From Larkinella terrae (GTDB lineage: Bacteria; Bacteroidota; Bacteroidia; Cytophagales; Spirosomataceae), in contig NZ_WJXZ01000012.1 in assembly GCF_009668025.1 (NCBI RefSeq), positions 434,001 through 498,000 on the forward strand: a DNA stretch of 64,000 nt, written 5' to 3'. The notes beneath the pieces were generated by a model that was given only the letters and a program-made list of their open reading frames with translations, had not been told where the DNA came from and did not search any database. Shown here piece after piece: positions 1 to 64,000 of this stretch (within the stretch, counting starts at the first letter, position 1; the number at the start of each line of letters is the position of its first letter). The position numbers were made by a program, and so were the translations under genes.

Positions 1-240
1 GCGGAAAAGCTGATTTTTTACGGCCTGGAATACAAATTCATTACCCAATACCTGAATGGCAACCTGGATTATCCGACTATGACTGCTCGGCTGGAAACCG
101 CCATTCACCAGTTTGCCAAGCGCCAGATGACGTTTTTTCGCAAGATGGAGCGCGACGGTTTCGTCATTCACTGGCTCGACGGTCAGCAACCACTTACTCA
201 CTTAGTCGACCTCACCATCAATGAGTTGCAGGCACTTTAA
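1..240 (+). CDS. miaA: tRNA dimethylallyltransferase MiaA, C-terminal part (5' end outside window)
   Basis: The frame is open from the first base to the TAA at 238-240 and encodes the last 79 residues. The stretch FAKRQMTFFRKMERD matches the C-terminal tRNA-contacting part of MiaA, where an AKRQ-T-(W/F)-(F/L)R motif is typical. MiaA transfers a dimethylallyl group to A37 of tRNAs that read UNN codons. The catalytic N-terminal half and P-loop lie outside the window. The next gene, a polyprenyl synthetase, makes prenyl chains from the same C5 precursors. The call rests on the C-terminal motif only. Confidence 0.85.
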   Translation, partial: AEKLIFYGLEYKFITQYLNGNLDYPTMTARLETAIHQFAKRQMTFFRKMERDGFVIHWLDGQQPLTHLVDLTINELQAL

Positions 241-255
241 CACTGGAAAACCCGG

Positions 256-282
256 CTCTTAACTCTTAACTCTTAACTCCTA
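256..282. repeat. 7-bp tandem repeat between miaA and the prenyl synthetase
   Basis: The heptamer CTCTTAA is repeated about 3.5 times, with the last copy degenerate. It lies in a 77-bp spacer whose ends (CTGGAAAAC at 243-251 and GTTTTCC near 298) are complementary, so the spacer could fold. A slippage-type repeat is the simplest explanation. Confidence 0.6.
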
Positions 283-317
283 ATTCGAATCCCGTCAGTT
301 TTCCGTATTTTTGGGGC

Positions 318-1301
318 ATGACCCAAACAACAAACCCGCTTGTTTTTCTGGAAGCGCTTCATCAGGAGATTCAACAAACCGATTACGGCCAGCAACCCGC
401 CGAATTATACGATCCCATCAGTTACATCATGAACCTGGGCGGTAAGCGAATGCGGCCGCTGCTCACCCTCATGGCGGCCTACCTCTTCGGTGACAACTGG
501 CAGAAGGCGCTCAAACCCGCCGTTGCGGTGGAGGTTTTCCATAATTTTACGCTCATGCACGACGACATCATGGATCAGGCGCCCCTGCGCCGGGGCCAGC
601 CGACGGTGCACGAAAAATGGAACCACAACATCGCAATTCTGTCGGGCGACGTCATGCTCGTGAATGCCTACGAACTGCTGCTGGATGTGGAAACCCCGTA
701 CCTGAAAAAAGTGCTGTCCCGTTTCAACCGCACAGCCGCCGAAGTCTGCGAAGGTCAGCAACTCGATATGAATTTTGAAACCCGCTGGGACGTCACGGAA
801 GCGGAATACATCGAGATGATCAAGCTGAAAACCTCGGTTTTACTCGGTTTTGCGCTCGAAATGGGAGCAATCATTGCCGGTGCCGACGATGAAAACAGCC
901 AGTTACTCCGCGAAGGCGGCATTGACATCGGCCTGGGTTTTCAGCTGAAAGACGATCTGCTGGATGTTTACGGCGATCCGGCGAAATTCGGGAAACAGGT
1001 GGGTGGAGATATTATTGCCAACAAAAAAACGTTTTTATTGATCGAAGCCCTGCAACAGGCCAGTGGTCCGTTGAAAGACGAACTGATCGGCTGGCTGCGG
1101 GCAACGGATTTCGACAAGCAGGAAAAAGTCCGGGCCGTAACCGGTATTTACGACCAGTTGGGCATCCGGCAATTGACCGAAAACCGCATTAATGATTATT
1201 TCACCCGGGGTTTTGCCAACTTCCAGCAGGTGGTTGCCGACCCGGCCCGCAAGGCGCTGTTGCTGGATTTTACCGAGCAGCTCATTGAACGGGAAAGCTG
1301 A
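318..1301 (+). CDS. Trans-type polyprenyl diphosphate synthase (IspA/IspB family)
   Basis: Head-to-tail prenyltransferase that condenses isopentenyl diphosphate with an allylic diphosphate. The protein has 327 residues, the usual length. GGKRMRP lies at 41-47, the first Asp-rich motif DDIMD at 82-86, and the second, DDLLD, at 212-216 preceded by FQLK. All metal-binding Asp residues are present. Chain length (farnesyl, geranylgeranyl or octaprenyl for menaquinone) cannot be decided from sequence alone. The ATG start follows a spacer with no Shine-Dalgarno sequence. The rhomboid gene begins 38 bp downstream on the same strand. Confidence 0.9.
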   Translation: MTQTTNPLVFLEALHQEIQQTDYGQQPAELYDPISYIMNLGGKRMRPLLTLMAAYLFGDNWQKALKPAVAVEVFHNFTLMHDDIMDQAPLRRGQPTVHEKWNHNIAILSGDVMLVNAYELLLDVETPYLKKVLSRFNRTAAEVCEGQQLDMNFETRWDVTEAEYIEMIKLKTSVLLGFALEMGAIIAGADDENSQLLREGGIDIGLGFQLKDDLLDVYGDPAKFGKQVGGDIIANKKTFLLIEALQQASGPLKDELIGWLRATDFDKQEKVRAVTGIYDQLGIRQLTENRINDYFTRGFANFQQVVADPARKALLLDFTEQLIERES

Positions 1302-1339
1302 CCAGATCCACACGCACCCACCTAACCGACCCGAACTGT

Positions 1340-1960
1340 ATGAGTGTTACGCTTGCTATTATCGTCATAACCGTACTTGTTAGCTTATATGCCTGGCGCA
1401 ACGAATCGTTCTTGCTAAGCACCATTCTGAATCCGCAAAAAGTGCTCCGGCGCGGGCAGTGGTACCGGCTGCTAACCTCCGGTTTTATCCACGCCGACAT
1501 GAGTCACCTGCTCTTCAATATGTTCACGCTCTATTTTTTCGGAACACTGCTCGAGCGGGTTTTCAGCATCCTTTTCGGCGGATCAGGACCAATTTATTTG
1601 TTGATTTTTTACCTGGTTGCGATTGTGGTTTCCGATATTCCCACGCTGATCCGGCAGCGCAATAATTCGAACTACAACTCATTGGGAGCCTCGGGGGGCG
1701 TGTCGGCACTGCTGTTCGGTGCCATCATGTTTCAGCCGACCGAAAAAATTTACCTCATGGCCGTCATTGGCATACCCGGTTTTATTTTTGGAGCGCTTTA
1801 CATGGCGTATTCCTTCTACGAATCCCGGCGTGGACGCGGCCACATCAATCACGACGCCCACTTATACGGGGCCGCTTTCGGAATCATTGTCGTTATTCTT
1901 CTGTACCCACCCGTCGTTTCGACTTTTGTCCAGGAAATTGCAAACTGGAGGTTGTTTTGA
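1340..1960 (+). CDS. Rhomboid-family intramembrane serine protease
   Basis: A 206-residue membrane protein of the compact six-helix rhomboid type. HLLFNM (56-61) carries the conserved His and Asn of helix 2. GASG (116-119) supplies the nucleophile Ser118. AHLYG (173-177) supplies the catalytic His174 in the last helix. Rhomboids cleave transmembrane segments of other membrane proteins; the substrate is unknown. An RQRNN-rich polar loop (about 105-112) separates helices 3 and 4. The protein has no added cytoplasmic domain. It is co-directional with the upstream prenyl synthetase and may be cotranscribed, with no obvious functional link. Confidence 0.88.
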   Translation: MSVTLAIIVITVLVSLYAWRNESFLLSTILNPQKVLRRGQWYRLLTSGFIHADMSHLLFNMFTLYFFGTLLERVFSILFGGSGPIYLLIFYLVAIVVSDIPTLIRQRNNSNYNSLGASGGVSALLFGAIMFQPTEKIYLMAVIGIPGFIFGALYMAYSFYESRRGRGHINHDAHLYGAAFGIIVVILLYPPVVSTFVQEIANWRLF

Positions 1961-1965
1961 GAATT

Positions 1966-2100
1966 GACGGCTGACCATCGACGATTGACCATCGACGGTT
2001 GGCGATTGACATTGATGATGGGGAAGAAAAGAGAGAATATGGCTAATGGGATTTACTTTTGTCAGCTTTCCATCGTCAATGGTCAATCGTCAATCGTCAC
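1966..2100. repeat. Imperfect inverted repeat built of GATTGACCATCGAC-like units
   Basis: GACGATTGACCAT at 1980-1992 is matched by its exact reverse complement at 2079-2091. Each arm also carries further degenerate copies (CTGACCATCG, GGTTGGCGATTGAC; CAATCGTCAATCGTC). The loop is about 85 nt. It fills the spacer between the rhomboid gene and the LytTR gene, which argues for starting the latter at 2110. There is no run of T after it. Confidence 0.6.
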
Positions 2101-2109
2101 TTTTACCCC

Positions 2110-3021
2110 ATGCCGCAACTACTAAACCAACCCTACCCTTGTGAAGAACCGGCGCGTCGGCGGTGGGCAAAGGCGTTCTGGATTGGCGTATTTGTGGGGC
2201 TTTTTCTGCTGGTTTTTCAACCGTTTGACCTGAACCGGTGGCAGACGCCTTATAAAAATGCCAAAATCCTGGGTTTCGGGCTGATTTCATTTGCCGTAAC
2301 CGCCGGTCTCAGTCAGCTTCTGCCGGTTTTGTTCCCGAACCGATTTACCAACGAACGCTGGACCGTTGGGCGCGAAATTCTCTGGGTAACCACGCACATT
2401 ACGCTCATTGCCGTCGTCAACTATCTCTACCTCAACTGGTTGATCGGAAAACCCTTTCACGGCATCGGACTGCTCGGGATGATGGTCGTCACCTTTCTGA
2501 TTGGCGTTTTCCCGGTAGGGGGCTCCGTTGTGGTCAATTACATCATCAAACTCAAAAAGTACAGCCAGGCGGCCCGGGAAATACCGATTCATGAACACCC
2601 GGCGCAAAACCGCATCGACGAACCAGAGCCTTGTGTCATCACGATAACCGCCGAGAACGAAAAAGACAGCCTGACTTTCGTAGCCAACGACCTGCTCTAT
2701 ATCGAATCCAGCGACAATTATTCGACGGTGGTGTATTTGAAAAACAACGAACCGGTGAAAACACTGCTTCGGAGCAGCCTGAGCCGACTGGAAAATCAAC
2801 TTGACCCGGATTCTTCTACCAAATCGATTGTCCGCAATCCGATTGTCCGCAATTCGATTGCCCGGTGCCACCGGTCGTACATCGTCAATCTGGAAAAAGT
2901 GGAGAAGGTGACGGGCAACGCACAGGGCTACAAACTACATCTGCACAACGGTCAGTTTCAGCTGCCGGTGGCCCGGAAATACAATGACACGCTGGTGGCC
3001 CAGCTGAAAGCGTTGTCCTGA
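2110..3021 (+). CDS. LytTR-domain transcriptional regulator with four membrane segments
   Basis: 303 residues from ATG 2110; the frame is open back to 2059, but that part lies inside a repeat. Four hydrophobic segments (about 19-36, 49-71, 88-112, 117-146) are followed by a LytTR DNA-binding domain from about 175 to the end, with the typical LYIESSDNYSTV and CHRSYIVNL signatures. There is no receiver domain, so this is a membrane-anchored one-component regulator, a layout common in Bacteroidota. The signal is unknown. Between the two halves of the LytTR domain lies a 5-residue tandem duplication (SIVRNPIVRN) from a 15-bp DNA repeat. It reads in the same direction as a DUF2306-like gene. Confidence 0.85.
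   Translation: MPQLLNQPYPCEEPARRRWAKAFWIGVFVGLFLLVFQPFDLNRWQTPYKNAKILGFGLISFAVTAGLSQLLPVLFPNRFTNERWTVGREILWVTTHITLIAVVNYLYLNWLIGKPFHGIGLLGMMVVTFLIGVFPVGGSVVVNYIIKLKKYSQAAREIPIHEHPAQNRIDEPEPCVITITAENEKDSLTFVANDLLYIESSDNYSTVVYLKNNEPVKTLLRSSLSRLENQLDPDSSTKSIVRNPIVRNSIARCHRSYIVNLEKVEKVTGNAQGYKLHLHNGQFQLPVARKYNDTLVAQLKALS
2826..2864 (+). repeat. 15-bp in-frame tandem repeat inside the LytTR gene
   Basis: GATTGTCCGCAATCC (2826-2840), GATTGTCCGCAATTC (2841-2855) and a partial third unit GATTGCCCG (2856-2864). Each full unit adds five residues of the type IVRNP or IVRNS in the loop before the conserved CHRSY. The length is a multiple of three, so copy-number change keeps the frame. Confidence 0.8.
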
Positions 3022-3078
3022 GGGTTGTCAAACATCCCAACTCCTTTGCCAAACGTCCCGGATGTTCCCAAACTCCCC

Positions 3079-3101
3079 AAAGGGTTGCTACACAACCCTT
3101 T
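3079..3101. terminator. Hairpin after the LytTR gene
   Basis: AAAGGGTTG (3079-3087) pairs perfectly with CAACCCTTT (3093-3101) around a 5-nt loop. It lies 58 bp past the LytTR stop codon. Only a weak T-rich stretch follows, so termination efficiency is uncertain. Confidence 0.45.
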
Positions 3102-3172
3102 AATTTGACCGGTTTTCCGACTTCACGTAGGTTTGTTCCAACGAATTGAACACAACCAAACGCTTTCGGGTC

Positions 3173-3916
3173 ATGAATATCCTGCTCAAAATCATGTTGA
3201 TTGGCCACATATCGGCCGGTTTTCTCGCCTTGCTGGTCGGGATTGTTCCGATGGTTTCCAAAAAGGGAAGTCGGCTGCACAAACTGACCGGTTTGGTATT
3301 TTACTGGTGTATGGCCGTCGTCTGCCTTACCGCCGTTTACCTGGTTTTCTTCAAACCCAGTTCGCTGTTTTTGCTGTTTATTGCCATTCTGAGCTTTTAT
3401 TTCTGCTTTTCGGGTCGGCGCATTCTAAGGATGAAAAAAGCACAGACTCAGTTTACCTTGACGGATCAACTAGCCGCTTATCTGGCGGTGGGTGCTTCGC
3501 TGGTGATGTTTGGGCTGGGCGTTCGGGCGGTTTTCGGGTGGTTTACAACCGGAAGCATTTCCATTTTCGGGATGCTATACTTCTTCTTCGCCGGTATTCT
3601 GTTCGCTAACGCCCGGTACGACGTTAGCCTGATCCGGCACCCGGAAAAAGCGCGCTACGGTAAAATGGAGTGGTTTTTCGGGCATATCACCCGGATGTGC
3701 GGTTCCTACATCGCGACGCTGACGGCTTTCGCGACGGTCAACACCCGGTATTTACCGGATCATCATTTCCTGGTCGATATTGCCGCCTGGACACTGCCGG
3801 GCATTATCGGCGGCATGTTGATCGGACGCACGATCCGGTATTACCTGGCGAAATATAAGCTGGATAAAGTAAAACCGAAGGACTTACGTACCCATGGATC
3901 GGCGGGAGTTATTTAA
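3173..3916 (+). CDS. DUF2306-type multi-helix membrane protein
   Basis: 247 residues from the ATG at 3173 (an in-frame ATG also exists at 3146). The protein is almost entirely hydrophobic, with about seven predicted membrane helices and the pattern HISAGFLALLVGIVP...KGSRLHKLTG near the N-terminus. This pattern (small-residue helix followed by G-x-x-H-R/K) is typical of DUF2306 proteins, whose biochemical role is not known. Conserved His residues in helices 1 and 2 might bind a cofactor, but that is inference. The 3' end overlaps the end of the convergent TPR gene by 8 bp. Confidence 0.65.
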   Translation: MNILLKIMLIGHISAGFLALLVGIVPMVSKKGSRLHKLTGLVFYWCMAVVCLTAVYLVFFKPSSLFLLFIAILSFYFCFSGRRILRMKKAQTQFTLTDQLAAYLAVGASLVMFGLGVRAVFGWFTTGSISIFGMLYFFFAGILFANARYDVSLIRHPEKARYGKMEWFFGHITRMCGSYIATLTAFATVNTRYLPDHHFLVDIAAWTLPGIIGGMLIGRTIRYYLAKYKLDKVKPKDLRTHGSAGVI

Positions 3917-4682
3917 AAAAGCCTTTGGGGTCGGGCATTTTCTCGCGGAGTTCCTGCAGGTAGACGAAGTCGACCGAAGCCAGGTCCAGCGTGCGGCCTT
4001 TGTGCAGATTCTCCCAGGCGGCCGCATAATCGCCCTTGGCATAATGCGCCCACGACAACCGCATGAACGTGTTGGCGTTCGTTTCATCGTACTTCAACGC
4101 TTTGTTGAGCACGGCAATGGCGTCTTCGAGCAGTTCGTTATCTTTGTTTTCCTTGTATTGCTTGAGTTCGACCGTTGCCAGATCGGTCATCAGAACGGCG
4201 TTCGAATCCGCTACTTCCAGCCCTTTTTTCAGGAGCCGAATGGCCTCGGGCGTTTTTCCCTGCTGGTAGCTGATGACGCCAAGTCCCCAGTACGTATCAG
4301 AGTTTTTGTCGTTCAGGAGCCAGGCCAGATTGAAGCGGTAGGTCGCCGTATCCAGCTGGCCTTCCGTCAGGTATTCCCAGGCGCGGGTCGAGAAGAACTG
4401 ACTGGCTTCGGTACGATTGGCAAAACTCTGGTCACATTCGTTCAAAAACCGTACTTCCCAGGCAATATGTTCCGTAGTTTTTGCCTTTTCTCCAAACAAA
4501 GGCGTCACCATCGGGTTTATAGCAGCATGGTTGGTTTCTTTCGAAACCTCAACAACGGTATCATTTTTACCGGCTTCGATCTTCCGGGCCGAACTTACCA
4601 GTGATCCGGTCTGCGCAGCAACACCCAATGGAAGGCAAAGCAGCAGGCCGAAAAACCGTATTCCTTTTGTCCGATTATTCAT
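3909..4682 (-). CDS. Exported tetratricopeptide-repeat protein
   Basis: 257 residues. A signal peptide (about 1-23, hydrophobic core FFGLLLCLPLGV, cleavage near AAQ) is followed by a linker and three or four TPR units from about residue 115 (ARAWEYLTEGQLDTATYRFNLAW, then WGLGVISYQQGKTPEAIRLLKKGL and LSWAHYAKGDYAAAWENL). TPRs are protein-binding scaffolds; partners are unknown. The protein is probably periplasmic. It is convergent with the DUF2306 gene and overlaps it by 8 bp at the stop codons. Confidence 0.75.
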   Translation of the reverse strand: MNNRTKGIRFFGLLLCLPLGVAAQTGSLVSSARKIEAGKNDTVVEVSKETNHAAINPMVTPLFGEKAKTTEHIAWEVRFLNECDQSFANRTEASQFFSTRAWEYLTEGQLDTATYRFNLAWLLNDKNSDTYWGLGVISYQQGKTPEAIRLLKKGLEVADSNAVLMTDLATVELKQYKENKDNELLEDAIAVLNKALKYDETNANTFMRLSWAHYAKGDYAAAWENLHKGRTLDLASVDFVYLQELREKMPDPKGFFK

Positions 4683-4752
4683 GAGACGTTCAACGTACTA
4701 ACCCCTATAGAACGTAGGGGCATCTAATTTAGTACAAAAAAATGAAAAACGG

Positions 4753-6144
4753 TTACGTCTTCCGGCGACGGGAAGAACCGGTTTGAGGTTTGCTACTTCG
4801 CCCGGTCGGGCTTTTGGGCGATTTTCCGCGGGTCGGGGCGTTGCGGGAAGGGGCGGATGAACTGCGGGCAGTTGCCGGTTTTACCCGGCCTTTGGCGGGT
4901 ACTCCTTTCTTTTCGTGAAAAGCGCCTTTGAAGGTGGGATCCGCTTTTTTGCGTTGATCGTCAATCTCTTTCAGAAAACTCTGCTGCTCTTCAAACGGCG
5001 TTTCGGTAATCGGAACCGCTTCCGGAATGGGTTCGCGCGGAATCTGCATCCGGATGATTTTCTCGATCTGCCGGATGTGGTATTCCTCCGGCATCGTCAC
5101 AAACGTAATGGCTTCGCCGGTGTGGTTGGCGCGCCCCGTGCGGCCAATCCGGTGGACGTAATCTTCGTAAATCAGCGGCACATCGAAGTTGATCACGTGG
5201 CTGACCTGGTTGACGTCGATGCCCCGCGCGGTTACGTCGGTGGTCACCAGCACGCGAATATTCCCTTCCTTGAAGGCTTCCATCGCATTGATCCGCGTAT
5301 TCTGGCCTTTATTGGCGTGCAGAACCCGGATTCGGTCGTCGGCAATGACTTTGCGGGCTAAAAATTTATAGATGTTGTTGGCGGTTTCCTTGGATCGAGC
5401 AAAGACAATGACCCGGTGGGCATCTTCGAAACTCATCAGATGCGCCAGCAGGTCGATTTTGGTTCGGAAATTGGGAACGGCGTATATTTTTTGCGTCACC
5501 ATATCCGCCGTCGACGCCTGGGGCGTTACCTCCACCCGCATCGGAAACTCCAGAAATTCGTAGGAAAGCTCTTCGACTTTGGGCGGAAAGGTGGCAGAAA
5601 ACAGCATATTCTGCCGTTTGACGGGAATCACTTCCAGAATCTTCCGAATCTGGGGCATGAAACCCATGTCCATGATTTTGTCCGCTTCGTCCATGATCAT
5701 GGTATTCAGCAGCTTCACCACGATTTCGCCCCGCGAATACAAGTCCGAAAACCGTCCCGGCGTGGCTACCACAATATCAACCCCCTTCTGAATGGTTTCA
5801 ATCTGCGTTTTGGGGCCAATTCCGCCATAAATTGCCACGTGCCGGATGTCGGTGTACTTCGCCAGCTCCGTGATCGCCTTGTCGATCTGCATTGCCAGTT
5901 CGCGCGTCGGGGCCAGAATCAACGCCCGGGGGTGCTGCCCCTGCGCGTACTTGATTTTCATGAGCAGCGGCAGCAGATAAGCCGCCGTTTTGCCGGTACC
6001 GGTCTGCGCAATGCCCAACACGTCATGTCCCGCCATCGCCAGCGGAATCGCCTGCTGCTGAATGGGCGTCGGCTGCGTATACCCAGCCTCTTCGATGGCG
6101 TTCAGTAGCTGCCGGTTGAGCTTAAAATCTTCGAAAGAGTTCAC
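4753..6144 (-). CDS. DEAD-box ATP-dependent RNA helicase (RhlE-like)
   Basis: 463 residues with the complete helicase core: Q motif (PTPIQQQAIP, 25-34), motif I AQTGTGKT (46-53), PTRELA (79-84), TPGR (128-131), DEAD (152-155), SAT (183-185), and C-terminal ARGIDV and HRIGRTGR. The last 70 residues are basic and rich in Ser, Lys, Arg and Pro, a disordered RNA-binding tail typical of RhlE/CsdA-type proteins. The likely role is RNA unwinding in ribosome assembly or cold adaptation. It starts 121 bp downstream of the fructosamine-kinase-like gene, with a long inverted repeat in between. Confidence 0.92.
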   Translation of the reverse strand: MNSFEDFKLNRQLLNAIEEAGYTQPTPIQQQAIPLAMAGHDVLGIAQTGTGKTAAYLLPLLMKIKYAQGQHPRALILAPTRELAMQIDKAITELAKYTDIRHVAIYGGIGPKTQIETIQKGVDIVVATPGRFSDLYSRGEIVVKLLNTMIMDEADKIMDMGFMPQIRKILEVIPVKRQNMLFSATFPPKVEELSYEFLEFPMRVEVTPQASTADMVTQKIYAVPNFRTKIDLLAHLMSFEDAHRVIVFARSKETANNIYKFLARKVIADDRIRVLHANKGQNTRINAMEAFKEGNIRVLVTTDVTARGIDVNQVSHVINFDVPLIYEDYVHRIGRTGRANHTGEAITFVTMPEEYHIRQIEKIIRMQIPREPIPEAVPITETPFEEQQSFLKEIDDQRKKADPTFKGAFHEKKGVPAKGRVKPATARSSSAPSRNAPTRGKSPKSPTGRSSKPQTGSSRRRKT

Positions 6145-6157
6145 TATGATTCTGATG

Positions 6158-6250
6158 ATTTAAAATGATGACGATGATTCTGATGAAATGATTTGGGTGA
6201 CGTTTCAGAAAAATCATCAGCGTCACTGAATCACCGTCATCATTTTAAAT
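6158..6250. repeat. Nested inverted repeat between kinase-like gene and helicase gene
   Basis: The 23-nt arm 6158-6180 matches the reverse complement of 6228-6250 with a single mismatch. Inside it, GTGACG (6197-6202) pairs with CGTCAC (6221-6226). The element could act as a terminator for the gene ending at 6266. It has no long T tract and is built of ATGATGA-like low-complexity units. Confidence 0.7.
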
Positions 6251-6265
6251 CACACTCATCATCGT

Positions 6266-7147
6266 CTAGAAACGATTCAACACCCGTTCAATGCCACTCA
6301 AATAACCGGTTCCGAACAGGTTCAGGTGCACCAGCAGCGGATACAGATTGTAAATCGGGACCCGTTCCTGAAAACCGTCTTCCATCGGGAACGCTTCATC
6401 GTAGGCATCGTAAAACCGCTCGTCAAAACCGCCGAAGAGCGTGGTGAACGCCAGCTCGGCTTCGCGCAAGCCGTAATAAACCGCCGGGTCGATGAGCGTG
6501 GCATCGCCCTGTTCGTTTACCATGACATTTCCCGACCACAAATCGCCGTGCAGCAACGCCGGGCGTTCAACCGGCAATAAATCGGGCAGCCGCAGGTATA
6601 ATTTTTGAAATTTATCGTACAGCGTTTTGGAAATAAGTCCTTTGTAATACGCCATACCGGCCAGCGGCTGGAGTCGTTGCTCGATGTAAAAAGTGATCCC
6701 GTTGTCTGTTAATGTGTTGCTTTGCGGCAGCGAACCAATGTAATTATCAAAGCTCAGGCCGTATTTCGATTGGGTGTGTGAGTGTAATAACGCCAGCGAC
6801 TGCCCGAATGATTCCCAGTAGGTGGGTTTTGCCACCACCGGATCGATGTATTCCAGCACCAGGTAGGTTTTATCGCGGTATTTTCCGTAGCCAATCACTT
6901 CAGGAATGTAAACCGCTTCGGTGGAACGGAGCAAATCCAGTCCACGGGCTTCCCACTCGAACATATCGATGCTCTCGTCGGGGTTCCATTTCACAAAAAA
7001 CAGCCCTTCCGACGAAAAAACCTGCGCAGCCGTGCTGACGTTCCCTCCCATCAAAAACCGGGCTTCCAACACTTCGACCGACCGGCCCAGGGTTTGGAAA
7101 AGGAGCCCTTCAAAAAAATCAAACTGTTCTTCTCCCAGCCACATCAC
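6266..7147 (-). CDS. Fructosamine kinase family protein
   Basis: 293 residues with the protein-kinase-like fold of FN3K/YniA proteins. The N-terminal lobe has FFVKWNPDE (50-58) with the ATP-binding Lys53 and Glu67 in EWEARGLDLL. The Brenner-type catalytic loop is HGDLWSGN (200-207) and the metal-binding Asp220 lies in LIDP. Eukaryotic members phosphorylate ketosamines to repair glycated proteins; the bacterial substrate is less certain. It is divergent from anmK, with only about 88 bp between the starts, so the two probably share a promoter region. Confidence 0.88.
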   Translation of the reverse strand: MMWLGEEQFDFFEGLLFQTLGRSVEVLEARFLMGGNVSTAAQVFSSEGLFFVKWNPDESIDMFEWEARGLDLLRSTEAVYIPEVIGYGKYRDKTYLVLEYIDPVVAKPTYWESFGQSLALLHSHTQSKYGLSFDNYIGSLPQSNTLTDNGITFYIEQRLQPLAGMAYYKGLISKTLYDKFQKLYLRLPDLLPVERPALLHGDLWSGNVMVNEQGDATLIDPAVYYGLREAELAFTTLFGGFDERFYDAYDEAFPMEDGFQERVPIYNLYPLLVHLNLFGTGYLSGIERVLNRF

Positions 7148-7235
7148 GCAATCCTGTTTTCTGTTGTCGTGGTTTATTGTTTCGATTTACAGTTTCCAGT
7201 TGGTACTTTTGCCCTCCTCATCCCGCTCCCCTGCT

Positions 7236-8432
7236 ATGAATACCCAGATACAACATTTGTATGAACTGGCCCAGCGCCCGGAACGCCGGATTATCGGACT
7301 GATGTCGGGTACGTCGATGGATGGTCTGGATGTGGCGCTCTGTCGGATTAAAGACAGCGGTCCGCAAACCGACGTTGCGTTGACCCATTTCGAGACTATT
7401 CCGTATACCGACGACCTGAAGGCGGAAATACGGAAAGTTTTTGCCAAAAAAGAAATCGATTTTCAACATTTATGCCTGCTTAACGCGTGGATTGGCCAGT
7501 TACACGGCCAAATGGTGGCCGATTGCCTCCGTCGCTGGAACCTGACAGCCGCCGACGTCGACCTCGTGGCCAGCCACGGCCAGACGGTTTTTCACGCACC
7601 CAAGAGTCAGCACCGGCTCGCTAACTTTCCGAACGCGACGCTCCAAATCGGTGATGGCGACCACGTTGCGGTGACCACAGGCATCATTACGCTCAGCGAT
7701 TTTCGCCAGAAACACATCGCTAAAGGGGGCGAAGGCGCTCCGCTGGCGGTTTATGGCGACTATTTTATCTTTTCGAAAAAAGGCGAAAACCGCCTGATGC
7801 TCAACATGGGCGGCATTGCGAATTTTACGTATCTGCCGGGAAATCTGAATGCTGAGGAAGTTTTTACGACCGATACCGGTCCCGGCAACACGCTCATCGA
7901 TGCCTTTACGCGGCAACTTTTCAATCAGCCGTACGACGCCAATGGGCAGATTGCCGCACGCGGCACTGTCAATCCGGACTTGTTACGGGCGCTGAAAGAA
8001 AATTCGTTTTTTACGGCTCCCTTTCCCAAAACCACCGGCCCGGAAGTTTTTAACCCGGATTATGTGGAGCAGGCCCGGCAGCGCAGCCAGACCGACGACC
8101 TGACACCCGAAGATCTGCTGGCAACCCTGACCCGGTTCAGCGCCGAAACCATCGTGGAAGCGATTCAGAAAGTGATCAAACCGGGCGAGGATTACACGAT
8201 TTACCGCAGCGGGGGCGGCATGCACAACCCGGTTTTGACGGGCGCCATTCAGGAACTGCTCCCCGGTTTTCGCTTCGCCAATACCGATGATCTGGGCATT
8301 TCGGGCGACGCTAAAGAAGCCATATTATTTGCCGTTCTGGCCAACGAAGCCGTTGCGGGCGGGCACACCTCGTTCGGAAACCGGCAGGGCGTTCCGACAG
8401 TTTCGATGGGCAAAATATCTTTTCCGAATTAA
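7236..8432 (+). CDS. anmK: Anhydro-N-acetylmuramic acid kinase
   Basis: 398 residues from ATG 7236. The frame is open further upstream, to 6921, but that part lies antisense to the kinase-like gene. MSGTSMDGLD (23-32) is the signature of AnmK, which hydrolyses and phosphorylates 1,6-anhydro-MurNAc to MurNAc-6-phosphate in cell-wall recycling. GGIANFTYLP and DTGPGNTLID (phosphate/sugar binding), and a SGGGMHNPVL segment late in the chain, are also present. The length is typical. LhgO follows on the same strand after a member of the CCCCTAAAT repeat family. Confidence 0.95.
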   Translation: MNTQIQHLYELAQRPERRIIGLMSGTSMDGLDVALCRIKDSGPQTDVALTHFETIPYTDDLKAEIRKVFAKKEIDFQHLCLLNAWIGQLHGQMVADCLRRWNLTAADVDLVASHGQTVFHAPKSQHRLANFPNATLQIGDGDHVAVTTGIITLSDFRQKHIAKGGEGAPLAVYGDYFIFSKKGENRLMLNMGGIANFTYLPGNLNAEEVFTTDTGPGNTLIDAFTRQLFNQPYDANGQIAARGTVNPDLLRALKENSFFTAPFPKTTGPEVFNPDYVEQARQRSQTDDLTPEDLLATLTRFSAETIVEAIQKVIKPGEDYTIYRSGGGMHNPVLTGAIQELLPGFRFANTDDLGISGDAKEAILFAVLANEAVAGGHTSFGNRQGVPTVSMGKISFPN

Positions 8433-8435
8433 ATA

Positions 8436-8510
8436 CCCGTAAATCCCCTGAAGAGGACTTGGACGCCAAAACATCCGGATTCAAAAAGTCCCCTTCAGGG
8501 GATTTAGGGG
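8436..8510. repeat. CCCCTAAAT-family inverted repeat, copy A
   Basis: Left arm 8436-8460 (a degenerate version with CCCGTAAATCCCCTGAAGAGG) pairs with right arm 8486-8510, which ends in GGGGATTTAGGGG. It lies between two co-directional genes. Related copies occur at 10704, 14474, 49985 and 62701. Confidence 0.85.
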
Positions 8511-8525
8511 CTAAAAATAGATAAC

Positions 8526-9722
8526 ATGACTGATATCATCATCATCGGGGGCGGCATCGTGGGGCTGGCGACGGCCCTGCAAATCAAGCGGCAGCGCCCC
8601 GGCCTTTCGGTAACCGTTCTGGAAAAAGAAAACCGGCTGGCGGCCCACCAGACCGGCCACAACAGTGGCGTTATTCATTCGGGATTGTATTATAAACCGG
8701 GTAGTCTGAAAGCTACCAACTGCATTCGGGGCTACTGGATGCTGCTGGAATTCTGCGAGAAAGAGAACGTTCCCTACGAGCTTTGCGGCAAAATTGTGGT
8801 GGCTACCAAACCGGCCGAAATACCGCAGCTCAACAACCTCTACGAACGCGGGCAGCAGAACGGGCTGGAAGGGTTGAAAAAACTGACGCAGGCCGAAATG
8901 CACGAAATCGAACCGCACGTCCGGGGTGTTGAGGGCATGTGGGTGCCGCAAACGGGCATCATCGACTACGTACAGGTGTGCGAGAAATACGCCGAAAAGT
9001 TCCGGGAACTGGGTGGAGAAATCCGGCTGGGCGAGAAAGTGACGCAGATTACGCCCGGAAATACGCTCTCGGTAGTGCTGACCGATAAGGCCACCTACGA
9101 AACCAAACTGGTCATTAACTGCGCCGGATTGTATTCCGACAAAATTGCCCAACTGACGCAACGCGAGCCCATCAATCTGCGGATTATTCCGTTTCGGGGG
9201 GAGTATTTCAAAATCCGGCCCGAAAAACAGTATCTGGTTCGGAACCTGATTTATCCCGTGCCGGACCCCAATTTCCCGTTTCTGGGCGTTCATTTTACGC
9301 GGATGGTGCACGGCGGGATCGAAGCCGGGCCGAACGCGGTGCTGGCGTTTCAGCGGGAAGGCTACCGGAAGTCGGACATTAATTTGAAAGAAATGTACGA
9401 AACCCTGAGCTGGTCCGGTTTTCAGAAAGTGGCCGCTAAATACTGGGAAACCGGTTTGGGCGAAATGTACCGGTCGTTTTCCAAAACCGCCTTTACCAAG
9501 GCGTTGCAGGAACTGATTCCGGAAATTCAGGAAGACGATTTGGTGGAAGGCGGTTCGGGCGTTCGCGCGCAGGCCTGCGACCGTACGGGCGGATTACTCG
9601 ACGACTTTGCCATTCTGGAAACCGAGCGATCGATCAACGTCTGCAACGCCCCTTCGCCGGCGGCAACTTCGTCGTTATCAATCGGTCTGACGGTATCGGA
9701 AAAAGCGTTGAGCCGGTTTTAA
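8526..9722 (+). CDS. lhgO: L-2-hydroxyglutarate oxidase (LhgO-like FAD oxidoreductase)
   Basis: 398 residues of the DAO/LhgO family. The dinucleotide-binding GGGIVG lies at 8-13, closely followed by VLEKE (end of the second strand, Glu binding ribose). HQTGHNSGVIHSGLYY (about 41-56) is the characteristic LhgO segment carrying the covalent or close FAD contact region. The C-terminal segment contains VEGGSGVRAQACDRTG. The enzyme oxidises L-2-hydroxyglutarate to 2-oxoglutarate and passes electrons to the quinone pool. The length is normal and the ATG start is clear. Confidence 0.93.
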   Translation: MTDIIIIGGGIVGLATALQIKRQRPGLSVTVLEKENRLAAHQTGHNSGVIHSGLYYKPGSLKATNCIRGYWMLLEFCEKENVPYELCGKIVVATKPAEIPQLNNLYERGQQNGLEGLKKLTQAEMHEIEPHVRGVEGMWVPQTGIIDYVQVCEKYAEKFRELGGEIRLGEKVTQITPGNTLSVVLTDKATYETKLVINCAGLYSDKIAQLTQREPINLRIIPFRGEYFKIRPEKQYLVRNLIYPVPDPNFPFLGVHFTRMVHGGIEAGPNAVLAFQREGYRKSDINLKEMYETLSWSGFQKVAAKYWETGLGEMYRSFSKTAFTKALQELIPEIQEDDLVEGGSGVRAQACDRTGGLLDDFAILETERSINVCNAPSPAATSSLSIGLTVSEKALSRF

Positions 9723-9773
9723 AGACCGAATAATTAGAAAAACCTTAAAAATAGAAATAATGTAAAAATCCAC

Positions 9774-9804
9774 TTGTTACCATGATCATTTGCTTCGTAA
9801 CTTG
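9774..9804 (+). promoter_or_regulatory. Possible promoter of the OmpA-like gene
   Basis: TTG at 9774-9776 and TAACTTG at 9798-9804 are separated by 21 nt, close to the Bacteroidota -33 (TTTG) and -7 (TAnnTTTG) pattern with one missing T. The leader to ATG 9855 is A/T-rich. Confidence 0.4.
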
Positions 9805-9854
9805 CAGAGCTTTAGCATTAACCCTAAATAATTTTATTATCCCTAACAAAAAAT

Positions 9855-10694
9855 ATGAAAAATTTCCTGTTTGCCATTGCCCTCTTAACCGTAATTACCT
9901 CCTGTAAAAGCAAAAAGCGATTAGCTGAATTGCAAACCGTTCATGACAAAGTAAAACTGGAATTGGAAGACTGCTCTAAAAAGACGGCCAGTCTGCAAAG
10001 TAGCCTCGGCACCAAAGACGCCGAACTGCTTACTAAAAACGGTCAGATTACCGATTTACAGAGTCAACTGGATTACCTGAAAAAAACCAACACGAACCTC
10101 CTGGATCGGATGGCCGATCTGTCGATTGTCAGCAAAGCCGGTGCCGAAAGCATCCGTCGTTCGCTGGAAACGCTCTCGAACGTGTCCTCTTCGGCACAAC
10201 GCCGGGATTCGATCAACTTGTTGTTGGTTAAAAACCTGAAACGGTCACTTTCTGACATCAACGACAGCGATGTGCAGGTGGAAGTGAAGAAAGGCGTTGT
10301 CTATGTTTCAATTTCCGACAAACTGCTGTTTCCCTCGGCGAGCTACGTCGTAAACAAACAGGCAGAGACGGTTCTGGGCAAAGTAGCGCAGGTGATCAAC
10401 GATCATAATAATCTGGATGTGCTGGTGGAAGGCCACACGGACGTGTACCCGATCTCGACGCAATTCCTGAAAGACAACTGGGATTTGAGCGTTATGCGGG
10501 CAACTTCAGTGGTTCGGACGCTGCAATCGCAGTTTGGCGTTGCTCCGGCCCGTTTGACCGCCGGTGGCCGTTCTGAATACATTCCGAAAGCCGATAACAC
10601 CACGGAAGCGGGTCGTCAGACCAACCGCCGTACCGAAATCGTGCTGTTGCCGAAACTGGATGAGTTCTTCAACCTGTTGACGGAGAAAAAATAA
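9855..10694 (+). CDS. OmpA-family peptidoglycan-associated lipoprotein
   Basis: 279 residues. The lipoprotein signal ends at Cys17 (ITSC). A coiled coil of about 90 residues (roughly 22-115, heptads rich in L, K, E, Q) is followed by an OmpA-type C-terminal domain (about 145-270) with the peptidoglycan-binding pattern LVEGHTD...NWDLSVMRA...GGRSEY...GRQTNRRTEIVL. The protein probably anchors the outer membrane to the cell wall. It is monocistronic: a CCCCTAAAT-family inverted repeat lies between it and the convergent epimerase gene. Confidence 0.9.
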   Translation: MKNFLFAIALLTVITSCKSKKRLAELQTVHDKVKLELEDCSKKTASLQSSLGTKDAELLTKNGQITDLQSQLDYLKKTNTNLLDRMADLSIVSKAGAESIRRSLETLSNVSSSAQRRDSINLLLVKNLKRSLSDINDSDVQVEVKKGVVYVSISDKLLFPSASYVVNKQAETVLGKVAQVINDHNNLDVLVEGHTDVYPISTQFLKDNWDLSVMRATSVVRTLQSQFGVAPARLTAGGRSEYIPKADNTTEAGRQTNRRTEIVLLPKLDEFFNLLTEKK

Positions 10695-10703
10695 TTTACT
10701 TTA

Positions 10704-10765
10704 CCCCTAAATCCCGAAGCGTCGGCCCGGCCTAAAGGGGACTTGGACGCTTCGGGATTTAGGGG
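10704..10765. repeat. CCCCTAAAT-family inverted repeat, copy B
   Basis: A perfect 20-bp inverted repeat: 10704-10723 pairs with 10746-10765 around a 22-nt loop. Its first 41 nt are identical to those of copy C at 14474. It lies between convergent genes, where it could terminate transcription from both sides. Confidence 0.9.
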
Positions 10766-10801
10766 CAGTGGCCGAAGATCATCAGACCTTCGGCCACTTT
10801 T

Positions 10802-11668
10802 TTATACCCCAATCGTAAAACCGGTTTCGAAAAAACCGTTCGGTTCCGCGTGCTGAATGGCTTCTTTTTCCTCGAACGGCACCGGCGTACCTTCGCTATC
10901 GGCGCAGCCCAGCCAGGGTTCGATGCAGACAAACGAAACCCCCGGTTTATTCCACAGGCCGAAATACGGGAACGCCGGAAAACTGACCGTTACGGCATGA
11001 TCATGGTTCCGGCTCCGGATCGTCACGCTCCGCGACTCCGGATTTTTGAACACCAGCGCATCGTCTTTAAACAAATCGTTGACTAACGGAAGTTGTCGGT
11101 CGACGGTCAAAACCGGCTGGGTTTCGCCCGTAAAGTAGCCTTTGGGCGACAGCATATGGCGTTCCAGCGGTTCTTCCTTCTGAAATTCCAGGTAATAATC
11201 CTCGAATTGTTCATTCGGCAGAAACGGCACGGCAAAAGCCGGGTGGGCGCCCACCGAAAAATACATCCGCTTATTTTCCGGATTGATCACCCGGTAAATG
11301 ATCGTCAGTACCTGATTTTCAATCCGGTATTCGATCTGAAACTCAAACTCGTAGGGATAAACTGCCCGCGTTTGGTCGTTGGCTTGCAGCGCAAAAACCG
11401 CCTTCGTTGGCGTGGCTTCCACCACCGTAAATTCGGAATGGCGGGCAAAACCGTGCCGCTCCATCGGGTACGGTTTTCCGTCGACGATGATCTGATTGTC
11501 GAGGCAACCGCCGACCACCGGAAATAAATTCGGTGCGTGCCAGGGCCAAACCGCCGGATCGGCCTGCCAGAGGTGTTCGATCCCCGTCTGTTTGTTATAG
11601 AGTGAAGTGAGTTCGGCGCCTTTCGGGCGAATGCCAACTTTGATGAAATCGTTTTCGAGTATGGTCAT
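10802..11668 (-). CDS. Aldose 1-epimerase family protein
   Basis: 288 residues from the ATG at 11668 (an alternative ATG at 11689 adds seven). The galactose mutarotase fold is supported by RPKGAELTSLYNKQTG near the N-terminus, NLFPVVGG, the active-site-like HGFARHSEF (His) and SVGAHPAF, and FVCIEPWLGCAD near the C-terminus. The version with LFPVVG and HGFAR belongs to the LacX-like subgroup, whose sugar substrate is often unknown. It is divergent from the MFS gene, with 73 bp between the starts. Confidence 0.88.
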   Translation of the reverse strand: MTILENDFIKVGIRPKGAELTSLYNKQTGIEHLWQADPAVWPWHAPNLFPVVGGCLDNQIIVDGKPYPMERHGFARHSEFTVVEATPTKAVFALQANDQTRAVYPYEFEFQIEYRIENQVLTIIYRVINPENKRMYFSVGAHPAFAVPFLPNEQFEDYYLEFQKEEPLERHMLSPKGYFTGETQPVLTVDRQLPLVNDLFKDDALVFKNPESRSVTIRSRNHDHAVTVSFPAFPYFGLWNKPGVSFVCIEPWLGCADSEGTPVPFEEKEAIQHAEPNGFFETGFTIGV

Positions 11669-11741
11669 GTTTGCAAATGGTTTCAGCAACTTCGCGACAA
11701 AAATGGGCAGAAAGCCGTAACTTTGGGCAAATTTTTACCGC

Positions 11742-12992
11742 ATGGCTCCACAACGCAACCGGGCGCTGACGTTCATCTTCATTACCATTCTCATCGACTG
11801 CACGGGTATTGGGGTTATCGCCCCGATCGTTCCCCGACTGATTGAAGAACTGACCGGCGGAAATCTCAGCGAAGCGTCGCAATACGGCGGCTGGCTCACG
11901 TTTTCCTACGCCATCATGCAATTTGTCTTTGCACCCATTCTGGGCGGTTTGAGCGACCGGTTCGGTCGGCGACCGGTACTGCTCATTTCACTTTTCGGCC
12001 TGGGCGCCGATTACGTGTTCTGTGCGTTTGCGCCCACCATCGCCTGGTTGTTTGTCGCGCGGTTTGTTGCCGGAGTTTGCGGAGCCAGTTTCACCACCGC
12101 GGCCGCGTACATTGCCGACGTTAGTCCGCCGGAGAAACGGGCGCAGAATTTCGGGCTGGTCGGGGCCGCTTTTGGGCTGGGCTTCATTGTTGGGCCCATT
12201 ATTGGCGGTATTTTCAGCCAGTACGGTAGCCGCGTTCCGTTCATGATTTCCGCCGGACTTTCGCTACTGAATTTCATCTACGGTTATTTTATCCTTCCGG
12301 AATCGCTGTCGCCGGACCATCGCCGGGCGTTCGACTGGAAACGGGCCAATCCGGTGGGGTCGCTGAAACGGCTGAAACGCTATCCGGCCATTGTCGGGCT
12401 GGTCAGCACGATGGTGTTGCTCTACATTGCCGGTCAGGCGCCCCAATCGGTCTGGACGTATTACGTCATAGAAAAATTCCACTGGAACGAAGCCTGGGTC
12501 GGGTATTCGCTCGGTTTCATCGGCCTGACGGTCGCTATTGTCCAGGGCGGTTTGATTCGGGTGGCCATTCCGAAACTGGGTCAGAAACGGGCGGTTTTTA
12601 CGGGGCTGACCTGCTCCATCATCGGTTTTACGCTGTTTGCGTTTGCCAGCCAGGGCTGGATGATGTTTGCGTTCATGATTCCGTACGCGCTGGGCGGTTT
12701 GGCCGGTCCCGCCGTGCAGGGCATTATTTCGACGCACGTTCCGCCTAATGAACAGGGCGAATTGCAGGGCGCGCTGACGAGTCTGGCGAGCATGACGTCC
12801 ATCGTTGGCCCCTTGTTAATGACCAACTTGTTTGCGTATTTTACGAAACCCGAAGCGCCGGTGTATTTTCCGGGCGCGCCCTTTCTGATGGGCGCAGTGT
12901 TGACGCTGCTTGGCGTCATTTTAATCGCAAAGGCCTTGGGAACAGATCATTCGATGGTACCCAAAACGGAAGAATCGACTTCCGGCCTTTAG
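11742..12992 (+). CDS. TetA-like MFS drug/H+ antiporter
   Basis: 416 residues and 12 predicted membrane helices. The motif between helices 2 and 3 is [11 protein letters not shown] (68-78), the classic drug:proton antiporter motif A. A motif C-like glycine pattern ([12 protein letters not shown]) lies in helix 5. Overall similarity of pattern is to the TCR/TetA family, with [16 protein letters not shown] in helix 1. The transported compound cannot be inferred, and tetracycline export should not be assumed. The next gene starts 4 bp after the stop, so translation is probably coupled. Confidence 0.88.
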
Positions 12993-12996
12993 TTTT

Positions 12997-13524
12997 ATGC
13001 ATTACCGTACGGTTTACGACATCGCGGCCAGAGGCTACGAGGAATGGCTTATGGCCTACATTGCGGCCGGACTCGCCATTGCAACGCTGGTGGTTTTTCT
13101 ATTCTTTCATTCCTGGAAACACCGGAAAATCCTGCTGACGGTTTTCTGCGTCTTCACCGCCGTGGCGGTTCTCCTGCCCTATTGGGATTATACCCGGCTG
13201 AAAAAGAAGCTGGAATCCGACGACTGCCTGAAAACCGAGGGCATAGTAACCGGCTATTGGGAGAAAAAATGGCGCGACAAGGATGCCAGTCAAAAGTGGC
13301 AAAATTATCACTACGAAGGATTTACGGTCGATACGGTTAAATTTGGCTACTACATTACCGGCGGGGGCAGTGCCGCCGGTTTTCAAAACAACGACGCCGT
13401 TCGGGTGCCGATCCGCGATGGCATGCGGATGCGCGTGCATTATTACGACGAACCCATCATTACCGACGGAACCGTCGAAAACCGGATTTTAAAGATTGAA
13501 GTGGTGGAAGGAAGCAGTAACTAA
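12997..13524 (+). CDS. Uncharacterised protein with two membrane segments
   Basis: 175 residues, not recognised. Two hydrophobic segments (about 18-37 and 44-65) form a hairpin near the N-terminus. The remaining 110 residues are soluble, with many charged and aromatic residues, and resemble the short beta-rich domain seen in DUF3592-like proteins (YWEKKWRD, VRVPIRDGMRMRVHYYDE). It begins 4 bp after the MFS stop, so it is probably cotranscribed. A start at 13051 would remove 18 residues. Confidence 0.7.
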   Translation: MHYRTVYDIAARGYEEWLMAYIAAGLAIATLVVFLFFHSWKHRKILLTVFCVFTAVAVLLPYWDYTRLKKKLESDDCLKTEGIVTGYWEKKWRDKDASQKWQNYHYEGFTVDTVKFGYYITGGGSAAGFQNNDAVRVPIRDGMRMRVHYYDEPIITDGTVENRILKIEVVEGSSN

Positions 13525-13539
13525 TAAATGGTAAATGTA

Positions 13540-13606
13540 AAATGATGAATGCTAAATGTAAAAGTGCCGGATTGGAAAACACTTTTATATTTAGCATTCA
13601 TCATTT
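13540..13606. repeat. 27-bp near-perfect inverted repeat
   Basis: 13540-13566 and 13580-13606 are reverse complements with one mismatch, around a 13-nt loop. The arms are A/T-rich with ATGATGAATG-like units. It lies 16 bp after the stop of the gene before it and may end the MFS operon transcript. Confidence 0.8.
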
Positions 13607-13762
13607 ATTCATAATCTGTTCTTCCCGGTATACGTAAAAGTACCTGTTTTTAAGAAACCGTAAATTTCCTCTACCAAACCGCGGTTCAATCTGCCAACTT
13701 TGTAGCGTCGAAAGACACAGCAACAACAACTACTGAACAACAAGAACAACAACAAGTACTAC

Positions 13763-14455
13763 ATGGAAAAGCAAGCCTGGGCCGAATCGTGGGAAGAGAC
13801 GAACAGCCGCTTTCACCGCCAGGACGTTCATCCGTACGTGCTGAAACACCTGACGCCGTTTGCGTTAATGGAAAAATCGATTTTCGTGCCGCTCTGCGGC
13901 CGGTCGCTGGATCTGGTGTATTTCAGTCAATTTGCGGAACGCGTTGTGGGCGTGGAAAAGGTCGAAGGCGTTATCCTGCAATTCTTTGCGGAAAACCAGC
14001 TTGCGTATGAAAAAGTCGGGGAGCGGTATATCTCGAACAATCTGACCATTTTTTGCAAAGATCTGTTCGCACTAACGCCCGATGAAGCCGGTGAGATTGA
14101 CCTCGTATATGACCGGGCTTCGTTGGCTGCGTTACCGCTTCCCATGCGGGTCGGGTACCTGCAAAAAATGGAAGAGCTGACCTCTCCCGGAACGGAGTAT
14201 TTTCTGAACACGCTGGAATATGCGCCGGAAATGAACGCGGCACCTTACAGCATCGCTCCGGAAGAGGTTTACGGGTATTTTCCGAATTACGTCATTAAGC
14301 ACGTCGAAAGGCCCGAAGTTCCTTACCACCACCTGATGCGGAAATTTAACCTGCATTACCTGCGCGAACACGGTTTTCTGATGCGCAAACTGCACAACGC
14401 GTCGTATGCGTCGCTGGTGGAAGCCGCCAGCCAGAGTTTCTACGCGTTTTCGTAA
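13763..14455 (+). CDS. Thiopurine S-methyltransferase (TPMT) family SAM-dependent methyltransferase
   Basis: 230 residues. FVPLCGRSLDL (41-51) is the family's SAM-binding motif I, and DRASLAALP (117-125) matches the motif after strand 4. The N-terminal WAESWEETNSRFHRQDVHP corresponds to the W-x-x-x-W...FH...NP segment that closes over the active site. Bacterial TPMT proteins methylate S, Se or Te compounds; the native substrate here is unknown. The upstream 140 bp contains an A/C-rich CAACAACAA leader. A CCCCTAAAT repeat separates it from the convergent GH71/GH99-like gene. Confidence 0.88.
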   Translation: MEKQAWAESWEETNSRFHRQDVHPYVLKHLTPFALMEKSIFVPLCGRSLDLVYFSQFAERVVGVEKVEGVILQFFAENQLAYEKVGERYISNNLTIFCKDLFALTPDEAGEIDLVYDRASLAALPLPMRVGYLQKMEELTSPGTEYFLNTLEYAPEMNAAPYSIAPEEVYGYFPNYVIKHVERPEVPYHHLMRKFNLHYLREHGFLMRKLHNASYASLVEAASQSFYAFS

Positions 14456-14473
14456 TAGTATACGCGCATTATG

Positions 14474-14564
14474 CCCCTAAATCCCGAAGCGTCGGCCCGG
14501 CCTAAAGGGGACTTTTTGATTCGGATTTTTGCTGCGTCCAAGTCCCCTTCAGGGGATTTAGGGG
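14474..14564. repeat. CCCCTAAAT-family inverted repeat, copy C
   Basis: The left half matches copy B for 41 nt, while the right half (AGTCCCCTTCAGGGGATTTAGGGG, in pieces) matches copies A and E. It looks like a mosaic of two variants of the element. It lies between convergent genes. Confidence 0.85.
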
Positions 14565-14571
14565 TTATATC

Positions 14572-15858
14572 CTACTTTTTCCGGACCGGTTTTTGGGCTG
14601 AATAGCCCTTTTTGCCGTGGAACCAGTGGGTGGCCTGGCCCGTCAGCCAGAGATAATAGTCGGAATCCAGCCCGGTTTCGATGCCCACAAATTTGCCCTC
14701 GCCGTTCAACGGTAATTCATTTTCCCGCTTCGTCTTGAAAATGGCCGTTCCTTCGTCCACTTCGTCGAACATCGCCACGTACAGACTTTGTGCCCCGGCC
14801 TGTTGGGCTCCTGCGACCTGTTGCCACAGGAAATCGCCTTTCAAACGCGGAATCTGGTTGTAGACATTCGGACTGTTTTTCAGATTTCCCCAACTGAATC
14901 CCGGAAAAACCAGCGGCACGTAATCGACTTGATTAGTTTTGCACCACTCGATATCGTCCGCCAGCGTGTTTCCCGAAACCGTTGCGTACGAGTTGGGATT
15001 GTACCGTCCGACGGCCCAGGGCATGATGATGTCGGCACTTTTGATGAGCGGATGCAGCAGTTCCGACGGTTCGGTATCCTTCGTCATCGTTCGCCAGTAA
15101 TACGGCACGCCCAGCAAAACCGCCGTTTTCTTCGTCGGCCCTTTCACTTTCTCCATCAGTCCCTGAATATCGGCCACGGTATACCGGCGGTTGTCGTTAA
15201 ACCCGACTCCCCAGATCGCCAGCAGCGGTTTTCCGTTGTGCCGGAGATAGGTCGGATTTTCCTTGTTGTTGAACAGGGCAAAAAGCTGTTGCAACTCATT
15301 CCAGTCGTTCGCCAGCAAATCCATATCCGCCGAGGTCGAACCGCTCAGATCGTACATGATGGAGATGGCCCGTTTGTGCTTTTTAGCCGCTTTCAGCGCG
15401 TTAGCCAGCACTTTGTTGAAATGCCGCTTCCCTTTTTCGGATTTGATTTCGGACAAAAACCGCTGCATAAACACCCCGTCGATGCCGTAGTCTTTCATCC
15501 ATTTGAAATGCAGATCGACGCTGGTTTCGTCGTACGGGCTATACACCGATGCGGTTTCGCCATTGGCGTATTTGAAGGCCGTCGGGTAAGTGGTCGGGTA
15601 GTCATTTACATCGGGCCAGAAGTCGATCGACGCAAAACCGGGTTCGAACTTTCCGCGTTTCTGGTAATGGTGCCAGCCCCGGTCGGACGCGTCGCCCTGA
15701 GCGGCAAACCAGCCCTGGTATCCGGCCATAACCAGCCCCTTGTAGCTGGTGTAGAGACAGCCGGTTTCGTCGTAGTTGACTTCAGTAGTCTGACTTTTAA
15801 CGTCAAAACCGGAAAGTAAGGCCAATAAAATCCCGGCCAGGAAAATGAGCTTTTTCAT
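14572..15858 (-). CDS. Secreted GH71/GH99-like glycoside hydrolase domain protein
   Basis: 428 residues with a signal peptide (1-22, LAGILLALLSGFDVKSQ). The body has the TIM-barrel layout of GH71/GH99-like proteins: LVMAGYQGWF near the start, then HFKWMKDYGIDGVFMQRF, ISIMYDLSG, KPLLAIWGVGF, ADIIMPWAVGRY, YVPLVFPGFSWGN and LYVAMFDEVDEGTA (candidate acid residues D and E). Such proteins are often annotated as xylosidase or arabinosidase without biochemical proof. It is probably the last gene of a three-gene reverse-strand group with the cytochrome protein and GH95. Confidence 0.75.
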   Translation of the reverse strand: MKKLIFLAGILLALLSGFDVKSQTTEVNYDETGCLYTSYKGLVMAGYQGWFAAQGDASDRGWHHYQKRGKFEPGFASIDFWPDVNDYPTTYPTAFKYANGETASVYSPYDETSVDLHFKWMKDYGIDGVFMQRFLSEIKSEKGKRHFNKVLANALKAAKKHKRAISIMYDLSGSTSADMDLLANDWNELQQLFALFNNKENPTYLRHNGKPLLAIWGVGFNDNRRYTVADIQGLMEKVKGPTKKTAVLLGVPYYWRTMTKDTEPSELLHPLIKSADIIMPWAVGRYNPNSYATVSGNTLADDIEWCKTNQVDYVPLVFPGFSWGNLKNSPNVYNQIPRLKGDFLWQQVAGAQQAGAQSLYVAMFDEVDEGTAIFKTKRENELPLNGEGKFVGIETGLDSDYYLWLTGQATHWFHGKKGYSAQKPVRKK

Positions 15859-15951
15859 GGAATTTAGGTAAAATCGTATGTGTCAGATTTAATTTGTCAG
15901 CTTCTGCGGGTTAGAAAATGATCCGGTAAGGTTCTGGAAAAATGAGCGGTT

Positions 15952-18192
15952 TTATTTCTGATCCGGTTTTATCAGTTCGTCCAGCGTCCAGGCTTTGGTG
16001 CGTCCGGCGGTTTGCTCCCGAACGGCTTTGACATCGGCGGGTCGTACGCCAACGCCCTGATTGGAGCCAAATTCGTAGCGGATGTAACTCAGCACCGAAG
16101 CCAGCCACTCGTCGTCGTTGGCGCCCATCGCGGGCATTACGTCCGGGTACGTTTGGCCGTCGATCGGGCCGGACAGACCGTGCAGCAAAATGCGGATCGC
16201 GATGTCTTTGTTGCGGTTCCGAACGCGTTTCGAATCCACCAGCGGAGGGGCGGCTTTGCTTTCCAGTCCTTTGCCATCCGGCCCGTGGCAGGTCGTACAC
16301 AGCGACTTATAAATCGTCGAACCGTTCAGCACCAGCTTCCGATCCACTTCGTCCAGACTGCCCAGCCGCCGTCCAAACTTCTTAACGTCTTCGTTTTTGT
16401 CCAGACTTCGCTGCGCGCGGGCCACCATTTCATTGCCGGGCGCCAGCGTAATGATTTCCTGCGCCAACACCTTCGCTTTTGGATCAGGACTATACGAAAG
16501 TGAAAGAACCAATTGCGTGCGGACGTCGAAACTCGGATCGGTTTTCAAATCACCCAGCCGCGCCAGCAGAGTCGCGTCGTTTTGTTTCAGATACGGTTCA
16601 CTGAGCCGAACGGCGGTTCGGCGGGCTTGGGCGTCTTCGTCCGTCAGGACTTTCAAAATCACGGTTTTATCCAACGCGTTCAGCCCTTCCAGCGTCCACA
16701 AGGCGTGAATACGGCCCAGCGCCGAAGCCGGTTTTTGGCCCGTTGCAATGGCCTTCAGGGTTGGAACAACGGTTTGGTCGTTGCGGACGATCAGTTCTTT
16801 CTGGGCGTTATCGCGCCACCAGCCGTTCGCATGATCCAGATAGGCGACCAGTTTGGCGCTGGTTTCGTCAAGCATCTGCGGTTTTGGGCCGGGTTTCAGT
16901 CCGTCGTGAACCAGTCGGTAAATCCGGCCGTGCTGGATGTTTTTGTCCAGCCCCAGGCGCGTAATCTGGGGCCGCAGGTAGCTATCCGGCCGCGTCCAGT
17001 TGCCTTCCTGAATGATACCCCGGTGCATGTCGACCAGATACAGACAACCGTCCGGACCGGTATACATGTTGACGACCCGGAAATTCATGTCGGTCGACGC
17101 GATGAATTCTTCTTTCTGGTAGGCATTTTCGAGCGTCGTTTTACCGGCCACATTGCCGACTTTTGCCCGGCGGATCAGTCTCCCAACGGGTTCAGCAATC
17201 AGCAAATCGCCTGACAGATCTGACGGCAGCCGGTCGCCCCGAAAAACCACCTGCCCGCAACTGGCCGTGAAATGATTCAGGGTGGTATCGGCGGGCCGGA
17301 TGCGCTGCACACCACCCTGCACATCCGGCGTTTTGATGATTGGCCAGACGGCGTTGAATTCCTGGCTGTACTGATCGCTGAATTCCATCCGCCCGTAAAT
17401 GGGATTGATCTGGAAACCCAGGGCTGGAACTTCGCCCCCCGCCGACGAGAAATACAGCCGTCCGTAATTGTCGTGCGTCAACCCCCACTGACCACCGGAG
17501 CCGCTGGGAATCGAATCGGCTTTCAAAACGCCCCCCGTATACCGAAACCGCACCGGATCGACGGTGACGTAAATCCAGTTGTCGAGGTTCCAGTCCAGAC
17601 CGCTGCGCTGGTGTTCCAGGTTGCCGGGGGCCTTTTTGCCCGGATTAAAAACCGGTTTTTTCTGATCAGCCACGCCGTCGCCGTTCGTGTCCTTGTAGCT
17701 GTAAATGTCGTAGGTATCGGTTTCGTTGACCAGCAACTCGTGCCCGACGCACAGCAACATGCGGGGTAACAGCAGTTTATCGATAAAAACGGAGCTTTTG
17801 TCCATTTTTCCATCGTTGTTGGTATCCTCCAGCAGCATCACCCGGCTCGTCGGATCATGTTCGTGGGAGCCGTCCACATCCTGCATGTAGGTATTCATTT
17901 CCACCACGTACATGCGGGCGTTTCCATCCCAGGCCACCGCCACCGGTTCATGAATCATCGGTTCGCTAGCCACCAGTTCAAGGTGATAGCCTTTCGGCAG
18001 CCGGAACGATTTCAGACTTTGTTCGGGCGTTAAATGAGCCGGAGACGGATTCTCGGTAAACGCCGGAACGGTTTGTTCGGATTGGCTCGTAGCGGTTTGG
18101 GCGGAATTCGGGGCATTTTGCCGGGCGACCTGACAGGTAACGGCCAGCAGCGACGCGGCCAGCACACTGCTGAGCCAGATTGTTTTTTTCAT
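15952..18192 (-). CDS. PVC-type membrane-bound dehydrogenase with C-terminal cytochrome c domain
   Basis: 746 residues from ATG 18192 (a start at 18207 is also open). A signal ends near TCQ (possible lipobox LAVTC). Residues about 45-400 form the beta-propeller PVC-type dehydrogenase domain (VAWDGNARMYVVEMNTY; NGDGVADQK). A HEAT-like helical region (about 440-600) follows, then a cytochrome c domain with a single haem motif CTTCH near residue 634 and distal Met in DVMPAMG. The family probably oxidises sugars and passes electrons to a c-type cytochrome; the substrate is not established. The GH95 gene lies 27 bp upstream, which suggests a shared carbohydrate role. Confidence 0.85.
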   Translation of the reverse strand: MKKTIWLSSVLAASLLAVTCQVARQNAPNSAQTATSQSEQTVPAFTENPSPAHLTPEQSLKSFRLPKGYHLELVASEPMIHEPVAVAWDGNARMYVVEMNTYMQDVDGSHEHDPTSRVMLLEDTNNDGKMDKSSVFIDKLLLPRMLLCVGHELLVNETDTYDIYSYKDTNGDGVADQKKPVFNPGKKAPGNLEHQRSGLDWNLDNWIYVTVDPVRFRYTGGVLKADSIPSGSGGQWGLTHDNYGRLYFSSAGGEVPALGFQINPIYGRMEFSDQYSQEFNAVWPIIKTPDVQGGVQRIRPADTTLNHFTASCGQVVFRGDRLPSDLSGDLLIAEPVGRLIRRAKVGNVAGKTTLENAYQKEEFIASTDMNFRVVNMYTGPDGCLYLVDMHRGIIQEGNWTRPDSYLRPQITRLGLDKNIQHGRIYRLVHDGLKPGPKPQMLDETSAKLVAYLDHANGWWRDNAQKELIVRNDQTVVPTLKAIATGQKPASALGRIHALWTLEGLNALDKTVILKVLTDEDAQARRTAVRLSEPYLKQNDATLLARLGDLKTDPSFDVRTQLVLSLSYSPDPKAKVLAQEIITLAPGNEMVARAQRSLDKNEDVKKFGRRLGSLDEVDRKLVLNGSTIYKSLCTTCHGPDGKGLESKAAPPLVDSKRVRNRNKDIAIRILLHGLSGPIDGQTYPDVMPAMGANDDEWLASVLSYIRYEFGSNQGVGVRPADVKAVREQTAGRTKAWTLDELIKPDQK

Positions 18193-18219
18193 GGGTTTAG
18201 AAGGCAAATGTCATGGCGA

Positions 18220-20694
18220 CTACAACGTCAATAGATAGCTTTTTCCGCTTTGCGTCGGGAAATCATACACGAAGGTTTCCTTCAGCGGCAGCGGGTTGAG
18301 TGTGGCCTGGGATGAAATCAAGGGTTTGGCGGTTTCTTCGGGCTGATAAAACGGATTCGGATTGGTACCCTGAGCGGTTTTCAACGCTACTCCGTTCGCT
18401 TTCAGCATGTTCGGAACCCGAATCCGGCAGTTGCCGCCCTGGTTGGATTTGATGGTCAGCTTCGCAATTTTGCCGTCTTTCCATTCCATCGACACCAATT
18501 CAAAACCGCCCCGCGCCCGCAAACCGCTGACTTTGCCGTCCTTCCAGACGTCGGGCAGGGCGGGCAGCAGGTGAACGGTTCCGTCGTGGCTTTGCAGCAG
18601 CATTTCGGCCACACCCGCCGTACAGCCAAAATTGCCGTCGATCTGGAACGGCGGATGCGCGTCGAACAGGTTGGTATACGTTCCGCCACCGCCTTTTTTG
18701 CCGGGTGCATTGACGGGCGAAAGCTGGTCGGTGATGAGTTTGTAGGCCCGGTTTCCGTCGAGCAGCCGCGCCCACCAGTTGACTTTCCAGCCCATCGACC
18801 AACCCGTCGAAACGTCGCCCCGGTGTTCAAGCGAGGTGCGGGCCGCGCTGAACAGCTCGGGCGTGCGGTAAGCCGACAGTTGCCCAGCTGGGTACAAACC
18901 GTACAGGTGCGAAATGTGGCGGTGTTGGTCTTTCGGGTTGTCGAGGTCTTCCAGCCATTCCTGCAACTGCCCGAACTGGCCGACCTGCATCGGTGCCAGC
19001 CGGGCGCGTTTTTCCTTCAGAATTTTGACAAAATCCGCATCCGTATTCAGGGCTTCGGCCGACCGGAGGGCTGCCGTGAAAATGTCGAAAACCAGTTGAT
19101 TGTCCATCGTATGTCCCGCACCGATCGTGACGTTCGGGCGGCTGGTGGGCGCGTTTTCGGGCGACATACTGGGGCAAACCACCAGCCAATGGTGCGTTGG
19201 TTCTTCCACCAGAAAATCGACAAAGAACTGAGCGGCCCCTTTGATGGCCGGATAGACCGATTTCAGGTACGTTTTGTCGCCGGAATACCGGTATTTTTCC
19301 CAGGCATGCTGGCTGAGCCAGGCCCCGCTCATCGGCCACATGGCATAGAAAACCGGATCGACCAGCCCGGTAATCCGCCACAAATCGGTGTTGTGGTGGG
19401 CCACCCAGCCCCCCGCGCCGTACATAGTTCTGGCGGTTTCCTGACCGGTTTGCGATAAATCCTTGACCATCTGAATCAGCGGCTCGTGCAGTTCAGTCAG
19501 GTTCGTGACCTCCGCGGGCCAGTAATTCATTTCGGTGTTGATGTTAATCGTATACTTACTGTCCCAGGGCGGACTCATTTGCTGATTCCAGATGCCCTGC
19601 AAGGTCGCAGGCTGCCCCCCTACGCCGTTACGCCCGGGTTGTGAGCAGGAAATCAGCAAATAACGCCCAAACTGGAAATACAGCGAAACCAGTTGCGGAT
19701 CGTTGCCGGAGGCAAACTGCCGGATTCGCTCGTCGGTGGGCAATTTGGCCGCATCGGTTGTACCCAGATCCAGTTTTACCCGATCAAAGTATTTTTGGTA
19801 AGCGGCCACGTGATCCTGCAAAACGGTTTTGAACGGGCGCGCCATCACCCGGTTTAACGGTTCTTCGGCTTTGGCTTGCGGATTGGCGGTCAGGGTTTTG
19901 TAATCCACAAAATTGGTCCCGATCGACACGTAGAGCGTCGCGGCATTCGCACCCGTTACCACCACCGACGTATCGTTGCGACTGAGCTGCCCCCCTTCCG
20001 GCAAAACCCGGACGTGGGCATTGAACCGCACCTGCCCTTTGACGCCTTCGTGGTCGCTGGTGATGCCGCTTAAAATCAGTTTGTTCGTCTCCTCGGTCTG
20101 GCGCTCGGTTTTCTGCGGACTGTTCAGAAAAGTCGTGAAGGTCAGTTTGCCCGGCTGGCTGGCCGTCAGTCGAACGGCGATGACCTGATCGGGTACGGAA
20201 GCGATCACCTGCCGGGTATATTTGACACCCGCAACCGTATAAGATGTGGTGGTAACGGCCCGCTCCAGATCCAGTTCGCGGTAATAGTCGGTGAAGGAGT
20301 CGTGACCGGCAAACGCCAGATTCAGGTTGCCGACGGGCTGGAACATCATGCCCTGCGCCTTTTTAGACTCAACTTTTTCGGCCGCCAGTTTCTGAGCTTC
20401 AGCATGTTTCCCTTCAAAAATCAGTTTCCGGATGGTCGGCAAAACCGCCAGCGCATCGGGATTGTCGTTGCGGTTTGGCCCGCCCGACCAGACCGAAGAT
20501 TCGTTCAGTTTGATTATTTCCTGTTCCGGATTTCCGTAAACCATCGCGCCCAACCGCCCGTTGCCGACGGGCAGGGCATCCGTCCAGATTTTGCCCGCGG
20601 GTTTGTTGTACCAAAGTTTTAGGGAAGCCGGTTGCTGTGCGTGGCCGATCAGGGTAAAAACGGACAGAAACAGGCTAACTAATAGAGTTTTCAT
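18220..20694 (-). CDS. Glycoside hydrolase family 95 (alpha-L-fucosidase type)
   Basis: 824 residues from ATG 20694; ATG 20703 is also possible, and the open frame runs to 20781. A signal peptide ([20 protein letters not shown]) is followed by the N-terminal beta domain [26 protein letters not shown]...NESSVWSGG and the (alpha/alpha)6 barrel with [26 protein letters not shown] and [10 protein letters not shown], all hallmark GH95 segments. GH95 enzymes remove alpha-1,2-L-fucose (some act on L-galactose) from plant or host glycans. It is the first gene of a reverse-strand group of three. No SusC/D pair lies directly beside it; the nearest is 4 kb away. Confidence 0.93.
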
Positions 20695-20804
20695 AGGGTT
20701 CATTAACCAAAATTTAGGAGTAGCTCGCGGGCGGTTTTTGTTTCGGAACACCTTTTCGCAAAACCGGTCAGGTACCGGCAATAAAAGGAACGGACTGTGT
20801 TTAC

Positions 20805-21239
20805 CTACCCCCTTTGCGGCTCATCTTTCACTCTTTCCAGACCATTTCGGATGCCCGATCGGATCATTTCTCCGTAACCGTCGTTCGGTAAATAGCCGAC
20901 AAAAGACTGTGCCAGTTGATAATGTTTCCGCGCCCGATCAAAATCCCGCAGATCCTCGTAGCCTTTTCCGCTGTTCAGGTAAAGAGACGGATAAGCAGCC
21001 CGGATGTCTTCCTGATTGTCGAGCAAGGCAAATTGGAGCGCGGTTTCGTCCCATTTTAACTTGTCGTTGACGCTCGGTTGCTGGCGGGCGACGTAATGGG
21101 CGGCAACAAACTTTTCAAAATGCGTGGTGGCTTCCGCCCAGGCTTGCTGAAAGAATGGACGCGCTTTTTCGGGCTCTCCTTCGTAGTTCATTCCCTGTGC
21201 GCAGAGTTGCACGATTTTGTTATTGGTATCGAAAGGCAT
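20805..21239 (-). CDS. Small TPR-like helical protein
   Basis: 144 residues, no signal peptide. Helix pairs with the TPR pattern of small and large residues ([17 protein letters not shown] about 21-37; [23 protein letters not shown] about 91-113) suggest two or three TPR-like units. Related Bacteroidota proteins are sometimes mislabelled as rRNA methyltransferases. No catalytic motif is seen. It stands alone between the GH95 gene and the decayed genes upstream. Confidence 0.7.
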
Positions 21240-21321
21240 TGGATAAACGCGTTTAGAATATACTCTCTTAACCAGTTCAAAAATAGTCGATTAGTTGAAG
21301 CCAAAACCCAAACCGGATTGA

Positions 21322-21522
21322 TTATTTGCCATTTCGGACCGGTTTATTCCAGAAAATAAACGTCCCGCGATCGGTTGACGAAACGATGTCGATGGCACCG
21401 TCTTTGTTCAGATCGACGGCCAGCACGTCCGAACCCGCACCGGAGCGGTTGTGAATCAGTTCGGGAACAAACTCCGATCCGCCGGGCGCTTTCGGGCTCC
21501 GAACCATCCGGTACCAGTACAA
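21322..21522 (-). pseudogene. Fragment of an FG-GAP/VCBS repeat protein (C-terminus)
   Basis: The reading frame gives about 66 residues with FVPELIHNRSGAGSDVLAV, DLNKDGAIDIV and GTFIFWNKP. DxNxDGxxD is the calcium-binding loop of FG-GAP repeats, and the ending resembles the last blade of exported VCBS-repeat proteins. There is no usable start: a stop codon (TAA) lies three codons upstream, and the rest of the gene is missing. It is best read as the surviving tail of a deleted gene. Confidence 0.7.
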
Positions 21523-21589
21523 AACCGGTTATCCCAGCGACGCGATTCACCTTTTGGGTTGAGGTACACCGTTGCGCGGGGCGGCCCGG

Positions 21590-21757
21590 TCAGAACTTGG
21601 ACTGATCGAGCCGCCCGCCGTATTCGGGCCAGTTTTGGGACGATTCTGCATCTGCTGGCTGGCGGTTTTTTTGAGCCAGCCGGTTACAACCCAGACTAAT
21701 CAGCAGCATGAGAAATACGTTCCGGCTCAACGGTTTGATCAGCCCAGAAATAGTCAT
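21590..21757 (-). pseudogene. Fragment of a PQQ-dependent dehydrogenase (N-terminus)
   Basis: From ATG 21757 a 55-residue frame encodes a lipoprotein-like signal (FLMLLISLGC, Cys24), a linker and NWPEYGGRLDQSKF, then stops at TGA (21590-21592). A W-P-x-Y-G-G-x5-S-K-(Y/F) segment is the start of the beta-propeller in PQQ-dependent glucose and alcohol dehydrogenases, which are about 700 residues long. Only the start survives. A 27-bp sequence almost identical to the one upstream of susC lies 76 bp before the ATG (21834-21860), so the lost gene probably shared its control. Confidence 0.72.
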
Positions 21758-21833
21758 GAAAAAAGGTTTAGGAATAGTTTTGACAAATCCGGTATTTTTC
21801 TGGATTTATCGGACACAAATTACGCGCGGTCCT

Positions 21834-21860
21834 CTTAAGAAAATCTTAATAAATGCTTAA
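21834..21860 (-). promoter_or_regulatory. TTAAG triple direct repeat (second copy of putative operator)
   Basis: Read on the reverse strand this is TTAAG-CATTTA-TTAAG-ATTTTC-TTAAG: three TTAAG units at an exact 11-bp pitch. It differs from the copy upstream of susC (24736-24762) at one base in 27. It lies 76 bp upstream of the ATG of the decayed PQQ-dehydrogenase fragment. Confidence 0.7.
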
Positions 21861-21913
21861 CGGAAGGGAAAACCGGGCGGGATTTACGCAAAAATCAGCC
21901 AGGAATTTCGGAT

Positions 21914-24505
21914 TCAGTCGATAATGGCCGAGAATGGCTGCTCGTATTCTTCGCCGTAGATGGCTTTGTAGTCGCGGGTAAATTTCTCGAACGTATTCTT
22001 GGCCAGCGTGTGTTTTCCCATGAGCGACAGTGCCTTGCATTTCAAAATAATGGCGTCTTCGTTGACGGGGTCGTAATAAAAAATGAAGTTGGTGAGCTCG
22101 ATCAGGAATTCCGGATCTTCGCTAATATCCAGTTTTTCAGCGTATTGCAGAAACGTATTGATAATTTTATTGGAACTGTCGGCCTTGAAATCGTCCAGCC
22201 AGTAGTATTCGGTATTCAGTAAAAAAGAACCTCGCTTGGTGATTTCGCCCAGCTCGAAAATGGTCTGTCTTGTCAGGGCGGCTTTGTGGTGGATAATCGC
22301 CATATAACGCTCGTAATCGACGTAAAGCTGGCTAAAGTCGAACTCCATTTTCCAATAACCGGACTCTTTGGAGAGCGAACAAAAACCGACTTTGTCCAGA
22401 ATATTACGCAGTTTGGCGATGTTAACCGAGCGGTTATTGCTCGCATCCCGCCCGGATTTGTCGGGCCAGAGAATTTCGTTGAGTTTTTCGGACGGAACCC
22501 CGCGCTGCTTGTCGATGCTGTTGAGCGCCAGCAGCAGAAAAAGCTCTTTCAGCAAGGGCGTAAACGACTTGGTAATGTCGCAGCCGTCGTGGTCGATCAC
22601 CTGAAAATTACCAAAAAAGAAGATGCTCGCTCTGGGCGTCGGTTCGGTCCCGGAAACGCTGTTGACCGGAAGTTTTTCCGCTGTTGGAAGTGGTTCCGGT
22701 TCCAGAAGTCGACCGGCCACTTCGGCTTTCTGCCGGGCTGAAGTCCGGCGTTTTTTCCGGAAATACAGAAAAAAAAGTACGCCCGCGCCAAAAACCGCCA
22801 GCCCGAATAAACCGTATTGAACGGACGATTGCTGCTCCGGAACGGCACGCGTTTCCAACGCATTCGGCGGAAACGAAATTGAATACAACTTGACATCCGT
22901 GGTGTTGTTCGGTTCATTGCGATACAGCACCACCGCAATCAGTTTCTGGCTAACCGGGCAATAATACAGGTCCGAATACGAGTGAATGTCGTGAAACTGG
23001 TACGGAATGGAATGCCCTACCAGCTCATACGTTGGTTCCGACAACGAACCACGAATCAGTTGGAGCTGCGATTTAAACTGTTGATTAGGAAATATAAGTC
23101 CGTAAAAAACCTTCGCTTTCGGATCGATAACGAGCGAATTGGCAAATGCAAAATCCGTTTTCGGAACGTTTAATTCGTAGATTTTCCGGAACGTATTGTC
23201 CTTCATCCGGTATTCCAGAAGGTCATAATTGCTCTTGGGATTGAGCATTTGTTCGCCCGTCAAACTGCCATAACCGCCGATCAGATAAGCAGTGTCAGCG
23301 GAGGAATTTGTACCCAAAGCGGCAAGATAACGGGGCGTATACACGTTACCAGTTATCGGAACGGTTTCCCACTGTTTCGTCGCAAACCGGTACCGGTGAA
23401 TGCGGTTTTTGTACGTCAACTGACCGTAGCCACCCAGGATATAAAGCGACGAGTCAGCTCCGATAAACTGGTTAGCATGCCAGAATTCCGTTACTTTAAC
23501 GTGGCTGGGTGTAATCGTTTCGGTAGCCCAGCCGCGCAAAACCGGGTCATAGACCGAAACCGCTTTCTGGTCCACAAAATAGTCGTACAGGCGGGCGGTA
23601 TACGGATTGTAAATGGCCTGACTGCCCAGAAAGAAGCTCTGGGGCGGGTTTTTGTGCAATTGCACTGAGCCCTGCCGCTTTCGAACGGCGTATTGATAGA
23701 GCGCATTCGAACCAATCACGTACACGGTTTCGGATTTCGGATCAAATGCAACGCTCGTCCGGCCTTTCAGCGACAACTGATCCGTTAGTTTCCATTCGTT
23801 GTGCAGCGATTTGATCCAGACCGGATTTTTAACGGAGGCAACCCGGCCGGAAATCTCATCTTTGGCCGTCGTTCCCCCGACTTCGTTCAGCGGCCAGTGG
23901 TAAACCGGTTCGTCGTTTTCAGACAGAATTATATCTTTTAGATTCATCGGCGGAACATCTTTCGATTTGAACCGGTTAAATTCGTTTCCGCCAAAAAATA
24001 GTTTAAAACAACCCCGTTCTTTAAAATGGATTTTATCCGTGATCACCAGCCTGTCATTGACATAAACGTGCATCGCCTGGCTCTTCAGATCCAGTTGCAG
24101 TTTAAAACGGTTCCAGTGGTGGTATAAATGCGCCGAGTCGATTTTAATCACGGATTGCGAAAACCGCTCGCCAATAATCATTTTAAAATTCAGCGATTTC
24201 TGGTCGTAAAGCAGATCGAGGTTCTGCGCATCGTCCTGAATCATCCGGAAAATGTAGCCAAAATACGTTTTGTAGCTGCTTGCCAGCGACACATCGAACG
24301 ACAGCTCGATATTCCCATCGAGACACAACGGTTTTTCGGGAGCCAGATCCAGCGAAGTCCGGTTGTCCTGCATTTCTTCCTGCCCCACAAACCGCAAACC
24401 GTAGGACTGAGCCCAAAGCGAAACCGTCGCCGACAGCAGGGCGATTAGGGTAAAAAAGAAGGAACGTCGTAAAAAGCTGGATAGTGATTGGTTAAAGCCC
24501 TCCAT
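21914..24505 (-). CDS. Trans-envelope one-component regulator: exported LamG/kelch-like sensor, membrane segment, cytoplasmic winged helix and BTAD-like tail
   Basis: 863 residues from ATG 24505 (the frame is open to 24565). The signal/anchor RSFFFTLIALLSATVSLWAQ comes first. A LamG-like beta domain (about 30-215; FDVSLASSYKTYFGYIFRM, LYHHWNRFKLQLD) precedes kelch-like repeats (about 250-530; LYILGGYGQLTYKNRIHRY and AYLIGGYGSLTGEQ). One membrane segment (about 557-577, GLFGLAVFGAGVLFFLYF then RKKRR) leads to a winged-helix domain (FFFGNFQVIDHDG...SEKLNEILWPDK...SVNIAKLRNIL) like OmpR/SARP proteins, then a helical BTAD-like tail. Positive residues after the segment place the DNA-binding part in the cytoplasm. 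There is no kinase or receiver domain. It is divergent from susC, so it is the likely regulator of the locus. Domain names are by pattern, not search. Confidence 0.78.
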   Translation of the reverse strand: MEGFNQSLSSFLRRSFFFTLIALLSATVSLWAQSYGLRFVGQEEMQDNRTSLDLAPEKPLCLDGNIELSFDVSLASSYKTYFGYIFRMIQDDAQNLDLLYDQKSLNFKMIIGERFSQSVIKIDSAHLYHHWNRFKLQLDLKSQAMHVYVNDRLVITDKIHFKERGCFKLFFGGNEFNRFKSKDVPPMNLKDIILSENDEPVYHWPLNEVGGTTAKDEISGRVASVKNPVWIKSLHNEWKLTDQLSLKGRTSVAFDPKSETVYVIGSNALYQYAVRKRQGSVQLHKNPPQSFFLGSQAIYNPYTARLYDYFVDQKAVSVYDPVLRGWATETITPSHVKVTEFWHANQFIGADSSLYILGGYGQLTYKNRIHRYRFATKQWETVPITGNVYTPRYLAALGTNSSADTAYLIGGYGSLTGEQMLNPKSNYDLLEYRMKDNTFRKIYELNVPKTDFAFANSLVIDPKAKVFYGLIFPNQQFKSQLQLIRGSLSEPTYELVGHSIPYQFHDIHSYSDLYYCPVSQKLIAVVLYRNEPNNTTDVKLYSISFPPNALETRAVPEQQSSVQYGLFGLAVFGAGVLFFLYFRKKRRTSARQKAEVAGRLLEPEPLPTAEKLPVNSVSGTEPTPRASIFFFGNFQVIDHDGCDITKSFTPLLKELFLLLALNSIDKQRGVPSEKLNEILWPDKSGRDASNNRSVNIAKLRNILDKVGFCSLSKESGYWKMEFDFSQLYVDYERYMAIIHHKAALTRQTIFELGEITKRGSFLLNTEYYWLDDFKADSSNKIINTFLQYAEKLDISEDPEFLIELTNFIFYYDPVNEDAIILKCKALSLMGKHTLAKNTFEKFTRDYKAIYGEEYEQPFSAIID

Positions 24506-24735
24506 TATTCTGGTTTTCCCGCCCGTCAGTCGGTATTGGTTGACTATTTGAGCGTCGCCTTTCATTGTACGGCTTACATTTTTCGGGACGAATGGCGTCT
24601 ACAATGCCCCTAAGTTATCCAATATTCGCCTTCTGTCAAAGCCGGTGGGTTGTTTCCGCAGTGCCGGAATGGACTGAATTAAATTAGAAAAAAACCATAA
24701 TAAAATTGATAAAACACAGACAGAAGCCCTCTGAA

Positions 24736-24762
24736 TTAAGCATTTATTAAGATTTTTTTAAG
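24736..24762 (+). promoter_or_regulatory. TTAAG triple direct repeat, putative operator upstream of susC
   Basis: TTAAG occurs at 24736, 24747 and 24758, an exact 11-bp pitch or one helical turn. Direct repeats with an 11-bp pitch are the known binding mode of OmpR/PhoB and SARP winged-helix activators. It sits in the 279-bp divergent region between regulator start 24505 and the susC frame. No clear TAnnTTTG promoter is seen beside it, which fits an activator-dependent promoter. Confidence 0.65.
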
Positions 24763-24811
24763 CCCTGACGGCGTTCTTCGCCCCATGTTTTATCCAATAA
24801 AATCAGGGTTT

Positions 24812-27800
24812 ATGCAAAAATTTTTATCGCATTTAAGGACCGTGCGCGTGCCATTTGCGCACCTCGCAAGGGTGTTCCTGCTGAGCGGATTGTCGGCAGC
24901 GCTGCCCGCACAGGCTCAGGAACTGCTGGCCCGCCGGGCGGAGCTGCCTGCGGTTTCGTCGGCCAGTCCGTCCCGGCTGCCAAACGCCGTGTCCGCTGGT
25001 AAAATACAGGATCGCACGATTACGGGGAAAGTTTCCGACGAAAAAGGAGCGGTTTTGCCGGGGGTGAACATCGTCATCAAGGGCACCACGCGCGGGACAA
25101 CCACCAACGAGAAAGGCGCTTATTCGCTCAGCATTCCGAACGGACCTACCACGCTGGTGTATTCGTTTGTCGGCTACATTTCCTACGAAGTCAGTGTCGA
25201 CAACCGCAGTGTGCTCGACGTAACGCTGAAAGAAGATGCGCAGGCGCTGGGCGAGGTCGTGGTGGTGGGCTACGGTACGCAACGCAAGGTGAACGTGACG
25301 GGTGCCATTGCAACCGTGGCCAGTAAAGAATTGGTCATCAACGCAAACAACGATGTTACCAACACACTGACCGGCCGGGCACCGGGCGTTCGCGTCGTTC
25401 AGTTGTCGAGCCAGCCCGGTAAATACGATTCCCAGATCGACATTCGCGGGTTTAGTTACACCGATCCGAACGACATCAACGGCAACCAGACCGGTGGTCC
25501 TCTGATCATCGTGGATGGCGTGCAGCGCGATAAGGCCGGTTTTGACCGACTGGACCCGAACGAGATTGAAAGCGTATCAATTCTGAAAGACGCAACGGCG
25601 GCCATATACGGCGTCAAAGCAGCCAATGGCGTCGTGCTGGTGACGACCAAGAAAGGCAGCCAGGGCAAGGTGCAGGTCAATTATACGACGCACGTCGGGC
25701 AACAGATTATAACCCGTTACCCGGCTTTGTCGAATGCATTTCAATACGCTACCCTGTACAATGAACAGCAGGTAAACAACAACATCAGCAACCGCGGTGA
25801 ATTGACGCCACCCAAGTATTCGGCCGCACAACTGGCGGATTTTCAGAGCGGTAAGGCCACAAGTACGGATTTTTTGAAGGCGGTTTTGCGGGATCGGGCG
25901 TCACAGCAGCAGCACAACCTGACCATTAACGGCGGAACGGACAAACTGCGGTATTTTGCTTCTGCCGGTTTTTTTGGGGAAGGCGGTTTGTTCAACTCCG
26001 ACATTTTGATGGGGAAAAAATACAACTTGCGGCTCAACGTCGACGCCGAACTGACCAAGGGTCTGACGATGGGCGCGAACATTGCGTTGATCAACTCCAT
26101 CAGCCGGGAGCCGAGCCAGGCCATGTGGGCGTTGCTGAAAAACACCTGGCAGTGGGACCCCACCGAACCGCTTTATTCCAACAACGACCCGGCTTATCTG
26201 CGGCAACCGCTCAGTGCGCTGAGTCACCCAATTGCCGATTTTTCGGAAGCCTACAGTGGTTATAATCGGAACGACGAAAAATTCCTGACGTCCACTTTTC
26301 AGTTGGGATACGTGGTGCCGTTTGTGAAAGGGCTGAGCGTCAAGGCGCAGTACGCGTACGACATCAACTACAATTTCCGGAAGCAGTTCACCAAAAAATA
26401 CAATCAGTACGAATACCTGTTCGACGCGGCCACGCAGACGTATTACCAGAAACCGTATCTGCACCTGGCTCCTTCCCGTATCAGCGAGGCATTTGGGCAG
26501 GGAAAACGGAACGATTTGCAGCTATCGTTCAATTACCAGAATAGCTTCGGAAAACACAATGTTGGCGCTCTGGGCCTGTATGAGCAGATCGACCGGGTGA
26601 ACAACAGCAACAATGCCTCCACGCAGTTTATCATCGATGCCGTTGACCAGCTCGCGGCCGGGAGCCGGAAAACCGATGCCATTGGCTCCGGCTACAGTTC
26701 AAGCGCCAACATGAGCTACGTGGGCCGCGTCAATTACGATTACGCCGGGAAGTATCTGGTGGAGGCCGGTTTTCGCTACGACGGTTCGTCGAGCTTTCCG
26801 AAAAACAGTCGCTGGGGCTTTTTCCCGTATTTCTCGGCGGGCTGGCGGCTTTCCGAGGAAGTCTTTGTTCGGAACAACCTGCCGTTCATTTCCAATCTGA
26901 AACTGCGCGGTTCCTACGGCGTGCTGGGCGACGACGGTATTGCAGGCGCGTCGTTCCAGTTCCTGACCGGTTATACCTACCCCAGCAGTGGCTATCAGTT
27001 TGGAACGAACTTCGTGGGTGGTCTGGGTTTCAAAAACTCGGCGAATCCGAACATTACCTGGTACACCTCGACAACCACCAATTTCGGGCTGGAAGGATCG
27101 CTCTGGAACAACCTGCTCACGTTCGAAGCCGATGTGTTCCGCCGGGATCGCGACGGTTTGCTGGGCGACCGGATTTCGACCATTCCGGCGACATACGGTG
27201 TCAACCTGCCGCAAGTTAATCTGAATCAGGACCGTACGCAGGGCTTTGAACTCGTTCTGGGCCACCGCAACAAATTTCGGGATATCAATTACTCGATTTC
27301 GGCCAACATGAGCTACGCCCGGACGCAATACCGTTACCGCGAAGAAACGCCCGCGAACAGCGACTATGATTACTGGCGAAACCGCAATGCCGGACGTTTC
27401 AACGACATTGTGTGGGGATACAAAACCGATGGTCAGTTTACGAGCCTCGAGGAAATCCGGAACTGGGCCATTATGGACGGTGCCGGAAACCGCACCATCC
27501 TGCCCGGCGACATTCGGTACGTGGACCTGAACGGCGACGGCATTATCAACAATCTCGACGAAACCGTGATCGGGCGCGGGCAGAGCAAACCGGCTATTTA
27601 TTTCGGTACGAACATTACCGTTTCGTGGAAAGGCTTCGACATTTCGATGCTGTTGCAGGGCGCGACCATGTATCAGGTGGCGTATCAGGATCAACTGTCA
27701 CGGCCCTTCTACTTCCAGACGGCCAACCCGATCAGCGCGTTCAACGATCGCTGGCACCGCTCGGACATCGTGGATGCCTCCAGCCAATGGATTCCGGGAA

Positions 27801-28087
27801 AATATCCGTCGACCGGCCAGCGGCAGAACTACAAGAGCAACGAGTTCTGGCGGTTCGATGCCACGTACATGCGCGTGAAAAGCCTGGAAGTGGGTTACAG
27901 TTTGCCGAAAACGCTGTTGAGCAAAGCCCACATCAAAGGATTACGCGTCTTCGGAAACGGTTACAACCTGTTTACGTTCTCGAAAGGACTCGATTTCGTG
28001 GACCCGGAATACACGGATGACCGGCTGTACAGTTACAACTACCCGCTTACGATGAACGTGAATTTGGGTCTCCAACTTTCTTTTTGA
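24812..28087 (+). CDS. SusC/RagA-family TonB-linked outer-membrane transporter
   Basis: 1091 residues from ATG 24812 (in-frame ATG at 24785 also possible). The signal peptide ends near LPAQAQ. A carboxypeptidase-regulatory-like domain follows (ITGKVSDEKGAVLPGVNIVIKGT...), then EVVVVGYGTQRK leading into the plug domain (IRGFSYTDP; GPLIIVDGVQRD; IESVSILKDATAAIYGVKAANGVVLVTTKKG). A beta barrel follows and ends in LGLQLSF with the aromatic C-terminus needed for outer-membrane insertion. SusC proteins import glycans or other large nutrients with SusD as lid. The substrate is unknown. The stop overlaps the open frame of the susD gene. Confidence 0.95.
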   Translation: MQKFLSHLRTVRVPFAHLARVFLLSGLSAALPAQAQELLARRAELPAVSSASPSRLPNAVSAGKIQDRTITGKVSDEKGAVLPGVNIVIKGTTRGTTTNEKGAYSLSIPNGPTTLVYSFVGYISYEVSVDNRSVLDVTLKEDAQALGEVVVVGYGTQRKVNVTGAIATVASKELVINANNDVTNTLTGRAPGVRVVQLSSQPGKYDSQIDIRGFSYTDPNDINGNQTGGPLIIVDGVQRDKAGFDRLDPNEIESVSILKDATAAIYGVKAANGVVLVTTKKGSQGKVQVNYTTHVGQQIITRYPALSNAFQYATLYNEQQVNNNISNRGELTPPKYSAAQLADFQSGKATSTDFLKAVLRDRASQQQHNLTINGGTDKLRYFASAGFFGEGGLFNSDILMGKKYNLRLNVDAELTKGLTMGANIALINSISREPSQAMWALLKNTWQWDPTEPLYSNNDPAYLRQPLSALSHPIADFSEAYSGYNRNDEKFLTSTFQLGYVVPFVKGLSVKAQYAYDINYNFRKQFTKKYNQYEYLFDAATQTYYQKPYLHLAPSRISEAFGQGKRNDLQLSFNYQNSFGKHNVGALGLYEQIDRVNNSNNASTQFIIDAVDQLAAGSRKTDAIGSGYSSSANMSYVGRVNYDYAGKYLVEAGFRYDGSSSFPKNSRWGFFPYFSAGWRLSEEVFVRNNLPFISNLKLRGSYGVLGDDGIAGASFQFLTGYTYPSSGYQFGTNFVGGLGFKNSANPNITWYTSTTTNFGLEGSLWNNLLTFEADVFRRDRDGLLGDRISTIPATYGVNLPQVNLNQDRTQGFELVLGHRNKFRDINYSISANMSYARTQYRYREETPANSDYDYWRNRNAGRFNDIVWGYKTDGQFTSLEEIRNWAIMDGAGNRTILPGDIRYVDLNGDGIINNLDETVIGRGQSKPAIYFGTNITVSWKGFDISMLLQGATMYQVAYQDQLSRPFYFQTANPISAFNDRWHRSDIVDASSQWIPGKYPSTGQRQNYKSNEFWRFDATYMRVKSLEVGYSLPKTLLSKAHIKGLRVFGNGYNLFTFSKGLDFVDPEYTDDRLYSYNYPLTMNVNLGLQLSF

Positions 28088-28095
28088 AATCCAAG

Positions 28096-29886
28096 ATGAA
28101 GAATATCAAAATCTACCTTGCCTTGCTGTTGATGGTCGGCTTGTCGGCCTGTAACGATAGTTTTCTGGATAAAAAACCGGTTGACCTGCTGACCGCCGAA
28201 CAGGTGTACAACAGTCCGGAGGCCGTGGAAGCCTATTTCGCTACTTTATACAAGGACCTGCCCATCGAGGATTTCAGCTTCTGTAACGGGCGGTTTGGCG
28301 AATTTCCGGCTAACGGCGACGGCTACACCGCCAACTGGACCTGGGAAACCACCAACTCGACCAATGCCGCCAACAACGACGAAAACTGGGGAAAACTGTA
28401 CCGGGCGGTTCGGAATGTGAACACGTTTATCAAGGAAATTGCGACGGTTGCGCTGCCCGAAGCGACCAAAAACGCGTACGTCGCCGAAGCCCGGTTTGTG
28501 CGGGCGTATTATTATCAGGAACTGGTCAAATACTGGGGCGGAGTGCCGATTTTGCTGGAACCCCAACAAGTCGACGACAGCAATACGCAATCCCTGAACC
28601 TGCCGCGCAGCAAAGAAGCCGAAGTCTGGGAGCTGGTAAAATCGGATCTGGATTTTGCCGTGGCCAACTTACCGGCAACGAGCGTGTACGGACGCGCCAA
28701 CAAGTACGTGGCCCTGGCGCTGCTTTCGCGTTCGATGCTCCACGCCGGGTCCATCGCCAAATTCGGAACGGTTCAGCTGGATGGTTTGGTGGGCGTCGAT
28801 CCGTCGAAGGCAACGCCTTATCTGCAAGCGGCTTACGATGCGTCAAAAGCCATCATCGATGGCGGAAAATATAGTCTTTTCAATAAGTATCCGACCGATA
28901 AGGCCCTGAATTTCCAGATGTTATTTTTTGAATTGCAGGGCAATTCGGAGGCTATTTTCTGCAAAGGCTGGGATTATGAATCGACCCGCCGGACGCATTC
29001 GCAGGATTTGATGGCCTTGCCGGACGCCATTCGCTCGCCAATCGGTTATGCCAACCGCCTGACGCCAACGCTGGATATGGTTGAGCGGTTTGACTACGTG
29101 GACGGCTCGCCCGGAACGCTGAACATCGGTACGCCCGGCGCTTACGTCCATTACGCCAATCCGCAGGATGTTTTCAAAAATAAAGACCCCCGGTTTTTTG
29201 GTTCGGTCATCTCGACGGGTACTTCATTTAAGGGCGTCGAGATTACCGGTCAGCGGGGAGTTATTCACAACGGCGTGAAATACAACGGCACAGCGCTCAA
29301 CCAGTATTTCGACATCGACAAGAAACAGATTGTAGCCAATCCGACCGCCAATTCGGTGCGAGCGACCGGCAATTCCAACAACGGCGCGAGTGTATTCTGG
29401 CTGAAAAAATGGCTCGATCCGGCCCGGCCCGCCAATTTATGCGTCGACTGGAGTTCGGAAACCGACTGGCTGGACATGCGCCTGGGCGAAGTGCTGCTCA
29501 ATTTTGCGGAGGCTTCGTTTGAATTGGGAAAACCGGCCGCCGAAGCCCTCGATGCCGTCAACCAACTTCGCACCCGTGCGGGCGTGGCCAAACTGACGAC
29601 CATCGACCGCACCAAAATCCGGAACGAACGGAACGTGGAGCTGGCCTTCGAAAACCGCACCTTCTGGGATTTACGGAGATGGCGAACTCTAACGACGGAA
29701 TTTAGCGGCTGGATTCCGAGCGGGCTCTTCATTTATTACGATGTAAACGCCAAAGATTACGTCTTCGAAAAAACGCCAAACGGCGGTGGTAAAACCTACC
29801 AGCTCAAAGACTATTACTTTCAGATTCCATCGTCTGAACGCAGCAAAGCTGGCTCATTATTAGGAAACGGAAACCCGGGTTATTAA
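28096..29886 (+). CDS. SusD/RagB-family nutrient-binding lipoprotein
   Basis: 596 residues from ATG 28096; an upstream TTG at 28084 overlaps the susC stop, but ATG gives the better signal. The lipobox LSAC is followed by NDSFLDKKPVDLLTAEQVYNSPEAVEAYFATLYKDL, the standard SusD start. TPR-like helices (RFVRAYYYQELVKYWGGVPIL) and the C-terminal RNERNVELAFENRTFWDLRRWR are both typical. It forms the surface lid of the SusC barrel. It begins 8 bp after susC ends and is cotranscribed. Confidence 0.95.
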   Translation: MKNIKIYLALLLMVGLSACNDSFLDKKPVDLLTAEQVYNSPEAVEAYFATLYKDLPIEDFSFCNGRFGEFPANGDGYTANWTWETTNSTNAANNDENWGKLYRAVRNVNTFIKEIATVALPEATKNAYVAEARFVRAYYYQELVKYWGGVPILLEPQQVDDSNTQSLNLPRSKEAEVWELVKSDLDFAVANLPATSVYGRANKYVALALLSRSMLHAGSIAKFGTVQLDGLVGVDPSKATPYLQAAYDASKAIIDGGKYSLFNKYPTDKALNFQMLFFELQGNSEAIFCKGWDYESTRRTHSQDLMALPDAIRSPIGYANRLTPTLDMVERFDYVDGSPGTLNIGTPGAYVHYANPQDVFKNKDPRFFGSVISTGTSFKGVEITGQRGVIHNGVKYNGTALNQYFDIDKKQIVANPTANSVRATGNSNNGASVFWLKKWLDPARPANLCVDWSSETDWLDMRLGEVLLNFAEASFELGKPAAEALDAVNQLRTRAGVAKLTTIDRTKIRNERNVELAFENRTFWDLRRWRTLTTEFSGWIPSGLFIYYDVNAKDYVFEKTPNGGGKTYQLKDYYFQIPSSERSKAGSLLGNGNPGY

Positions 29887-29899
29887 AAACCGCACACGT

Positions 29900-30634
29900 A
29901 TGAAATCGATTAAATCAGTAGTTTTCCTGCCCATTCTGCTGCTTGGTGTTATGAGCGGCTGTAAGAACTGGGATAATTTTGTGGCCCCGGATTCGGGTAT
30001 TTTCGGAAAAGTAACGGACGCCGAAAATGGCCAGCCGCTCGAGATCCGGCAACCCGGTGGCGGTTCGGTCCGGTTTATTCAGTGGGACAAGGCGAAATAC
30101 CCGAACCCCGGCACGACCGATATCGAACTGAAAGCGAACGGCGAATTTTCGGCCACGCAGTTTTTTGCCGGTACGTACAAGGCCCTCCCGCGCGACGGCG
30201 CTTTCCTCTACCAGCCCGCCGATTCGGTGACGGTGGACCTCAGCAACGGCAAGCGGGCTGAGTTGAATTTTAAAGTGACGCCTTTCTACCGGATTACGGC
30301 AAATGTTACCGACAGTACATTTACGTATACGATTACAAAACCGGCGGCCAATACGACGACCAAAATCTCCCAGATCATTTTTATGATCAACGACTACGAT
30401 AAGGTTGATGAAAGCATCAGCGCCAATACATCCGGCTATTTTATCAATCTCTGGCGGCAGGATATTGCAAGCAACGTAACCGATGCGAGCATTTTAGGAA
30501 CGCCCCGGACGTTTACGTTCAAATGGTCCGAGACGCACTTGCCCAAAGGCCAATATTATTTCCGGGTGGGCGTGCGCACAACCGCTGTCGCCAAATACAA
30601 TTACAGCCCGGTGGTGAAAGCTACGGTGCGCTAG
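29900..30634 (+). CDS. DUF3823-type surface lipoprotein
   Basis: 244 residues. The lipoprotein signal ends at GVMSGC (Cys21). The N-terminal half has an Ig/CNA-like repeat (GIFGKVTDAENGQPLEIRQPGGGSVRFIQW) and the second half a second beta domain (FRVGVRTTAVAKYNYSPVVKATVR). This arrangement is typical of DUF3823 proteins, which commonly follow SusD genes and may bind glycan at the cell surface. It starts 13 bp after the susD stop and is the last gene of the operon, ending before a terminator. Confidence 0.85.
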   Translation: MKSIKSVVFLPILLLGVMSGCKNWDNFVAPDSGIFGKVTDAENGQPLEIRQPGGGSVRFIQWDKAKYPNPGTTDIELKANGEFSATQFFAGTYKALPRDGAFLYQPADSVTVDLSNGKRAELNFKVTPFYRITANVTDSTFTYTITKPAANTTTKISQIIFMINDYDKVDESISANTSGYFINLWRQDIASNVTDASILGTPRTFTFKWSETHLPKGQYYFRVGVRTTAVAKYNYSPVVKATVR

Positions 30635-30663
30635 TCCGTTTTGATTTTTCCTGAACCCGCTTT

Positions 30664-30697
30664 ACCCCTGATCCTTACCGATTAGGGGTATTTTTTT
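30664..30697 (+). terminator. Terminator of the susC-susD-DUF3823 operon
   Basis: ACCCCT (30664-30669) pairs with AGGGGT (30684-30689) and a run of T follows (30691-30697). It lies 30 bp past the DUF3823 stop codon. Confidence 0.75.
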
Positions 30698-30778
30698 ATT
30701 GACAAGCGGTTTTAGTTGGTCGAAGGCGGAATCAAGAAGTTTTTTTAATATCGAATAATGAATAGCGAAAAACCGGTT

Positions 30779-31969
30779 TCATACCCGGATAAACAGCTTC
30801 TTTTTGTACATCCAGTACAGGATCAGCCAGAAAACCAGCAGGGCGGCCCCTCCGCTGACGAGGGGTGCATAGGGTCCAAACTGTTCGAACACGTTCTGGC
30901 CCAGATGCGTCTTAAAGGTGTCGATGATAAAATGATCGATGAGGTGAACCAGGCAGTAAATAGCAATGGAATTCATCCCGATCACGACGAGCGGAAACGC
31001 CCAGCCGCGCCATTGTCGCACATCGATGAGGTAATAGAAAACCGATAGCAGCAAAAAACACCAGCCACCGCTGAACAACACCCAACCGGGCGTCCAGATT
31101 CGCTTGATGGACGGGCTAATGCCGGTGATGGTCAACAGCCAGCCCGACGCCAGACCAATAACACCCGCGATCAAAAACCGCTTCAGCAGTTCGGTATACG
31201 GCAAACCCGCCCGCAGCCACCGCCCGGCCTGCAGCCCCAGCACCATCGTTCCCAGCGTGGGAATAAAACTCAGGGTAGCGTAGCCTCCGCCGTTGTACAG
31301 AAATGTTTTGGCGCGCGGAAACAAATTTAGAAACCAGGTGTCGAACGCCCAGGCCAGGTTGCTGTTTTTATTGAAATGCCCGGCAATACCGGTTTTATGA
31401 TAGGGCCAGTCGGCCGGAACGCCCACGGCCTCGTAGGAAAAACCGGGTCCGGGGAGCGGATACAACACAAAAGCGAGCCAGTAGCCCACCAGAATGACGC
31501 CCAGCGCGATCCAAACCGTGCGGGTAGGCCGAAAGCCCAGTAAAAACAGAAACGGATAACCGAGCCCGATTTGCGTCAGCGTGTCTTCAAAGGTGAAATT
31601 GGTTTGCTCGCGCCCTACCGAACGCAGGAAAATACCGAGCAGAATCAGGATCAGGGAGCGCCGGAGCGTTTGGGCGAACATCACTCCGAACGGTTCTTCT
31701 TTGGCCTGACGGCTGGCAATGGAATACGGCAGCGCAACACCGACCAGAAACGAAAATGAAGGTTGAATCAAATCGTGGAGCGTGCAGCCAAACCATTCGA
31801 CGTGGCTCTGGTGGTGGTCCATAAAACGCCAGAAGGAACTGTCGGGTAACGCTTCCGAGATTCGGCCGTAGTGGAGGATTTCGGCGGCCATTAAAAACAT
31901 AACAAAGCCGCGGTACGCGTCCATCGACATGAGTCGACCGGCGCGAAATTCAGGTAGTACGGTAGCCAA
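30779..31969 (-). CDS. Heparan-alpha-glucosaminide N-acetyltransferase-like membrane protein (DUF5009/DUF1624 type)
   Basis: 396 residues and about 10-11 membrane helices. [21 protein letters not shown] near the start carries the S-x-D-x-x-R-G-F signature of the family, and [17 protein letters not shown] follows with the conserved His. The human relative transfers acetyl from cytosolic acetyl-CoA to glucosamine in the lysosome. Bacterial members sit in glycan-use regions and may O- or N-acetylate sugars across the membrane. Here it lies next to a SusC/D operon, convergent with it. A paralogue is encoded at 57277-58431. Confidence 0.82.
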
Positions 31970-32026
31970 GGTGGTTCAGGATTAGGAAAGCGCAAGAAAA
32001 GCAATTTTTCTCATGTACTGACGTAC

Positions 32027-32087
32027 GCACAGACTAAAGTCCGTGTTTTTGCCTGTTTTCCTGAAAAATACGGACTTTAGTCTGTGC
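32027..32087. repeat. Perfect 18-bp inverted repeat
   Basis: 32027-32044 (GCACAGACTAAAGTCCGT) pairs exactly with 32070-32087 around a 25-nt loop. It sits between the stop of the Nei/Fpg gene and the start of the acyltransferase-like gene, both on the reverse strand. No long T run follows, so a terminator role is not certain. Confidence 0.8.
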
Positions 32088-32120
32088 GGCCCGACCTGCG
32101 CGACCCGATCTGTGGGTACA

Positions 32121-32951
32121 TTAAACACGTTGATCCTTCGGACAGAAATAGGTCGTTCGGCCGCCGACCTCGATTTTCTCGATCCGGGTTCCGCAGCGGG
32201 GGCAGAACTTGTGCGCTTCCACATCGTCGTACGGCGAATCGTCCCACTCCCGGACGTGAATCAGGAAACCGCTCGGAAAATCGCGGTAGGCGGCTTCGTG
32301 GCGAATGGCGGTGGTCAATACCAGCCGGATCGCTTCGTGAATGCGCCGGATTTCGTCATCGGTCAATTGTTCGGTGCGGTTTTCGGGGTGAATCTGCGCC
32401 TGAAAAAGCACTTCGTCGACAATCCAGTTGCCCAGACCAGCCACCGTGTTTTGGTCCATCAAAACCGGTTTAATGAGGGCTTTTTTGCGACGGATTTGTC
32501 CCGTTAGCTCAGAAAAAGTAATCTCCAGGCCATCTTTGCCAATCTTTTTTCGTTGCAAATAAGTATCTATGTTGTCGATTAGGCCAATCCGCTCAAACTT
32601 TCGCGGGCAGATGAAGCCTAAATTGAAGCCGTTTCGGAAGTGAAAAACGATCCGGGCATACTTGGGTCGATCGAGCGACGAATGGTAGTATTCCAGATCG
32701 CCCGTCATGCCGAAATGCATATGCAGAATAACCGGTTTGGCGGATTCCCCCGGGCCGTCGGTCAGAACAAAAAGGTTCTTGCCAACCCGGTAGGTACCGG
32801 TAAACCAGCGCCCGACGAGGGTTTCGTGGAGGGTAGCAAAATCGGTCGTCAGCAGTTTCGGATCTTCGACTTCAATAGCGTCGATGGGCTGCTCCAGGGA
32901 AGAGGCTTCGAGGTAACGACGATAAATTTCGACTTCGGGTAATTCGGGCAT
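32121..32951 (-). CDS. Fpg/Nei-family DNA glycosylase
   Basis: 276 residues. The mature N-terminus PELPEVE supplies the catalytic Pro and Glu, and Lys59 (VGKNLF) fits the conserved lysine near 57. The helix-two-turn-helix segment is KPVLMDQNTVAGLGNWIVDEVLFQAQIHP. The C-terminal zinc finger begins FCPRCG but ends FCPKDQ, so the usual fourth Cys ligand (C-P-x-C-Q) is Asp here. The enzyme should excise oxidised bases and cut the abasic site. Whether it favours 8-oxoG or pyrimidine lesions is not clear. It is preceded by 295 bp without a gene. Confidence 0.88.
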   Translation of the reverse strand: MPELPEVEIYRRYLEASSLEQPIDAIEVEDPKLLTTDFATLHETLVGRWFTGTYRVGKNLFVLTDGPGESAKPVILHMHFGMTGDLEYYHSSLDRPKYARIVFHFRNGFNLGFICPRKFERIGLIDNIDTYLQRKKIGKDGLEITFSELTGQIRRKKALIKPVLMDQNTVAGLGNWIVDEVLFQAQIHPENRTEQLTDDEIRRIHEAIRLVLTTAIRHEAAYRDFPSGFLIHVREWDDSPYDDVEAHKFCPRCGTRIEKIEVGGRTTYFCPKDQRV

Positions 32952-33246
32952 AATTGGAAAACTAAGATACTTTTCAGAGGTATTTTAGTATTTTATGTAA
33001 CTTTTTTTCGCTAAATGTGGTTATAAATAACACGCTTGTCGATAAGACAGGTACTAGGATGCTCAAATCGTGTTTTTGCTAAAATTTATTTTCGTAATAC
33101 ACTAACTCGATAGAACGCCCGTTATGGTTACAATATATTCCGTTTAAATTGTCTTTTTTTAACCTTAGCATGATTGAATGACAATAATTTACTTAATTAT
33201 TTCTAGTTAATTCTGTCTAATTCATTTCAAACCGCACAAAGTAGTT
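32952..33246. other. A/T-rich intergenic region
   Basis: The 295 bp between two divergent starts (32951 reverse, 33247 forward) holds no ORF of note and no repeat. Composition is much more A/T-rich than the genes beside it. It probably contains both promoters. I see only weak -33/-7-like matches, so I do not place a site. Confidence 0.5.
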
Positions 33247-34185
33247 ATGGAAAACAATAAGCCAAAAGCAAACGGAGCGCTCGTCGCAGCCTTAGTTATT
33301 ATGACCATTCTGGCCGGTGTGTCCAGTTATCTGTTGTATGAACAGAAAGAAGTGGGTAAAAATCAGGAAGCAACGATCGCCACACGCGTCGAGGAATTAG
33401 CAACAACCCGAACCCGTCTGGATTCAATTTCAACGGCTTTGGATGCTAAAATTGCCGAAGTAAAAAAACTGGGTGGTGATATCAGTGATTTGGAGCGTGT
33501 GAAAGCAGATCTGGAGCGCGATAAAGCAAGTCTCCGGAAAGGTCAGCGTATTTCGATCGCCAAGTATGAAGCTAAAATCAAGCAATACGAAGCGTATCTG
33601 GTTGAAAAAGATACCCTGATTGCGCAATTGAAAAACGAAAATCAGGTGCTGGCAACCAACAACCAGACGTTGACGGATGCCAATACGACGCTGCAAACCG
33701 AAAAACAATCGTTGCAGGATTCCGTATCCAACATCTCGACGGTTAATAAGGACCTTTCCGATAAGGTTACCCGCGCTGCCGCGTTGAAAGCCCAGAACGT
33801 TCGCGTATTTGCGCTGAATGCAAAAGGCAAGCAACGTGACGCTACGGAAGATGAAGTAAAAGCAAAACGGGTTGACAAACTGAAAGTGGTTTATATGCTG
33901 CCCGAAAACCCGCTGACGAAGCAGGAAGAAAAAGAAGTCTACGTGCGGGTGCTTGATCCGTCGGGGGCCGTTGTTTCCGATATGGCGAATGGTTCAGGTA
34001 CCTTCCAGGTTAACGGCCAGGAGCAAATTTATACCGTGAAACAAACCGTGCCGTTTACGAACAACAACCAAAATGTTGAGTTGACGTACAACCGCGGTTC
34101 GGTTCCCTACAAAGCAGGTAAATATACCATCGAGTTTTATTCGGAAGGCTTCCGGATTGGCGAAGGCTCGTTTGCCATCAAGTAA
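33247..34185 (+). CDS. Membrane-anchored coiled-coil protein with C-terminal beta domain
   Basis: 312 residues, not assignable to a named family. One membrane segment (about 11-30, GALVAALVIMTILAGVSSYLLY) is followed by a long coiled coil (about 35-175; repeated ADLERDKASL, EKDTLIAQLKNENQ, ANTTLQTEKQSLQDS). A C-terminal beta-rich domain (about 180-312) has EVYVRVLDPSGAVVSDMANGSG and YKAGKYTIEFYSEGFRIGEGSFAIK. This single-pass layout puts the coiled coil in the periplasm and suggests a structural or sensing role. It is monocistronic, with a strong terminator 20 bp downstream. Confidence 0.78.
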   Translation: MENNKPKANGALVAALVIMTILAGVSSYLLYEQKEVGKNQEATIATRVEELATTRTRLDSISTALDAKIAEVKKLGGDISDLERVKADLERDKASLRKGQRISIAKYEAKIKQYEAYLVEKDTLIAQLKNENQVLATNNQTLTDANTTLQTEKQSLQDSVSNISTVNKDLSDKVTRAAALKAQNVRVFALNAKGKQRDATEDEVKAKRVDKLKVVYMLPENPLTKQEEKEVYVRVLDPSGAVVSDMANGSGTFQVNGQEQIYTVKQTVPFTNNNQNVELTYNRGSVPYKAGKYTIEFYSEGFRIGEGSFAIK

Positions 34186-34206
34186 GTAAACTAGATACAC
34201 ACCATG

Positions 34207-34242
34207 AAAAAGGCGCGGTACCCAACGGTATCGCGCCTTTTT
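34207..34242. terminator. Bidirectional terminator between convergent genes
   Basis: AAAAAGGCGCG-TACC pairs with GGTA-CGCGCCTTTTT around CAAC, with one mismatch. A T run follows on the forward strand, and the complement gives one on the reverse strand. Confidence 0.88.
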
Positions 34243-34276
34243 CTATGCAGTGATGATTGGTTTCAATCGGGGCGGC

Positions 34277-34639
34277 TCAGGAAATCAGGGATTTCTGCAC
34301 GCGGTTCCATTTCTGGAGGATTGCTTTCGTTTTTTTCCGGCTGACGGCCAAAACGCGGCCGGAGATCAGTTCGACCAGCGGCAGCGGAAAATGGGGCATT
34401 TCGGCGGGGTAAAACCGGTAAATAATGGCCGGATTAATCAGGTAGCTTTCGTTGATTCGCCAGAATTCGGGCAGTTGCCTTTCCCAGTCATTCAGTGAAT
34501 CCGGAATCGACACGCACTGCTGTGAATTATTTTCGTTGTCAAAAAAAACAATCCAGGTCTGATGGCTTTCTTTATGAAGATAAAATATGTTCATCAGATC
34601 AGCCTGATTTTTAAAGTTGGGGTCGTTAATTGACAGCAT
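34277..34639 (-). CDS. Small LytTR-like DNA-binding protein
   Basis: 120 residues. The C-terminal 90 residues follow the LytTR pattern: SLNDWERQLPEFWRINESYLINPAIIYRFYP then LISGRVLAVSRKKTKAILQKW, with INESYLIN in place of the canonical HRSYIVN. There is no receiver or membrane segment. The pattern is diverged but recognisable. It is one of three LytTR proteins within 1.8 kb and probably acts with the neighbouring kinase system. It is convergent with the coiled-coil gene. Confidence 0.7.
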   Translation of the reverse strand: MLSINDPNFKNQADLMNIFYLHKESHQTWIVFFDNENNSQQCVSIPDSLNDWERQLPEFWRINESYLINPAIIYRFYPAEMPHFPLPLVELISGRVLAVSRKKTKAILQKWNRVQKSLIS

Positions 34640-34718
34640 AATTTACGATTCGGACAGAGAAAACTATTCACTTTCACTCGTTGACATTTTCCGGGAAAAA
34701 TGTCCGTTTATTAACTCA

Positions 34719-35096
34719 TTATGCATTACTTAAAAATTCCGAGATTTCTTCCCACCGGCGCCGGGATACGGGCAAAACCATACCGTTTAAAAGATGAATA
34801 GCCCCTGAACCGGATTTCAATTTTTCCAGACTTGCAACATATTGACAATTTACAATGCTATTGCGGTGTACCCGAACAAAACCGGCAATCGGCAGTATAC
34901 CAGTTAGTTGCTTCAATGTCTTGGGCATGATTATTGAAGGACGGTTTCTCCAATGCAACCAGGTATAGTTACCATCTCCCTGCAAACAAACCAGGTCCGA
35001 AGTTTGAAAGAGATGCTGTCTTGAACCTCGAAAATATAATTGTAAAACAGGGTCAGCAGATACTGACCCCGAAGAGGAAGAATCGGGAATTAACAT
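34719..35096 (-). CDS. LytTR-domain DNA-binding protein
   Basis: 125 residues with a complete LytTR domain and little else. LYFRGSRQHLFQTSDLVCLQGDGNYTWLHW (in parts) marks the first half. IAGFVRVHRNSIVNCQYVASL gives the conserved R-V-H-R-N-S-I-V-N motif, and MVLPVSRRRWEEI ends it. With no sensor domain, it may be controlled by expression level or by a partner. It is divergent from the response regulator at 35305, with 208 bp between, and it lies in tandem with the other small LytTR gene. Confidence 0.85.
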   Translation of the reverse strand: MLIPDSSSSGSVSADPVLQLYFRGSRQHLFQTSDLVCLQGDGNYTWLHWRNRPSIIMPKTLKQLTGILPIAGFVRVHRNSIVNCQYVASLEKLKSGSGAIHLLNGMVLPVSRRRWEEISEFLSNA

Positions 35097-35304
35097 ACAA
35101 GGAAATTCTTGTTAAAGGGTGTAGTGACAGGCAGTTATTAAATAATTGTGCAAATATACTTTTATTAAAGTAAGATGTTAACAAAAAGCCATTAACGACT
35201 CGTATTGGTACCTGAACGGTTGATTTTGGTAATGGAAGAAAAAAGATGATTACCTTTTAATATCAGTAATATTCTGGTAATTTACCACATTTATAGCCGG
35301 CCTT

Positions 35305-36087
35305 ATGGAGAAGGATCAAATCCACATTTTGGTTATTGAAGACGAAGCTGTGCTGGCCATGGATTTATCCGATACGCTTGAAGAAGAAGGATACTATGTT
35401 GTCGGTATTGCAAATAATGGTCGTAAAGCCCTCGAATTGTTTAAAACCCAACGGATTGATCTGATTCTCTGTGACATTCAGTTGAAAGGTGATTGGGATG
35501 GCATTGAAACCATCGGGCAGATCCAGGCGGTGCGGGCCGTACCGGTTATTTATACCACCGCTTTGTCTGATAAAAACACGCTGGAGCGGGCCAAACAAAC
35601 GCTTCCATCGGCTTATTTAACCAAGCCCATTATCATCAGTAACCTCCGCATTGCCATTGAACTGGCGCTTCACAATTTCAGCCATAAACTGGAACTGACC
35701 GCCCAGGATGAATCGGTGGAGCTGAACAGTATTCTTGAAAAAGATTCCCCTTCCCGGGAAACTATTCTGCGCATCGACAACCTGATTTTTATTAAGCATA
35801 ACTACCAGTTTGTTAAAATTCTGCTGGAAGACATTCTGCTGCTGGAAGCCGACGGTGCTTACACCACGATTGTTACCAACGACCGAAAATATGCTATTCG
35901 GTTAACATTGAGTACATTGCTCGAACGTTTAAGTGAAGTACAATTAGCCCGGGTTCACCGGTCTTTTGCTGTTCATATCAAAAAAGTAGAAGGATTTACA
36001 GATCGTGAAATAACGGTTGGAAAGCACATTATTCCGTTGGGTCGCCAATATAAGCATGCGTTTATTCAGCAATTTCAGATTTGGTAA
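35305..36087 (+). CDS. LytTR-family response regulator
   Basis: 260 residues. The receiver domain occupies about 6-125: acid pair E12-D13, phosphoacceptor Asp57 (LILCDIQL), Thr in YTTA near 88, Lys in LTKP near 109. The LytTR output domain (about 150-260) contains LLEADGAYTTIVT and ARVHRSFAVHIKKVEG. It probably controls transcription after phosphorylation by the histidine kinase that starts 40 bp downstream. Binding is typically to paired direct repeats; none was placed with confidence. Confidence 0.92.
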   Translation: MEKDQIHILVIEDEAVLAMDLSDTLEEEGYYVVGIANNGRKALELFKTQRIDLILCDIQLKGDWDGIETIGQIQAVRAVPVIYTTALSDKNTLERAKQTLPSAYLTKPIIISNLRIAIELALHNFSHKLELTAQDESVELNSILEKDSPSRETILRIDNLIFIKHNYQFVKILLEDILLLEADGAYTTIVTNDRKYAIRLTLSTLLERLSEVQLARVHRSFAVHIKKVEGFTDREITVGKHIIPLGRQYKHAFIQQFQIW

Positions 36088-36127
36088 GCAAAATCGGGCC
36101 TGAAACCGGGCGCTATCTTTTCTATCC

Positions 36128-37987
36128 ATGAAATGGTTTTTATCGCTCGGAGCAATTATTCTTTTTCTCCAACAAGCTTACGCACAGTCCACTTCCGTAA
36201 ATTTTGATAGCCTCAAGGCAACACTGGTTCTTAAACCGGATACCATTCAGATTTCTGAATACCAGAAATTTGCCGAAACCATGCTCCACAAAGGGCAGGC
36301 TGGTGATGCCCAAATGGCATTGAATACCGCTTTGTCAATTGCCAAAAACCTAAAAAACGGGCGCTACATCAGTAAGGTCTATCAGTCGCTCGGCCAGTTA
36401 GAAATCGATCAGGGAAATTTTGTTCAGGCACTTGGGCGTTTTCAGGAAGCACTTGACTACCTCAGAAGTTCACCGGTTTTATACCAGAAGATTGAGATTT
36501 TACTGCGGATTGGCCAGACTTATTTCTCGGTAAATGACCTGAAACAAGCGGAGTTGTATTACCGCGAGGCTTTGCAACTGGCCCGCCAGTATAACCGACC
36601 GGTTTCAATGGCCGATGCTTATTCTGAACTGGCTAATCTGGAAGACACCCGTAAAAACTCCCGGCAAGCGTTAATTTACAATGAAAAAGCCATTGCTATT
36701 TACAAGGCCAATGGTGAGGAATATATTGGAACGCTATTCAACCGGGCCATTGAATTCAAAAACGCCGGCAAGTACGCGCAATCGGAACGGATTTACCGGC
36801 AATGTCTCGAATATGCCGAAGAACACAAAGATGAATACCTGAAGGGATATGTCTACGTCAATCTGCCTAATACGCTCCTCCTTCTGAATCGCACGGATGA
36901 GGCCGAGAAATACGCTCAGTTAGCCTTGAAATGGAGTGAAACCGGTCCGGAACGGCTGAAAATAAGGGAGGAGGTTTTTGATATTTTAACCCGCATCTAC
37001 GAAAAAAAGGGGCAGGATCACCAGGCACTGGCTTATTTTCGCCAGAAAACCATGTACCGCGACAGCGTGCTGAATGCCGAAAAAGCCCGCCAGTTGATCA
37101 TGGCAGAAAACCGCTATCAGGCGCGGGAAAAAGAAAGCCAAATCCGGAAACTGGATGAAGAAAACAGTCGGAAAGCCCAGCAGTTGGGATGGCTCAGCGG
37201 AGGACTGGCAGTTTTGATCGGGCTCCTGGGGCTTTCATTCTGGCAATACCGCACTATTCGGCGCACCAACGCCCGGCTGATGGAAAACAACCGGGTTATT
37301 TCCGAAAGCCACCAGAAAATCAGTGATCAATCGCAGCAGTTAAAAACGCTTTTGCGGGAATTGAACCACCGCGTCAAAAATAATCTGGCGATTGTTTCGA
37401 GCCTGTTGCGGCTGCAATCGAAACGTCTGGAAGACGAGGGAGCCGTCCAGGCCGTTCGGGCCGGACAGCAACGCGTTGAAGCCATGGCGTTGATTCATCA
37501 GCGGCTTTACATGACCGACAATGTGTCGACCATTAACATAAAGGAATACATTACGGACCTTTTCGACGGTTTATTGATTGCGTACGGATACGACAAAACC
37601 GCTTTTGATCGGGAAATAGATATCGAACACGAAGAACTTGATGTCGATTTATCGGTTATTCTGGGCCTTATCCTGAACGAAATCCTGACGAATGCTTTTA
37701 AATATGCCTACGAGCATGTTCCGCGCCCCTTTCTCCGGATCAGCCTGTCTGCCGACGATTCCGATCATCCAAACCAGATTCGGCCGCAACTGACGCTTGA
37801 AGTGCAGGACAATGGTGCCGGCATGGACCCCGGGCGTTGGGAACGGCCTACCGGTTCCTTTGGCAAACGATTGATTACGTCGCTGAGCGAACAGGCCGGT
37901 GGTCAGTTGGAAGTCAGTAACCGAAACGGCACTTATTACCGGCTGATTATTCCGCCCTTAAACTCCTCCGGATCAGTGGCCGCTTAA
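36128..37987 (+). CDS. TPR-containing histidine kinase of the HisKA_2 type
   Basis: 619 residues. A signal peptide (AIILFLQQAYAQ) precedes about five or six TPR units (roughly 45-340; GRYISKVYQSLGQLEIDQGNFVQALGRFQEAL is a clear pair). One membrane segment (about 353-373) is followed by a coiled coil. The H-box RELNHRVKNN has the phosphorylated His at residue 414, and ATP-binding segments include LNEILTNAFKYA, DNGAGM and GSFGKRLITSL. The TPR part would be periplasmic and sense a protein or peptide. It probably pairs with the response regulator upstream. Confidence 0.9.
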   Translation: MKWFLSLGAIILFLQQAYAQSTSVNFDSLKATLVLKPDTIQISEYQKFAETMLHKGQAGDAQMALNTALSIAKNLKNGRYISKVYQSLGQLEIDQGNFVQALGRFQEALDYLRSSPVLYQKIEILLRIGQTYFSVNDLKQAELYYREALQLARQYNRPVSMADAYSELANLEDTRKNSRQALIYNEKAIAIYKANGEEYIGTLFNRAIEFKNAGKYAQSERIYRQCLEYAEEHKDEYLKGYVYVNLPNTLLLLNRTDEAEKYAQLALKWSETGPERLKIREEVFDILTRIYEKKGQDHQALAYFRQKTMYRDSVLNAEKARQLIMAENRYQAREKESQIRKLDEENSRKAQQLGWLSGGLAVLIGLLGLSFWQYRTIRRTNARLMENNRVISESHQKISDQSQQLKTLLRELNHRVKNNLAIVSSLLRLQSKRLEDEGAVQAVRAGQQRVEAMALIHQRLYMTDNVSTINIKEYITDLFDGLLIAYGYDKTAFDREIDIEHEELDVDLSVILGLILNEILTNAFKYAYEHVPRPFLRISLSADDSDHPNQIRPQLTLEVQDNGAGMDPGRWERPTGSFGKRLITSLSEQAGGQLEVSNRNGTYYRLIIPPLNSSGSVAA

Positions 37988-38002
37988 GTTCAACTCGTTT
38001 CG

Positions 38003-38899
38003 CTAAAACGAATACAAAAAGCCAATCGCCAATCCCTGGCTATACTGAATGGCGTTGTCCTGATCCTTGTCGTACAGAACGATTCCCGTCAGGCTGACAT
38101 TCACAAAGCGGTTTACTTTTGCTGTTAACGACACATCGAGCCGGTGATCGATGGCGTTGAGGGTTGAATAGTTGGCAAACATCTGATACCGGGCTTTTAC
38201 ATTTAGGTTTTCGGCCACGTTGCGGTCAAAGTTGGCAATCAGCTGAAAGGCAAATTCATTGCGGACGGTTTTTCCGGGAAGTACGCCGTAGCGCGTGGGT
38301 ACGCCAATGCTGATAGCGTCATCGGTTACGAACGTTTGCCGAATCGTTCCCAGACCAAACTGCAGATTAAAATACGTCGTTGGTTTGTATTCCAGACCCA
38401 TTGACTCCGTCAGGTAGGCGGGGGCAAAAAAATTCGAAATCAGGACGTTGCGCTCCCCACCGCCCGGCAATGCCTCGTAGCGATACCCCGTTGCAAACTG
38501 GGATAGAAAGTTAATATTTCCGAAAGCCAGCCAAACCTGATTCAGTCGATAGCCCACTTTGGTATCTAAAAAAATCCGGTCGACATTTTTCCGGGAATCC
38601 TGCCCCTGGTTTTTTACGATACCGTACTGCAACTGGGCTTCACTCGTCCAGTTGAACCGGCGCTGCATGTAATCGGATTTTGCGTTAAAAAAGGCCCCTA
38701 AAGCAATTGAATTTACACCCCCACCCTTCCAGTTGCTGCTGAATGAGCCCTGATTTAGATTGATACCGGCCTGTGCCGATCGTTTCCAATAAACCGTATC
38801 GAGCGGGATGACTTTTATTGAATCAAGCCGGGTCGGTTTTTGGGCCATTGCTGATAGGTTCCAGCCAATTAAAAAAAGTATAAAGGCAAATTTTTTCAT
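38003..38899 (-). CDS. DUF3078-type outer-membrane protein
   Basis: 298 residues from ATG 38899 (frame open to 38947, which overlaps the upstream gene). The signal FAFILFLIGWNLSAMAQ precedes WKRSAQAGINLNQGSFSSNWKGGGVNSIALG, the typical start of DUF3078 proteins, in which each strand alternates polar and non-polar residues. The chain ends in GLAIGFLYSF, a barrel-type C-terminus. It is probably an outer-membrane beta-barrel of unknown role. It is convergent with the histidine kinase gene and follows the MscS-like gene on the reverse strand. Confidence 0.85.
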   Translation of the reverse strand: MKKFAFILFLIGWNLSAMAQKPTRLDSIKVIPLDTVYWKRSAQAGINLNQGSFSSNWKGGGVNSIALGAFFNAKSDYMQRRFNWTSEAQLQYGIVKNQGQDSRKNVDRIFLDTKVGYRLNQVWLAFGNINFLSQFATGYRYEALPGGGERNVLISNFFAPAYLTESMGLEYKPTTYFNLQFGLGTIRQTFVTDDAISIGVPTRYGVLPGKTVRNEFAFQLIANFDRNVAENLNVKARYQMFANYSTLNAIDHRLDVSLTAKVNRFVNVSLTGIVLYDKDQDNAIQYSQGLAIGFLYSF

Positions 38900-38939
38900 A
38901 AAAATCGCGTGATTAATGACCAGAAAATAAGAGATAAAG

Positions 38940-39767
38940 TTAATCAAACACCTCTACGTTGTGGGATTGGAGGCTCTGGAGTGGAATAATGGTGACCGTG
39001 TCGCCAGTCTGAAGCGTTAATGACGTATTATCGATTCGAATGACGGTTCCTTTCGTGTCGCCAATACGGATAATTTGCCCTTCATAAAACCGGTTTTTGC
39101 TGTAGAAAGAGGATAAAATATTGGCCATTACGTCGCGGGAAGCAATGCCGTAGCCAATTGCAAAGGCAAAAATGACGCCCCCGATCAGCAAATTAAAACT
39201 CGATTCCAGCAACTCCGTATTGATCCCGGCCTGGCCGAGTGCACTGATCAGCGTAATAATCAGGAAGAAAAAGAAGACAATCATCCCCAGTAATTTCCCG
39301 GACGCAATGTTGAACGACTGACAAAGAGTGATAACCGCCCCTTTCAGCGCATCCGCGATCAGTACGCCCACCTGCAGCATGATGGCTGCGGCAATCAGGC
39401 GCGGAATAAAATCGACAAGCGATTTCACCATTTCCGTGATAGCCGAAACCCCCAGTGTTTCGGTAGCAGCCATCAAAAAAACCAGCAACACGAAATAATA
39501 CAGAATTTTTGCAACGATGTCGCTCAGCTTTATCTCGGTTTTGAGCCGCTTGATAAAATCGATCTCCGTTAGCCGATCGCCGATCCGGTTCAAACCGACG
39601 CGCTCCAGAACTTTCGATACGAGCAACGACAGCCCTTTTGCCACGCCGAATCCTACCGCAATGATAAATGCTGCCCCAATGATCCGGGGTACAAAATCGA
39701 TAAATTGGTTAATCAGGGACGTAAACGTATTGATCAAAATATCGATAAAAGCAGGAATTCGGTTCAT
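38940..39767 (-). CDS. Mechanosensitive-channel-like protein (CmpX/MscS-related)
   Basis: 275 residues with about five membrane segments in the pattern of CmpX-like proteins (paired TM_helix repeats: PRIIGAAFIIAVGFGVAKGLSLLVSKVL near 27-55 and PRLIAAAIMLQVGVLIADALKG near 122-143). The C-terminal part has an MscS-like beta domain: GYGIASRDVMANILSSFYSKNRFYEGQIIRIGDTKGTVIRI. It may act as an osmotic safety valve. The 3' end overlaps the open N-terminal extension of the DUF3078 frame. A small ORF and an ECF sigma gene lie upstream on the same strand. Confidence 0.85.
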   Translation of the reverse strand: MNRIPAFIDILINTFTSLINQFIDFVPRIIGAAFIIAVGFGVAKGLSLLVSKVLERVGLNRIGDRLTEIDFIKRLKTEIKLSDIVAKILYYFVLLVFLMAATETLGVSAITEMVKSLVDFIPRLIAAAIMLQVGVLIADALKGAVITLCQSFNIASGKLLGMIVFFFFLIITLISALGQAGINTELLESSFNLLIGGVIFAFAIGYGIASRDVMANILSSFYSKNRFYEGQIIRIGDTKGTVIRIDNTSLTLQTGDTVTIIPLQSLQSHNVEVFD

Positions 39768-39779
39768 ATTGATGCTTAG

Positions 39780-39974
39780 TTAGGCAGATCTGCTGGGAAG
39801 TTTAATGGCTGAAACCAGAGTTGATGCTACACCAAACAAATCATCAACGTAGACCTCCACCACGGAGAGTGAATTACGAATCAAATCAATTTCCGAAACC
39901 AGTTCTTCTTTCACATTGGGTGGACACGTGTCCGGCAGTTCAATTTCTTTAAATACGTTGTAAATCGATTCCAT
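39780..39974 (-). CDS. Small uncharacterised acidic protein
   Basis: 64 residues, not recognised. It is acidic, has one short C-terminal hydrophobic stretch (VDDLFGVASTLVSAIKL) and a single Cys. It sits between the ECF sigma gene (29 bp upstream) and the channel gene (12 bp downstream), all on one strand, so it is probably part of the same transcript. Its position after the sigma factor would suit an anti-sigma role, but no family signature supports this. Confidence 0.6.
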   Translation of the reverse strand: MESIYNVFKEIELPDTCPPNVKEELVSEIDLIRNSLSVVEVYVDDLFGVASTLVSAIKLPSRSA

Positions 39975-40003
39975 TGGGTTGTTGTATCAAATTTTAACTC
40001 GGC

Positions 40004-40615
40004 TTATTTATTGAGTTTCATCCACGCAATGAATTTGGCCAGCAACAGGGTCACGAAGATCAGCGTTTCCATATACCGTTTTTTCAACTTTTCCTTCGCC
40101 CGTTTCAGCCGCATTTTAACGGCGCTCTCGCTCAGATTGTGGATGTCAGCAATCTCTTTAATGCTGACTTCGTCCTGGTACTTCATCAGCAGCAAACTTT
40201 GCTCTTCCATCGTCAGGTAGCCTAAAGCCGATTTCAACCGGTGGGCTTCCATTTCCATCAGTTCGTCATCACCACCTTCGTCGGGCAAATCCATCTCGTC
40301 ATCGACCGGGACTTCAGCTTTTTTCCGGTTTGTACGCATTTGATCCGTACAATAATTATAGGTGATTGAAAACAGCCAGGTCGAAAACCGGGATTGCTCT
40401 TTAAAACTGCTCAATCGCATGATCAACCGCAGAAAGATGTCGTGGGTAAAATCTTCGGCCTTCACCGGATCTTTAGTGAACATCAAACATTTTCGGTACA
40501 CTTTATCGCTGTAACGGCTATACAGAAGTTCAAAGTACCGGTTACTTTGATTCTCAACATACAGACGTACGAGTTCTTCGTCTGTCATCCGCTTAACTTC
40601 CAACGATGCAATCAT
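40004..40615 (-). CDS. ECF-type RNA polymerase sigma factor with hydrophobic C-terminal tail
   Basis: 203 residues. Region 2 (about 20-90; YFELLYSRYSDKVYRKCLMFTKDPVKAEDFTHDIFLRL in parts) and region 4 (about 127-180; LTMEEQSLLLMKYQDEVSIKEIADIHNLSESAVKMRLKRAKEKLKK in parts) match ECF sigma-70 factors. An acidic linker (VPVDDEMDLPDEGGDDELMEMEA) separates them. The last 20 residues (ETLIFVTLLLAKFIAWMKLNK) are hydrophobic, which is unusual and may tether the protein to the membrane. It probably heads a unit with the small ORF and the channel gene. Confidence 0.9.
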   Translation of the reverse strand: MIASLEVKRMTDEELVRLYVENQSNRYFELLYSRYSDKVYRKCLMFTKDPVKAEDFTHDIFLRLIMRLSSFKEQSRFSTWLFSITYNYCTDQMRTNRKKAEVPVDDEMDLPDEGGDDELMEMEAHRLKSALGYLTMEEQSLLLMKYQDEVSIKEIADIHNLSESAVKMRLKRAKEKLKKRYMETLIFVTLLLAKFIAWMKLNK

Positions 40616-40750
40616 CCTATAAGACGCTTAAAAATTTTAAAGTAACGCTCGGTAGCTGTTTTAGTGAGATAAAGCACCCAAATTGTTACTAAATAACCGT
40701 ATCCGTGACTTGAATGTACAAATAAAATTAAAAAAGAGTATATATCATAG

Positions 40751-40782
40751 AAAAGGCCCAGTCTAAATAGACCGGGCCTTTT
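40751..40782 (-). terminator. Terminator after tsf
   Basis: AAAAGGCCC-GTCT (40751-40764) pairs with AGAC-GGGCCTTTT (40769-40782) with one mismatch and an AAAT loop. It lies 36 bp past the tsf stop and ends the ribosomal-protein/tsf unit. It is symmetric and could also act on the other strand. Confidence 0.85.
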
Positions 40783-40817
40783 CCAAATTGTATGAAGTCA
40801 AAAACCGTGTCCGGTTT

Positions 40818-41651
40818 TTATCCAATTGCCACGCGCTTGAACGCCGAAATAGTCAGCCCTTTGCTGGTTTTTTCTAATAATTGAGCAATGGTAACGGATG
40901 AATCTTTCACAAATTCCTGGTTCAGCAGCGTATTATCTTTATAGAATTTTTGCAGCTTACCCAAGGCAATTTTTTCCAGCATGGCTTCCGGTTTGCCTTC
41001 AGCCCGCGCCTGATCTTTACCAATTTCGATTTCGCGCTCAACGATGGAAGAATCAACACCATCTTTGTCGATAGCAACCGGTTTCATGGCGGCAATCTGC
41101 ATGGCGATGTCTTTTCCAACTTCGGTCACATCCGTCGTGCCAGCGTTGTTCAGACCAACCAATACGCCCAATTTTCCATTGGAGTGATTGTAGGCCACTA
41201 CTTTCTCGGCCGTAACGACCTCGTAAGCCGTCACATCCAGTTTTTCGCCGAGTTTACCGATCAGATCGGTAATGTGTTCCTGCAACGAACGACCGTCGCC
41301 CTGGGTCAACGCCAGCAATTCTTCTTTGGTAGCCGGTTTCGCAGCTACGGCATTATCCATCAGCGCCATTGCCAGGTTCTGGAAATCAGCCACTTTCGAT
41401 ACGGGCTCCGTTTCGCACGCAAATCCAACCACGCGACCGGTTTTACCATCCGGGCTCACATGCGTCAGAACGATACCTTCGGAAGTCGTATTATCAGCAC
41501 GTTTGTTGGCGATTTTCTGGCCCTGCTTCCGCAGGATATCTTTTGCTTTTTCAAAATCGCCATCGGCTTCGGTCAGGGCTTTTTTACAGTCCATCATACC
41601 GGCGCCAGTTTCCTGCCGGAGTCTGTTAACGTCTTGTGCGGTAATAGCCAT
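40818..41651 (-). CDS. tsf: Translation elongation factor Ts
   Basis: 277 residues, usual length. The N-terminal UBA-like domain VNRLRQETGAGMMDCKKALTEADGDFEKAKDILRKQG (in parts) carries the hallmark TGAGMMDCKKAL. The dimerisation/core domain has FACETEPVSKVADF (the TDF-type contact region) and the C-terminal part VLVGLNN. EF-Ts recycles EF-Tu-GDP. It follows rpsB, the standard arrangement. A hairpin lies in the spacer. Confidence 0.97.
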   Translation of the reverse strand: MAITAQDVNRLRQETGAGMMDCKKALTEADGDFEKAKDILRKQGQKIANKRADNTTSEGIVLTHVSPDGKTGRVVGFACETEPVSKVADFQNLAMALMDNAVAAKPATKEELLALTQGDGRSLQEHITDLIGKLGEKLDVTAYEVVTAEKVVAYNHSNGKLGVLVGLNNAGTTDVTEVGKDIAMQIAAMKPVAIDKDGVDSSIVEREIEIGKDQARAEGKPEAMLEKIALGKLQKFYKDNTLLNQEFVKDSSVTIAQLLEKTSKGLTISAFKRVAIG

Positions 41652-41726
41652 TGTTTGTTTTAATTGTCTGTTATCGAGTTCGTTATTGTGAATGAGTGGA
41701 TTATCGGTAGTCCGGATAACCTGAAA

Positions 41727-41760
41727 CGGAATAGCCCATAGCGAGGCTACGGGCTATCCG
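41727..41760. repeat. Hairpin in the rpsB-tsf spacer
   Basis: CGGAATAGCCCATAGC pairs with GCTACGGGCTATCCG with few mismatches around a short loop. It lies between the rpsB stop (41801) and the tsf start (41651) on the reverse strand. It might adjust tsf expression relative to rpsB; no T tract is seen. Confidence 0.6.
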
Positions 41761-41800
41761 AAAATATTAAGCTGGCAACCTGCGTTGCTCCTAGATAGTC

Positions 41801-42640
41801 TTAATCCTCCTGTTCTTCTGCGTCATCAGCAACCGCAACCGGGCTGCTTTCATCATCGGCAACCGTTTCACCTTCGGCTTGCGCTGCTTTCACGTCTTCA
41901 GCCCGTTTTGCTTCTTCTTCATCCTGCAAACGCTGATCGTCTTTATCCTGTTTCCGCTCGAGGAGTCCTTCTTCGATGGCCTTTCCGATCGCCAGGGTAA
42001 TCAGACGGATCGACTTGTACGCGTCGTCGTTTGCCGGGATTGGATAATCAACATCGCTCGGGTTTGAATTGGTATCGCACATGGCGAAAACCGGGATACC
42101 CAGGCGTTTTGCTTCAGCAACGGCAATGTGCTCGCGCTTTACATCCACAATAAACAAAGCGGCTGGCAAACGGGTCAGGTCGGCAATACCGCCCAGTACA
42201 CGCTCCAGTTTCTCTTTCTCACGGAATACTGTCAACCGCTCGCGTTTGGCGAGGCTTTTATACGTTGTTTCGTCCTTCATCATTTTCTCGATGCCCTGCA
42301 TCTTCTTCAATGATTTCCGGATCGTCGCAAAGTTGGTCAGCATACCACCCAGCCAGCGGTCGGTTACGAACGGCATTTTCAACCGGCGTGCTTCTTCCGT
42401 GACAATTTCCTGTGCTTGTTTCTTGGTTGCAACAAACATCACCTTACGGCCTGAACGAACGATACCTTTCATCGCAGCCGCTGCTTCGTCGATCGAAGCC
42501 AGCGTCTTGTTCAGGTCAATGATATGGATACCGTTTTTCTCCATGAAGATATACGGTGCCATACGGGGATCCCATTTCCGGGTAAGGTGGCCAAAATGCA
42601 CACCTGCATCCAGAAGATCTTTGTACTCTACTTGTGCCAT
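41801..42640 (-). CDS. rpsB: 30S ribosomal protein S2
   Basis: 279 residues from ATG 42640 (MAQVEYKDLLDAG). The frame is open to 42721, but that extra part has no S2 character. LLDAGVHFGHLTRKWDPRMAPYIF, VTDRWLGGMLTNFATIRKSL and PVFAMCDTNSNPSDVDYPIPANDDAYKSI (in parts) are conserved S2 segments. The last 50 residues form a very acidic tail rich in D, E and A (DEEEAKRAEDVKAAQAEGET). S2 binds the platform side of the 30S subunit. It belongs to the unit rplM-rpsI-rpsB-tsf. Confidence 0.97.
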   Translation of the reverse strand: MAQVEYKDLLDAGVHFGHLTRKWDPRMAPYIFMEKNGIHIIDLNKTLASIDEAAAAMKGIVRSGRKVMFVATKKQAQEIVTEEARRLKMPFVTDRWLGGMLTNFATIRKSLKKMQGIEKMMKDETTYKSLAKRERLTVFREKEKLERVLGGIADLTRLPAALFIVDVKREHIAVAEAKRLGIPVFAMCDTNSNPSDVDYPIPANDDAYKSIRLITLAIGKAIEEGLLERKQDKDDQRLQDEEEAKRAEDVKAAQAEGETVADDESSPVAVADDAEEQED

Positions 42641-42680
42641 TTGAAAATTTGAAATAAAAAGAATAAATGTGATTAATACG

Positions 42681-42806
42681 CAGCACCGCACGTCGGCATC
42701 AGGCAAGTGCGGTCTGGACAACTAACTGGTTTAACGTTTATGGCTTTTCGTTTATGGTTAGAAGAAGTCTTCTTTACCCGTAAACCAAAGACTATAAACG
42801 CTAAAC
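42681..42806 (-). promoter_or_regulatory. Structured rpsI-rpsB spacer (possible rpsB leader)
   Basis: Two structures lie in this spacer. An imperfect 33-bp inverted repeat (42731-42806) has AGAAGA-AG-TCTTCT at its centre. A second, nearer rpsB, pairs ACCGCA (reverse strand) with TGCGGT around 17 nt (plus-strand 42685-42713). Genes for S2 are often autoregulated by a structured leader in other bacteria. Whether this one works that way is inference. Confidence 0.4.
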
Positions 42807-42814
42807 TGAAAAAA

Positions 42815-43201
42815 TTAACGTTTCGAGAACTGGAACCGGCGACGAGCCTTGGCGCGACCGTATTTTTTCCGTTCAACCATGCGGGAATCACGAGTCAGGA
42901 AGCCTTCTTTTTTCAAAGCCGGACGAAACTCGGGGTTCAGTTCACACAGCGCACGGGCAATTCCCATCCGGGTTGCTTCGGCCTGGCCGGAAATACCACC
43001 ACCGCGAACGTTTACTTTTACATCGTAACCTTCCGGCGCGTTGATCGTTGCCAGCGGCTGCTTCAGAACGATTTGCAGAACTTCCGTAGGGAAATAATTT
43101 TTGTAATCTCTGCCGTTAATAACGATGTTGCCCGTACCGATGGAGAGGTACACGCGCGACACGGCTGTTTTCCGGCGACCTAATGCGTTGATTCGTTCCA
43201 T
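42815..43201 (-). CDS. rpsI: 30S ribosomal protein S9
   Basis: 128 residues, normal length. [31 protein letters not shown] opens the domain (in parts), [21 protein letters not shown] is the conserved core and [17 protein letters not shown] is the positively charged C-terminal tail that reaches the P-site tRNA. It follows rplM, as in almost all bacteria. Confidence 0.98.
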
Positions 43202-43213
43202 TGTTTAAGATAT

Positions 43214-43275
43214 GAGACGGAAGACAAAAGAGAAGAGACGAACGATATTCTTTTATCTCTTGTCTACTGTCTATT
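43214..43275. repeat. Imperfect inverted repeat in the rplM-rpsI spacer
   Basis: A left arm with AGAC-GGAAGACAAAAGAGAAGAGAC pairs imperfectly with a right arm containing TCTCTTGTCTACTGTCT. It is built of GAGAC/AAGAC-like units similar to those at 52451-52520. Not obviously a terminator, because cotranscription of rplM and rpsI is expected. Confidence 0.5.
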
Positions 43276-43285
43276 CTCTAGGTTA

Positions 43286-43735
43286 TTAATATTCCAGTTT
43301 TACTTCTTTCGGTTGCTGCGACGTGTGCGGGTGTTTGTCACCGGCGTAAACGTACAGGTTGGTAAATAACCGGCTACCCAGGCGATTTTTCGGCAACATG
43401 CCTTTGATGGCGTGTTCCAGAATGAAGGCCGGGTTTTTCGACAGCATTTCCCGGGGTGTCCGGAAACGCTGACCACCGGGATAACCGGTGTGACGGGTAT
43501 ACACCTTATCGGTCAGTTTTTTGCCGGTCAGTTTAATTTTTTCGGCATTGATGATGATGACATTGTCACCGCAATCAACGTTGGGCGTAAAATTGGCCTT
43601 GTTCTTGCCACGGATGATTTTTGCCGCCTGGCTAGCCAACCGACCCAACACCTGATTTTCCGCGTCAATGACCACCCAGTCCTTCTGCGCCGTCGCTTTG
43701 TTGGCCGAAATGGTCTTGTAGCTTAACGTATCCAC
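43286..43735 (-). CDS. rplM: 50S ribosomal protein L13
   Basis: 149 residues, taking the GTG at 43735 as start (V/M-DTLSYKTISANKATAQKDWVVIDAE), which is where Bacteroidota L13 proteins begin. The frame is open upstream to 43786, but that part overlaps the promoter and leader. GRLASQAAKIIRGKNKANFTPNVDCGDNVIIINAEKI (in parts), TRHTGYPGG and HAIKGMLPKNRLGSRLF are conserved L13 segments. Promoter and hairpin lie directly upstream. Confidence 0.96.
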   Translation of the reverse strand: MDTLSYKTISANKATAQKDWVVIDAENQVLGRLASQAAKIIRGKNKANFTPNVDCGDNVIIINAEKIKLTGKKLTDKVYTRHTGYPGGQRFRTPREMLSKNPAFILEHAIKGMLPKNRLGSRLFTNLYVYAGDKHPHTSQQPKEVKLEY

Positions 43736-43790
43736 TTGTTTATGGGAGATTATATATTGATAGACAATTACTTGCGCTATACACAAAAAG

Positions 43791-43808
43791 TCCCGTCCAA
43801 AAACGGGA
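43791..43808 (-). promoter_or_regulatory. Leader hairpin of rplM
   Basis: On the reverse strand TCCCGT pairs with ACGGGA around TTTTTGG-like loop, and CTTTTT follows. It starts at about the predicted first base of the rplM transcript. It resembles a short terminator or a ribosomal-protein leader stem. Function is inference. Confidence 0.5.
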
Positions 43809-43811
43809 GTG

Positions 43812-43843
43812 CAAATATAGAGTCTATATTTCTGAATTACAAC
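43812..43843 (-). promoter_or_regulatory. Promoter of rplM-rpsI-rpsB-tsf
   Basis: On the reverse strand a GTTG box (43843-43840) and TATATTTG (43819-43812) are separated by 20 nt, matching the Bacteroidota -33 and -7 (TAnnTTTG) consensus. The GTG start of rplM lies about 75 bp downstream. Confidence 0.75.
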
Positions 43844-43859
43844 AGAATATTAAGAAAAA

Positions 43860-43933
43860 GGAGGAAAGAGCGGGAGTAGAAAGGGAAGACATGATCTATT
43901 GTCTTATCCTTCTCTATTCCCGCTCTTTCCTCC
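43860..43933. repeat. 16-bp inverted repeat downstream of the coiled-coil gene
   Basis: 43860-43875 (GGAGGAAAGAGCGGGA) pairs exactly with 43918-43933, and an imperfect extension continues inward. It lies between rplM's promoter and the end of the coiled-coil gene and could terminate that gene's transcript before the rplM promoter. Confidence 0.7.
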
Positions 43934-43948
43934 CTTACCTCTTTCCGC

Positions 43949-44461
43949 TTATTTCAGGCGCTCTTTCAGCAGCATTAAAATAAGCTCCTGCGTATGATCC
44001 ATCTTTTCCAGCCGGTTTTCAAAACGATCAAAGCGTTGCTCCAGATTACTCTGGCGCTGCTCAAGCCGGATTTGTCCTTCTTCCAGCTTACCTTGACGTT
44101 CTTCTAATTTGCCTTGACGTCGTTCTAACTTCTCTTGCCCTTCTTCTAGCTTGCTTTGATGTTGTTCTAACTTCTCTTGCCCTTCTTCTAGCTTGCTTTG
44201 GTGTTGTTCTAACTGGTTGAAACGTTGGCGCATTTCCTGCCGCGTCTCGTTCAATCCAACCGTTAACTGACCAAGCCCATTGGCCAGCGAGTCGATTTTC
44301 TTTTCGGTACTGGTTACCCGGCGGGTTAAGTCGTCCAGTCGGACGGTATGCAATGATACCTGGTCAACGATCATTCCGATCTGACCCAGCATGCGGTCTT
44401 GCTTGAGGGCAATGTCGGCCACCAAAGGCTCCAGTTGGTCAAGGCGTTCTTTCTCGGTCAT
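43949..44461 (-). CDS. Coiled-coil protein with tandem 14-residue repeats
   Basis: 170 residues, no signal peptide or membrane segment, not recognised. Almost the whole chain is coiled coil. In the middle (about 85-145), Q-x-K-L-E-(E/Q)-x heptads repeat: LEQHQSKLEEGQEK occurs twice in a row, then variants with ERRQGKLEERQGK and EEGQIRLEQRQSN. The DNA shows matching 42-bp near-identical repeats (44090-44215). It lies between mraY and rplM on the same strand; its role is unknown. Confidence 0.8.
   Translation of the reverse strand: MTEKERLDQLEPLVADIALKQDRMLGQIGMIVDQVSLHTVRLDDLTRRVTSTEKKIDSLANGLGQLTVGLNETRQEMRQRFNQLEQHQSKLEEGQEKLEQHQSKLEEGQEKLERRQGKLEERQGKLEEGQIRLEQRQSNLEQRFDRFENRLEKMDHTQELILMLLKERLK
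44090..44215 (-). repeat. 42-bp tandem repeat within the coiled-coil gene
   Basis: The unit (with CTTCTCTTGCCCTTCTTCTA, then GCTTGCTTTG and TGTTGTTCTAA) recurs at a 42-bp spacing with one or two mismatches between the best copies, followed by diverged 21-bp half-units. It encodes two heptads per unit. Confidence 0.75.
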
Positions 44462-44506
44462 GGTTCAATTTCGTCAGCGTTTTGAAAATATCCAACTACT
44501 CTGACG

Positions 44507-45724
44507 TTACCGGAGCTTCAAAGTCACCAAACTGATAACCGCTAAAATGATGGCGACAATCCAGAACCGGGTGACAATTTTGGCTTCGTGATAGCCTTTC
44601 TTTTGAAAATGGTGGTGCAACGGCGACATCAGAAAGATCCGCCGTCCTTCGCCATACCTTCGTTTGGTATACCGGAAATAACTGACCTGCATGATTACCG
44701 AGACGAGCTCGACCAGGAAAATACCGCAGACAATCGGAATCAGCAGCTCCTTCCGGGTGGCCAGCGCCAGAACGGCAATGATACTTCCCAGCATCAGACT
44801 CCCGGTATCGCCCATGAACACCTGCGCCGGATAGGAATTATACCACAAAAAACCGATACAGGCTCCTACAAAAGCCGCACAGAAAATCACCATCTCGCCC
44901 GAATTGGGGATGTACATGATGTTCAGGTATTGCGAGAAGGGTTTGTTGTTTGACAGATAGGCAAATACGCCCAGCGTCAGGCCGATAATGACGGAGGTTC
45001 CGGCCGCCAGCCCGTCGATGCCGTCGGTGATGTTGGCGCCGTTGGAAACCGCCGTCACAATAAAAATCACGATGGCGACGTACAGAATCCAGGTGTATTC
45101 GTCAGGTATGAAATCAGGCAGTAATGAGGTGTAATTAAAGTCGTTGTTCTTCAAAAAAGGAACCGTCGTCGACATGGATTTGATGTCCTGAAACGCACCG
45201 TATTCCACCTGCCCGATCGAGGTATTGATCAAACCCGGTTTATAGACCCGGATTTTGACGTACTCGTTAAAATACAGCGTCAGGCCGACAATCAGGCCCA
45301 GCCCGACCTGCCCGACTACCTTGAATTTTCCCTGTAAGCCTTCTTTATTTTTCTTGAATACCTTGATGTAATCGTCGATAAAACCGATCATCCCGGTCCA
45401 GACCGTCGAAACCAGCAACAGGACGATATATACATTGGTCAGTTTGGCGAACAGCAAGGTCGGGAAAACCAGTGATGCCAGAATGATAAAACCGCCCATT
45501 GTTGGCGTGCCGCGTTTCTGCATCTGCCCTTCCAGCCCTAAATCCCGGATTTCCTCCCCAATCTGCAACTTCCGGAGCCGATCAATGATCTCTCGTCCGT
45601 AAACAGCCGCAATCAGCAACGACAACGTAATGGCCGCACCCGCCCGAAACGATAAATACTGAAAAACCCCGGCCCCGGGAAAATCAAATTGCTGGTCGAG
45701 ATACGTAAAAAGGTAATAGAGCAT
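44507..45724 (-). CDS. mraY: Phospho-N-acetylmuramoyl-pentapeptide-transferase
   Basis: 405 residues from ATG 45724 (MLYYLFTYL). The frame is open to 45832, but the added part lies in a repeat. Conserved MraY segments are [25 protein letters not shown] (catalytic DD), [12 protein letters not shown] (Asp) and [15 protein letters not shown]. Ten membrane helices are expected. It makes lipid I from UDP-MurNAc-pentapeptide and undecaprenyl phosphate. The protein is longer than the E. coli one by an insertion around 190-235, as in other Bacteroidota. It is the last dcw gene here; murD does not follow. Confidence 0.96.
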
Positions 45725-45751
45725 AAAGTCAGTATGTTGAATTTCTTTAGG

Positions 45752-45863
45752 ACGGTTTTGATGGTTAAATGGCTGGATGGTTTTGATGGTTACATGGTTC
45801 TGAAAGTAATAACCATGTAACCATTTAGCCATCTAACCATCAAAACCATTCAACCATTCAACT
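45752..45863. repeat. Inverted repeat made of GATGGTT/AACCATC heptads
   Basis: Left arm units GGTTTTGATGGTTAAATGG... and right arm units of AACCAT-type face each other around AACCATGT/ACATGGTT near 45792-45818. Each arm is itself a degenerate tandem array with a 7-8 bp period. It fills the spacer between murE and mraY. Confidence 0.75.
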
Positions 45864-45879
45864 ATTTTTAACCATCCAA

Positions 45880-47334
45880 TTACAATTGTTGAAAAGCTTC
45901 GCGAAGCACCTTACGGTCGTCGAAATCGTGTTTGACGCCTTTGATTTCCTGGTACGTTTCGTGTCCTTTTCCGGCTACTAAGATCACATCTTTGGGCTGC
46001 GCTATCTCAACGGCCCGGTAAATAGCCTCGCGCCGATCAACGATGGTTTGGGTTTTCTTGAAATGAATTGGTGGTACACCGGCCTGCATCTGCTCCAGAA
46101 TCGCCATCGGATCTTCGTTCCTCGGATTATCGGACGTCAGAATGACCCGATCGCTAAATTTGCAGGCAATTTCGGCCATGATCGGACGCTTGGCCGCATC
46201 GCGATTGCCTCCGCACCCAACGACGGTGATCACCCGCTCGTCGCCCTGCCGCAAACCGGCAATGGTTTCCAGCACATTTTGCAAAGCATCGGGCGTATGC
46301 GCATAATCGACGATCCCGACAATCTTCCGGTCGGAAATCACCATCTCAAACCGGCCCGGCGGGCTCGGCAAATCGGAAAGCTGCGTCAGGCATTCTTCGG
46401 GATCTTCGCCCAGTAAAACCGCTGCGCCGTAAACCGCCAGCAGATTATAGGCATTAAAACGGCCCGTCAGTTTGAACCAGACTTCCCGCCCATCGACGTC
46501 CATTTGCATGCCAAACAGACCCTCCGACAAAATCCGGCCCTTGAACGACCCCAGCGTTTGCAGCGAGTAGCTTTCCTTGCGGGCTGCGGTATTTTGCAAC
46601 ATCACCAGCCCCCGTTTGTCGTCCAGATTGGTCAGCGCAAAGGCCGACGCGGGCAACTGATCGAAAAAGCTTTTTTTAGCCTTGATGTAATTATCAAACG
46701 TATGGTGAAAATCGAGGTGGTCGTGGGTGATGTTTGTAAAAATCCCCCCGGCAAACTGCAAACCGGCCACCCGCTGCTGCACCATTGCGTGCGAACTGAC
46801 CTCCATAAAACAATGCGTACAGCCGCGCTGGACCATCTGCGCCAGCAATTCGTTCAGCGCAATGGTGTCGGGCGTGGTGTGCGTCGCCGGAATAACCGTA
46901 TCGTCGATCTGGTTCTGCACCGTCGACAGCAAACCCGACCGGTAGCCCATCCGCTGGAAAAGCCGGAAGAGTAAGGTAGCCGTCGAGGTTTTTCCGTTGG
47001 TGCCCGTCACGCCCACCAGTTTTAAGCTTTTAGAGGGATGGTTGTAGAAATTGGCCGCGATCAGCCCCAGAGTATAACTACTGTCCTCAACCTGAACATA
47101 GGTGACTTCTTCCGAGCGGTTTTCGGGCAATTCTTCGCAGAGAATAACGGCAATGCCCTGATTAACAGCCTTATCAATAAATTGATGTCCATCGGTTTGC
47201 GTGCCGCGGATGGCGGCAAATAAACCGCCCGGGCCAGCCTGCCGCGAATCCATCGTCAATTTCCCGACCTCGACGTTCATGTTACCGGACGTCGATTGCA
47301 GCGGTACTTTATATAAAAGAGTGGTTAACTGCAT
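45880..47334 (-). CDS. murE: UDP-N-acetylmuramoyl-tripeptide synthetase (MurE)
   Basis: 484 residues, normal length. The ATP P-loop is GTNGKTSTAT (111-120). FMEVSSHA, THDHLDFH, the carbamylated Lys region KAKKSFFD, and DYAHTPDAL are the Mur-ligase motifs. DNPRNE near residue 400 is the meso-diaminopimelate selectivity motif, so the cell wall is probably of the DAP type. It ligates the third amino acid to UDP-MurNAc-L-Ala-D-Glu. It lies between ftsI (31 bp upstream) and mraY. Confidence 0.96.
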   Translation of the reverse strand: MQLTTLLYKVPLQSTSGNMNVEVGKLTMDSRQAGPGGLFAAIRGTQTDGHQFIDKAVNQGIAVILCEELPENRSEEVTYVQVEDSSYTLGLIAANFYNHPSKSLKLVGVTGTNGKTSTATLLFRLFQRMGYRSGLLSTVQNQIDDTVIPATHTTPDTIALNELLAQMVQRGCTHCFMEVSSHAMVQQRVAGLQFAGGIFTNITHDHLDFHHTFDNYIKAKKSFFDQLPASAFALTNLDDKRGLVMLQNTAARKESYSLQTLGSFKGRILSEGLFGMQMDVDGREVWFKLTGRFNAYNLLAVYGAAVLLGEDPEECLTQLSDLPSPPGRFEMVISDRKIVGIVDYAHTPDALQNVLETIAGLRQGDERVITVVGCGGNRDAAKRPIMAEIACKFSDRVILTSDNPRNEDPMAILEQMQAGVPPIHFKKTQTIVDRREAIYRAVEIAQPKDVILVAGKGHETYQEIKGVKHDFDDRKVLREAFQQL

Positions 47335-47365
47335 AATAAAATAGGAAGATCGCCGGGATCGACTC

Positions 47366-49540
47366 TTATCTTCCGGATTGATTTTTTTTGTTTAGGGCCA
47401 CCACCAGCGTATCCGGTCGGGCGCTTTGTCGTAACGTAAGCGTAATTTTGCGCGGACTGGGCAGCGGATCGCCCGGCGGAACCGACTGGTCGATTACTTT
47501 GCCGTACCCTTCGAAGCGAACCCGGAAACCCCGGTTTTCGAGCAAGTGCAAGGCATCGCGGAGGGTCATGCCGCGCAAATCGGGCACCTTTTCCCGGGCG
47601 GTTTGGCTCACCCACTGTGTTTTGGCACCCTGCGTTTCGGGCGTCACCCAGCCCTCGGCATTCGGTTGAGTATCCATGTTCAGTTCCTTGCTGATGGTCC
47701 GGATGTCGTCGGCAAAACCGGCTTTAACGCCTTTGCCGGATTGTTGAACCGGTTTCGACACAATCGCAACGGGCCGGTGCATCCGAACATCATACGCGTA
47801 AATCCGGTCGGCAATTTCGCGGAAAACCGGGGCCGATACGCTCCCGCCGTACAACAGATCGATGTTGGCGCCCCGGGGCGAATCAACCACGACGCAAATG
47901 CTGTATTTGGGTTTTTCGGCCGGGAAATAGCCAATGAATGAGGTATAATATTTGCCGACCTGATACCGCCCGTTGATCAGCTTCTGGGCCGTACCGGTTT
48001 TGCCGGCAAACCGGTAATACGGACTTTGACTTTTTTTAGCGGTTCCGCGCTCAACGACGCCTTCCAGCATATTTTTTACAATCCGAATGGTTTTCTGGCT
48101 GCAAAGCGGTTCCTGCGAAACAAACGGTTCGTAGTCTTTCACCACTTCGTTGGCCCGCCGAACCTGCTTGACCAGCATGGGCTGTACCCACTTGCCGTCG
48201 TTGGCAATAGCATTGTAAAACGTCAGCATTTGCAGGGGCGTCAGTTTCAGTTCGTACCCAATCGCCATCGAATTCAGCGACAGCTTACTCCAGCCCGGCG
48301 ACTGCGGATTGGGAACCACCGGTTTTGTTTCGCCATTGAGCCGCAGCCCGATCGGTTTATCCAGTTTGAAACGGCGCATGTACCGGCAATAGGTATCCGG
48401 GCGGTTGTAAAAACTGCTCATCAGCATGTGTACGCCCACGTTCGACGATTTTTCGAAAACCTGCTGGGCCGTGATGCTGCCGTGGCCACCCCGCTTGGCG
48501 TCGGAAATCCGGCGGCCGTGGTAGGTCACCACTCCGCCACCGGTATGAACCATCTGCTCGGGCCGGATCATTTTTTCTTCCAGCAAGGCCACCATCGTCG
48601 GCAGTTTGAAGGTCGAACCGGGATCGGTGCCGCCCGCCAGCGCATGATTGAAGTTTTCGACGTATTTGCCGTTGCGCAGGGTCAGGTTCGCCATCGCCCG
48701 GATTTCGCCGGTTTCCACTTCCATCACGACCAGACAGCCCTGTTCGGCCTGGTATTTTTCAAGTCCGTGGAGCAACGCCGTTTCGGCCATGTCCTGAAAA
48801 TTCACGTCGATGGTCGTGTAAATATCCAGGCCCGGTTCCGGTTTGATGTCTGAACCGTCTTCAATTGGCATGCGCACCCCGCCCGACAGCGATTCCACCA
48901 GACCGACGCCGTCTTTCCCCGCTAATTCGTTCTGAAAACTGGACTCCAGCCCCACAAACCCTTTGGCGGTTTCGGGATTCAGGTAGCCGACCGTCCGCAA
49001 CGCCATTCGGCCGTAGGGATGGTAGCGCTGGTAAACCGCATCGAATTTTCCACCACCCAAACCGCTCTTCGAACGATCGCGACGGAAAAAAGGCCATTTC
49101 TGCATCTCCATCCGCTCCTGATACGTAATCCGCTTCCGGCTGAGCAACAGGTATTGTCGTTCATTTTCCCGCGCTTTCCGGATCATATACGTGTATTCGT
49201 CGCGCGAGCGATCCCCGAATTTCTGCGCCAGCAAAAGCCCCAGCGAATCTATTTTCTTGTTAAACGAGTCGGTTTTGGCTACGCGCGGGTCAATTCCGAC
49301 GTAATAATAAGGCAGCGAGGTGGCCAGAAAGCTCCCATTGCTCGAACAGATATTGCCGCGGGTGGCCCGCAGCGTATCCCGCCGGATGTGCGACTGCGTA
49401 ATGCGGTCTTTCCACATGGTTCCGTCGTGGCTCCGAAAAAACTGCACCTTCACCAGTTGCCCGATAATCGCGATCGCAAACACACAAATGGCCACGGATG
49501 CAATCGTAGCCCGGCGCAGAATGGCTTTTTTAACGTTCAT
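47366..49540 (-). CDS. ftsI: Septal peptidoglycan transpeptidase (class B PBP, FtsI) with PASTA domain
   Basis: 724 residues. An N-terminal membrane anchor (about 13-31, ASVAICVFAIAIIGQLVKV) is followed by the pedestal domain (SLLGG-like SLSGGVRMPIEDGSD) and the transpeptidase domain: SxxK in GSTFK near 308, SSN in FEKSSNVGVHM, KTGT in FAGKTGTAQ near 515. A C-terminal PASTA domain (about 650-710; VPDLRGMTLRDALHLLENRGFRV) binds muropeptides or D-Ala-D-Ala. It crosslinks peptidoglycan at the septum. Its start overlaps the stop of ftsL as ATGA. Confidence 0.93.
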   Translation of the reverse strand: MNVKKAILRRATIASVAICVFAIAIIGQLVKVQFFRSHDGTMWKDRITQSHIRRDTLRATRGNICSSNGSFLATSLPYYYVGIDPRVAKTDSFNKKIDSLGLLLAQKFGDRSRDEYTYMIRKARENERQYLLLSRKRITYQERMEMQKWPFFRRDRSKSGLGGGKFDAVYQRYHPYGRMALRTVGYLNPETAKGFVGLESSFQNELAGKDGVGLVESLSGGVRMPIEDGSDIKPEPGLDIYTTIDVNFQDMAETALLHGLEKYQAEQGCLVVMEVETGEIRAMANLTLRNGKYVENFNHALAGGTDPGSTFKLPTMVALLEEKMIRPEQMVHTGGGVVTYHGRRISDAKRGGHGSITAQQVFEKSSNVGVHMLMSSFYNRPDTYCRYMRRFKLDKPIGLRLNGETKPVVPNPQSPGWSKLSLNSMAIGYELKLTPLQMLTFYNAIANDGKWVQPMLVKQVRRANEVVKDYEPFVSQEPLCSQKTIRIVKNMLEGVVERGTAKKSQSPYYRFAGKTGTAQKLINGRYQVGKYYTSFIGYFPAEKPKYSICVVVDSPRGANIDLLYGGSVSAPVFREIADRIYAYDVRMHRPVAIVSKPVQQSGKGVKAGFADDIRTISKELNMDTQPNAEGWVTPETQGAKTQWVSQTAREKVPDLRGMTLRDALHLLENRGFRVRFEGYGKVIDQSVPPGDPLPSPRKITLTLRQSARPDTLVVALNKKNQSGR

Positions 49541-49938
49541 GGTCGCGTTTCTTCCGGTTTAACAACGATTTTCAGGGGGGGAGTCACGGGCTCCGTTAAA
49601 CCCGTCGCCAAGACTTGTTTGCTGATTTCCGATTGTTTGCCGCTCTTCATGAAATCGGCCTGCAAAGTGGTGTATTTCGCCCGTTTTTCATCGACGGCGG
49701 CTTTCACCCGCTGGATATTCCGGACCAGCCGCTCGGCGTTGTGGTTGAAACCGATGTAAAAAATCAGCAGAAACGAGATCCACATAATGCGGTCGAAGTG
49801 CTTGATGGGCCAGGCATTGTCTTCCCCAAATAGACGCTCAAAACCAATGGTATGGTTTAGGTAGTTGAGCAACCAGTTTTCCTTCTTTTTCTTCACGACC
49901 GGGGCTTTGGGTTGTGATTTGTATGTGTTTTGTGCCAT
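49537..49938 (-). CDS. ftsL: FtsL-like cell-division protein
   Basis: 133 residues from ATG 49938. The frame is open to 50205, but that part runs through a CCCCTAAAT repeat. A basic N-terminus (SQPKAPVVKKKKENW), then a membrane segment (about 54-73, RIMWISFLLIFYIGFNHNA), then a heptad-like stretch (ERLVRNIQRVKAAVDEKRAKYTTLQADF) give the bitopic FtsL layout. The gene position between mraW and ftsI and the 4-bp overlap with ftsI support the call. Sequence conservation of FtsL is low. Confidence 0.82.
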   Translation of the reverse strand: MAQNTYKSQPKAPVVKKKKENWLLNYLNHTIGFERLFGEDNAWPIKHFDRIMWISFLLIFYIGFNHNAERLVRNIQRVKAAVDEKRAKYTTLQADFMKSGKQSEISKQVLATGLTEPVTPPLKIVVKPEETRP

Positions 49939-49984
49939 ATATATTTGAAAAGCTTTAATGGCCGTCAGTATCTTTCTCACTCTG

Positions 49985-50058
49985 CCCCTAAATCCCCTAA
50001 AGGGGACTTTTAGAACATGACAATTTTGCGTCCGAGTCCCCTTTAGGGGATTCAGGGG
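49985..50058. repeat. CCCCTAAAT-family inverted repeat, copy D
   Basis: CCCCTAAATCCCCTAAAGGGG at the left pairs with GGGGATTCAGGGG at the right, and each arm holds the inner palindrome TCCCCT-A/T-AGGGGA. It lies between mraW and ftsL on the reverse strand, inside the dcw cluster, so any termination there would uncouple mraW from ftsL. Confidence 0.9.
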
Positions 50059-50062
50059 TATT

Positions 50063-50989
50063 CTACAACTTCTCGGCAATCCGGAGTTTGGCGCTTCTCG
50101 CCCGCGGGTTCCGACCGACTTCTTCGGCCGAAGCCTCGATCGGTTTGCGCGTGACGGACTGGAGCGGTTTGATCTCGTTGCCGTACAAATCCTTTTCAAT
50201 GTCACCCCGAAAATTGCCCGACTTAATGAAGTTTTTCACCAGCCGGTCTTCCAGCGAATGATATGCCATCACGACCAGCCGACCGCCGATAGCCAGCACC
50301 TCCGGTACCTGCGCCAGAAACTCTTCCAAGGTAACCAACTCCTGATTAACCTCGATGCGCAGCGCCTGAAAAACCTGGGCAAAATATTTGTGTTCCCGCC
50401 CGCGGGGCGCATACCGCTGCAGAACGGCTTTCAGATCGTTGATTGTTTCGATCGGGCGGTTCACGCGGCTGGCAGCAATGGCCCCGGCCAGGGTCCGGGC
50501 GTTGGTCACTTCGCCGTACATCCCGAAGATTTTATGCAACTGATCTTCCGGATACTCATTGATCACCTTCCGGGCCGTCAGTTCGCCCGCCTGGCTCATG
50601 CGCATGTCCAGATCGGCATCGAAACGGGTAGAAAAACCGCGCTCGGGCGTGTCGATCTGATGCGACGAAATGCCCAGATCGGCCAGAATACCGTCGACCT
50701 GATCGATTTTGTATAACCGCAAATACCGCTTCAAATGCCGGAAATTGGCCGCAACGAACGTCAGCCGTGGGTCATCAATGGCGTCGGCATTGGCGCGGGC
50801 GTCGGGGTCCTGATCAAACACAATGAGCCGCCCCGCCGAATCCGGTCCCGGCGCCAGTTGCCGTAAAATCTCGCGGGAATGACCACCACCCCCAAACGTC
50901 ACATCAACGTAGGTGCCGCCGGGTTTGAGATTCAACCCTTCAACGCAAGCCTGAAGCAATACTGGTTCGTGGTAATTGGTCGCTGTCAT
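50063..50989 (-). CDS. rsmH: 16S rRNA (cytosine1402-N4)-methyltransferase
   Basis: 308 residues, normal length. HEPVLLQACVEGL opens the protein. VDVTFGGGGHS (28-38) is the SAM motif I. DGILADLGISSHQIDTPERGFSTR and MRMSQ, then YHSLEDRLVKNFIK are the RsmH (MraW) hallmarks. It methylates C1402 in the 30S decoding centre. mraZ, which usually precedes it, is not in the window; a redoxin gene lies divergently upstream instead. Confidence 0.96.
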   Translation of the reverse strand: MTATNYHEPVLLQACVEGLNLKPGGTYVDVTFGGGGHSREILRQLAPGPDSAGRLIVFDQDPDARANADAIDDPRLTFVAANFRHLKRYLRLYKIDQVDGILADLGISSHQIDTPERGFSTRFDADLDMRMSQAGELTARKVINEYPEDQLHKIFGMYGEVTNARTLAGAIAASRVNRPIETINDLKAVLQRYAPRGREHKYFAQVFQALRIEVNQELVTLEEFLAQVPEVLAIGGRLVVMAYHSLEDRLVKNFIKSGNFRGDIEKDLYGNEIKPLQSVTRKPIEASAEEVGRNPRARSAKLRIAEKL

Positions 50990-51190
50990 TGTCCGTAGTA
51001 AATACCTTGTAAACCAGCCTCCCGGCGCAGGGCGCAGAAGATTTCCGGTCTCTTTCGCTGGATTTCCGATTTTAAGTGCTGTCGCAAAAATCCTTTTCGG
51101 AACTAAAACAAAATCTTCATCCGTTACAAACTTAACAAAACCGCCCCTATTTCTACCCCGAAGAGAACTGGATCTGCTATTTTTTATTGT

Positions 51191-52420
51191 ATGAAAAAAA
51201 ACGTTGCGTTATGGCTGGTGATTCTGTTTTGGATTCCCTTCTCCGGCGTATCACAATCGGGTTCAACGCTGAAAACCGGGGTTTGGCGGGCAGTTTTGAA
51301 AAACAAAGGGGGCGGATTGCCGTTCGGACTGGAAGTTACCCAAACCGGTTCAACCTACACCGCGTTCGTGCTCAACGGCGCAGAACGACTGCGGTTCGAT
51401 TCGGTCACGCTCAAAGGCGATTCCGTGCGGTTTGCCATCGATATTTTTGAGGCTGAAATCCGGGCCAAAATAGAGGGAAACACGCTGCGGGGCTTCTGGC
51501 GCCGACGCCGGACGGGGACCAATTACACTTCCTTGCCGTTTGAAGCACAACATGGCGTCACGTACCGGTTTACCGGAAGTACCGAACCGCCAAAAATCAA
51601 CGTAAGCGGCACCTGGGCGACGATGTTCCGTTCCGAAACGGATTCGACGGTTTCGGTGGGCATTTTCGATCAGAAAGGCAGCAAGCTGACGGGTACATTT
51701 CTGACCACCACCGGCGATTACCGCTATCTGGAAGGCAATGTGGTGGGCGACAGCCTGCTGCTTTCGACTTTCGATGGTACGCACTTGTATCTGTTCAAAG
51801 CCCGGCGGAAAGCGAATAACACGCTGGAAGGCGGTTTTTGGTCGGGCGAAAGTGGGTATGAAAGCTGGACGGCGCGTTTCGATCCGAAGGCCAAACTGCC
51901 GGATGCAACGAGCCTGACCTATTTAAAACCGGGTTACAAAACCATTGCGTTCACGTTTCCGGACGTAAAAGGCAAACCGGTTTCGCTGACGGACGAGCGG
52001 TTTAGGAATAAAGTCGTGGTGGTTCAGATTCTGGGTTCGTGGTGTCCGAACTGCATGGACGAAACCAATTTTCTGAGTCCGTGGTACAAAAAGAATAAAA
52101 ACCGGGGGGTTGAGATTGTGGGCCTGGCCTACGAAAAGTCGGCGGAACTGACCGAATCGGCCCCTAAAATCCAGCGGATGATCGACCGGTTCAAGATCGA
52201 CTACCCCGTGGTGCTGGCCGGAACGAACGTCAAATCCGAAGCGTCGAAAACCCTGCCGATGCTCAATCAGGTGGTCGGTTTTCCGACGATGATCGTGATC
52301 GATAAAAAAGGAACCGTACGCCAGATTCACACCGGTTTTACCGGGCCGGGAACCGGAAAATACTACGACGCGTTCGTAGAAGAGTACAATCGGTTGATTG
52401 ATAAGTTGGTAAACGAGTAA
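51191..52420 (+). CDS. TlpA-like thioredoxin-family protein with N-terminal beta domain
   Basis: 409 residues. A signal peptide (about 1-20) is followed by about 220 residues of beta-strand-rich sequence (GVWRAVLKNKGGGLPFGLEV; SGTWATMFRSETDST) and a thioredoxin/TlpA domain from about 235 (VSLTDERFRNKVVVVQILGSWCPNCMDETNFLSPWYKKNK). The active-site motif is WCPNC, with both Cys present. It is probably a periplasmic thiol reductase or oxidase that serves cytochrome maturation or stress response; the partner is unknown. It is divergent from rsmH across about 200 bp. Confidence 0.87.
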   Translation: MKKNVALWLVILFWIPFSGVSQSGSTLKTGVWRAVLKNKGGGLPFGLEVTQTGSTYTAFVLNGAERLRFDSVTLKGDSVRFAIDIFEAEIRAKIEGNTLRGFWRRRRTGTNYTSLPFEAQHGVTYRFTGSTEPPKINVSGTWATMFRSETDSTVSVGIFDQKGSKLTGTFLTTTGDYRYLEGNVVGDSLLLSTFDGTHLYLFKARRKANNTLEGGFWSGESGYESWTARFDPKAKLPDATSLTYLKPGYKTIAFTFPDVKGKPVSLTDERFRNKVVVVQILGSWCPNCMDETNFLSPWYKKNKNRGVEIVGLAYEKSAELTESAPKIQRMIDRFKIDYPVVLAGTNVKSEASKTLPMLNQVVGFPTMIVIDKKGTVRQIHTGFTGPGTGKYYDAFVEEYNRLIDKLVNE

Positions 52421-52450
52421 AGCTAATAAATAGTAAACAACAGATAATTT

Positions 52451-52520
52451 CAGACAAGAGAGGCTAGACAAGAGACATGAGACAAAAAGTCTTTTCTCTC
52501 TGATCTAACTTCTCATCTCT
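52451..52520. repeat. Imperfect inverted repeat with GAGAC/GTCTC units
   Basis: AGACAAGAG, AGAGACATGAGAC and their complements AGTCTTTTCTCT, CTTCTCATCTCT face each other around 52490. It resembles the element in the rplM-rpsI spacer (43214-43275). It lies immediately before the MFS gene. Confidence 0.5.
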
Positions 52521-52528
52521 CATTGAAC

Positions 52529-53809
52529 ATGTCCCGCCAGGAAAAATTACTGCTCTTCATTCTCGCGTGCATCAATTTCACGCACATTGTCGATTTCATC
52601 ATCATGATGCCGATGGGCCCGCAATTGATGCGGTATTTCCATCTTAATCCGCAGGAATTCAGCTTCATTGTTTCGGCTTACAGCCTGAGCGCCGGGATTT
52701 CCGGTTTTCTGGCGGCATTCTACGTCGACCGTTTTGATCGGAAAAAAGTGGTGTTGACGGCTTACATCGGTTTTGTCATCGGCACCATTGCCTGTGGTTT
52801 GGCTCCGACATTCGGCTGGCTGATCGTGGCCCGCACTACAGCCGGGTTGTTCGGCGGGGTGCTGGGCGCGCAGGTATTTTCCATCGTGGCCGATGTCGTT
52901 CCGTACGAACGACGCGCCACGGCGATGTCGATCATCACGACGGCGTTTTCGGTGGCTTCGGTCGCGGGCGTACCGATGGGTTTGTATCTGGCGACCGAAA
53001 TTAGCTGGCACGCGCCGTTTCTCGCTATCGGCGGTTTGGGCGTTGCGGTGACGGTTCTGATTATTCGGTTTGTGCCGCGTCTGGACGGCCATTTGCAGCA
53101 AACCGGCACGAAATACAATCCGCTGGAAGTCATTACGTCGATAGTAAAAAGTCCCGGCCAGCTCCGCGCGCTCTGGCTGACGACCACCATCATGCTGGGG
53201 CACTTCAGCATCATTCCGCTGCTGTCACCCTTTCTGGTAGCCAACGTCGGTCTGGCCGAAAGCCAGTTGTACCTGATTTATTTCGTGGGCGGTCTGGTCA
53301 CCATTTTTACGGCACCGATCGTCGGTCGGCTGGCCGATAAACGCGGTAAATACCCGGTTTTTGTGGTTTTTGCGCTGCTGTCGATGCTCCCGATGTTTCT
53401 GCTGACGACCATGAATCCGTCCAGCCTGACGTATATTTTATCAGTCAATGCGCTGTTTTTTATCTTCGCCAACGCCCGCTTCATTCCCACTCAGGCGATG
53501 GTTTCGTCGGTGGTGTTGCCGCAGCACCGGGGCGGTTTTATGAGCATGAACTCGTCCGTTCAGCTGCTGGCGCAGGCTTTGGCGACCTACGGCGCAGGTT
53601 TGCTCGTAACCAAAACGCAGGGCGGTCAGTTGATTCACTACTCGTGGGTGGGCTATCTGGCGATGGCGGCTATTTTCGCGAGCGTTTTCATTGCCCGCAA
53701 CCTGCGGCCGGTCGATGAAAAACCGGTTTTGCCGGAGCTGGATCAGCCTGATTCTGAACAGGCTGATGAAATACGGCCCAAATCCGTCCGGCCAATCGAA
53801 GCACTCTAA
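52529..53809 (+). CDS. MFS transporter (sugar-efflux or drug-efflux type)
   Basis: 426 residues from ATG 52529 (a TTG at 52523 is also open). Twelve helices are expected. YVDRFDRK (65-72) is the motif A loop between helices 2 and 3. Helix 1 begins ILACINFTHIVDFIIMMPMGPQL. The pattern resembles the AraJ/NepI-like sugar and drug efflux group. The substrate is unknown. It lies behind a TlpA-like gene and ends before the Cys-rich leader region. Confidence 0.85.
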   Translation: MSRQEKLLLFILACINFTHIVDFIIMMPMGPQLMRYFHLNPQEFSFIVSAYSLSAGISGFLAAFYVDRFDRKKVVLTAYIGFVIGTIACGLAPTFGWLIVARTTAGLFGGVLGAQVFSIVADVVPYERRATAMSIITTAFSVASVAGVPMGLYLATEISWHAPFLAIGGLGVAVTVLIIRFVPRLDGHLQQTGTKYNPLEVITSIVKSPGQLRALWLTTTIMLGHFSIIPLLSPFLVANVGLAESQLYLIYFVGGLVTIFTAPIVGRLADKRGKYPVFVVFALLSMLPMFLLTTMNPSSLTYILSVNALFFIFANARFIPTQAMVSSVVLPQHRGGFMSMNSSVQLLAQALATYGAGLLVTKTQGGQLIHYSWVGYLAMAAIFASVFIARNLRPVDEKPVLPELDQPDSEQADEIRPKSVRPIEAL

Positions 53810-53836
53810 CCGTTCACTAAAAATTCGTCCCTAAAA

Positions 53837-53869
53837 TTTGGAGGGAATCGATTCTGTTTTTTATATTTG
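53837..53869 (+). promoter_or_regulatory. Promoter of the leader ORF and redoxin gene
   Basis: TTTG at 53837-53840 and TATATTTG at 53862-53869 are separated by 21 nt, an excellent match to the Bacteroidota -33/-7 consensus (TTTG and TAnnTTTG). It points into the leader ORF, whose ATG is 28 bp downstream. Confidence 0.85.
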
Positions 53870-53896
53870 CACATATTCTATTGACAAAGTATAGTA

Positions 53897-54007
53897 ATGA
53901 TTATTTCTGCACAACACATCGTTACCCGCCGGACTAAACCGGCCGTCACGTCACCAGCCTTCCATGCGACGGGTTGCTGTTGTCTGCAGTCCAGGATGTG
54001 CTGTTAG
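53897..54007 (+). CDS. Putative Cys-rich leader peptide (36 codons)
   Basis: The frame from ATG 53897 encodes 36 residues and ends at TAG 54005-54007. The last ten residues are CCCLQSRMCC: three adjacent Cys codons (TGC TGT TGT), then CTG CAG TCC AGG ATG, then two Cys codons (TGC TGT) just before the stop. The N-terminal part is ordinary (MIISAQHIVTRRTKP). Cys clusters just before a stop are the hallmark of attenuator leader peptides that sense cysteine (by analogy with His or Trp leaders). The next gene, a cysteine-free redoxin, begins 150 bp downstream. Expression is not proven. Confidence 0.6.
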   Translation: MIISAQHIVTRRTKPAVTSPAFHATGCCCLQSRMCC

Positions 54008-54157
54008 TATATCTCCCATCGCCCTGATTACCAATATCCCATTCGACTAATTATACCAGTGGTTCCGGTTTCAGTATCGGCCAGACTAAATGACATTCGA
54101 AGTCGAAATTCTTAGCTTGATTCAAAAAACTACATAGTCTATAAACTTACTACCATC

Positions 54158-54802
54158 ATGATTGCCTTTTTTGACACCGTACACGAAGACACCGACTTGT
54201 ATTCTGCTCCGCAGATATTCCGGAAAATGACTCCTATCGCTCCGCTGCAGGCCGGTGAAAAAGCGCCCCTGTTTGCCGTTCACCGCCAGCGGACCATCGG
54301 ACAATACAGCATCTGGCAATCGGACTATTCAAAAACCGTTCACTTACACGACTGGCTCCAGACCGGTCCGCTGGTGATTGCTTTTTTCAGCGCGGGCTGG
54401 AATGGCTACGGGAAAACCTATTTGCAAAAACTCGCCCGTCTCTACGCCCGGATTCGGGAAACCGGTGGGAATTTACTGGTTGTATCGCCGGATTCGCTCG
54501 ATTCGCTGCAAACACTGGCGGAGCAGCATGATCTGCCATTCACGATTGCGCAGGACGTTGATAACCAGATTGCTACCAAATTCGGAGTCTATTCAACCGA
54601 AGATCCGGTCTGGAACCTGATTGCCGGCATTACCGAAGACGTTCCGTATCCGGCGCTGTTTGCCGTATCGGCCGATCGACACATTCTGTTCAGCTACGTT
54701 GATAAGAACTTTACGGGAGAATTTCCCACGCATGAGCTCCTCAGCCTTATTGACGAGCAACAGGCGGTCGAACTCGCGTTTTACGGCCGGAAAGCCGCCT
54801 AA
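54158..54802 (+). CDS. Peroxiredoxin-fold (AhpC/TSA-like) protein lacking all cysteines
   Basis: 214 residues and not one cysteine. The thioredoxin-fold pattern is clear: APLQAGEKAPLFAV, LVIAFFSAGWNGYGKTYLQKLARLYARIRETGGNLLVVSPDS, then AEQHDLPFTIAQDVDNQIATKFGVY and VPYPALFAVSADRHILFSYVD. In this peroxiredoxin-like family the active site is usually W-C-P-Y-C. Here the equivalent is W-N-G-Y-G, so both redox Cys are replaced and peroxidase activity is not expected. It might be a sensor, chaperone or partner protein. It follows the Cys-rich leader, probably in the same transcript. Confidence 0.82.
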   Translation: MIAFFDTVHEDTDLYSAPQIFRKMTPIAPLQAGEKAPLFAVHRQRTIGQYSIWQSDYSKTVHLHDWLQTGPLVIAFFSAGWNGYGKTYLQKLARLYARIRETGGNLLVVSPDSLDSLQTLAEQHDLPFTIAQDVDNQIATKFGVYSTEDPVWNLIAGITEDVPYPALFAVSADRHILFSYVDKNFTGEFPTHELLSLIDEQQAVELAFYGRKAA

Positions 54803-54907
54803 CGTACCTACGGACGAAAGTCAGTGGGCACGATCTCCGGTCATCCGCAACTTTTTTAGTAGTTTTGAATGTTATTTCAGGACGATTAAACACTGAAGCG
54901 GAGAGCT

Positions 54908-57181
54908 GTGACGGATTATATTTCAACTTTAAATGACCCTCAGCGGCAGGCTGTGCTCTATGGCGACGGCCCGCTGATTATTATAGCCGGCGCGGGATCG
55001 GGCAAAACCCGCGTTTTGACCTACCGGATTGCGCATTTGATTGAACGGGGCATTGATCCATTCCGGATTTTATCCCTGACGTTTACCAACAAAGCCGCCG
55101 GTGAAATGCGTCACCGGATCGAAAGTGTGGTTGGCACCGAAGCCCGCAACATCTGGATGGGCACCTTCCACTCCGTTTTCGCCAAGATTCTGCGGATCGA
55201 AGCCAAAGCCCTCGGCTACACCAGCAATTTTTCCATTTACGATACCGACGACTCCAAGTCGCTGCTGCGGAGCATCATCAAGGAATTCGGGCTGGATGAT
55301 AAGATTTACCGCCCCAACGTGGTTTTCTCGCGGATTTCGGGGGCCAAAAACCGGCTCGTTGGTCCGGCCGATTACCTCGCGAATCCGCTGATCCAGACCG
55401 ACGACGCGGCCGCCCGCATGCCCGAAGTTGGCCGGATTTACAAGGCTTACGCGCTGCGCTGCTTTCAGGCCAATGCGATGGATTTCGACGATCTGCTCTA
55501 CAATACCAACGTTCTTTTCCGCGATCACCTCGATATTTTGAACAAGTATCAGCACAAATTCAAGCACGTGCTGGTCGATGAGTTTCAGGATACGAACGTT
55601 TCGCAGTACCTTATTACCCGAAAATTATCGGCGGTTCATCAGAATATCTGCGTCGTGGGCGACGATGCGCAGAGTATTTACGCCTTCCGGGGCGCCAACA
55701 TCGAGAACATTCTGAATTTTGAGAAAGACTTTCCGGACGTTCACACGATCAAGCTGGAGCAGAATTACCGCTCGACCAAAACCATCGTCAACGCGGCCAA
55801 TTCCATCATCGCCCGAAACCGCGCGCAGTTGCGGAAAAGCGTTTTTACCGACAACGAAGACGGTACGCTGATCGACGTGATCAAAGCCTCTTCCGACAAC
55901 GAGGAAGGTCGTCTGATTGCCACTTCGCTCTTCGAAGCCAAGATGCAGGAAGGGCTGCGCAACACCGATTTCGCGATTCTGTACCGCACCAACGCCCAGT
56001 CGCGGGCGTTTGAAGAAGCGCTCCGGCGGCTGAGCATCAAATACCGCATCATCGGCGGTTTGTCGTTTTACCAGCGGAAAGAGATCAAGGATTTGCTGGC
56101 GTACCTGCGGTTTACGGTCAACCAGAGCGATGAAGAAGCGTTCAAACGGATTATTAACCTGCCCAAACGTGGAATTGGCGATACCACAGTCGCTAAAATT
56201 TCGGTGGTGGCATCCGAAAATCAGGTGTCGATCTGGGAAGTCGTCAGCAACGTGACCAAATACGTAGCTGGGCGGGCCGGAATTGCCATCGAAGCGTTTT
56301 CCGATCTGATCAAAAGCTACCAGTTGTTGCTCGATAAGAAAGATGCCTACGATGTGGCCGCGCACGTTGCGAAAACATCCGGTATCCTGAAAGAACTGTA
56401 CGACGATAAAACCGTCGAAGGCTTGTCGCGGTACGAAAACGTGCAGGCCTTGCTCAACTCGATCAAGGAATTTGTCGACAATCCCGACAACGACGACAAG
56501 AGCCTGAGTGCCTTTCTGCAGGTGGTTTCGCTGCTGACCAGCGCCGACGAAAAAGACGACGACGGCGATAACGACAAGGTGACGCTCATGACCATCCACG
56601 GCGCGAAAGGGCTGGAGTTTAGGAATGTCTACATTGTCGGTTTGGAAGAAGACCTGTTCCCGTCGCAAATGATGCTCGAAAGCCGGGCCGATCTGGAAGA
56701 AGAACGCCGGTTATTTTACGTGGCTATCACGCGCGCCGAGAAAAAACTAACGGTTTCGTACGCCGAATCACGGTATCACTACGGTCGGTTGAAAGTTTGC
56801 GAACCCAGCCGGTTTTTGCTGGAAATCAACCCGGACTTTCTGAAAATGGCCAAAATGCGGAAAACGGAACGGGAAGATACGCCGGAGCCGAAGCGGGAAA
56901 CGCCGTCTGGCGGCTCGATGAGTTTTGTGCGGAGTCTGGCGCAGAAAACCGCCCGGCAACAGACGCCCCAACCCACCGCAGCCCACGTTCCTTCCACGGA
57001 TTTTGCGCCCAGCGACACCTCCAAACTGGCCGAAGGCATGCGCGTCGAGCATATGAAATTCGGGTTTGGGCTGGTACAGAAAATCGACCAGAACGGCAAC
57101 GACCGCAAAGCCGTTATCCTGTTTGAAACCGCCGGTGAAAAGACATTATTGCTGAGTTTTGCTAAATTGAAGATCGTTTGA
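54908..57181 (+). CDS. UvrD/PcrA-type DNA helicase
   Basis: 757 residues with a GTG start at 54908 (no ATG fits upstream). LNDPQRQAVLYGDGPLIIIAGAGSGKT contains the Q motif and Walker A (27-34). Other motifs are LTFTNKAAGEMRHRI (Ia), VDEFQDTN near 223 (II), GDDAQSIYAFRGA (III), LEQNYRS (IV), TIHGAKGLEF (V) and FYVAITRAEKKL (VI). The C-terminal tail (about 700-757; EGMRVEHMKFGFGLVQKI...) is the PcrA-type RNA-polymerase-binding domain. The protein unwinds DNA in repair and removes stalled polymerases. Confidence 0.95.
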   Translation: MTDYISTLNDPQRQAVLYGDGPLIIIAGAGSGKTRVLTYRIAHLIERGIDPFRILSLTFTNKAAGEMRHRIESVVGTEARNIWMGTFHSVFAKILRIEAKALGYTSNFSIYDTDDSKSLLRSIIKEFGLDDKIYRPNVVFSRISGAKNRLVGPADYLANPLIQTDDAAARMPEVGRIYKAYALRCFQANAMDFDDLLYNTNVLFRDHLDILNKYQHKFKHVLVDEFQDTNVSQYLITRKLSAVHQNICVVGDDAQSIYAFRGANIENILNFEKDFPDVHTIKLEQNYRSTKTIVNAANSIIARNRAQLRKSVFTDNEDGTLIDVIKASSDNEEGRLIATSLFEAKMQEGLRNTDFAILYRTNAQSRAFEEALRRLSIKYRIIGGLSFYQRKEIKDLLAYLRFTVNQSDEEAFKRIINLPKRGIGDTTVAKISVVASENQVSIWEVVSNVTKYVAGRAGIAIEAFSDLIKSYQLLLDKKDAYDVAAHVAKTSGILKELYDDKTVEGLSRYENVQALLNSIKEFVDNPDNDDKSLSAFLQVVSLLTSADEKDDDGDNDKVTLMTIHGAKGLEFRNVYIVGLEEDLFPSQMMLESRADLEEERRLFYVAITRAEKKLTVSYAESRYHYGRLKVCEPSRFLLEINPDFLKMAKMRKTEREDTPEPKRETPSGGSMSFVRSLAQKTARQQTPQPTAAHVPSTDFAPSDTSKLAEGMRVEHMKFGFGLVQKIDQNGNDRKAVILFETAGEKTLLLSFAKLKIV

Positions 57182-57184
57182 CTT

Positions 57185-57223
57185 TTGATAGCTGTCAGGT
57201 CTTCAAGACCTGACAGCTATCAA
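57185..57223. repeat. Nearly perfect 39-bp palindrome
   Basis: TTGATAGCTGTCAGGTCTT (57185-57203) pairs exactly with 57205-57223 around a single C. It begins 4 bp after the helicase stop and can form a cruciform or hairpin without a loop. No T tract follows, so termination is not certain. Confidence 0.9.
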
Positions 57224-57276
57224 ATAAGTATACCGGCCCGATTCCTGCCTTTTGCTTCAAACGATCTCCTGCCCGT

Positions 57277-58431
57277 ATGGTCTCCGATGTCAATGCCGGT
57301 TCTGCACCGGTTCTTACGCAATCTGTGGACGCCGTCAAGTCCCGCCGACTTTCCTCCATCGACGCCCTGCGCGGTTTTGATATGTTACTGATTGCGGGCG
57401 GAGGTGCCTTTATCGAACGACTCAACGGGAAAACCGGCTTAGCCTGGGTCGACTGGATTGCCAGTCAGCTGACACACCCGCAGTGGCACGGTTTTACGTT
57501 TTACGACTTTATTTTCCCGCTTTTTCTGTTTATCGCCGGGGTTTCGCTGTCGTTTTCCCTACAGGCTGGCCTGGAAAAAGGAATGGAAAAACCGGTTTTA
57601 TACCGGAAAGTGTTTCGCCGGATGGTCATTCTGATTCTGCTCGGTATTGTTGATAAAAATGTTCCGCTGGATATCTTCAATCCCGGCCACATCCGCTACG
57701 GGTCGGTGCTGGGCCGCATCGGTCTGGCGTCGTTTGTAGCCACGCTTTTGTACCTCAATTTCTCCTGGAAACAGCGGCTGTATTGGGTGGGCGGTATTTT
57801 GCTGGGTTATTATGCGGCCCTGTTTCTGATTCCGGTGCCGGGTTACGGTGCCGGTGATCTTTCCTTCGAGGGCAATCTGGTGGGCTGGGTTGACCGGACG
57901 ATGATGCCCGGCCGATTGCTTCAGAAAACCTACGACGAACTCGCCATTCTGACGCAGTTTCCGGCGGTTTGTCTGACCATCATCGGAACCATCGCCGGGG
58001 AATTGCTGCAATCGGATCGCTCCGAGCGAACCAAATTGACGTACCTGATAGCGCCCGGGCTCTACAGCATCGGAGCCGCCCTGCTCTGGAGTCTTCACTT
58101 CCCGATCAACAAACACCTCTGGAGCAGTTCGTTCATTCTGCTGACGGCCGGAATGGCCTTCTTGTTTCTGGCATTTTTCTACGGAATTATCGACGTGCTG
58201 GGTTATCGGAAATGGACTTTTTTCTTTAAAGTGATCGGGTTGAACTCGTTGGTCGTTTACCTGGCTTATCGGTTTATCGATTTTAATCATACATCGAAAC
58301 TACTTTTTGAAGGTTTTTACCGGCATACCGGCGACCAATGGCACGAATCACTTAATGCGCTGGGGGCGCTGGCACTCGTCTGGACGTTCCTGTATGTGCT
58401 CTACCGACACAAGATTTTTGTAAAAATATAA
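57277..58431 (+). CDS. Heparan-alpha-glucosaminide N-acetyltransferase-like membrane protein (second copy)
   Basis: 384 residues, about 10-11 membrane helices. RRLSSIDALRGFDMLLIAGGGAFIERL has the same S-x-D-x-x-R-G-F signature as the protein at 30779-31969; HGFTFYDFIFPLFLFIAGVSLSFSLQ follows. The two proteins share layout and signature but differ in most other positions. The likely role is transmembrane acetyl transfer to sugars, with unknown substrate. It ends 9 bp before ybeY, so the two are probably cotranscribed, which is an unusual partnership. Confidence 0.82.
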   Translation: MVSDVNAGSAPVLTQSVDAVKSRRLSSIDALRGFDMLLIAGGGAFIERLNGKTGLAWVDWIASQLTHPQWHGFTFYDFIFPLFLFIAGVSLSFSLQAGLEKGMEKPVLYRKVFRRMVILILLGIVDKNVPLDIFNPGHIRYGSVLGRIGLASFVATLLYLNFSWKQRLYWVGGILLGYYAALFLIPVPGYGAGDLSFEGNLVGWVDRTMMPGRLLQKTYDELAILTQFPAVCLTIIGTIAGELLQSDRSERTKLTYLIAPGLYSIGAALLWSLHFPINKHLWSSSFILLTAGMAFLFLAFFYGIIDVLGYRKWTFFFKVIGLNSLVVYLAYRFIDFNHTSKLLFEGFYRHTGDQWHESLNALGALALVWTFLYVLYRHKIFVKI

Positions 58432-58440
58432 TCCCCGGGC

Positions 58441-58860
58441 ATGATCCGTTTTTTTACCGAAGACATCAAATTTACGCTTTCCCAAAAAATACCGACCCGC
58501 CAGTGGCTTACCAGACTGGCCACCCGCGAAGGCTTTTCGGTGGGTGAACTGAACTACATTTTCTGCTCCGACGAGTATCTGCTTCAGGTCAATCGCGAAT
58601 ACCTGGAGCACGATTATTACACCGACATCATCACGTTCGACAATTCGGAAGAGGAAAACCGCCTGGAAGGCGACATTTTTGTCAGCATCGACCGCGTCCG
58701 CGATAACGCCCAACAACTACAGATTGCCGAAGAACAGGAACTCCGCCGGGTGCTGGCCCACGGTTTACTGCACCTCTGCGGTTTTGGCGACAAAACGGAC
58801 GACGAAGTGGCCCTGATGCGCCGAAAAGAGGAAGAAAGCCTGGCGAGCTGGGAAGGGTGA
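58441..58860 (+). CDS. ybeY: Endoribonuclease YbeY
   Basis: 139 residues, usual length. The metal-binding motif is HGLLHLCGFGD (107-117): the first two His are present, while the third His of the E. coli motif (H-x3-H-x5-H) is Asp, a change I believe common in Bacteroidota YbeY proteins. EYLEHDYYTDIITFDNSEE matches the conserved D-(V/I)-(L/I)-(T/S)-F core. The enzyme takes part in 16S rRNA 3'-end maturation and quality control of 30S subunits. Confidence 0.92.
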   Translation: MIRFFTEDIKFTLSQKIPTRQWLTRLATREGFSVGELNYIFCSDEYLLQVNREYLEHDYYTDIITFDNSEEENRLEGDIFVSIDRVRDNAQQLQIAEEQELRRVLAHGLLHLCGFGDKTDDEVALMRRKEEESLASWEG

Positions 58861-59065
58861 ATCAAACCGTCGAAACGGTTCTCTCATTCGGGTTTTCTCC
58901 TTTCGATCCCACGATTGAAATCATGGGCTGATTTTCAATCGAATCCCTGATCTTATGCTAACCTATTAAGTGGTATGACTTTTTACTTTCCTACACCTTG
59001 ATTCAATAACGCAAATTTTCGTATTTGCCAACTGTACAACAACCGCATCTCTTACCGAATTTTCT
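58861..59065. other. Intergenic region with two hairpins before the DUF4301 gene
   Basis: AACCGT-CGAA-ACGGTT lies at 58866-58879. GATTGAAATCA (58913-58923) pairs with TGATTTTCAATC (58930-58941) around about 6 nt. The second may be a common bacterial repeat of the CCCACGATTGAAATC kind. No ORF is seen. Confidence 0.5.
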
Positions 59066-60541
59066 ATGCAATTCACCGAAATAGATCAGCATCAGATTCT
59101 GGCGCAAGGCGCTACCCTCGAGCAGGTTGATGAACAGATCCAGCATTTCGTCGATAACTTTCCGTATCTGCCCGTGATCAAAGCGGCCACGGTGGGCGAC
59201 GGACTGATCCGCGTTAATGAACAGGAATTAACCACAATCACGGCGAGTTTCGACCGGAAGGCCCCTGCGCTGTCGTTGCTGAAATTTGTTCCGGCATCGG
59301 GTGCGGCTACCCGGATGTTTAAGTCGCTGTTTGCTGCGCTGGAAGGCAAAACCGATAAATCGGTGGAGGAATTTTTCAACCGGTTGTCCGACTTTGCCTT
59401 TTACGATGCCCTGAAAGGCGTTTCCGGCGAAACCAACCAGCACGTGCTGAGCGCTTTATTAACGGACGAAGGGCTGGATTATGGGAACCTGCCCAAAGGA
59501 CTTCTGCTGTTTCACCGGTATCCCGACGGCCCGCGCACACCTGTGGAAGAACACCTGATCGAAGGGGCAGTTTACGCGAATTCCAACGGCCGCGTCCGGA
59601 TTCACTTCACGGTTTCGCCCGAGCACCGCAGCCGGTTTGAAGCCCTCATTGAGCGCGTTCAGCCGGAGTACGAAGCCAAACTGGGCGTGACGTTTGAAAT
59701 TACGTTCTCCGAACAGAAAAAATCGACGGACACCATTTCGGTGAATCCCGACAATACGCCGTTCCGCAACGCCGACGGTTCGCTGCTGTTCCGCCCGGCA
59801 GGTCACGGCGCGCTGATCGAAAACCTCAACGACATCGACGCCGACGTGGTGTTTATCAAAAACATCGACAACGTGGTGCCGGACGCCCTGAAAGAGCAGA
59901 CGTTCATCTATAAAAAAGTATTGGGCGCGATTCTGCTCGATATTCAGCAGCAGATTTTCCGGTTTCAGGAAATGCTGGACGACGATCTGATCAGCGAAGG
60001 GTATCTGGCCGAACTCGACGAATTTCTGCGGGCAACGCTTTGCGTCCTGCCCCCCGACGGTTTTGATAGCTGGTCACAAGACGAAAAAATCGACTATTTC
60101 CGCCGGAAACTCGACCGGCCGCTGCGGGCCTGTGGCATGGTGAAAAACGTGGGCGAACCCGGCGGAGGACCTTTCTGGGCCAAAAATGCCGACGGTTCGG
60201 TGTCGCTCCAGATTGTCGAATCGGCACAGATCGACCTCGGAAATGCCGAACAGAAACAGATTTTCGATACGGCTACGCACTTCAATCCGGTCGATCTGGT
60301 GTGTGCACTGAAAAACCGGGAAGGTGAAAAATACAATCTGCCTGCTTACCGCGATCCGCAGACCGGTTTTATTACCTCGAAATCGAAAGACGGAAAGGAA
60401 CTCAAGGCGCAGGAGTTGCCGGGGTTGTGGAACGGCGCAATGGCCGACTGGAATACGGTTTTTGTCGAAGTCCCGCTGATCACGTTCAATCCGGTCAAAA
60501 CCGTCAACGACCTGTTGCGGAAGGAACACCAGCCGGCGTAG
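59066..60541 (+). CDS. DUF4301 family protein
   Basis: 491 residues. The full-length pattern of DUF4301 is present: FVPASGAATRMFKSLFAAL near the N-terminus (a nucleotidyltransferase-like GxGTRM-like loop), PKGLLLFHRYPDGPRTPVEEHLIEGA, RPAGHGALIENLNDIDADVVFIKNIDNVVPD and WNTVFVEVPLITFNPVKTVNDLL near the end. The SGAATRM segment and RPAGHGAL (compare G-H-G-A-L in UDP-sugar pyrophosphorylases) suggest a sugar nucleotidyltransferase-like fold. That is inference. A 30-bp inverted repeat follows the stop. Confidence 0.82.
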   Translation: MQFTEIDQHQILAQGATLEQVDEQIQHFVDNFPYLPVIKAATVGDGLIRVNEQELTTITASFDRKAPALSLLKFVPASGAATRMFKSLFAALEGKTDKSVEEFFNRLSDFAFYDALKGVSGETNQHVLSALLTDEGLDYGNLPKGLLLFHRYPDGPRTPVEEHLIEGAVYANSNGRVRIHFTVSPEHRSRFEALIERVQPEYEAKLGVTFEITFSEQKKSTDTISVNPDNTPFRNADGSLLFRPAGHGALIENLNDIDADVVFIKNIDNVVPDALKEQTFIYKKVLGAILLDIQQQIFRFQEMLDDDLISEGYLAELDEFLRATLCVLPPDGFDSWSQDEKIDYFRRKLDRPLRACGMVKNVGEPGGGPFWAKNADGSVSLQIVESAQIDLGNAEQKQIFDTATHFNPVDLVCALKNREGEKYNLPAYRDPQTGFITSKSKDGKELKAQELPGLWNGAMADWNTVFVEVPLITFNPVKTVNDLLRKEHQPA

Positions 60542-60548
60542 GTTTTGG

Positions 60549-60632
60549 GTTTACGGTTTTCAGTGGCTGACGCATTAAGAATGAACAATGAATAATGAAC
60601 AATTAATGCGTCAGCCACTGAAAACCGTAAAC
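60549..60632. repeat. Perfect 30-bp inverted repeat between convergent genes
   Basis: 60549-60578 and 60603-60632 are exact reverse complements (arms start GTTTACGGTTTTCAGTGG). The 24-nt loop is A/T-rich with AATGAACAAT-type direct repeats. The outer arm touches the last base of the Rrf2 stop codon. It would make a very stable bidirectional terminator, or it is a mobile/REP-type element. Confidence 0.92.
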
Positions 60633-61096
60633 TATTTATTCTCCGTATCAATCAGATTCACCTCAACCAACTGGTGTTCGGCTTCCCGGCGGGTGAAAGC
60701 GGATAAGGTAGTTTTTTCGTAAACCGCCAGATTGGCGTCGCGAACGCGCTCCATGATGGGGCGAATGGCGCAGGTGACTTCGTCGTTGCAATCGTCGCAG
60801 CGAACGTAAAAATTATGCGAGACACAGGGCGTCGGCGCAATCGGCCCGTCAATGACGCGCAACACCTGGGCCAGGTTAACCCGCTCGGGATCAACGCGCA
60901 GCAAATAACCGCCCCCTTTCCCTTTCTGGCTTTGCAAAATCCCGTGGTTGCGCAGTTCGAGCAGGATTGCTTCCAGGAATTTTTTAGGGATGTTTTCCTT
61001 CGCCGAAATATAAGAAATCAATATCGGTCCTTTTCCAAACTCTTCGGTAAGAACCTTTAAAGCTTTGATGGCATACTTGGCTTTCTTCGAAATCAT
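60632..61096 (-). CDS. Rrf2-family transcriptional regulator
   Basis: 154 residues. The N-terminal winged helix is ISKKAKYAIKALKVLTEEFG...ISAKENIPKKFLEAILLELRNHGILQSQKGKGGGYLLR (in parts), with the GGG-YxL wing that marks Rrf2. The variable part carries four Cys: C91, C100, C103 and C109 (PC...RCDDC...TC). IscR and RirA use three similarly placed Cys to bind an Fe-S cluster, so cluster or zinc binding is possible. Targets are unknown. Convergent with DUF4301. Confidence 0.88.
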   Translation of the reverse strand: MISKKAKYAIKALKVLTEEFGKGPILISYISAKENIPKKFLEAILLELRNHGILQSQKGKGGGYLLRVDPERVNLAQVLRVIDGPIAPTPCVSHNFYVRCDDCNDEVTCAIRPIMERVRDANLAVYEKTTLSAFTRREAEHQLVEVNLIDTENK

Positions 61097-61233
61097 TGTG
61101 CTACAGGTGGTAAACAGGTTCAGGTGTCGGTTCTAGGTACTTTGACAAGGTATTAACTTATTAGTCTATAGACAAGTTCCTCAATAGATTTTGTAGTGAT
61201 AGATTTGCCCGCAACCGGTGGTAAAAATAAGAA

Positions 61234-61262
61234 AAAAGCCGGAGCAAAGCCCCGGCCTTTTC
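61234..61262 (-). terminator. Terminator after the beta-helix lipoprotein gene
   Basis: On the reverse strand GGCCGGGGC pairs with GCTCCGGC (one mismatch) around a TTT loop and a run of T follows. It lies 28 bp beyond the stop at 61290. The other orientation also shows a T tract, so the structure is bidirectional. Confidence 0.85.
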
Positions 61263-61289
61263 GTGCGACACCAAATATAAAGAATTGAC

Positions 61290-62639
61290 TTATTTCAGCG
61301 TATAATCCGTGTTTTGGGGATCGAAATTGGTCCAGGTCTCCGTCCAGTCGGTCGTACCAAAAGCACCAACGTAGGTCGTTGCTTCCAGGCCGGCTGGCAG
61401 CGTAGCACCACCCGTCAGCAGCGGAGAGCCGGTTTGGGCCAGAATGCCCGGTTTGCCGGTCAATACGTTGAAGTTGGCAGCTAGTTTCAAATCAGCTTCT
61501 TTGGCGCTGAAGTTGTTTTTGCGGGTAGCGGCTTTGATCATCGTTGTATCGGCACCCACCAGCGGAGCAACCGCATTAGCGATGGAAATGCCCATATAGT
61601 CGCTCTTACCGGTTTTGAAGTTGTTCTGCGCATCAGCCGCTTCCAGTTCCAGTCCTTTCGGATAAGCCGCCGACACCACCGTGTTGTAAATGCTGATGGC
61701 CGAGTTCCGGCGAATCCGGAACGCCGAGCGGTATTTGCTGTTTACGGCGCCAGGTCCCAGGAAGAGGCTGACGTTGGCAAATTTGGCCGACGTTTGCGGC
61801 ACATCCTGCGAACCGGTTCCGTCGTTGTCCGACTCAAATCCGTTCGAGTCCGAACACGTACACTGATCGGCAACCGCCGGATCGCGCAGAATCAAACCGT
61901 ACTGAACCGTTCCGGCATACCCGTAGTCCGTGTCGAAATCGTCGTCCAGCGTCCGGTAAGCCACTAAATGCTTCGCATTAACCGTACCGCCAAACCATTC
62001 GATGGCGTCGTCACCGCTGTACGAAACCTGTACGTAGTCGATCACCGTTCCGTTGCCGACACCGGCCAGCGTCAAACCGTTGATTTCTTTGTCCGTCTGG
62101 AAGGCAATTCCGGCAAACTCGATGCGAACGTAGCGCAGGATACCCGAGTTGTCAGCCGCATCGCCCGTAGCACCGCCCGGTACGATGGAAACTTCTTCGC
62201 CTTCAATTTTGAAATCCTTTTTGTTGGCCGGAGCTTTACCCAGGATCACCACGCCACCCCAGTCGCCCGCCCGGCGTGAACCGATGGCCTGATTCGAGGT
62301 GAAGACGATGGGTTTCGCTTTCGTGCCATCAGCAATGATTTTAGCACCCGGCAAAATGAACAGCGACGCTTTCGAAGCCTGATCGCCTTTGATCACCGTA
62401 CCCGGTTCGATCGTCAGCGTGACGCCCGGCTGTACGTAAACAAATCCTTTTAATAAATACTGGTTTTTTGCCGCCCAGGTTGTATTCGTCGTAATGTTAC
62501 CACTTACCTCCGTCACTGAACCCGGCGTTGGTGCCGGACCCAGATCATCATCGTCGCTGCTATTGTTACAAGAAACCATTATGCCCAGTGTCACTACGCT
62601 TAACAGCAGTGCCAGCATCCAGGTTGTTACCTTTTTCAT
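61290..62639 (-). CDS. Surface lipoprotein with parallel beta-helix-like repeats
   Basis: 449 residues. The lipoprotein signal ends MVSC (Cys25), with an acidic stretch SSDDDDLG that is the usual surface-export signal. The body begins TWAAKNQYLLKGFVYVQPGVTLTIEPGTVIKGD and has VFTSNQAIGSRRAGDWGGVVILGKAP, NGLTLAGVGNGTVIDYVQVSYSGDDAIEWFGGTVNAKHLVAYRTLDDDFDTDYG. These match the beta-helix proteins that Bacteroidota encode next to TonB-dependent receptors. The ligand is unknown. It is probably in one unit with the receptor upstream (62781-), with a repeat between them. Confidence 0.82.
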   Translation of the reverse strand: MKKVTTWMLALLLSVVTLGIMVSCNNSSDDDDLGPAPTPGSVTEVSGNITTNTTWAAKNQYLLKGFVYVQPGVTLTIEPGTVIKGDQASKASLFILPGAKIIADGTKAKPIVFTSNQAIGSRRAGDWGGVVILGKAPANKKDFKIEGEEVSIVPGGATGDAADNSGILRYVRIEFAGIAFQTDKEINGLTLAGVGNGTVIDYVQVSYSGDDAIEWFGGTVNAKHLVAYRTLDDDFDTDYGYAGTVQYGLILRDPAVADQCTCSDSNGFESDNDGTGSQDVPQTSAKFANVSLFLGPGAVNSKYRSAFRIRRNSAISIYNTVVSAAYPKGLELEAADAQNNFKTGKSDYMGISIANAVAPLVGADTTMIKAATRKNNFSAKEADLKLAANFNVLTGKPGILAQTGSPLLTGGATLPAGLEATTYVGAFGTTDWTETWTNFDPQNTDYTLK

Positions 62640-62700
62640 ACTTGTTTAAATTGGTTGTTAGTTAAGTTGTGTATTATGGTATTCTCTTTTTTTCTTTTTG

Positions 62701-62773
62701 CCCCTAAATCCCCTGAAGGGGACTTTCGAATCCGATAATTCTGCGTCCAAGTCCCCTTTAGGGGATTTAGGGG
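62701..62773. repeat. CCCCTAAAT-family inverted repeat, copy E
   Basis: CCCCTAAATCCCCTGAAGGGG at the left pairs with CCCCTTTAGGGG and GGATTTAGGGG at the right. The most regular copy, with arms of about 24 bp around a 25-nt loop. It lies between the TonB receptor and the lipoprotein gene on the reverse strand. Confidence 0.92.
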
Positions 62774-62780
62774 CAAAAAT

Positions 62781-64000
62781 TTAGAACTTATAGGTTATCC
62801 CCACGGTTGAGTACGACCCGCGCCGGAACCGCTGGTACACGTCGTCGCTGTCCGTAATTTTCTTGTCCAGGTTCGAATCCTGAATCAGGCGGAACGGCTG
62901 GTTGAGCAGATCCTGCACACCGGCGCGAACTTCGATGTGTTCGCCCAGGCGCTTGGTCACGGTCAAATCAATGACGTTGCGCGGCATTTCGTAGATCGTC
63001 GGCTGCACCGACCGGTCACCCACCGCGAAAATCCGGCGTCCAATCACGTTGTAGAGGACGTTCACCTGCCAGCCCTGTTTCGGATCGGTGTAATAAACCC
63101 CCGCGTTAACCAGATACGGCGATTGGCCCTGCAGCGAGCGGTTGTTTTCCTGCCCGACAAACGAGTTGATCACCGAGCTTTTGATCAAAGCCGCATTCAA
63201 TAAAACCGTCATGTTGTCCAGAAAACCGGAGGCACTCACTCCCCGCAGCGACTTGCGCGCTTCGAGTTCGACACCCATGCTGTAGGCGTTGTTGGCGTTA
63301 TCGACGGTGTAGGAAACCCCGCTACCCGAGTAGTTGATTTTGGCTTCGATCGGGTTGATGAAGTATTTGTAAAAACCGGCTACCGAAATCAGCTCGCCTT
63401 CGCCCGGATAAAACTCGTAGCGTACGTCGGCGTTGTGAATCTTGGCGATCTTCAGGTTCGGGTTACCAACCCGCGACACGTCGTAGTTGAAGTCATAGTA
63501 GGCAAACTGCGCCAGCTCGCGAAATTCCGGCCGATTGACGGACATGCTGTAGGCAACGCGGAACAGCGACTTATCCGACAGATTATACGAGGCATTGACC
63601 GACGGCAGCGGGCTGAAAATCGGGTTGTCGACCCGGATCGGCTGAACGCCATTCACGACGCTCTGCAATTGCTGGCGGTTGTATTCCCCCCGGAAACCGA
63701 CGGTCGCATTCAGGCGGGTCGACAGCGGAATGTACGCACCCACGTAGCCCGACACCAGCATGTTCTGGGCGTCGTAATGATCCTGCGTGTTCGTGCCTTC
63801 ATTGTAAAACAGACCGTTCGGCGACAGGTTGCTGGACCGGAAGAACTGCGACGGGCTCTGCGACAGAATTTCGGCGCTCACATTGTTCGGGTTCACGATC
63901 CCGAAATACCGTGCCTTGAACGCCCGGTCTTTATATTCGGCGTAGGCCCCGGCGCGCAGTTTCAGAATCTGTTTGTCGTCGGTATCGGCCGCAGCGGCTT
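62781..64000 (-). CDS. TonB-dependent receptor, C-terminal barrel part (5' end outside window)
   Basis: The frame is open from 62781 to the edge of the window, so the real start lies beyond it; about 405 residues are seen. The segment LKLRAGAYAEYKDRAFKARYFGI near the edge, SNLSPNGLFYNEGTNTQDHYDAQN, RVAYSMSVNRPEFRELAQFAYYDFNYDVSRVGNPNLK (in parts) and the C-terminal RRGSYSTVGITYKF are typical of outer-membrane barrels of the CarboxypepD/plug receptor group. The chain ends in an aromatic residue. It probably imports a metal chelate, vitamin or glycan, with the lipoprotein as partner. Confidence 0.88.
   Translation of the reverse strand, partial: AAAADTDDKQILKLRAGAYAEYKDRAFKARYFGIVNPNNVSAEILSQSPSQFFRSSNLSPNGLFYNEGTNTQDHYDAQNMLVSGYVGAYIPLSTRLNATVGFRGEYNRQQLQSVVNGVQPIRVDNPIFSPLPSVNASYNLSDKSLFRVAYSMSVNRPEFRELAQFAYYDFNYDVSRVGNPNLKIAKIHNADVRYEFYPGEGELISVAGFYKYFINPIEAKINYSGSGVSYTVDNANNAYSMGVELEARKSLRGVSASGFLDNMTVLLNAALIKSSVINSFVGQENNRSLQGQSPYLVNAGVYYTDPKQGWQVNVLYNVIGRRIFAVGDRSVQPTIYEMPRNVIDLTVTKRLGEHIEVRAGVQDLLNQPFRLIQDSNLDKKITDSDDVYQRFRRGSYSTVGITYKF

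Follow-up and report, generated by a model that had tools for sequence, protein, structure and literature searches.

Genes and repeated element at the locus

The stretch of Larkinella terrae DNA analysed here (the window, 64,000 nucleotides) contains a long open reading frame for a trans-envelope regulator, which is bracketed by two copies of a 27-bp element (Table 1). The preliminary description had reported these copies as nearly identical with TTAAG at an 11-bp pitch, and this was borne out exactly: both show TTAAG-N6-TTAAG-N6-TTAAG with no mismatch, are identical to each other at 26 of 27 positions and form an inverted pair of 27 nt, with 96% complementarity and a distance of 2875 nt between them. 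The plus-strand copy lies in front of a susC-susD-DUF3823 operon, where comparison with relatives places the true start of susC probably at the ATG at 24812. The open reading frame after the minus-strand copy had been described as a decayed PQQ-dehydrogenase start; it is indeed broken, but its identity depends on a non-significant match (E 0.41). In L. terrae this copy is more than 1 kb away from the living GH95 reading frame, as is also the case in L066, and in loci L067-L069 its counterpart is found 35-193 bp before the GH95 reading frame. Operator 2 thus probably serves the GH95 operon across the gene remnants. The GH99-like hydrolase at the end of this operon is elsewhere a conserved regulon member by co-occurrence, with a site of its own in G203.

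Table 1. Features at the regulator locus of L. terrae (window coordinates)
Feature	Position	Strand	Remarks
Candidate operator 1, TTAAGCATTTATTAAGATTTTTTTAAG	24736..24762	+	three TTAAG, 11-bp pitch; upstream of susC; conserved in orthologous loci
Candidate operator 2, TTAAGCATTTATTAAGATTTTCTTAAG	21834..21860	-	three TTAAG, 11-bp pitch; faces GH95 operon across gene remnants
Degenerate -7-like box, GTTCTTCG	24773..24780	+	10 bp past third repeat of operator 1; fixed-offset conservation
Degenerate -7-like box, GTAATTTG	21816..21823	-	10 bp past third repeat of operator 2
susC-like TonB-dependent transporter	24785..28087	+	target 1; Pfam CarbopepD_reg_2, Plug
susD-like lipoprotein	28084..29886	+	target 1 operon; PF07980 E 2.2e-45
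DUF3823 protein	29900..30634	+	target 1 operon; PF12866/PF18003
Trans-envelope regulator, 883 aa	21914..24565	-	signal/anchor helix 24-48; beta-sandwich ~71-235; Kelch propeller 253-569; TM helix 584-606; linker; SARP domain 646-883
SARP-type DNA-binding and BTAD-like domain	21917..22630	-	regulator residues 646-883
55-codon remnant of broken gene	21590..21757	-	immediately past operator 2; start resembles PQQ dehydrogenase (not significant)
GH95 (alpha-L-fucosidase family) gene	18220..20781	-	probable target 2; PF22124 E 3.6e-180
DUF7133-cytochrome c protein	15952..18207	-	target 2 operon; PF23500 E 5.3e-96
GH99-like hydrolase	14572..15858	-	target 2 operon; PF16317 E 0.0054, below cut-off

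A scan of the window allowing up to three mismatches yielded six matches, a number reached by none of 100 dinucleotide shuffles (mean 1.19), and five of these were various registers and strands of the two elements. The sixth, at position 32962, is unrelated to them. In the whole genome (7,846,626 bp in 22 contigs) only two matches were found with at most one mismatch, and these are operators 1 and 2. A sequence profile of the element together with the promoter box described below recovered both (E 2.5e-13 and 2.7e-11), the next-best match being partial (E 0.099) among the 150 of 3375 first-look candidates which were scored. Neither the scan at one mismatch nor the profile over these candidates found a third operator, which fits the earlier suggestion that the two sites define the regulon; the random occurrence across the genome which would have spoken against it is not seen, as both matches flank the regulator. 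An Rfam scan of positions 20500-25500 gave a single chance match (E 0.42, 26.3 bits against a gathering threshold of 70), which ruled out a riboswitch or small RNA.

The regulator protein

The bracketed gene had been described as a LamG/kelch/winged-helix regulator. Kelch repeats and a propeller fold were both found in the protein, and its Pfam matches comprise Kelch and propeller families and one weak match to DUF1583_N. The cytoplasmic domain, for which an OmpR- or SARP-type winged helix had been proposed, is modelled with a SARP fold, in which a BTAD domain follows an OmpR-type winged helix. LamG, on the other hand, gained no match by Pfam in two family members scanned over their whole length, and this portion (residues ~71-235) is a predicted beta-sandwich which was barely covered by the fold searches. 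Histidine kinase, receiver and AraC domains were likewise not detected by Pfam. The resemblance of the model to SARPs (Foldseek, VIA) shows a common fold, with DNA recognition being putative. A profile of the cytoplasmic domain yielded no match at E<=1 among PDB sequences, and a search of the L. terrae genome with the BTAD family found none; the same search across the class had matches in 62 of 295 genomes, and among the matches listed most cover the TPR-like part only.

Conservation of repeats and promoter box in relatives

Homologues of the regulator were searched in 222 genomes, of which 69 matched and 62 remained after removal of seven weak Kelch-only matches. All strong matches apart from two fragments in G140 were taken as loci, giving 67 and, with the window, 68. 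Three TTAA at an 11-bp pitch occurred at 72 exact sites in 58 of these 68 loci, while other pitches (7-10 and 12-16) gave 0-3 sites each in the same loci. All 72 exact sites are intergenic, and 70 have the start of an open reading frame within 400 bp. Among the ten loci lacking an exact site, nine have one-mismatch sites between reading frames only, some of which may be chance matches, and L081 has neither an exact nor a one-mismatch site there. Orthologous regulator loci have hence retained the element at its pitch, and the pitch test rules out A/T-rich chance as the origin of the repeats. It also bears on the idea that the element, being rich in A and T, is an UP-element or a nucleoid-protein site with no dedicated regulator, which is hardly conceivable given the strict 11-bp phase, the occurrence of just two copies in the genome and the co-distribution with the regulator.

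For the analysis of the promoter region 78 oriented sites were picked by hand from the regulator loci, namely 69 of the 72 exact sites, one from L133 and eight one-mismatch sites upstream of susC; three overlapping or regulator-side exact registers and the remaining one-mismatch rows were excluded. Greedy clustering at 75% identity reduced the 78 to 39 non-redundant sites. As a measure of conservation, information content is circular for the TTAA columns and not for the box, which played no part in choosing the sites. The preliminary description had seen no TAnnTTTG box nearby, and the strict form is in fact absent from all 78 sites; a degenerate box is nevertheless conserved at fixed spacing, being present at one offset, 10 bp downstream, in 25 of the 39 non-redundant sites and at no other offset in more than three. 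The box of operator 1, GTTCTTCG, has T where most sites have A. A position overlapping the core promoter would suit a repressor too, in which case the SARP-like protein would silence the operons until a ligand is bound. Repression is improbable in view of the weakness of the -7-like box, which at none of the 78 sites has the strict form, and of the position of the site, which replaces the -33 region as in the SARP activator geometry (PMC10936776, excerpt); activation is the reading to which this position points.

Co-occurrence with the regulator

In relatives a similar operator is found before GH92 genes, GH99-like genes, unlinked susCD operons and an operon of ECF sigma factor, FecR and susC. 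Where susC-susD-GH99-like operons are unlinked from the regulator, the element precedes susC in all 13 of them, whereas it is absent from the three GH99-like loci of genomes which lack the regulator. The SusC orthologue (91-100%) occurs in the same five of nine Larkinella genomes as the regulator and the sites. Among four more distant genomes with regulator homologues beyond family f1, G577 has a single one-mismatch site close to its regulator at L182 and no site at L181, a 3.6-kb contig of G325 (L185) has three exact sites, and G521 (L183) and G428 (L184) have no site by the TTAA criterion; owing to these mixed results the operator is not established beyond family f1.

Inverted copies of 27 nt with 96% similarity around a single gene might also be the ends of a mobile or invertible segment which carries the regulator. 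This explanation was rejected as extremely improbable, being contradicted by the lone unlinked copies which face susC operons and by the box at fixed distance. Moreover, the similarity ends at the motif, the spacers of both copies differ in relatives, regulator and sites remain together in genera g1 and g33, and the 2.9-kb segment is filled by one long reading frame, which is the regulator itself.

More weight has to be given to another OmpR/PhoB-type response regulator of a two-component system, to which the operator would belong while the bracketed protein would not be the binder. TTAA repeats at 11 bp also adjoin a different OmpR-type system, a genuine pair of histidine kinase and response regulator in L134, where the spacers are of another class, and they occur in genomes without the regulator as well, so that the signal is in part a shared grammar. 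Repeats plus box were found in 105 of 222 genomes (21 for a reversed control), which exceeds the 62 genomes with the regulator, and reading frames resembling a histidine kinase and an OmpR-type response regulator are both present in eight of the 68 regulator loci (L078-L083 and L086 of the g8 run, and L076). In the other 60 loci, however, the fetched stretch contains no such pair, and the bracketed regulator itself has a fold fitting such an operator. Since three TTAAG mark at least one other OmpR-type system, specificity is possible from the spacer letters only. Of 45 genomes from genera g1 and g33, 13 have the regulator, and 12 of these carry the class TTAAGNNTTT[AG]TTAAG, which is missing from all 32 others; G003 has the regulator and lacks a TTAAG-class site. 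In g8, second copies of the regulator pair with a spacer class of their own (six sites in L113-L119). Judged from these sequence comparisons it is the spacer letters, and not the TTAA repeats, which confer specificity. The triple TTAAG as a mark of the regulator therefore holds for the spacer class, which tracks the regulator, but not for the bare repeats, and a foreign response regulator is unlikely. Conservation in orthologous loci and the 13 unlinked operons support the original assignment of the element to the bracketed gene: it is very probably the operator of this regulator, a trans-envelope one-component SARP-type activator of glycan genes.

Proposed mechanism and comparison with known systems

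In the proposed mechanism the periplasmic Kelch propeller and beta-sandwich would sense a ligand, presumably derived from glycans, and one transmembrane helix would relay the signal to the cytoplasm, where the SARP-type winged helix with the BTAD-like domain may bind the tandem TTAAG, possibly with one protomer per 11-bp turn. The repeats would cover about -50 to -24 and substitute for the -33 element. As only 10 bp separate their end from a weak -7-like box, the bound SARP would recruit sigma factor and RNA polymerase in a manner like AfsR, as far as can be inferred from geometry. The L. terrae regulon would consist of two promoters, those of susC-susD-DUF3823 and probably, through the gene remnants, of GH95-DUF7133-GH99-like; with the relatives included, the regulon would in the best reading comprise GH95, GH92 and GH99-like glycan genes.

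SARPs are best known as soluble activators of actinobacterial antibiotic clusters. In AfsR of S. coelicolor and in EmbR the SARP domain is N-terminal in a soluble protein, whereas here it is C-terminal behind a transmembrane helix and a periplasmic sensor; the soluble N-terminal layout is a usual feature of SARPs and not a strict criterion. Identity to AfsR and EmbR is 14-17%, and the system described here differs further by three repeats, a Bacteroidota-type -7 box and glycan instead of antibiotic genes as targets. The transmembrane one-component activators ToxR, CadC and TcpP have an N-terminal winged helix and a C-terminal sensor, a topology which is reversed here, with the sensor first and the winged helix and BTAD last. 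The 11-bp direct repeats are shared by the Pho box bound by PhoB, a member of the OmpR family, whose last repeat likewise lies about 10 bp ahead of a -10-type element. In contrast to PhoB the present regulator has no receiver domain found by Pfam and has a BTAD-like domain and a membrane tether. In SARP promoters the repeats have a period of 11 or 22 bp, and 8 bp separate the 3' repeat from the -10 element (PMC10936776, excerpt), a pattern which the L. terrae element appears to fit with its 11-bp pitch and a box 10 bp past the third repeat.

Control of polysaccharide utilization loci (PULs) is described as SusR, hybrid two-component system (HTCS) or ECF sigma/anti-sigma (PMC3878776, excerpt). 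HTCS of Bacteroides PULs are alike in joining a periplasmic glycan sensor and a DNA-binding end in one polypeptide and in having susCD targets which adjoin the regulator, but differ by the kinase, receiver and AraC domains which Pfam does not find here; their tandem sites average 21 bp apart (PMC3878776, excerpt). SusR-like PUL regulators share local control of susCD operons and direct-repeat operators and are set apart by operator spacing, their tandem sites being 67 or 77 bp apart (PMC3878776, excerpt) and not at an 11-bp pitch. Searches of Pfam, NCBIfam and the listings and abstracts of open-access papers named no trans-envelope SARP architecture.

Significance

It is likely that Bacteroidota control PULs by yet another route, undescribed so far, in addition to SusR, HTCS and ECF sigma/anti-sigma, with a membrane-spanning SARP relaying a periplasmic glycan signal directly to its promoters, a triple 11-bp operator replacing the -33 element, paralogues insulated by their spacers and, in g33, rewiring above the ECF sigma/FecR/susC operon. 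If true, such a SARP, for which operator, promoter box and glycan regulon are all defined, would be an added mechanism of PUL control, the regulon would be readable from genome sequence across family f1, and the testable question would be posed by what means an activator tethered to the membrane gets to the promoters of unlinked targets.

Repeats flanking the regulator gene

The preliminary description had reported two copies of TTAAG-N6-TTAAG-N6-TTAAG around the gene of the trans-envelope regulator, and an exact scan of the window confirmed both, 26/27 identical and in inverted orientation. The window was placed in the host genome (G000; 7,846,626 bp, 22 contigs) at C4:434001-498000, and the same two copies, both flanking the regulator, were the only matches at up to one mismatch. 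A profile made from 20 sites of Larkinella and the genus g33, promoter box included, returned them as the sole good matches (E 2.5e-13 and 2.7e-11) and a partial third-ranked match (E 0.099) among the best 150 of 3375 candidates. The consensus over the 20 sites is approximately TTAAG-NN-TTTA / TTAAG-NTTTTN / TTAAG.

Strong matches to the regulator were found in 62 of the 222 genomes of the host's family, seven weak Kelch-only matches having been set aside from the 69 genomes with any match; identity is 91% in L. rosea KCTC52004 and 76% in Larkinella sp. C7. Sixty seven loci around regulator homologues, chosen by protein homology with no use of the motif, were examined together with the window locus. 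Three TTAA at an exact 11-bp pitch occur at 72 sites in 58 of these 68 loci, and any other pitch from 7 to 16 gave 0-3 sites each. By our ORF calls all 72 sites are intergenic, and for 70 of them an ORF begins no more than 400 bp away. The other two are the window's operator 2 and the corresponding L. rosea site, where a gene between site and GH95 has decayed. Of the ten loci lacking an exact site, nine have one-mismatch intergenic sites; the scan of L081 found neither kind.

Features and their coordinates
Feature	Locus	Strand	Position	Remark
Operator 1	window	+	24736-24762	before susC
Operator 2	window	-	21834-21860	faces GH95 operon across gene remnants
Regulator gene	window	-	21914-24565	883 aa
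Gene remnants	window	-	21590-21757 and ~21350-21500	one or two genes, broken; flanked by operator 2 and a small TPR gene
susC start	window		24812	probable ATG
susC longest-ORF start	window		24785	would coincide with predicted transcription start
Four tandem TTAAG	L134		10014-10050	11-bp pitch, other spacers; adjoins homologues of window gene 33247-34185
Four tandem TTAAG	L135		9948	11-bp pitch, other spacers; precedes DUF7133/cytochrome c gene
Four tandem TTAAG	L136		9550	11-bp pitch, other spacers
Three exact TTAA x3 sites	L185 (distant family f29)		703, 914, 3361	3.6-kb contig, also holds regulator-homologue fragment
Shorter regulator homologue	L184 (family f4)		8390-10504	~700 aa, followed by sulfatase gene
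Sugar-acid dehydratase	L240 (G183, g33)		5032-6393	enolase superfamily, ManD-like, below NCBIfam cut-off; in GH99-like cluster

A promoter box at fixed distance

Seventy eight sites were oriented on their targets, 39 once near-duplicates were removed. A second conserved island, TAnTTn[GA], which was not a selection criterion, begins 12 bp past the third TTAA in 25 of the 39 non-redundant sites (53/78 overall) and stands at any other offset in at most 3/39 (at most 6/78). The box of operator 2, GTAATTTG, fits this pattern, and that of operator 1, GTTCTTCG, departs from it. The earlier statement that no TAnnTTTG box lies nearby holds for the strict form, absent from all 78 oriented sites, but a degenerate box is kept at a fixed offset. 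A study on Flavobacterium psychrophilum gives a sigma-A box TAnnTTTG with a variant TAnnTTGY at -12 to -5 (PMC9723704). If the box sits there, the repeats would run from about -50 to -24, over the -33 region. The geometry resembles that of SARP promoters, for which repeats 11 or 22 bp apart and a 3' repeat 8 bp from the -10 are described (PMC10936776). We infer that the element activates transcription.

Specificity

The pattern of repeats plus box occurs in 105 of the 222 genomes versus 21 for a reversed control, and the regulator in only 62; repeats of TTAA at 11 bp are not private to the regulator. Possibly a competing protein binds the element instead of the bracketed regulator, as this excess would allow. 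Histidine-kinase-like and OmpR-regulator-like ORFs in eight regulator loci (L078-L083, L086, L076) point the same way, but 60 of the 68 lack this pair; where present, these ORFs could be a second input or chance neighbours. In L134 the four-repeat site stands beside a histidine kinase/OmpR response-regulator pair, and the repeats of L134-L136 share this grammar but form an operator class apart. It must be the spacer letters that give an operator its identity. Second regulator copies in the genus g8 accompany a spacer class of their own, TCCAAA/TCCCCG-like (six sites, L113-L119); in these loci the susC with the distinct-spacer operator has as its divergent neighbour a gene for a larger protein that matches GH99-like at 34-35%.

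For the bracketed regulator as the binder, the class TTAAGNNTTT[AG]TTAAG was found in 12 of 13 regulator-bearing genomes versus 0 of 32 without it (45 genomes of Larkinella and g33), these counts being non-independent as the genomes are related. The lone exception, G003, has a regulator of 44% identity and a susC site with one mismatch, TTAAT. The susC orthologue (91-96% to that of the window), the regulator and both sites are found in the same five of nine Larkinella genomes.

Operons unlinked to the regulator

The GH99-like gene is present in 49 of the 222 genomes, 46 of which have the regulator. Thirteen g8 genomes have it unlinked from all regulator copies found, being separated from them by 78 kb or more or placed on a different contig. 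All 13 loci combine it with susC and susD and carry an exact TTAA x3 upstream of susC; the box reads TTACTTTG in 11 and TTTCTTTG in 2, with an unchanged spacing of 10 bp. The three genomes with the GH99-like gene and no regulator (G082, G175, G210), a small set of negatives and devoid of a neighbouring susC in the fetched stretches, gave no exact site in these stretches and no repeats-plus-box match in whole-genome scans; at other places G082 and G175 do contain TTAAG x3, with spacers that belong to different classes. Within g33 (G184 and G186 left out), a separate site belongs to the GH99-like gene of G203, at a distance of 21 kb from the regulator. In G183, G185, G188 and G198 the GH99-like stretches, 14-17 kb from the regulator, showed no own site, and the gene continues long clusters there.

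The proposal that the element is the operator of the trans-envelope winged-helix regulator was right in substance, with the 11-bp pitch kept and 13/13 unlinked operons carrying the site. To it can now be added a predicted SARP fold for the regulator, a promoter box, and a regulon holding in trans, and the regulator would be expected to bind this predicted operator.

Probable target genes

Targets were assigned by BLAST labels of ORFs starting within 400 bp of each exact site. The position before susC-like genes, first noted in the window, recurs among the relatives, 29 of the 72 sites in the 68 loci touching susC, six of them also a divergent larger GH99-like protein. The others touch GH92 in divergent orientation to the regulator (22), an ECF sigma gene (7), the regulator alone or plus an unlabelled gene (5), GH95 (3), GH99-like alone or plus an unlabelled gene (2), GH29 plus the regulator (2), or no target (2). 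Pfam names come from examples: GH92 (L079), ECF sigma (L071, L074), FecR and susC (L071) and alpha-L-fucosidase (L126).

The Larkinella targets are susC-susD-DUF3823 and GH95-DUF7133/cytochrome c-GH99-like. In L067, L068 and L069 the second site lies 35-193 bp before the GH95 ORF, and operator 2 probably drives GH95 in the window genome. Genes between site and GH95 have decayed in L. rosea (L066) too. A PQQ-dehydrogenase gene sits in the GH99-like cluster of G183, from which the broken gene or genes after operator 2 may be a lost regulon member; the ManD-like gene there may mean that the sugar, once released, enters an oxidative sugar-acid route. The theme common to the targets is fucose/mannose-type glycans; the putative ligand of the regulator would be glycan-derived. 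In g33 a site precedes the ECF sigma gene in 7/7 loci (L070-L076), with FecR and susC next in L071, and this operator would place one PUL signalling route above another.
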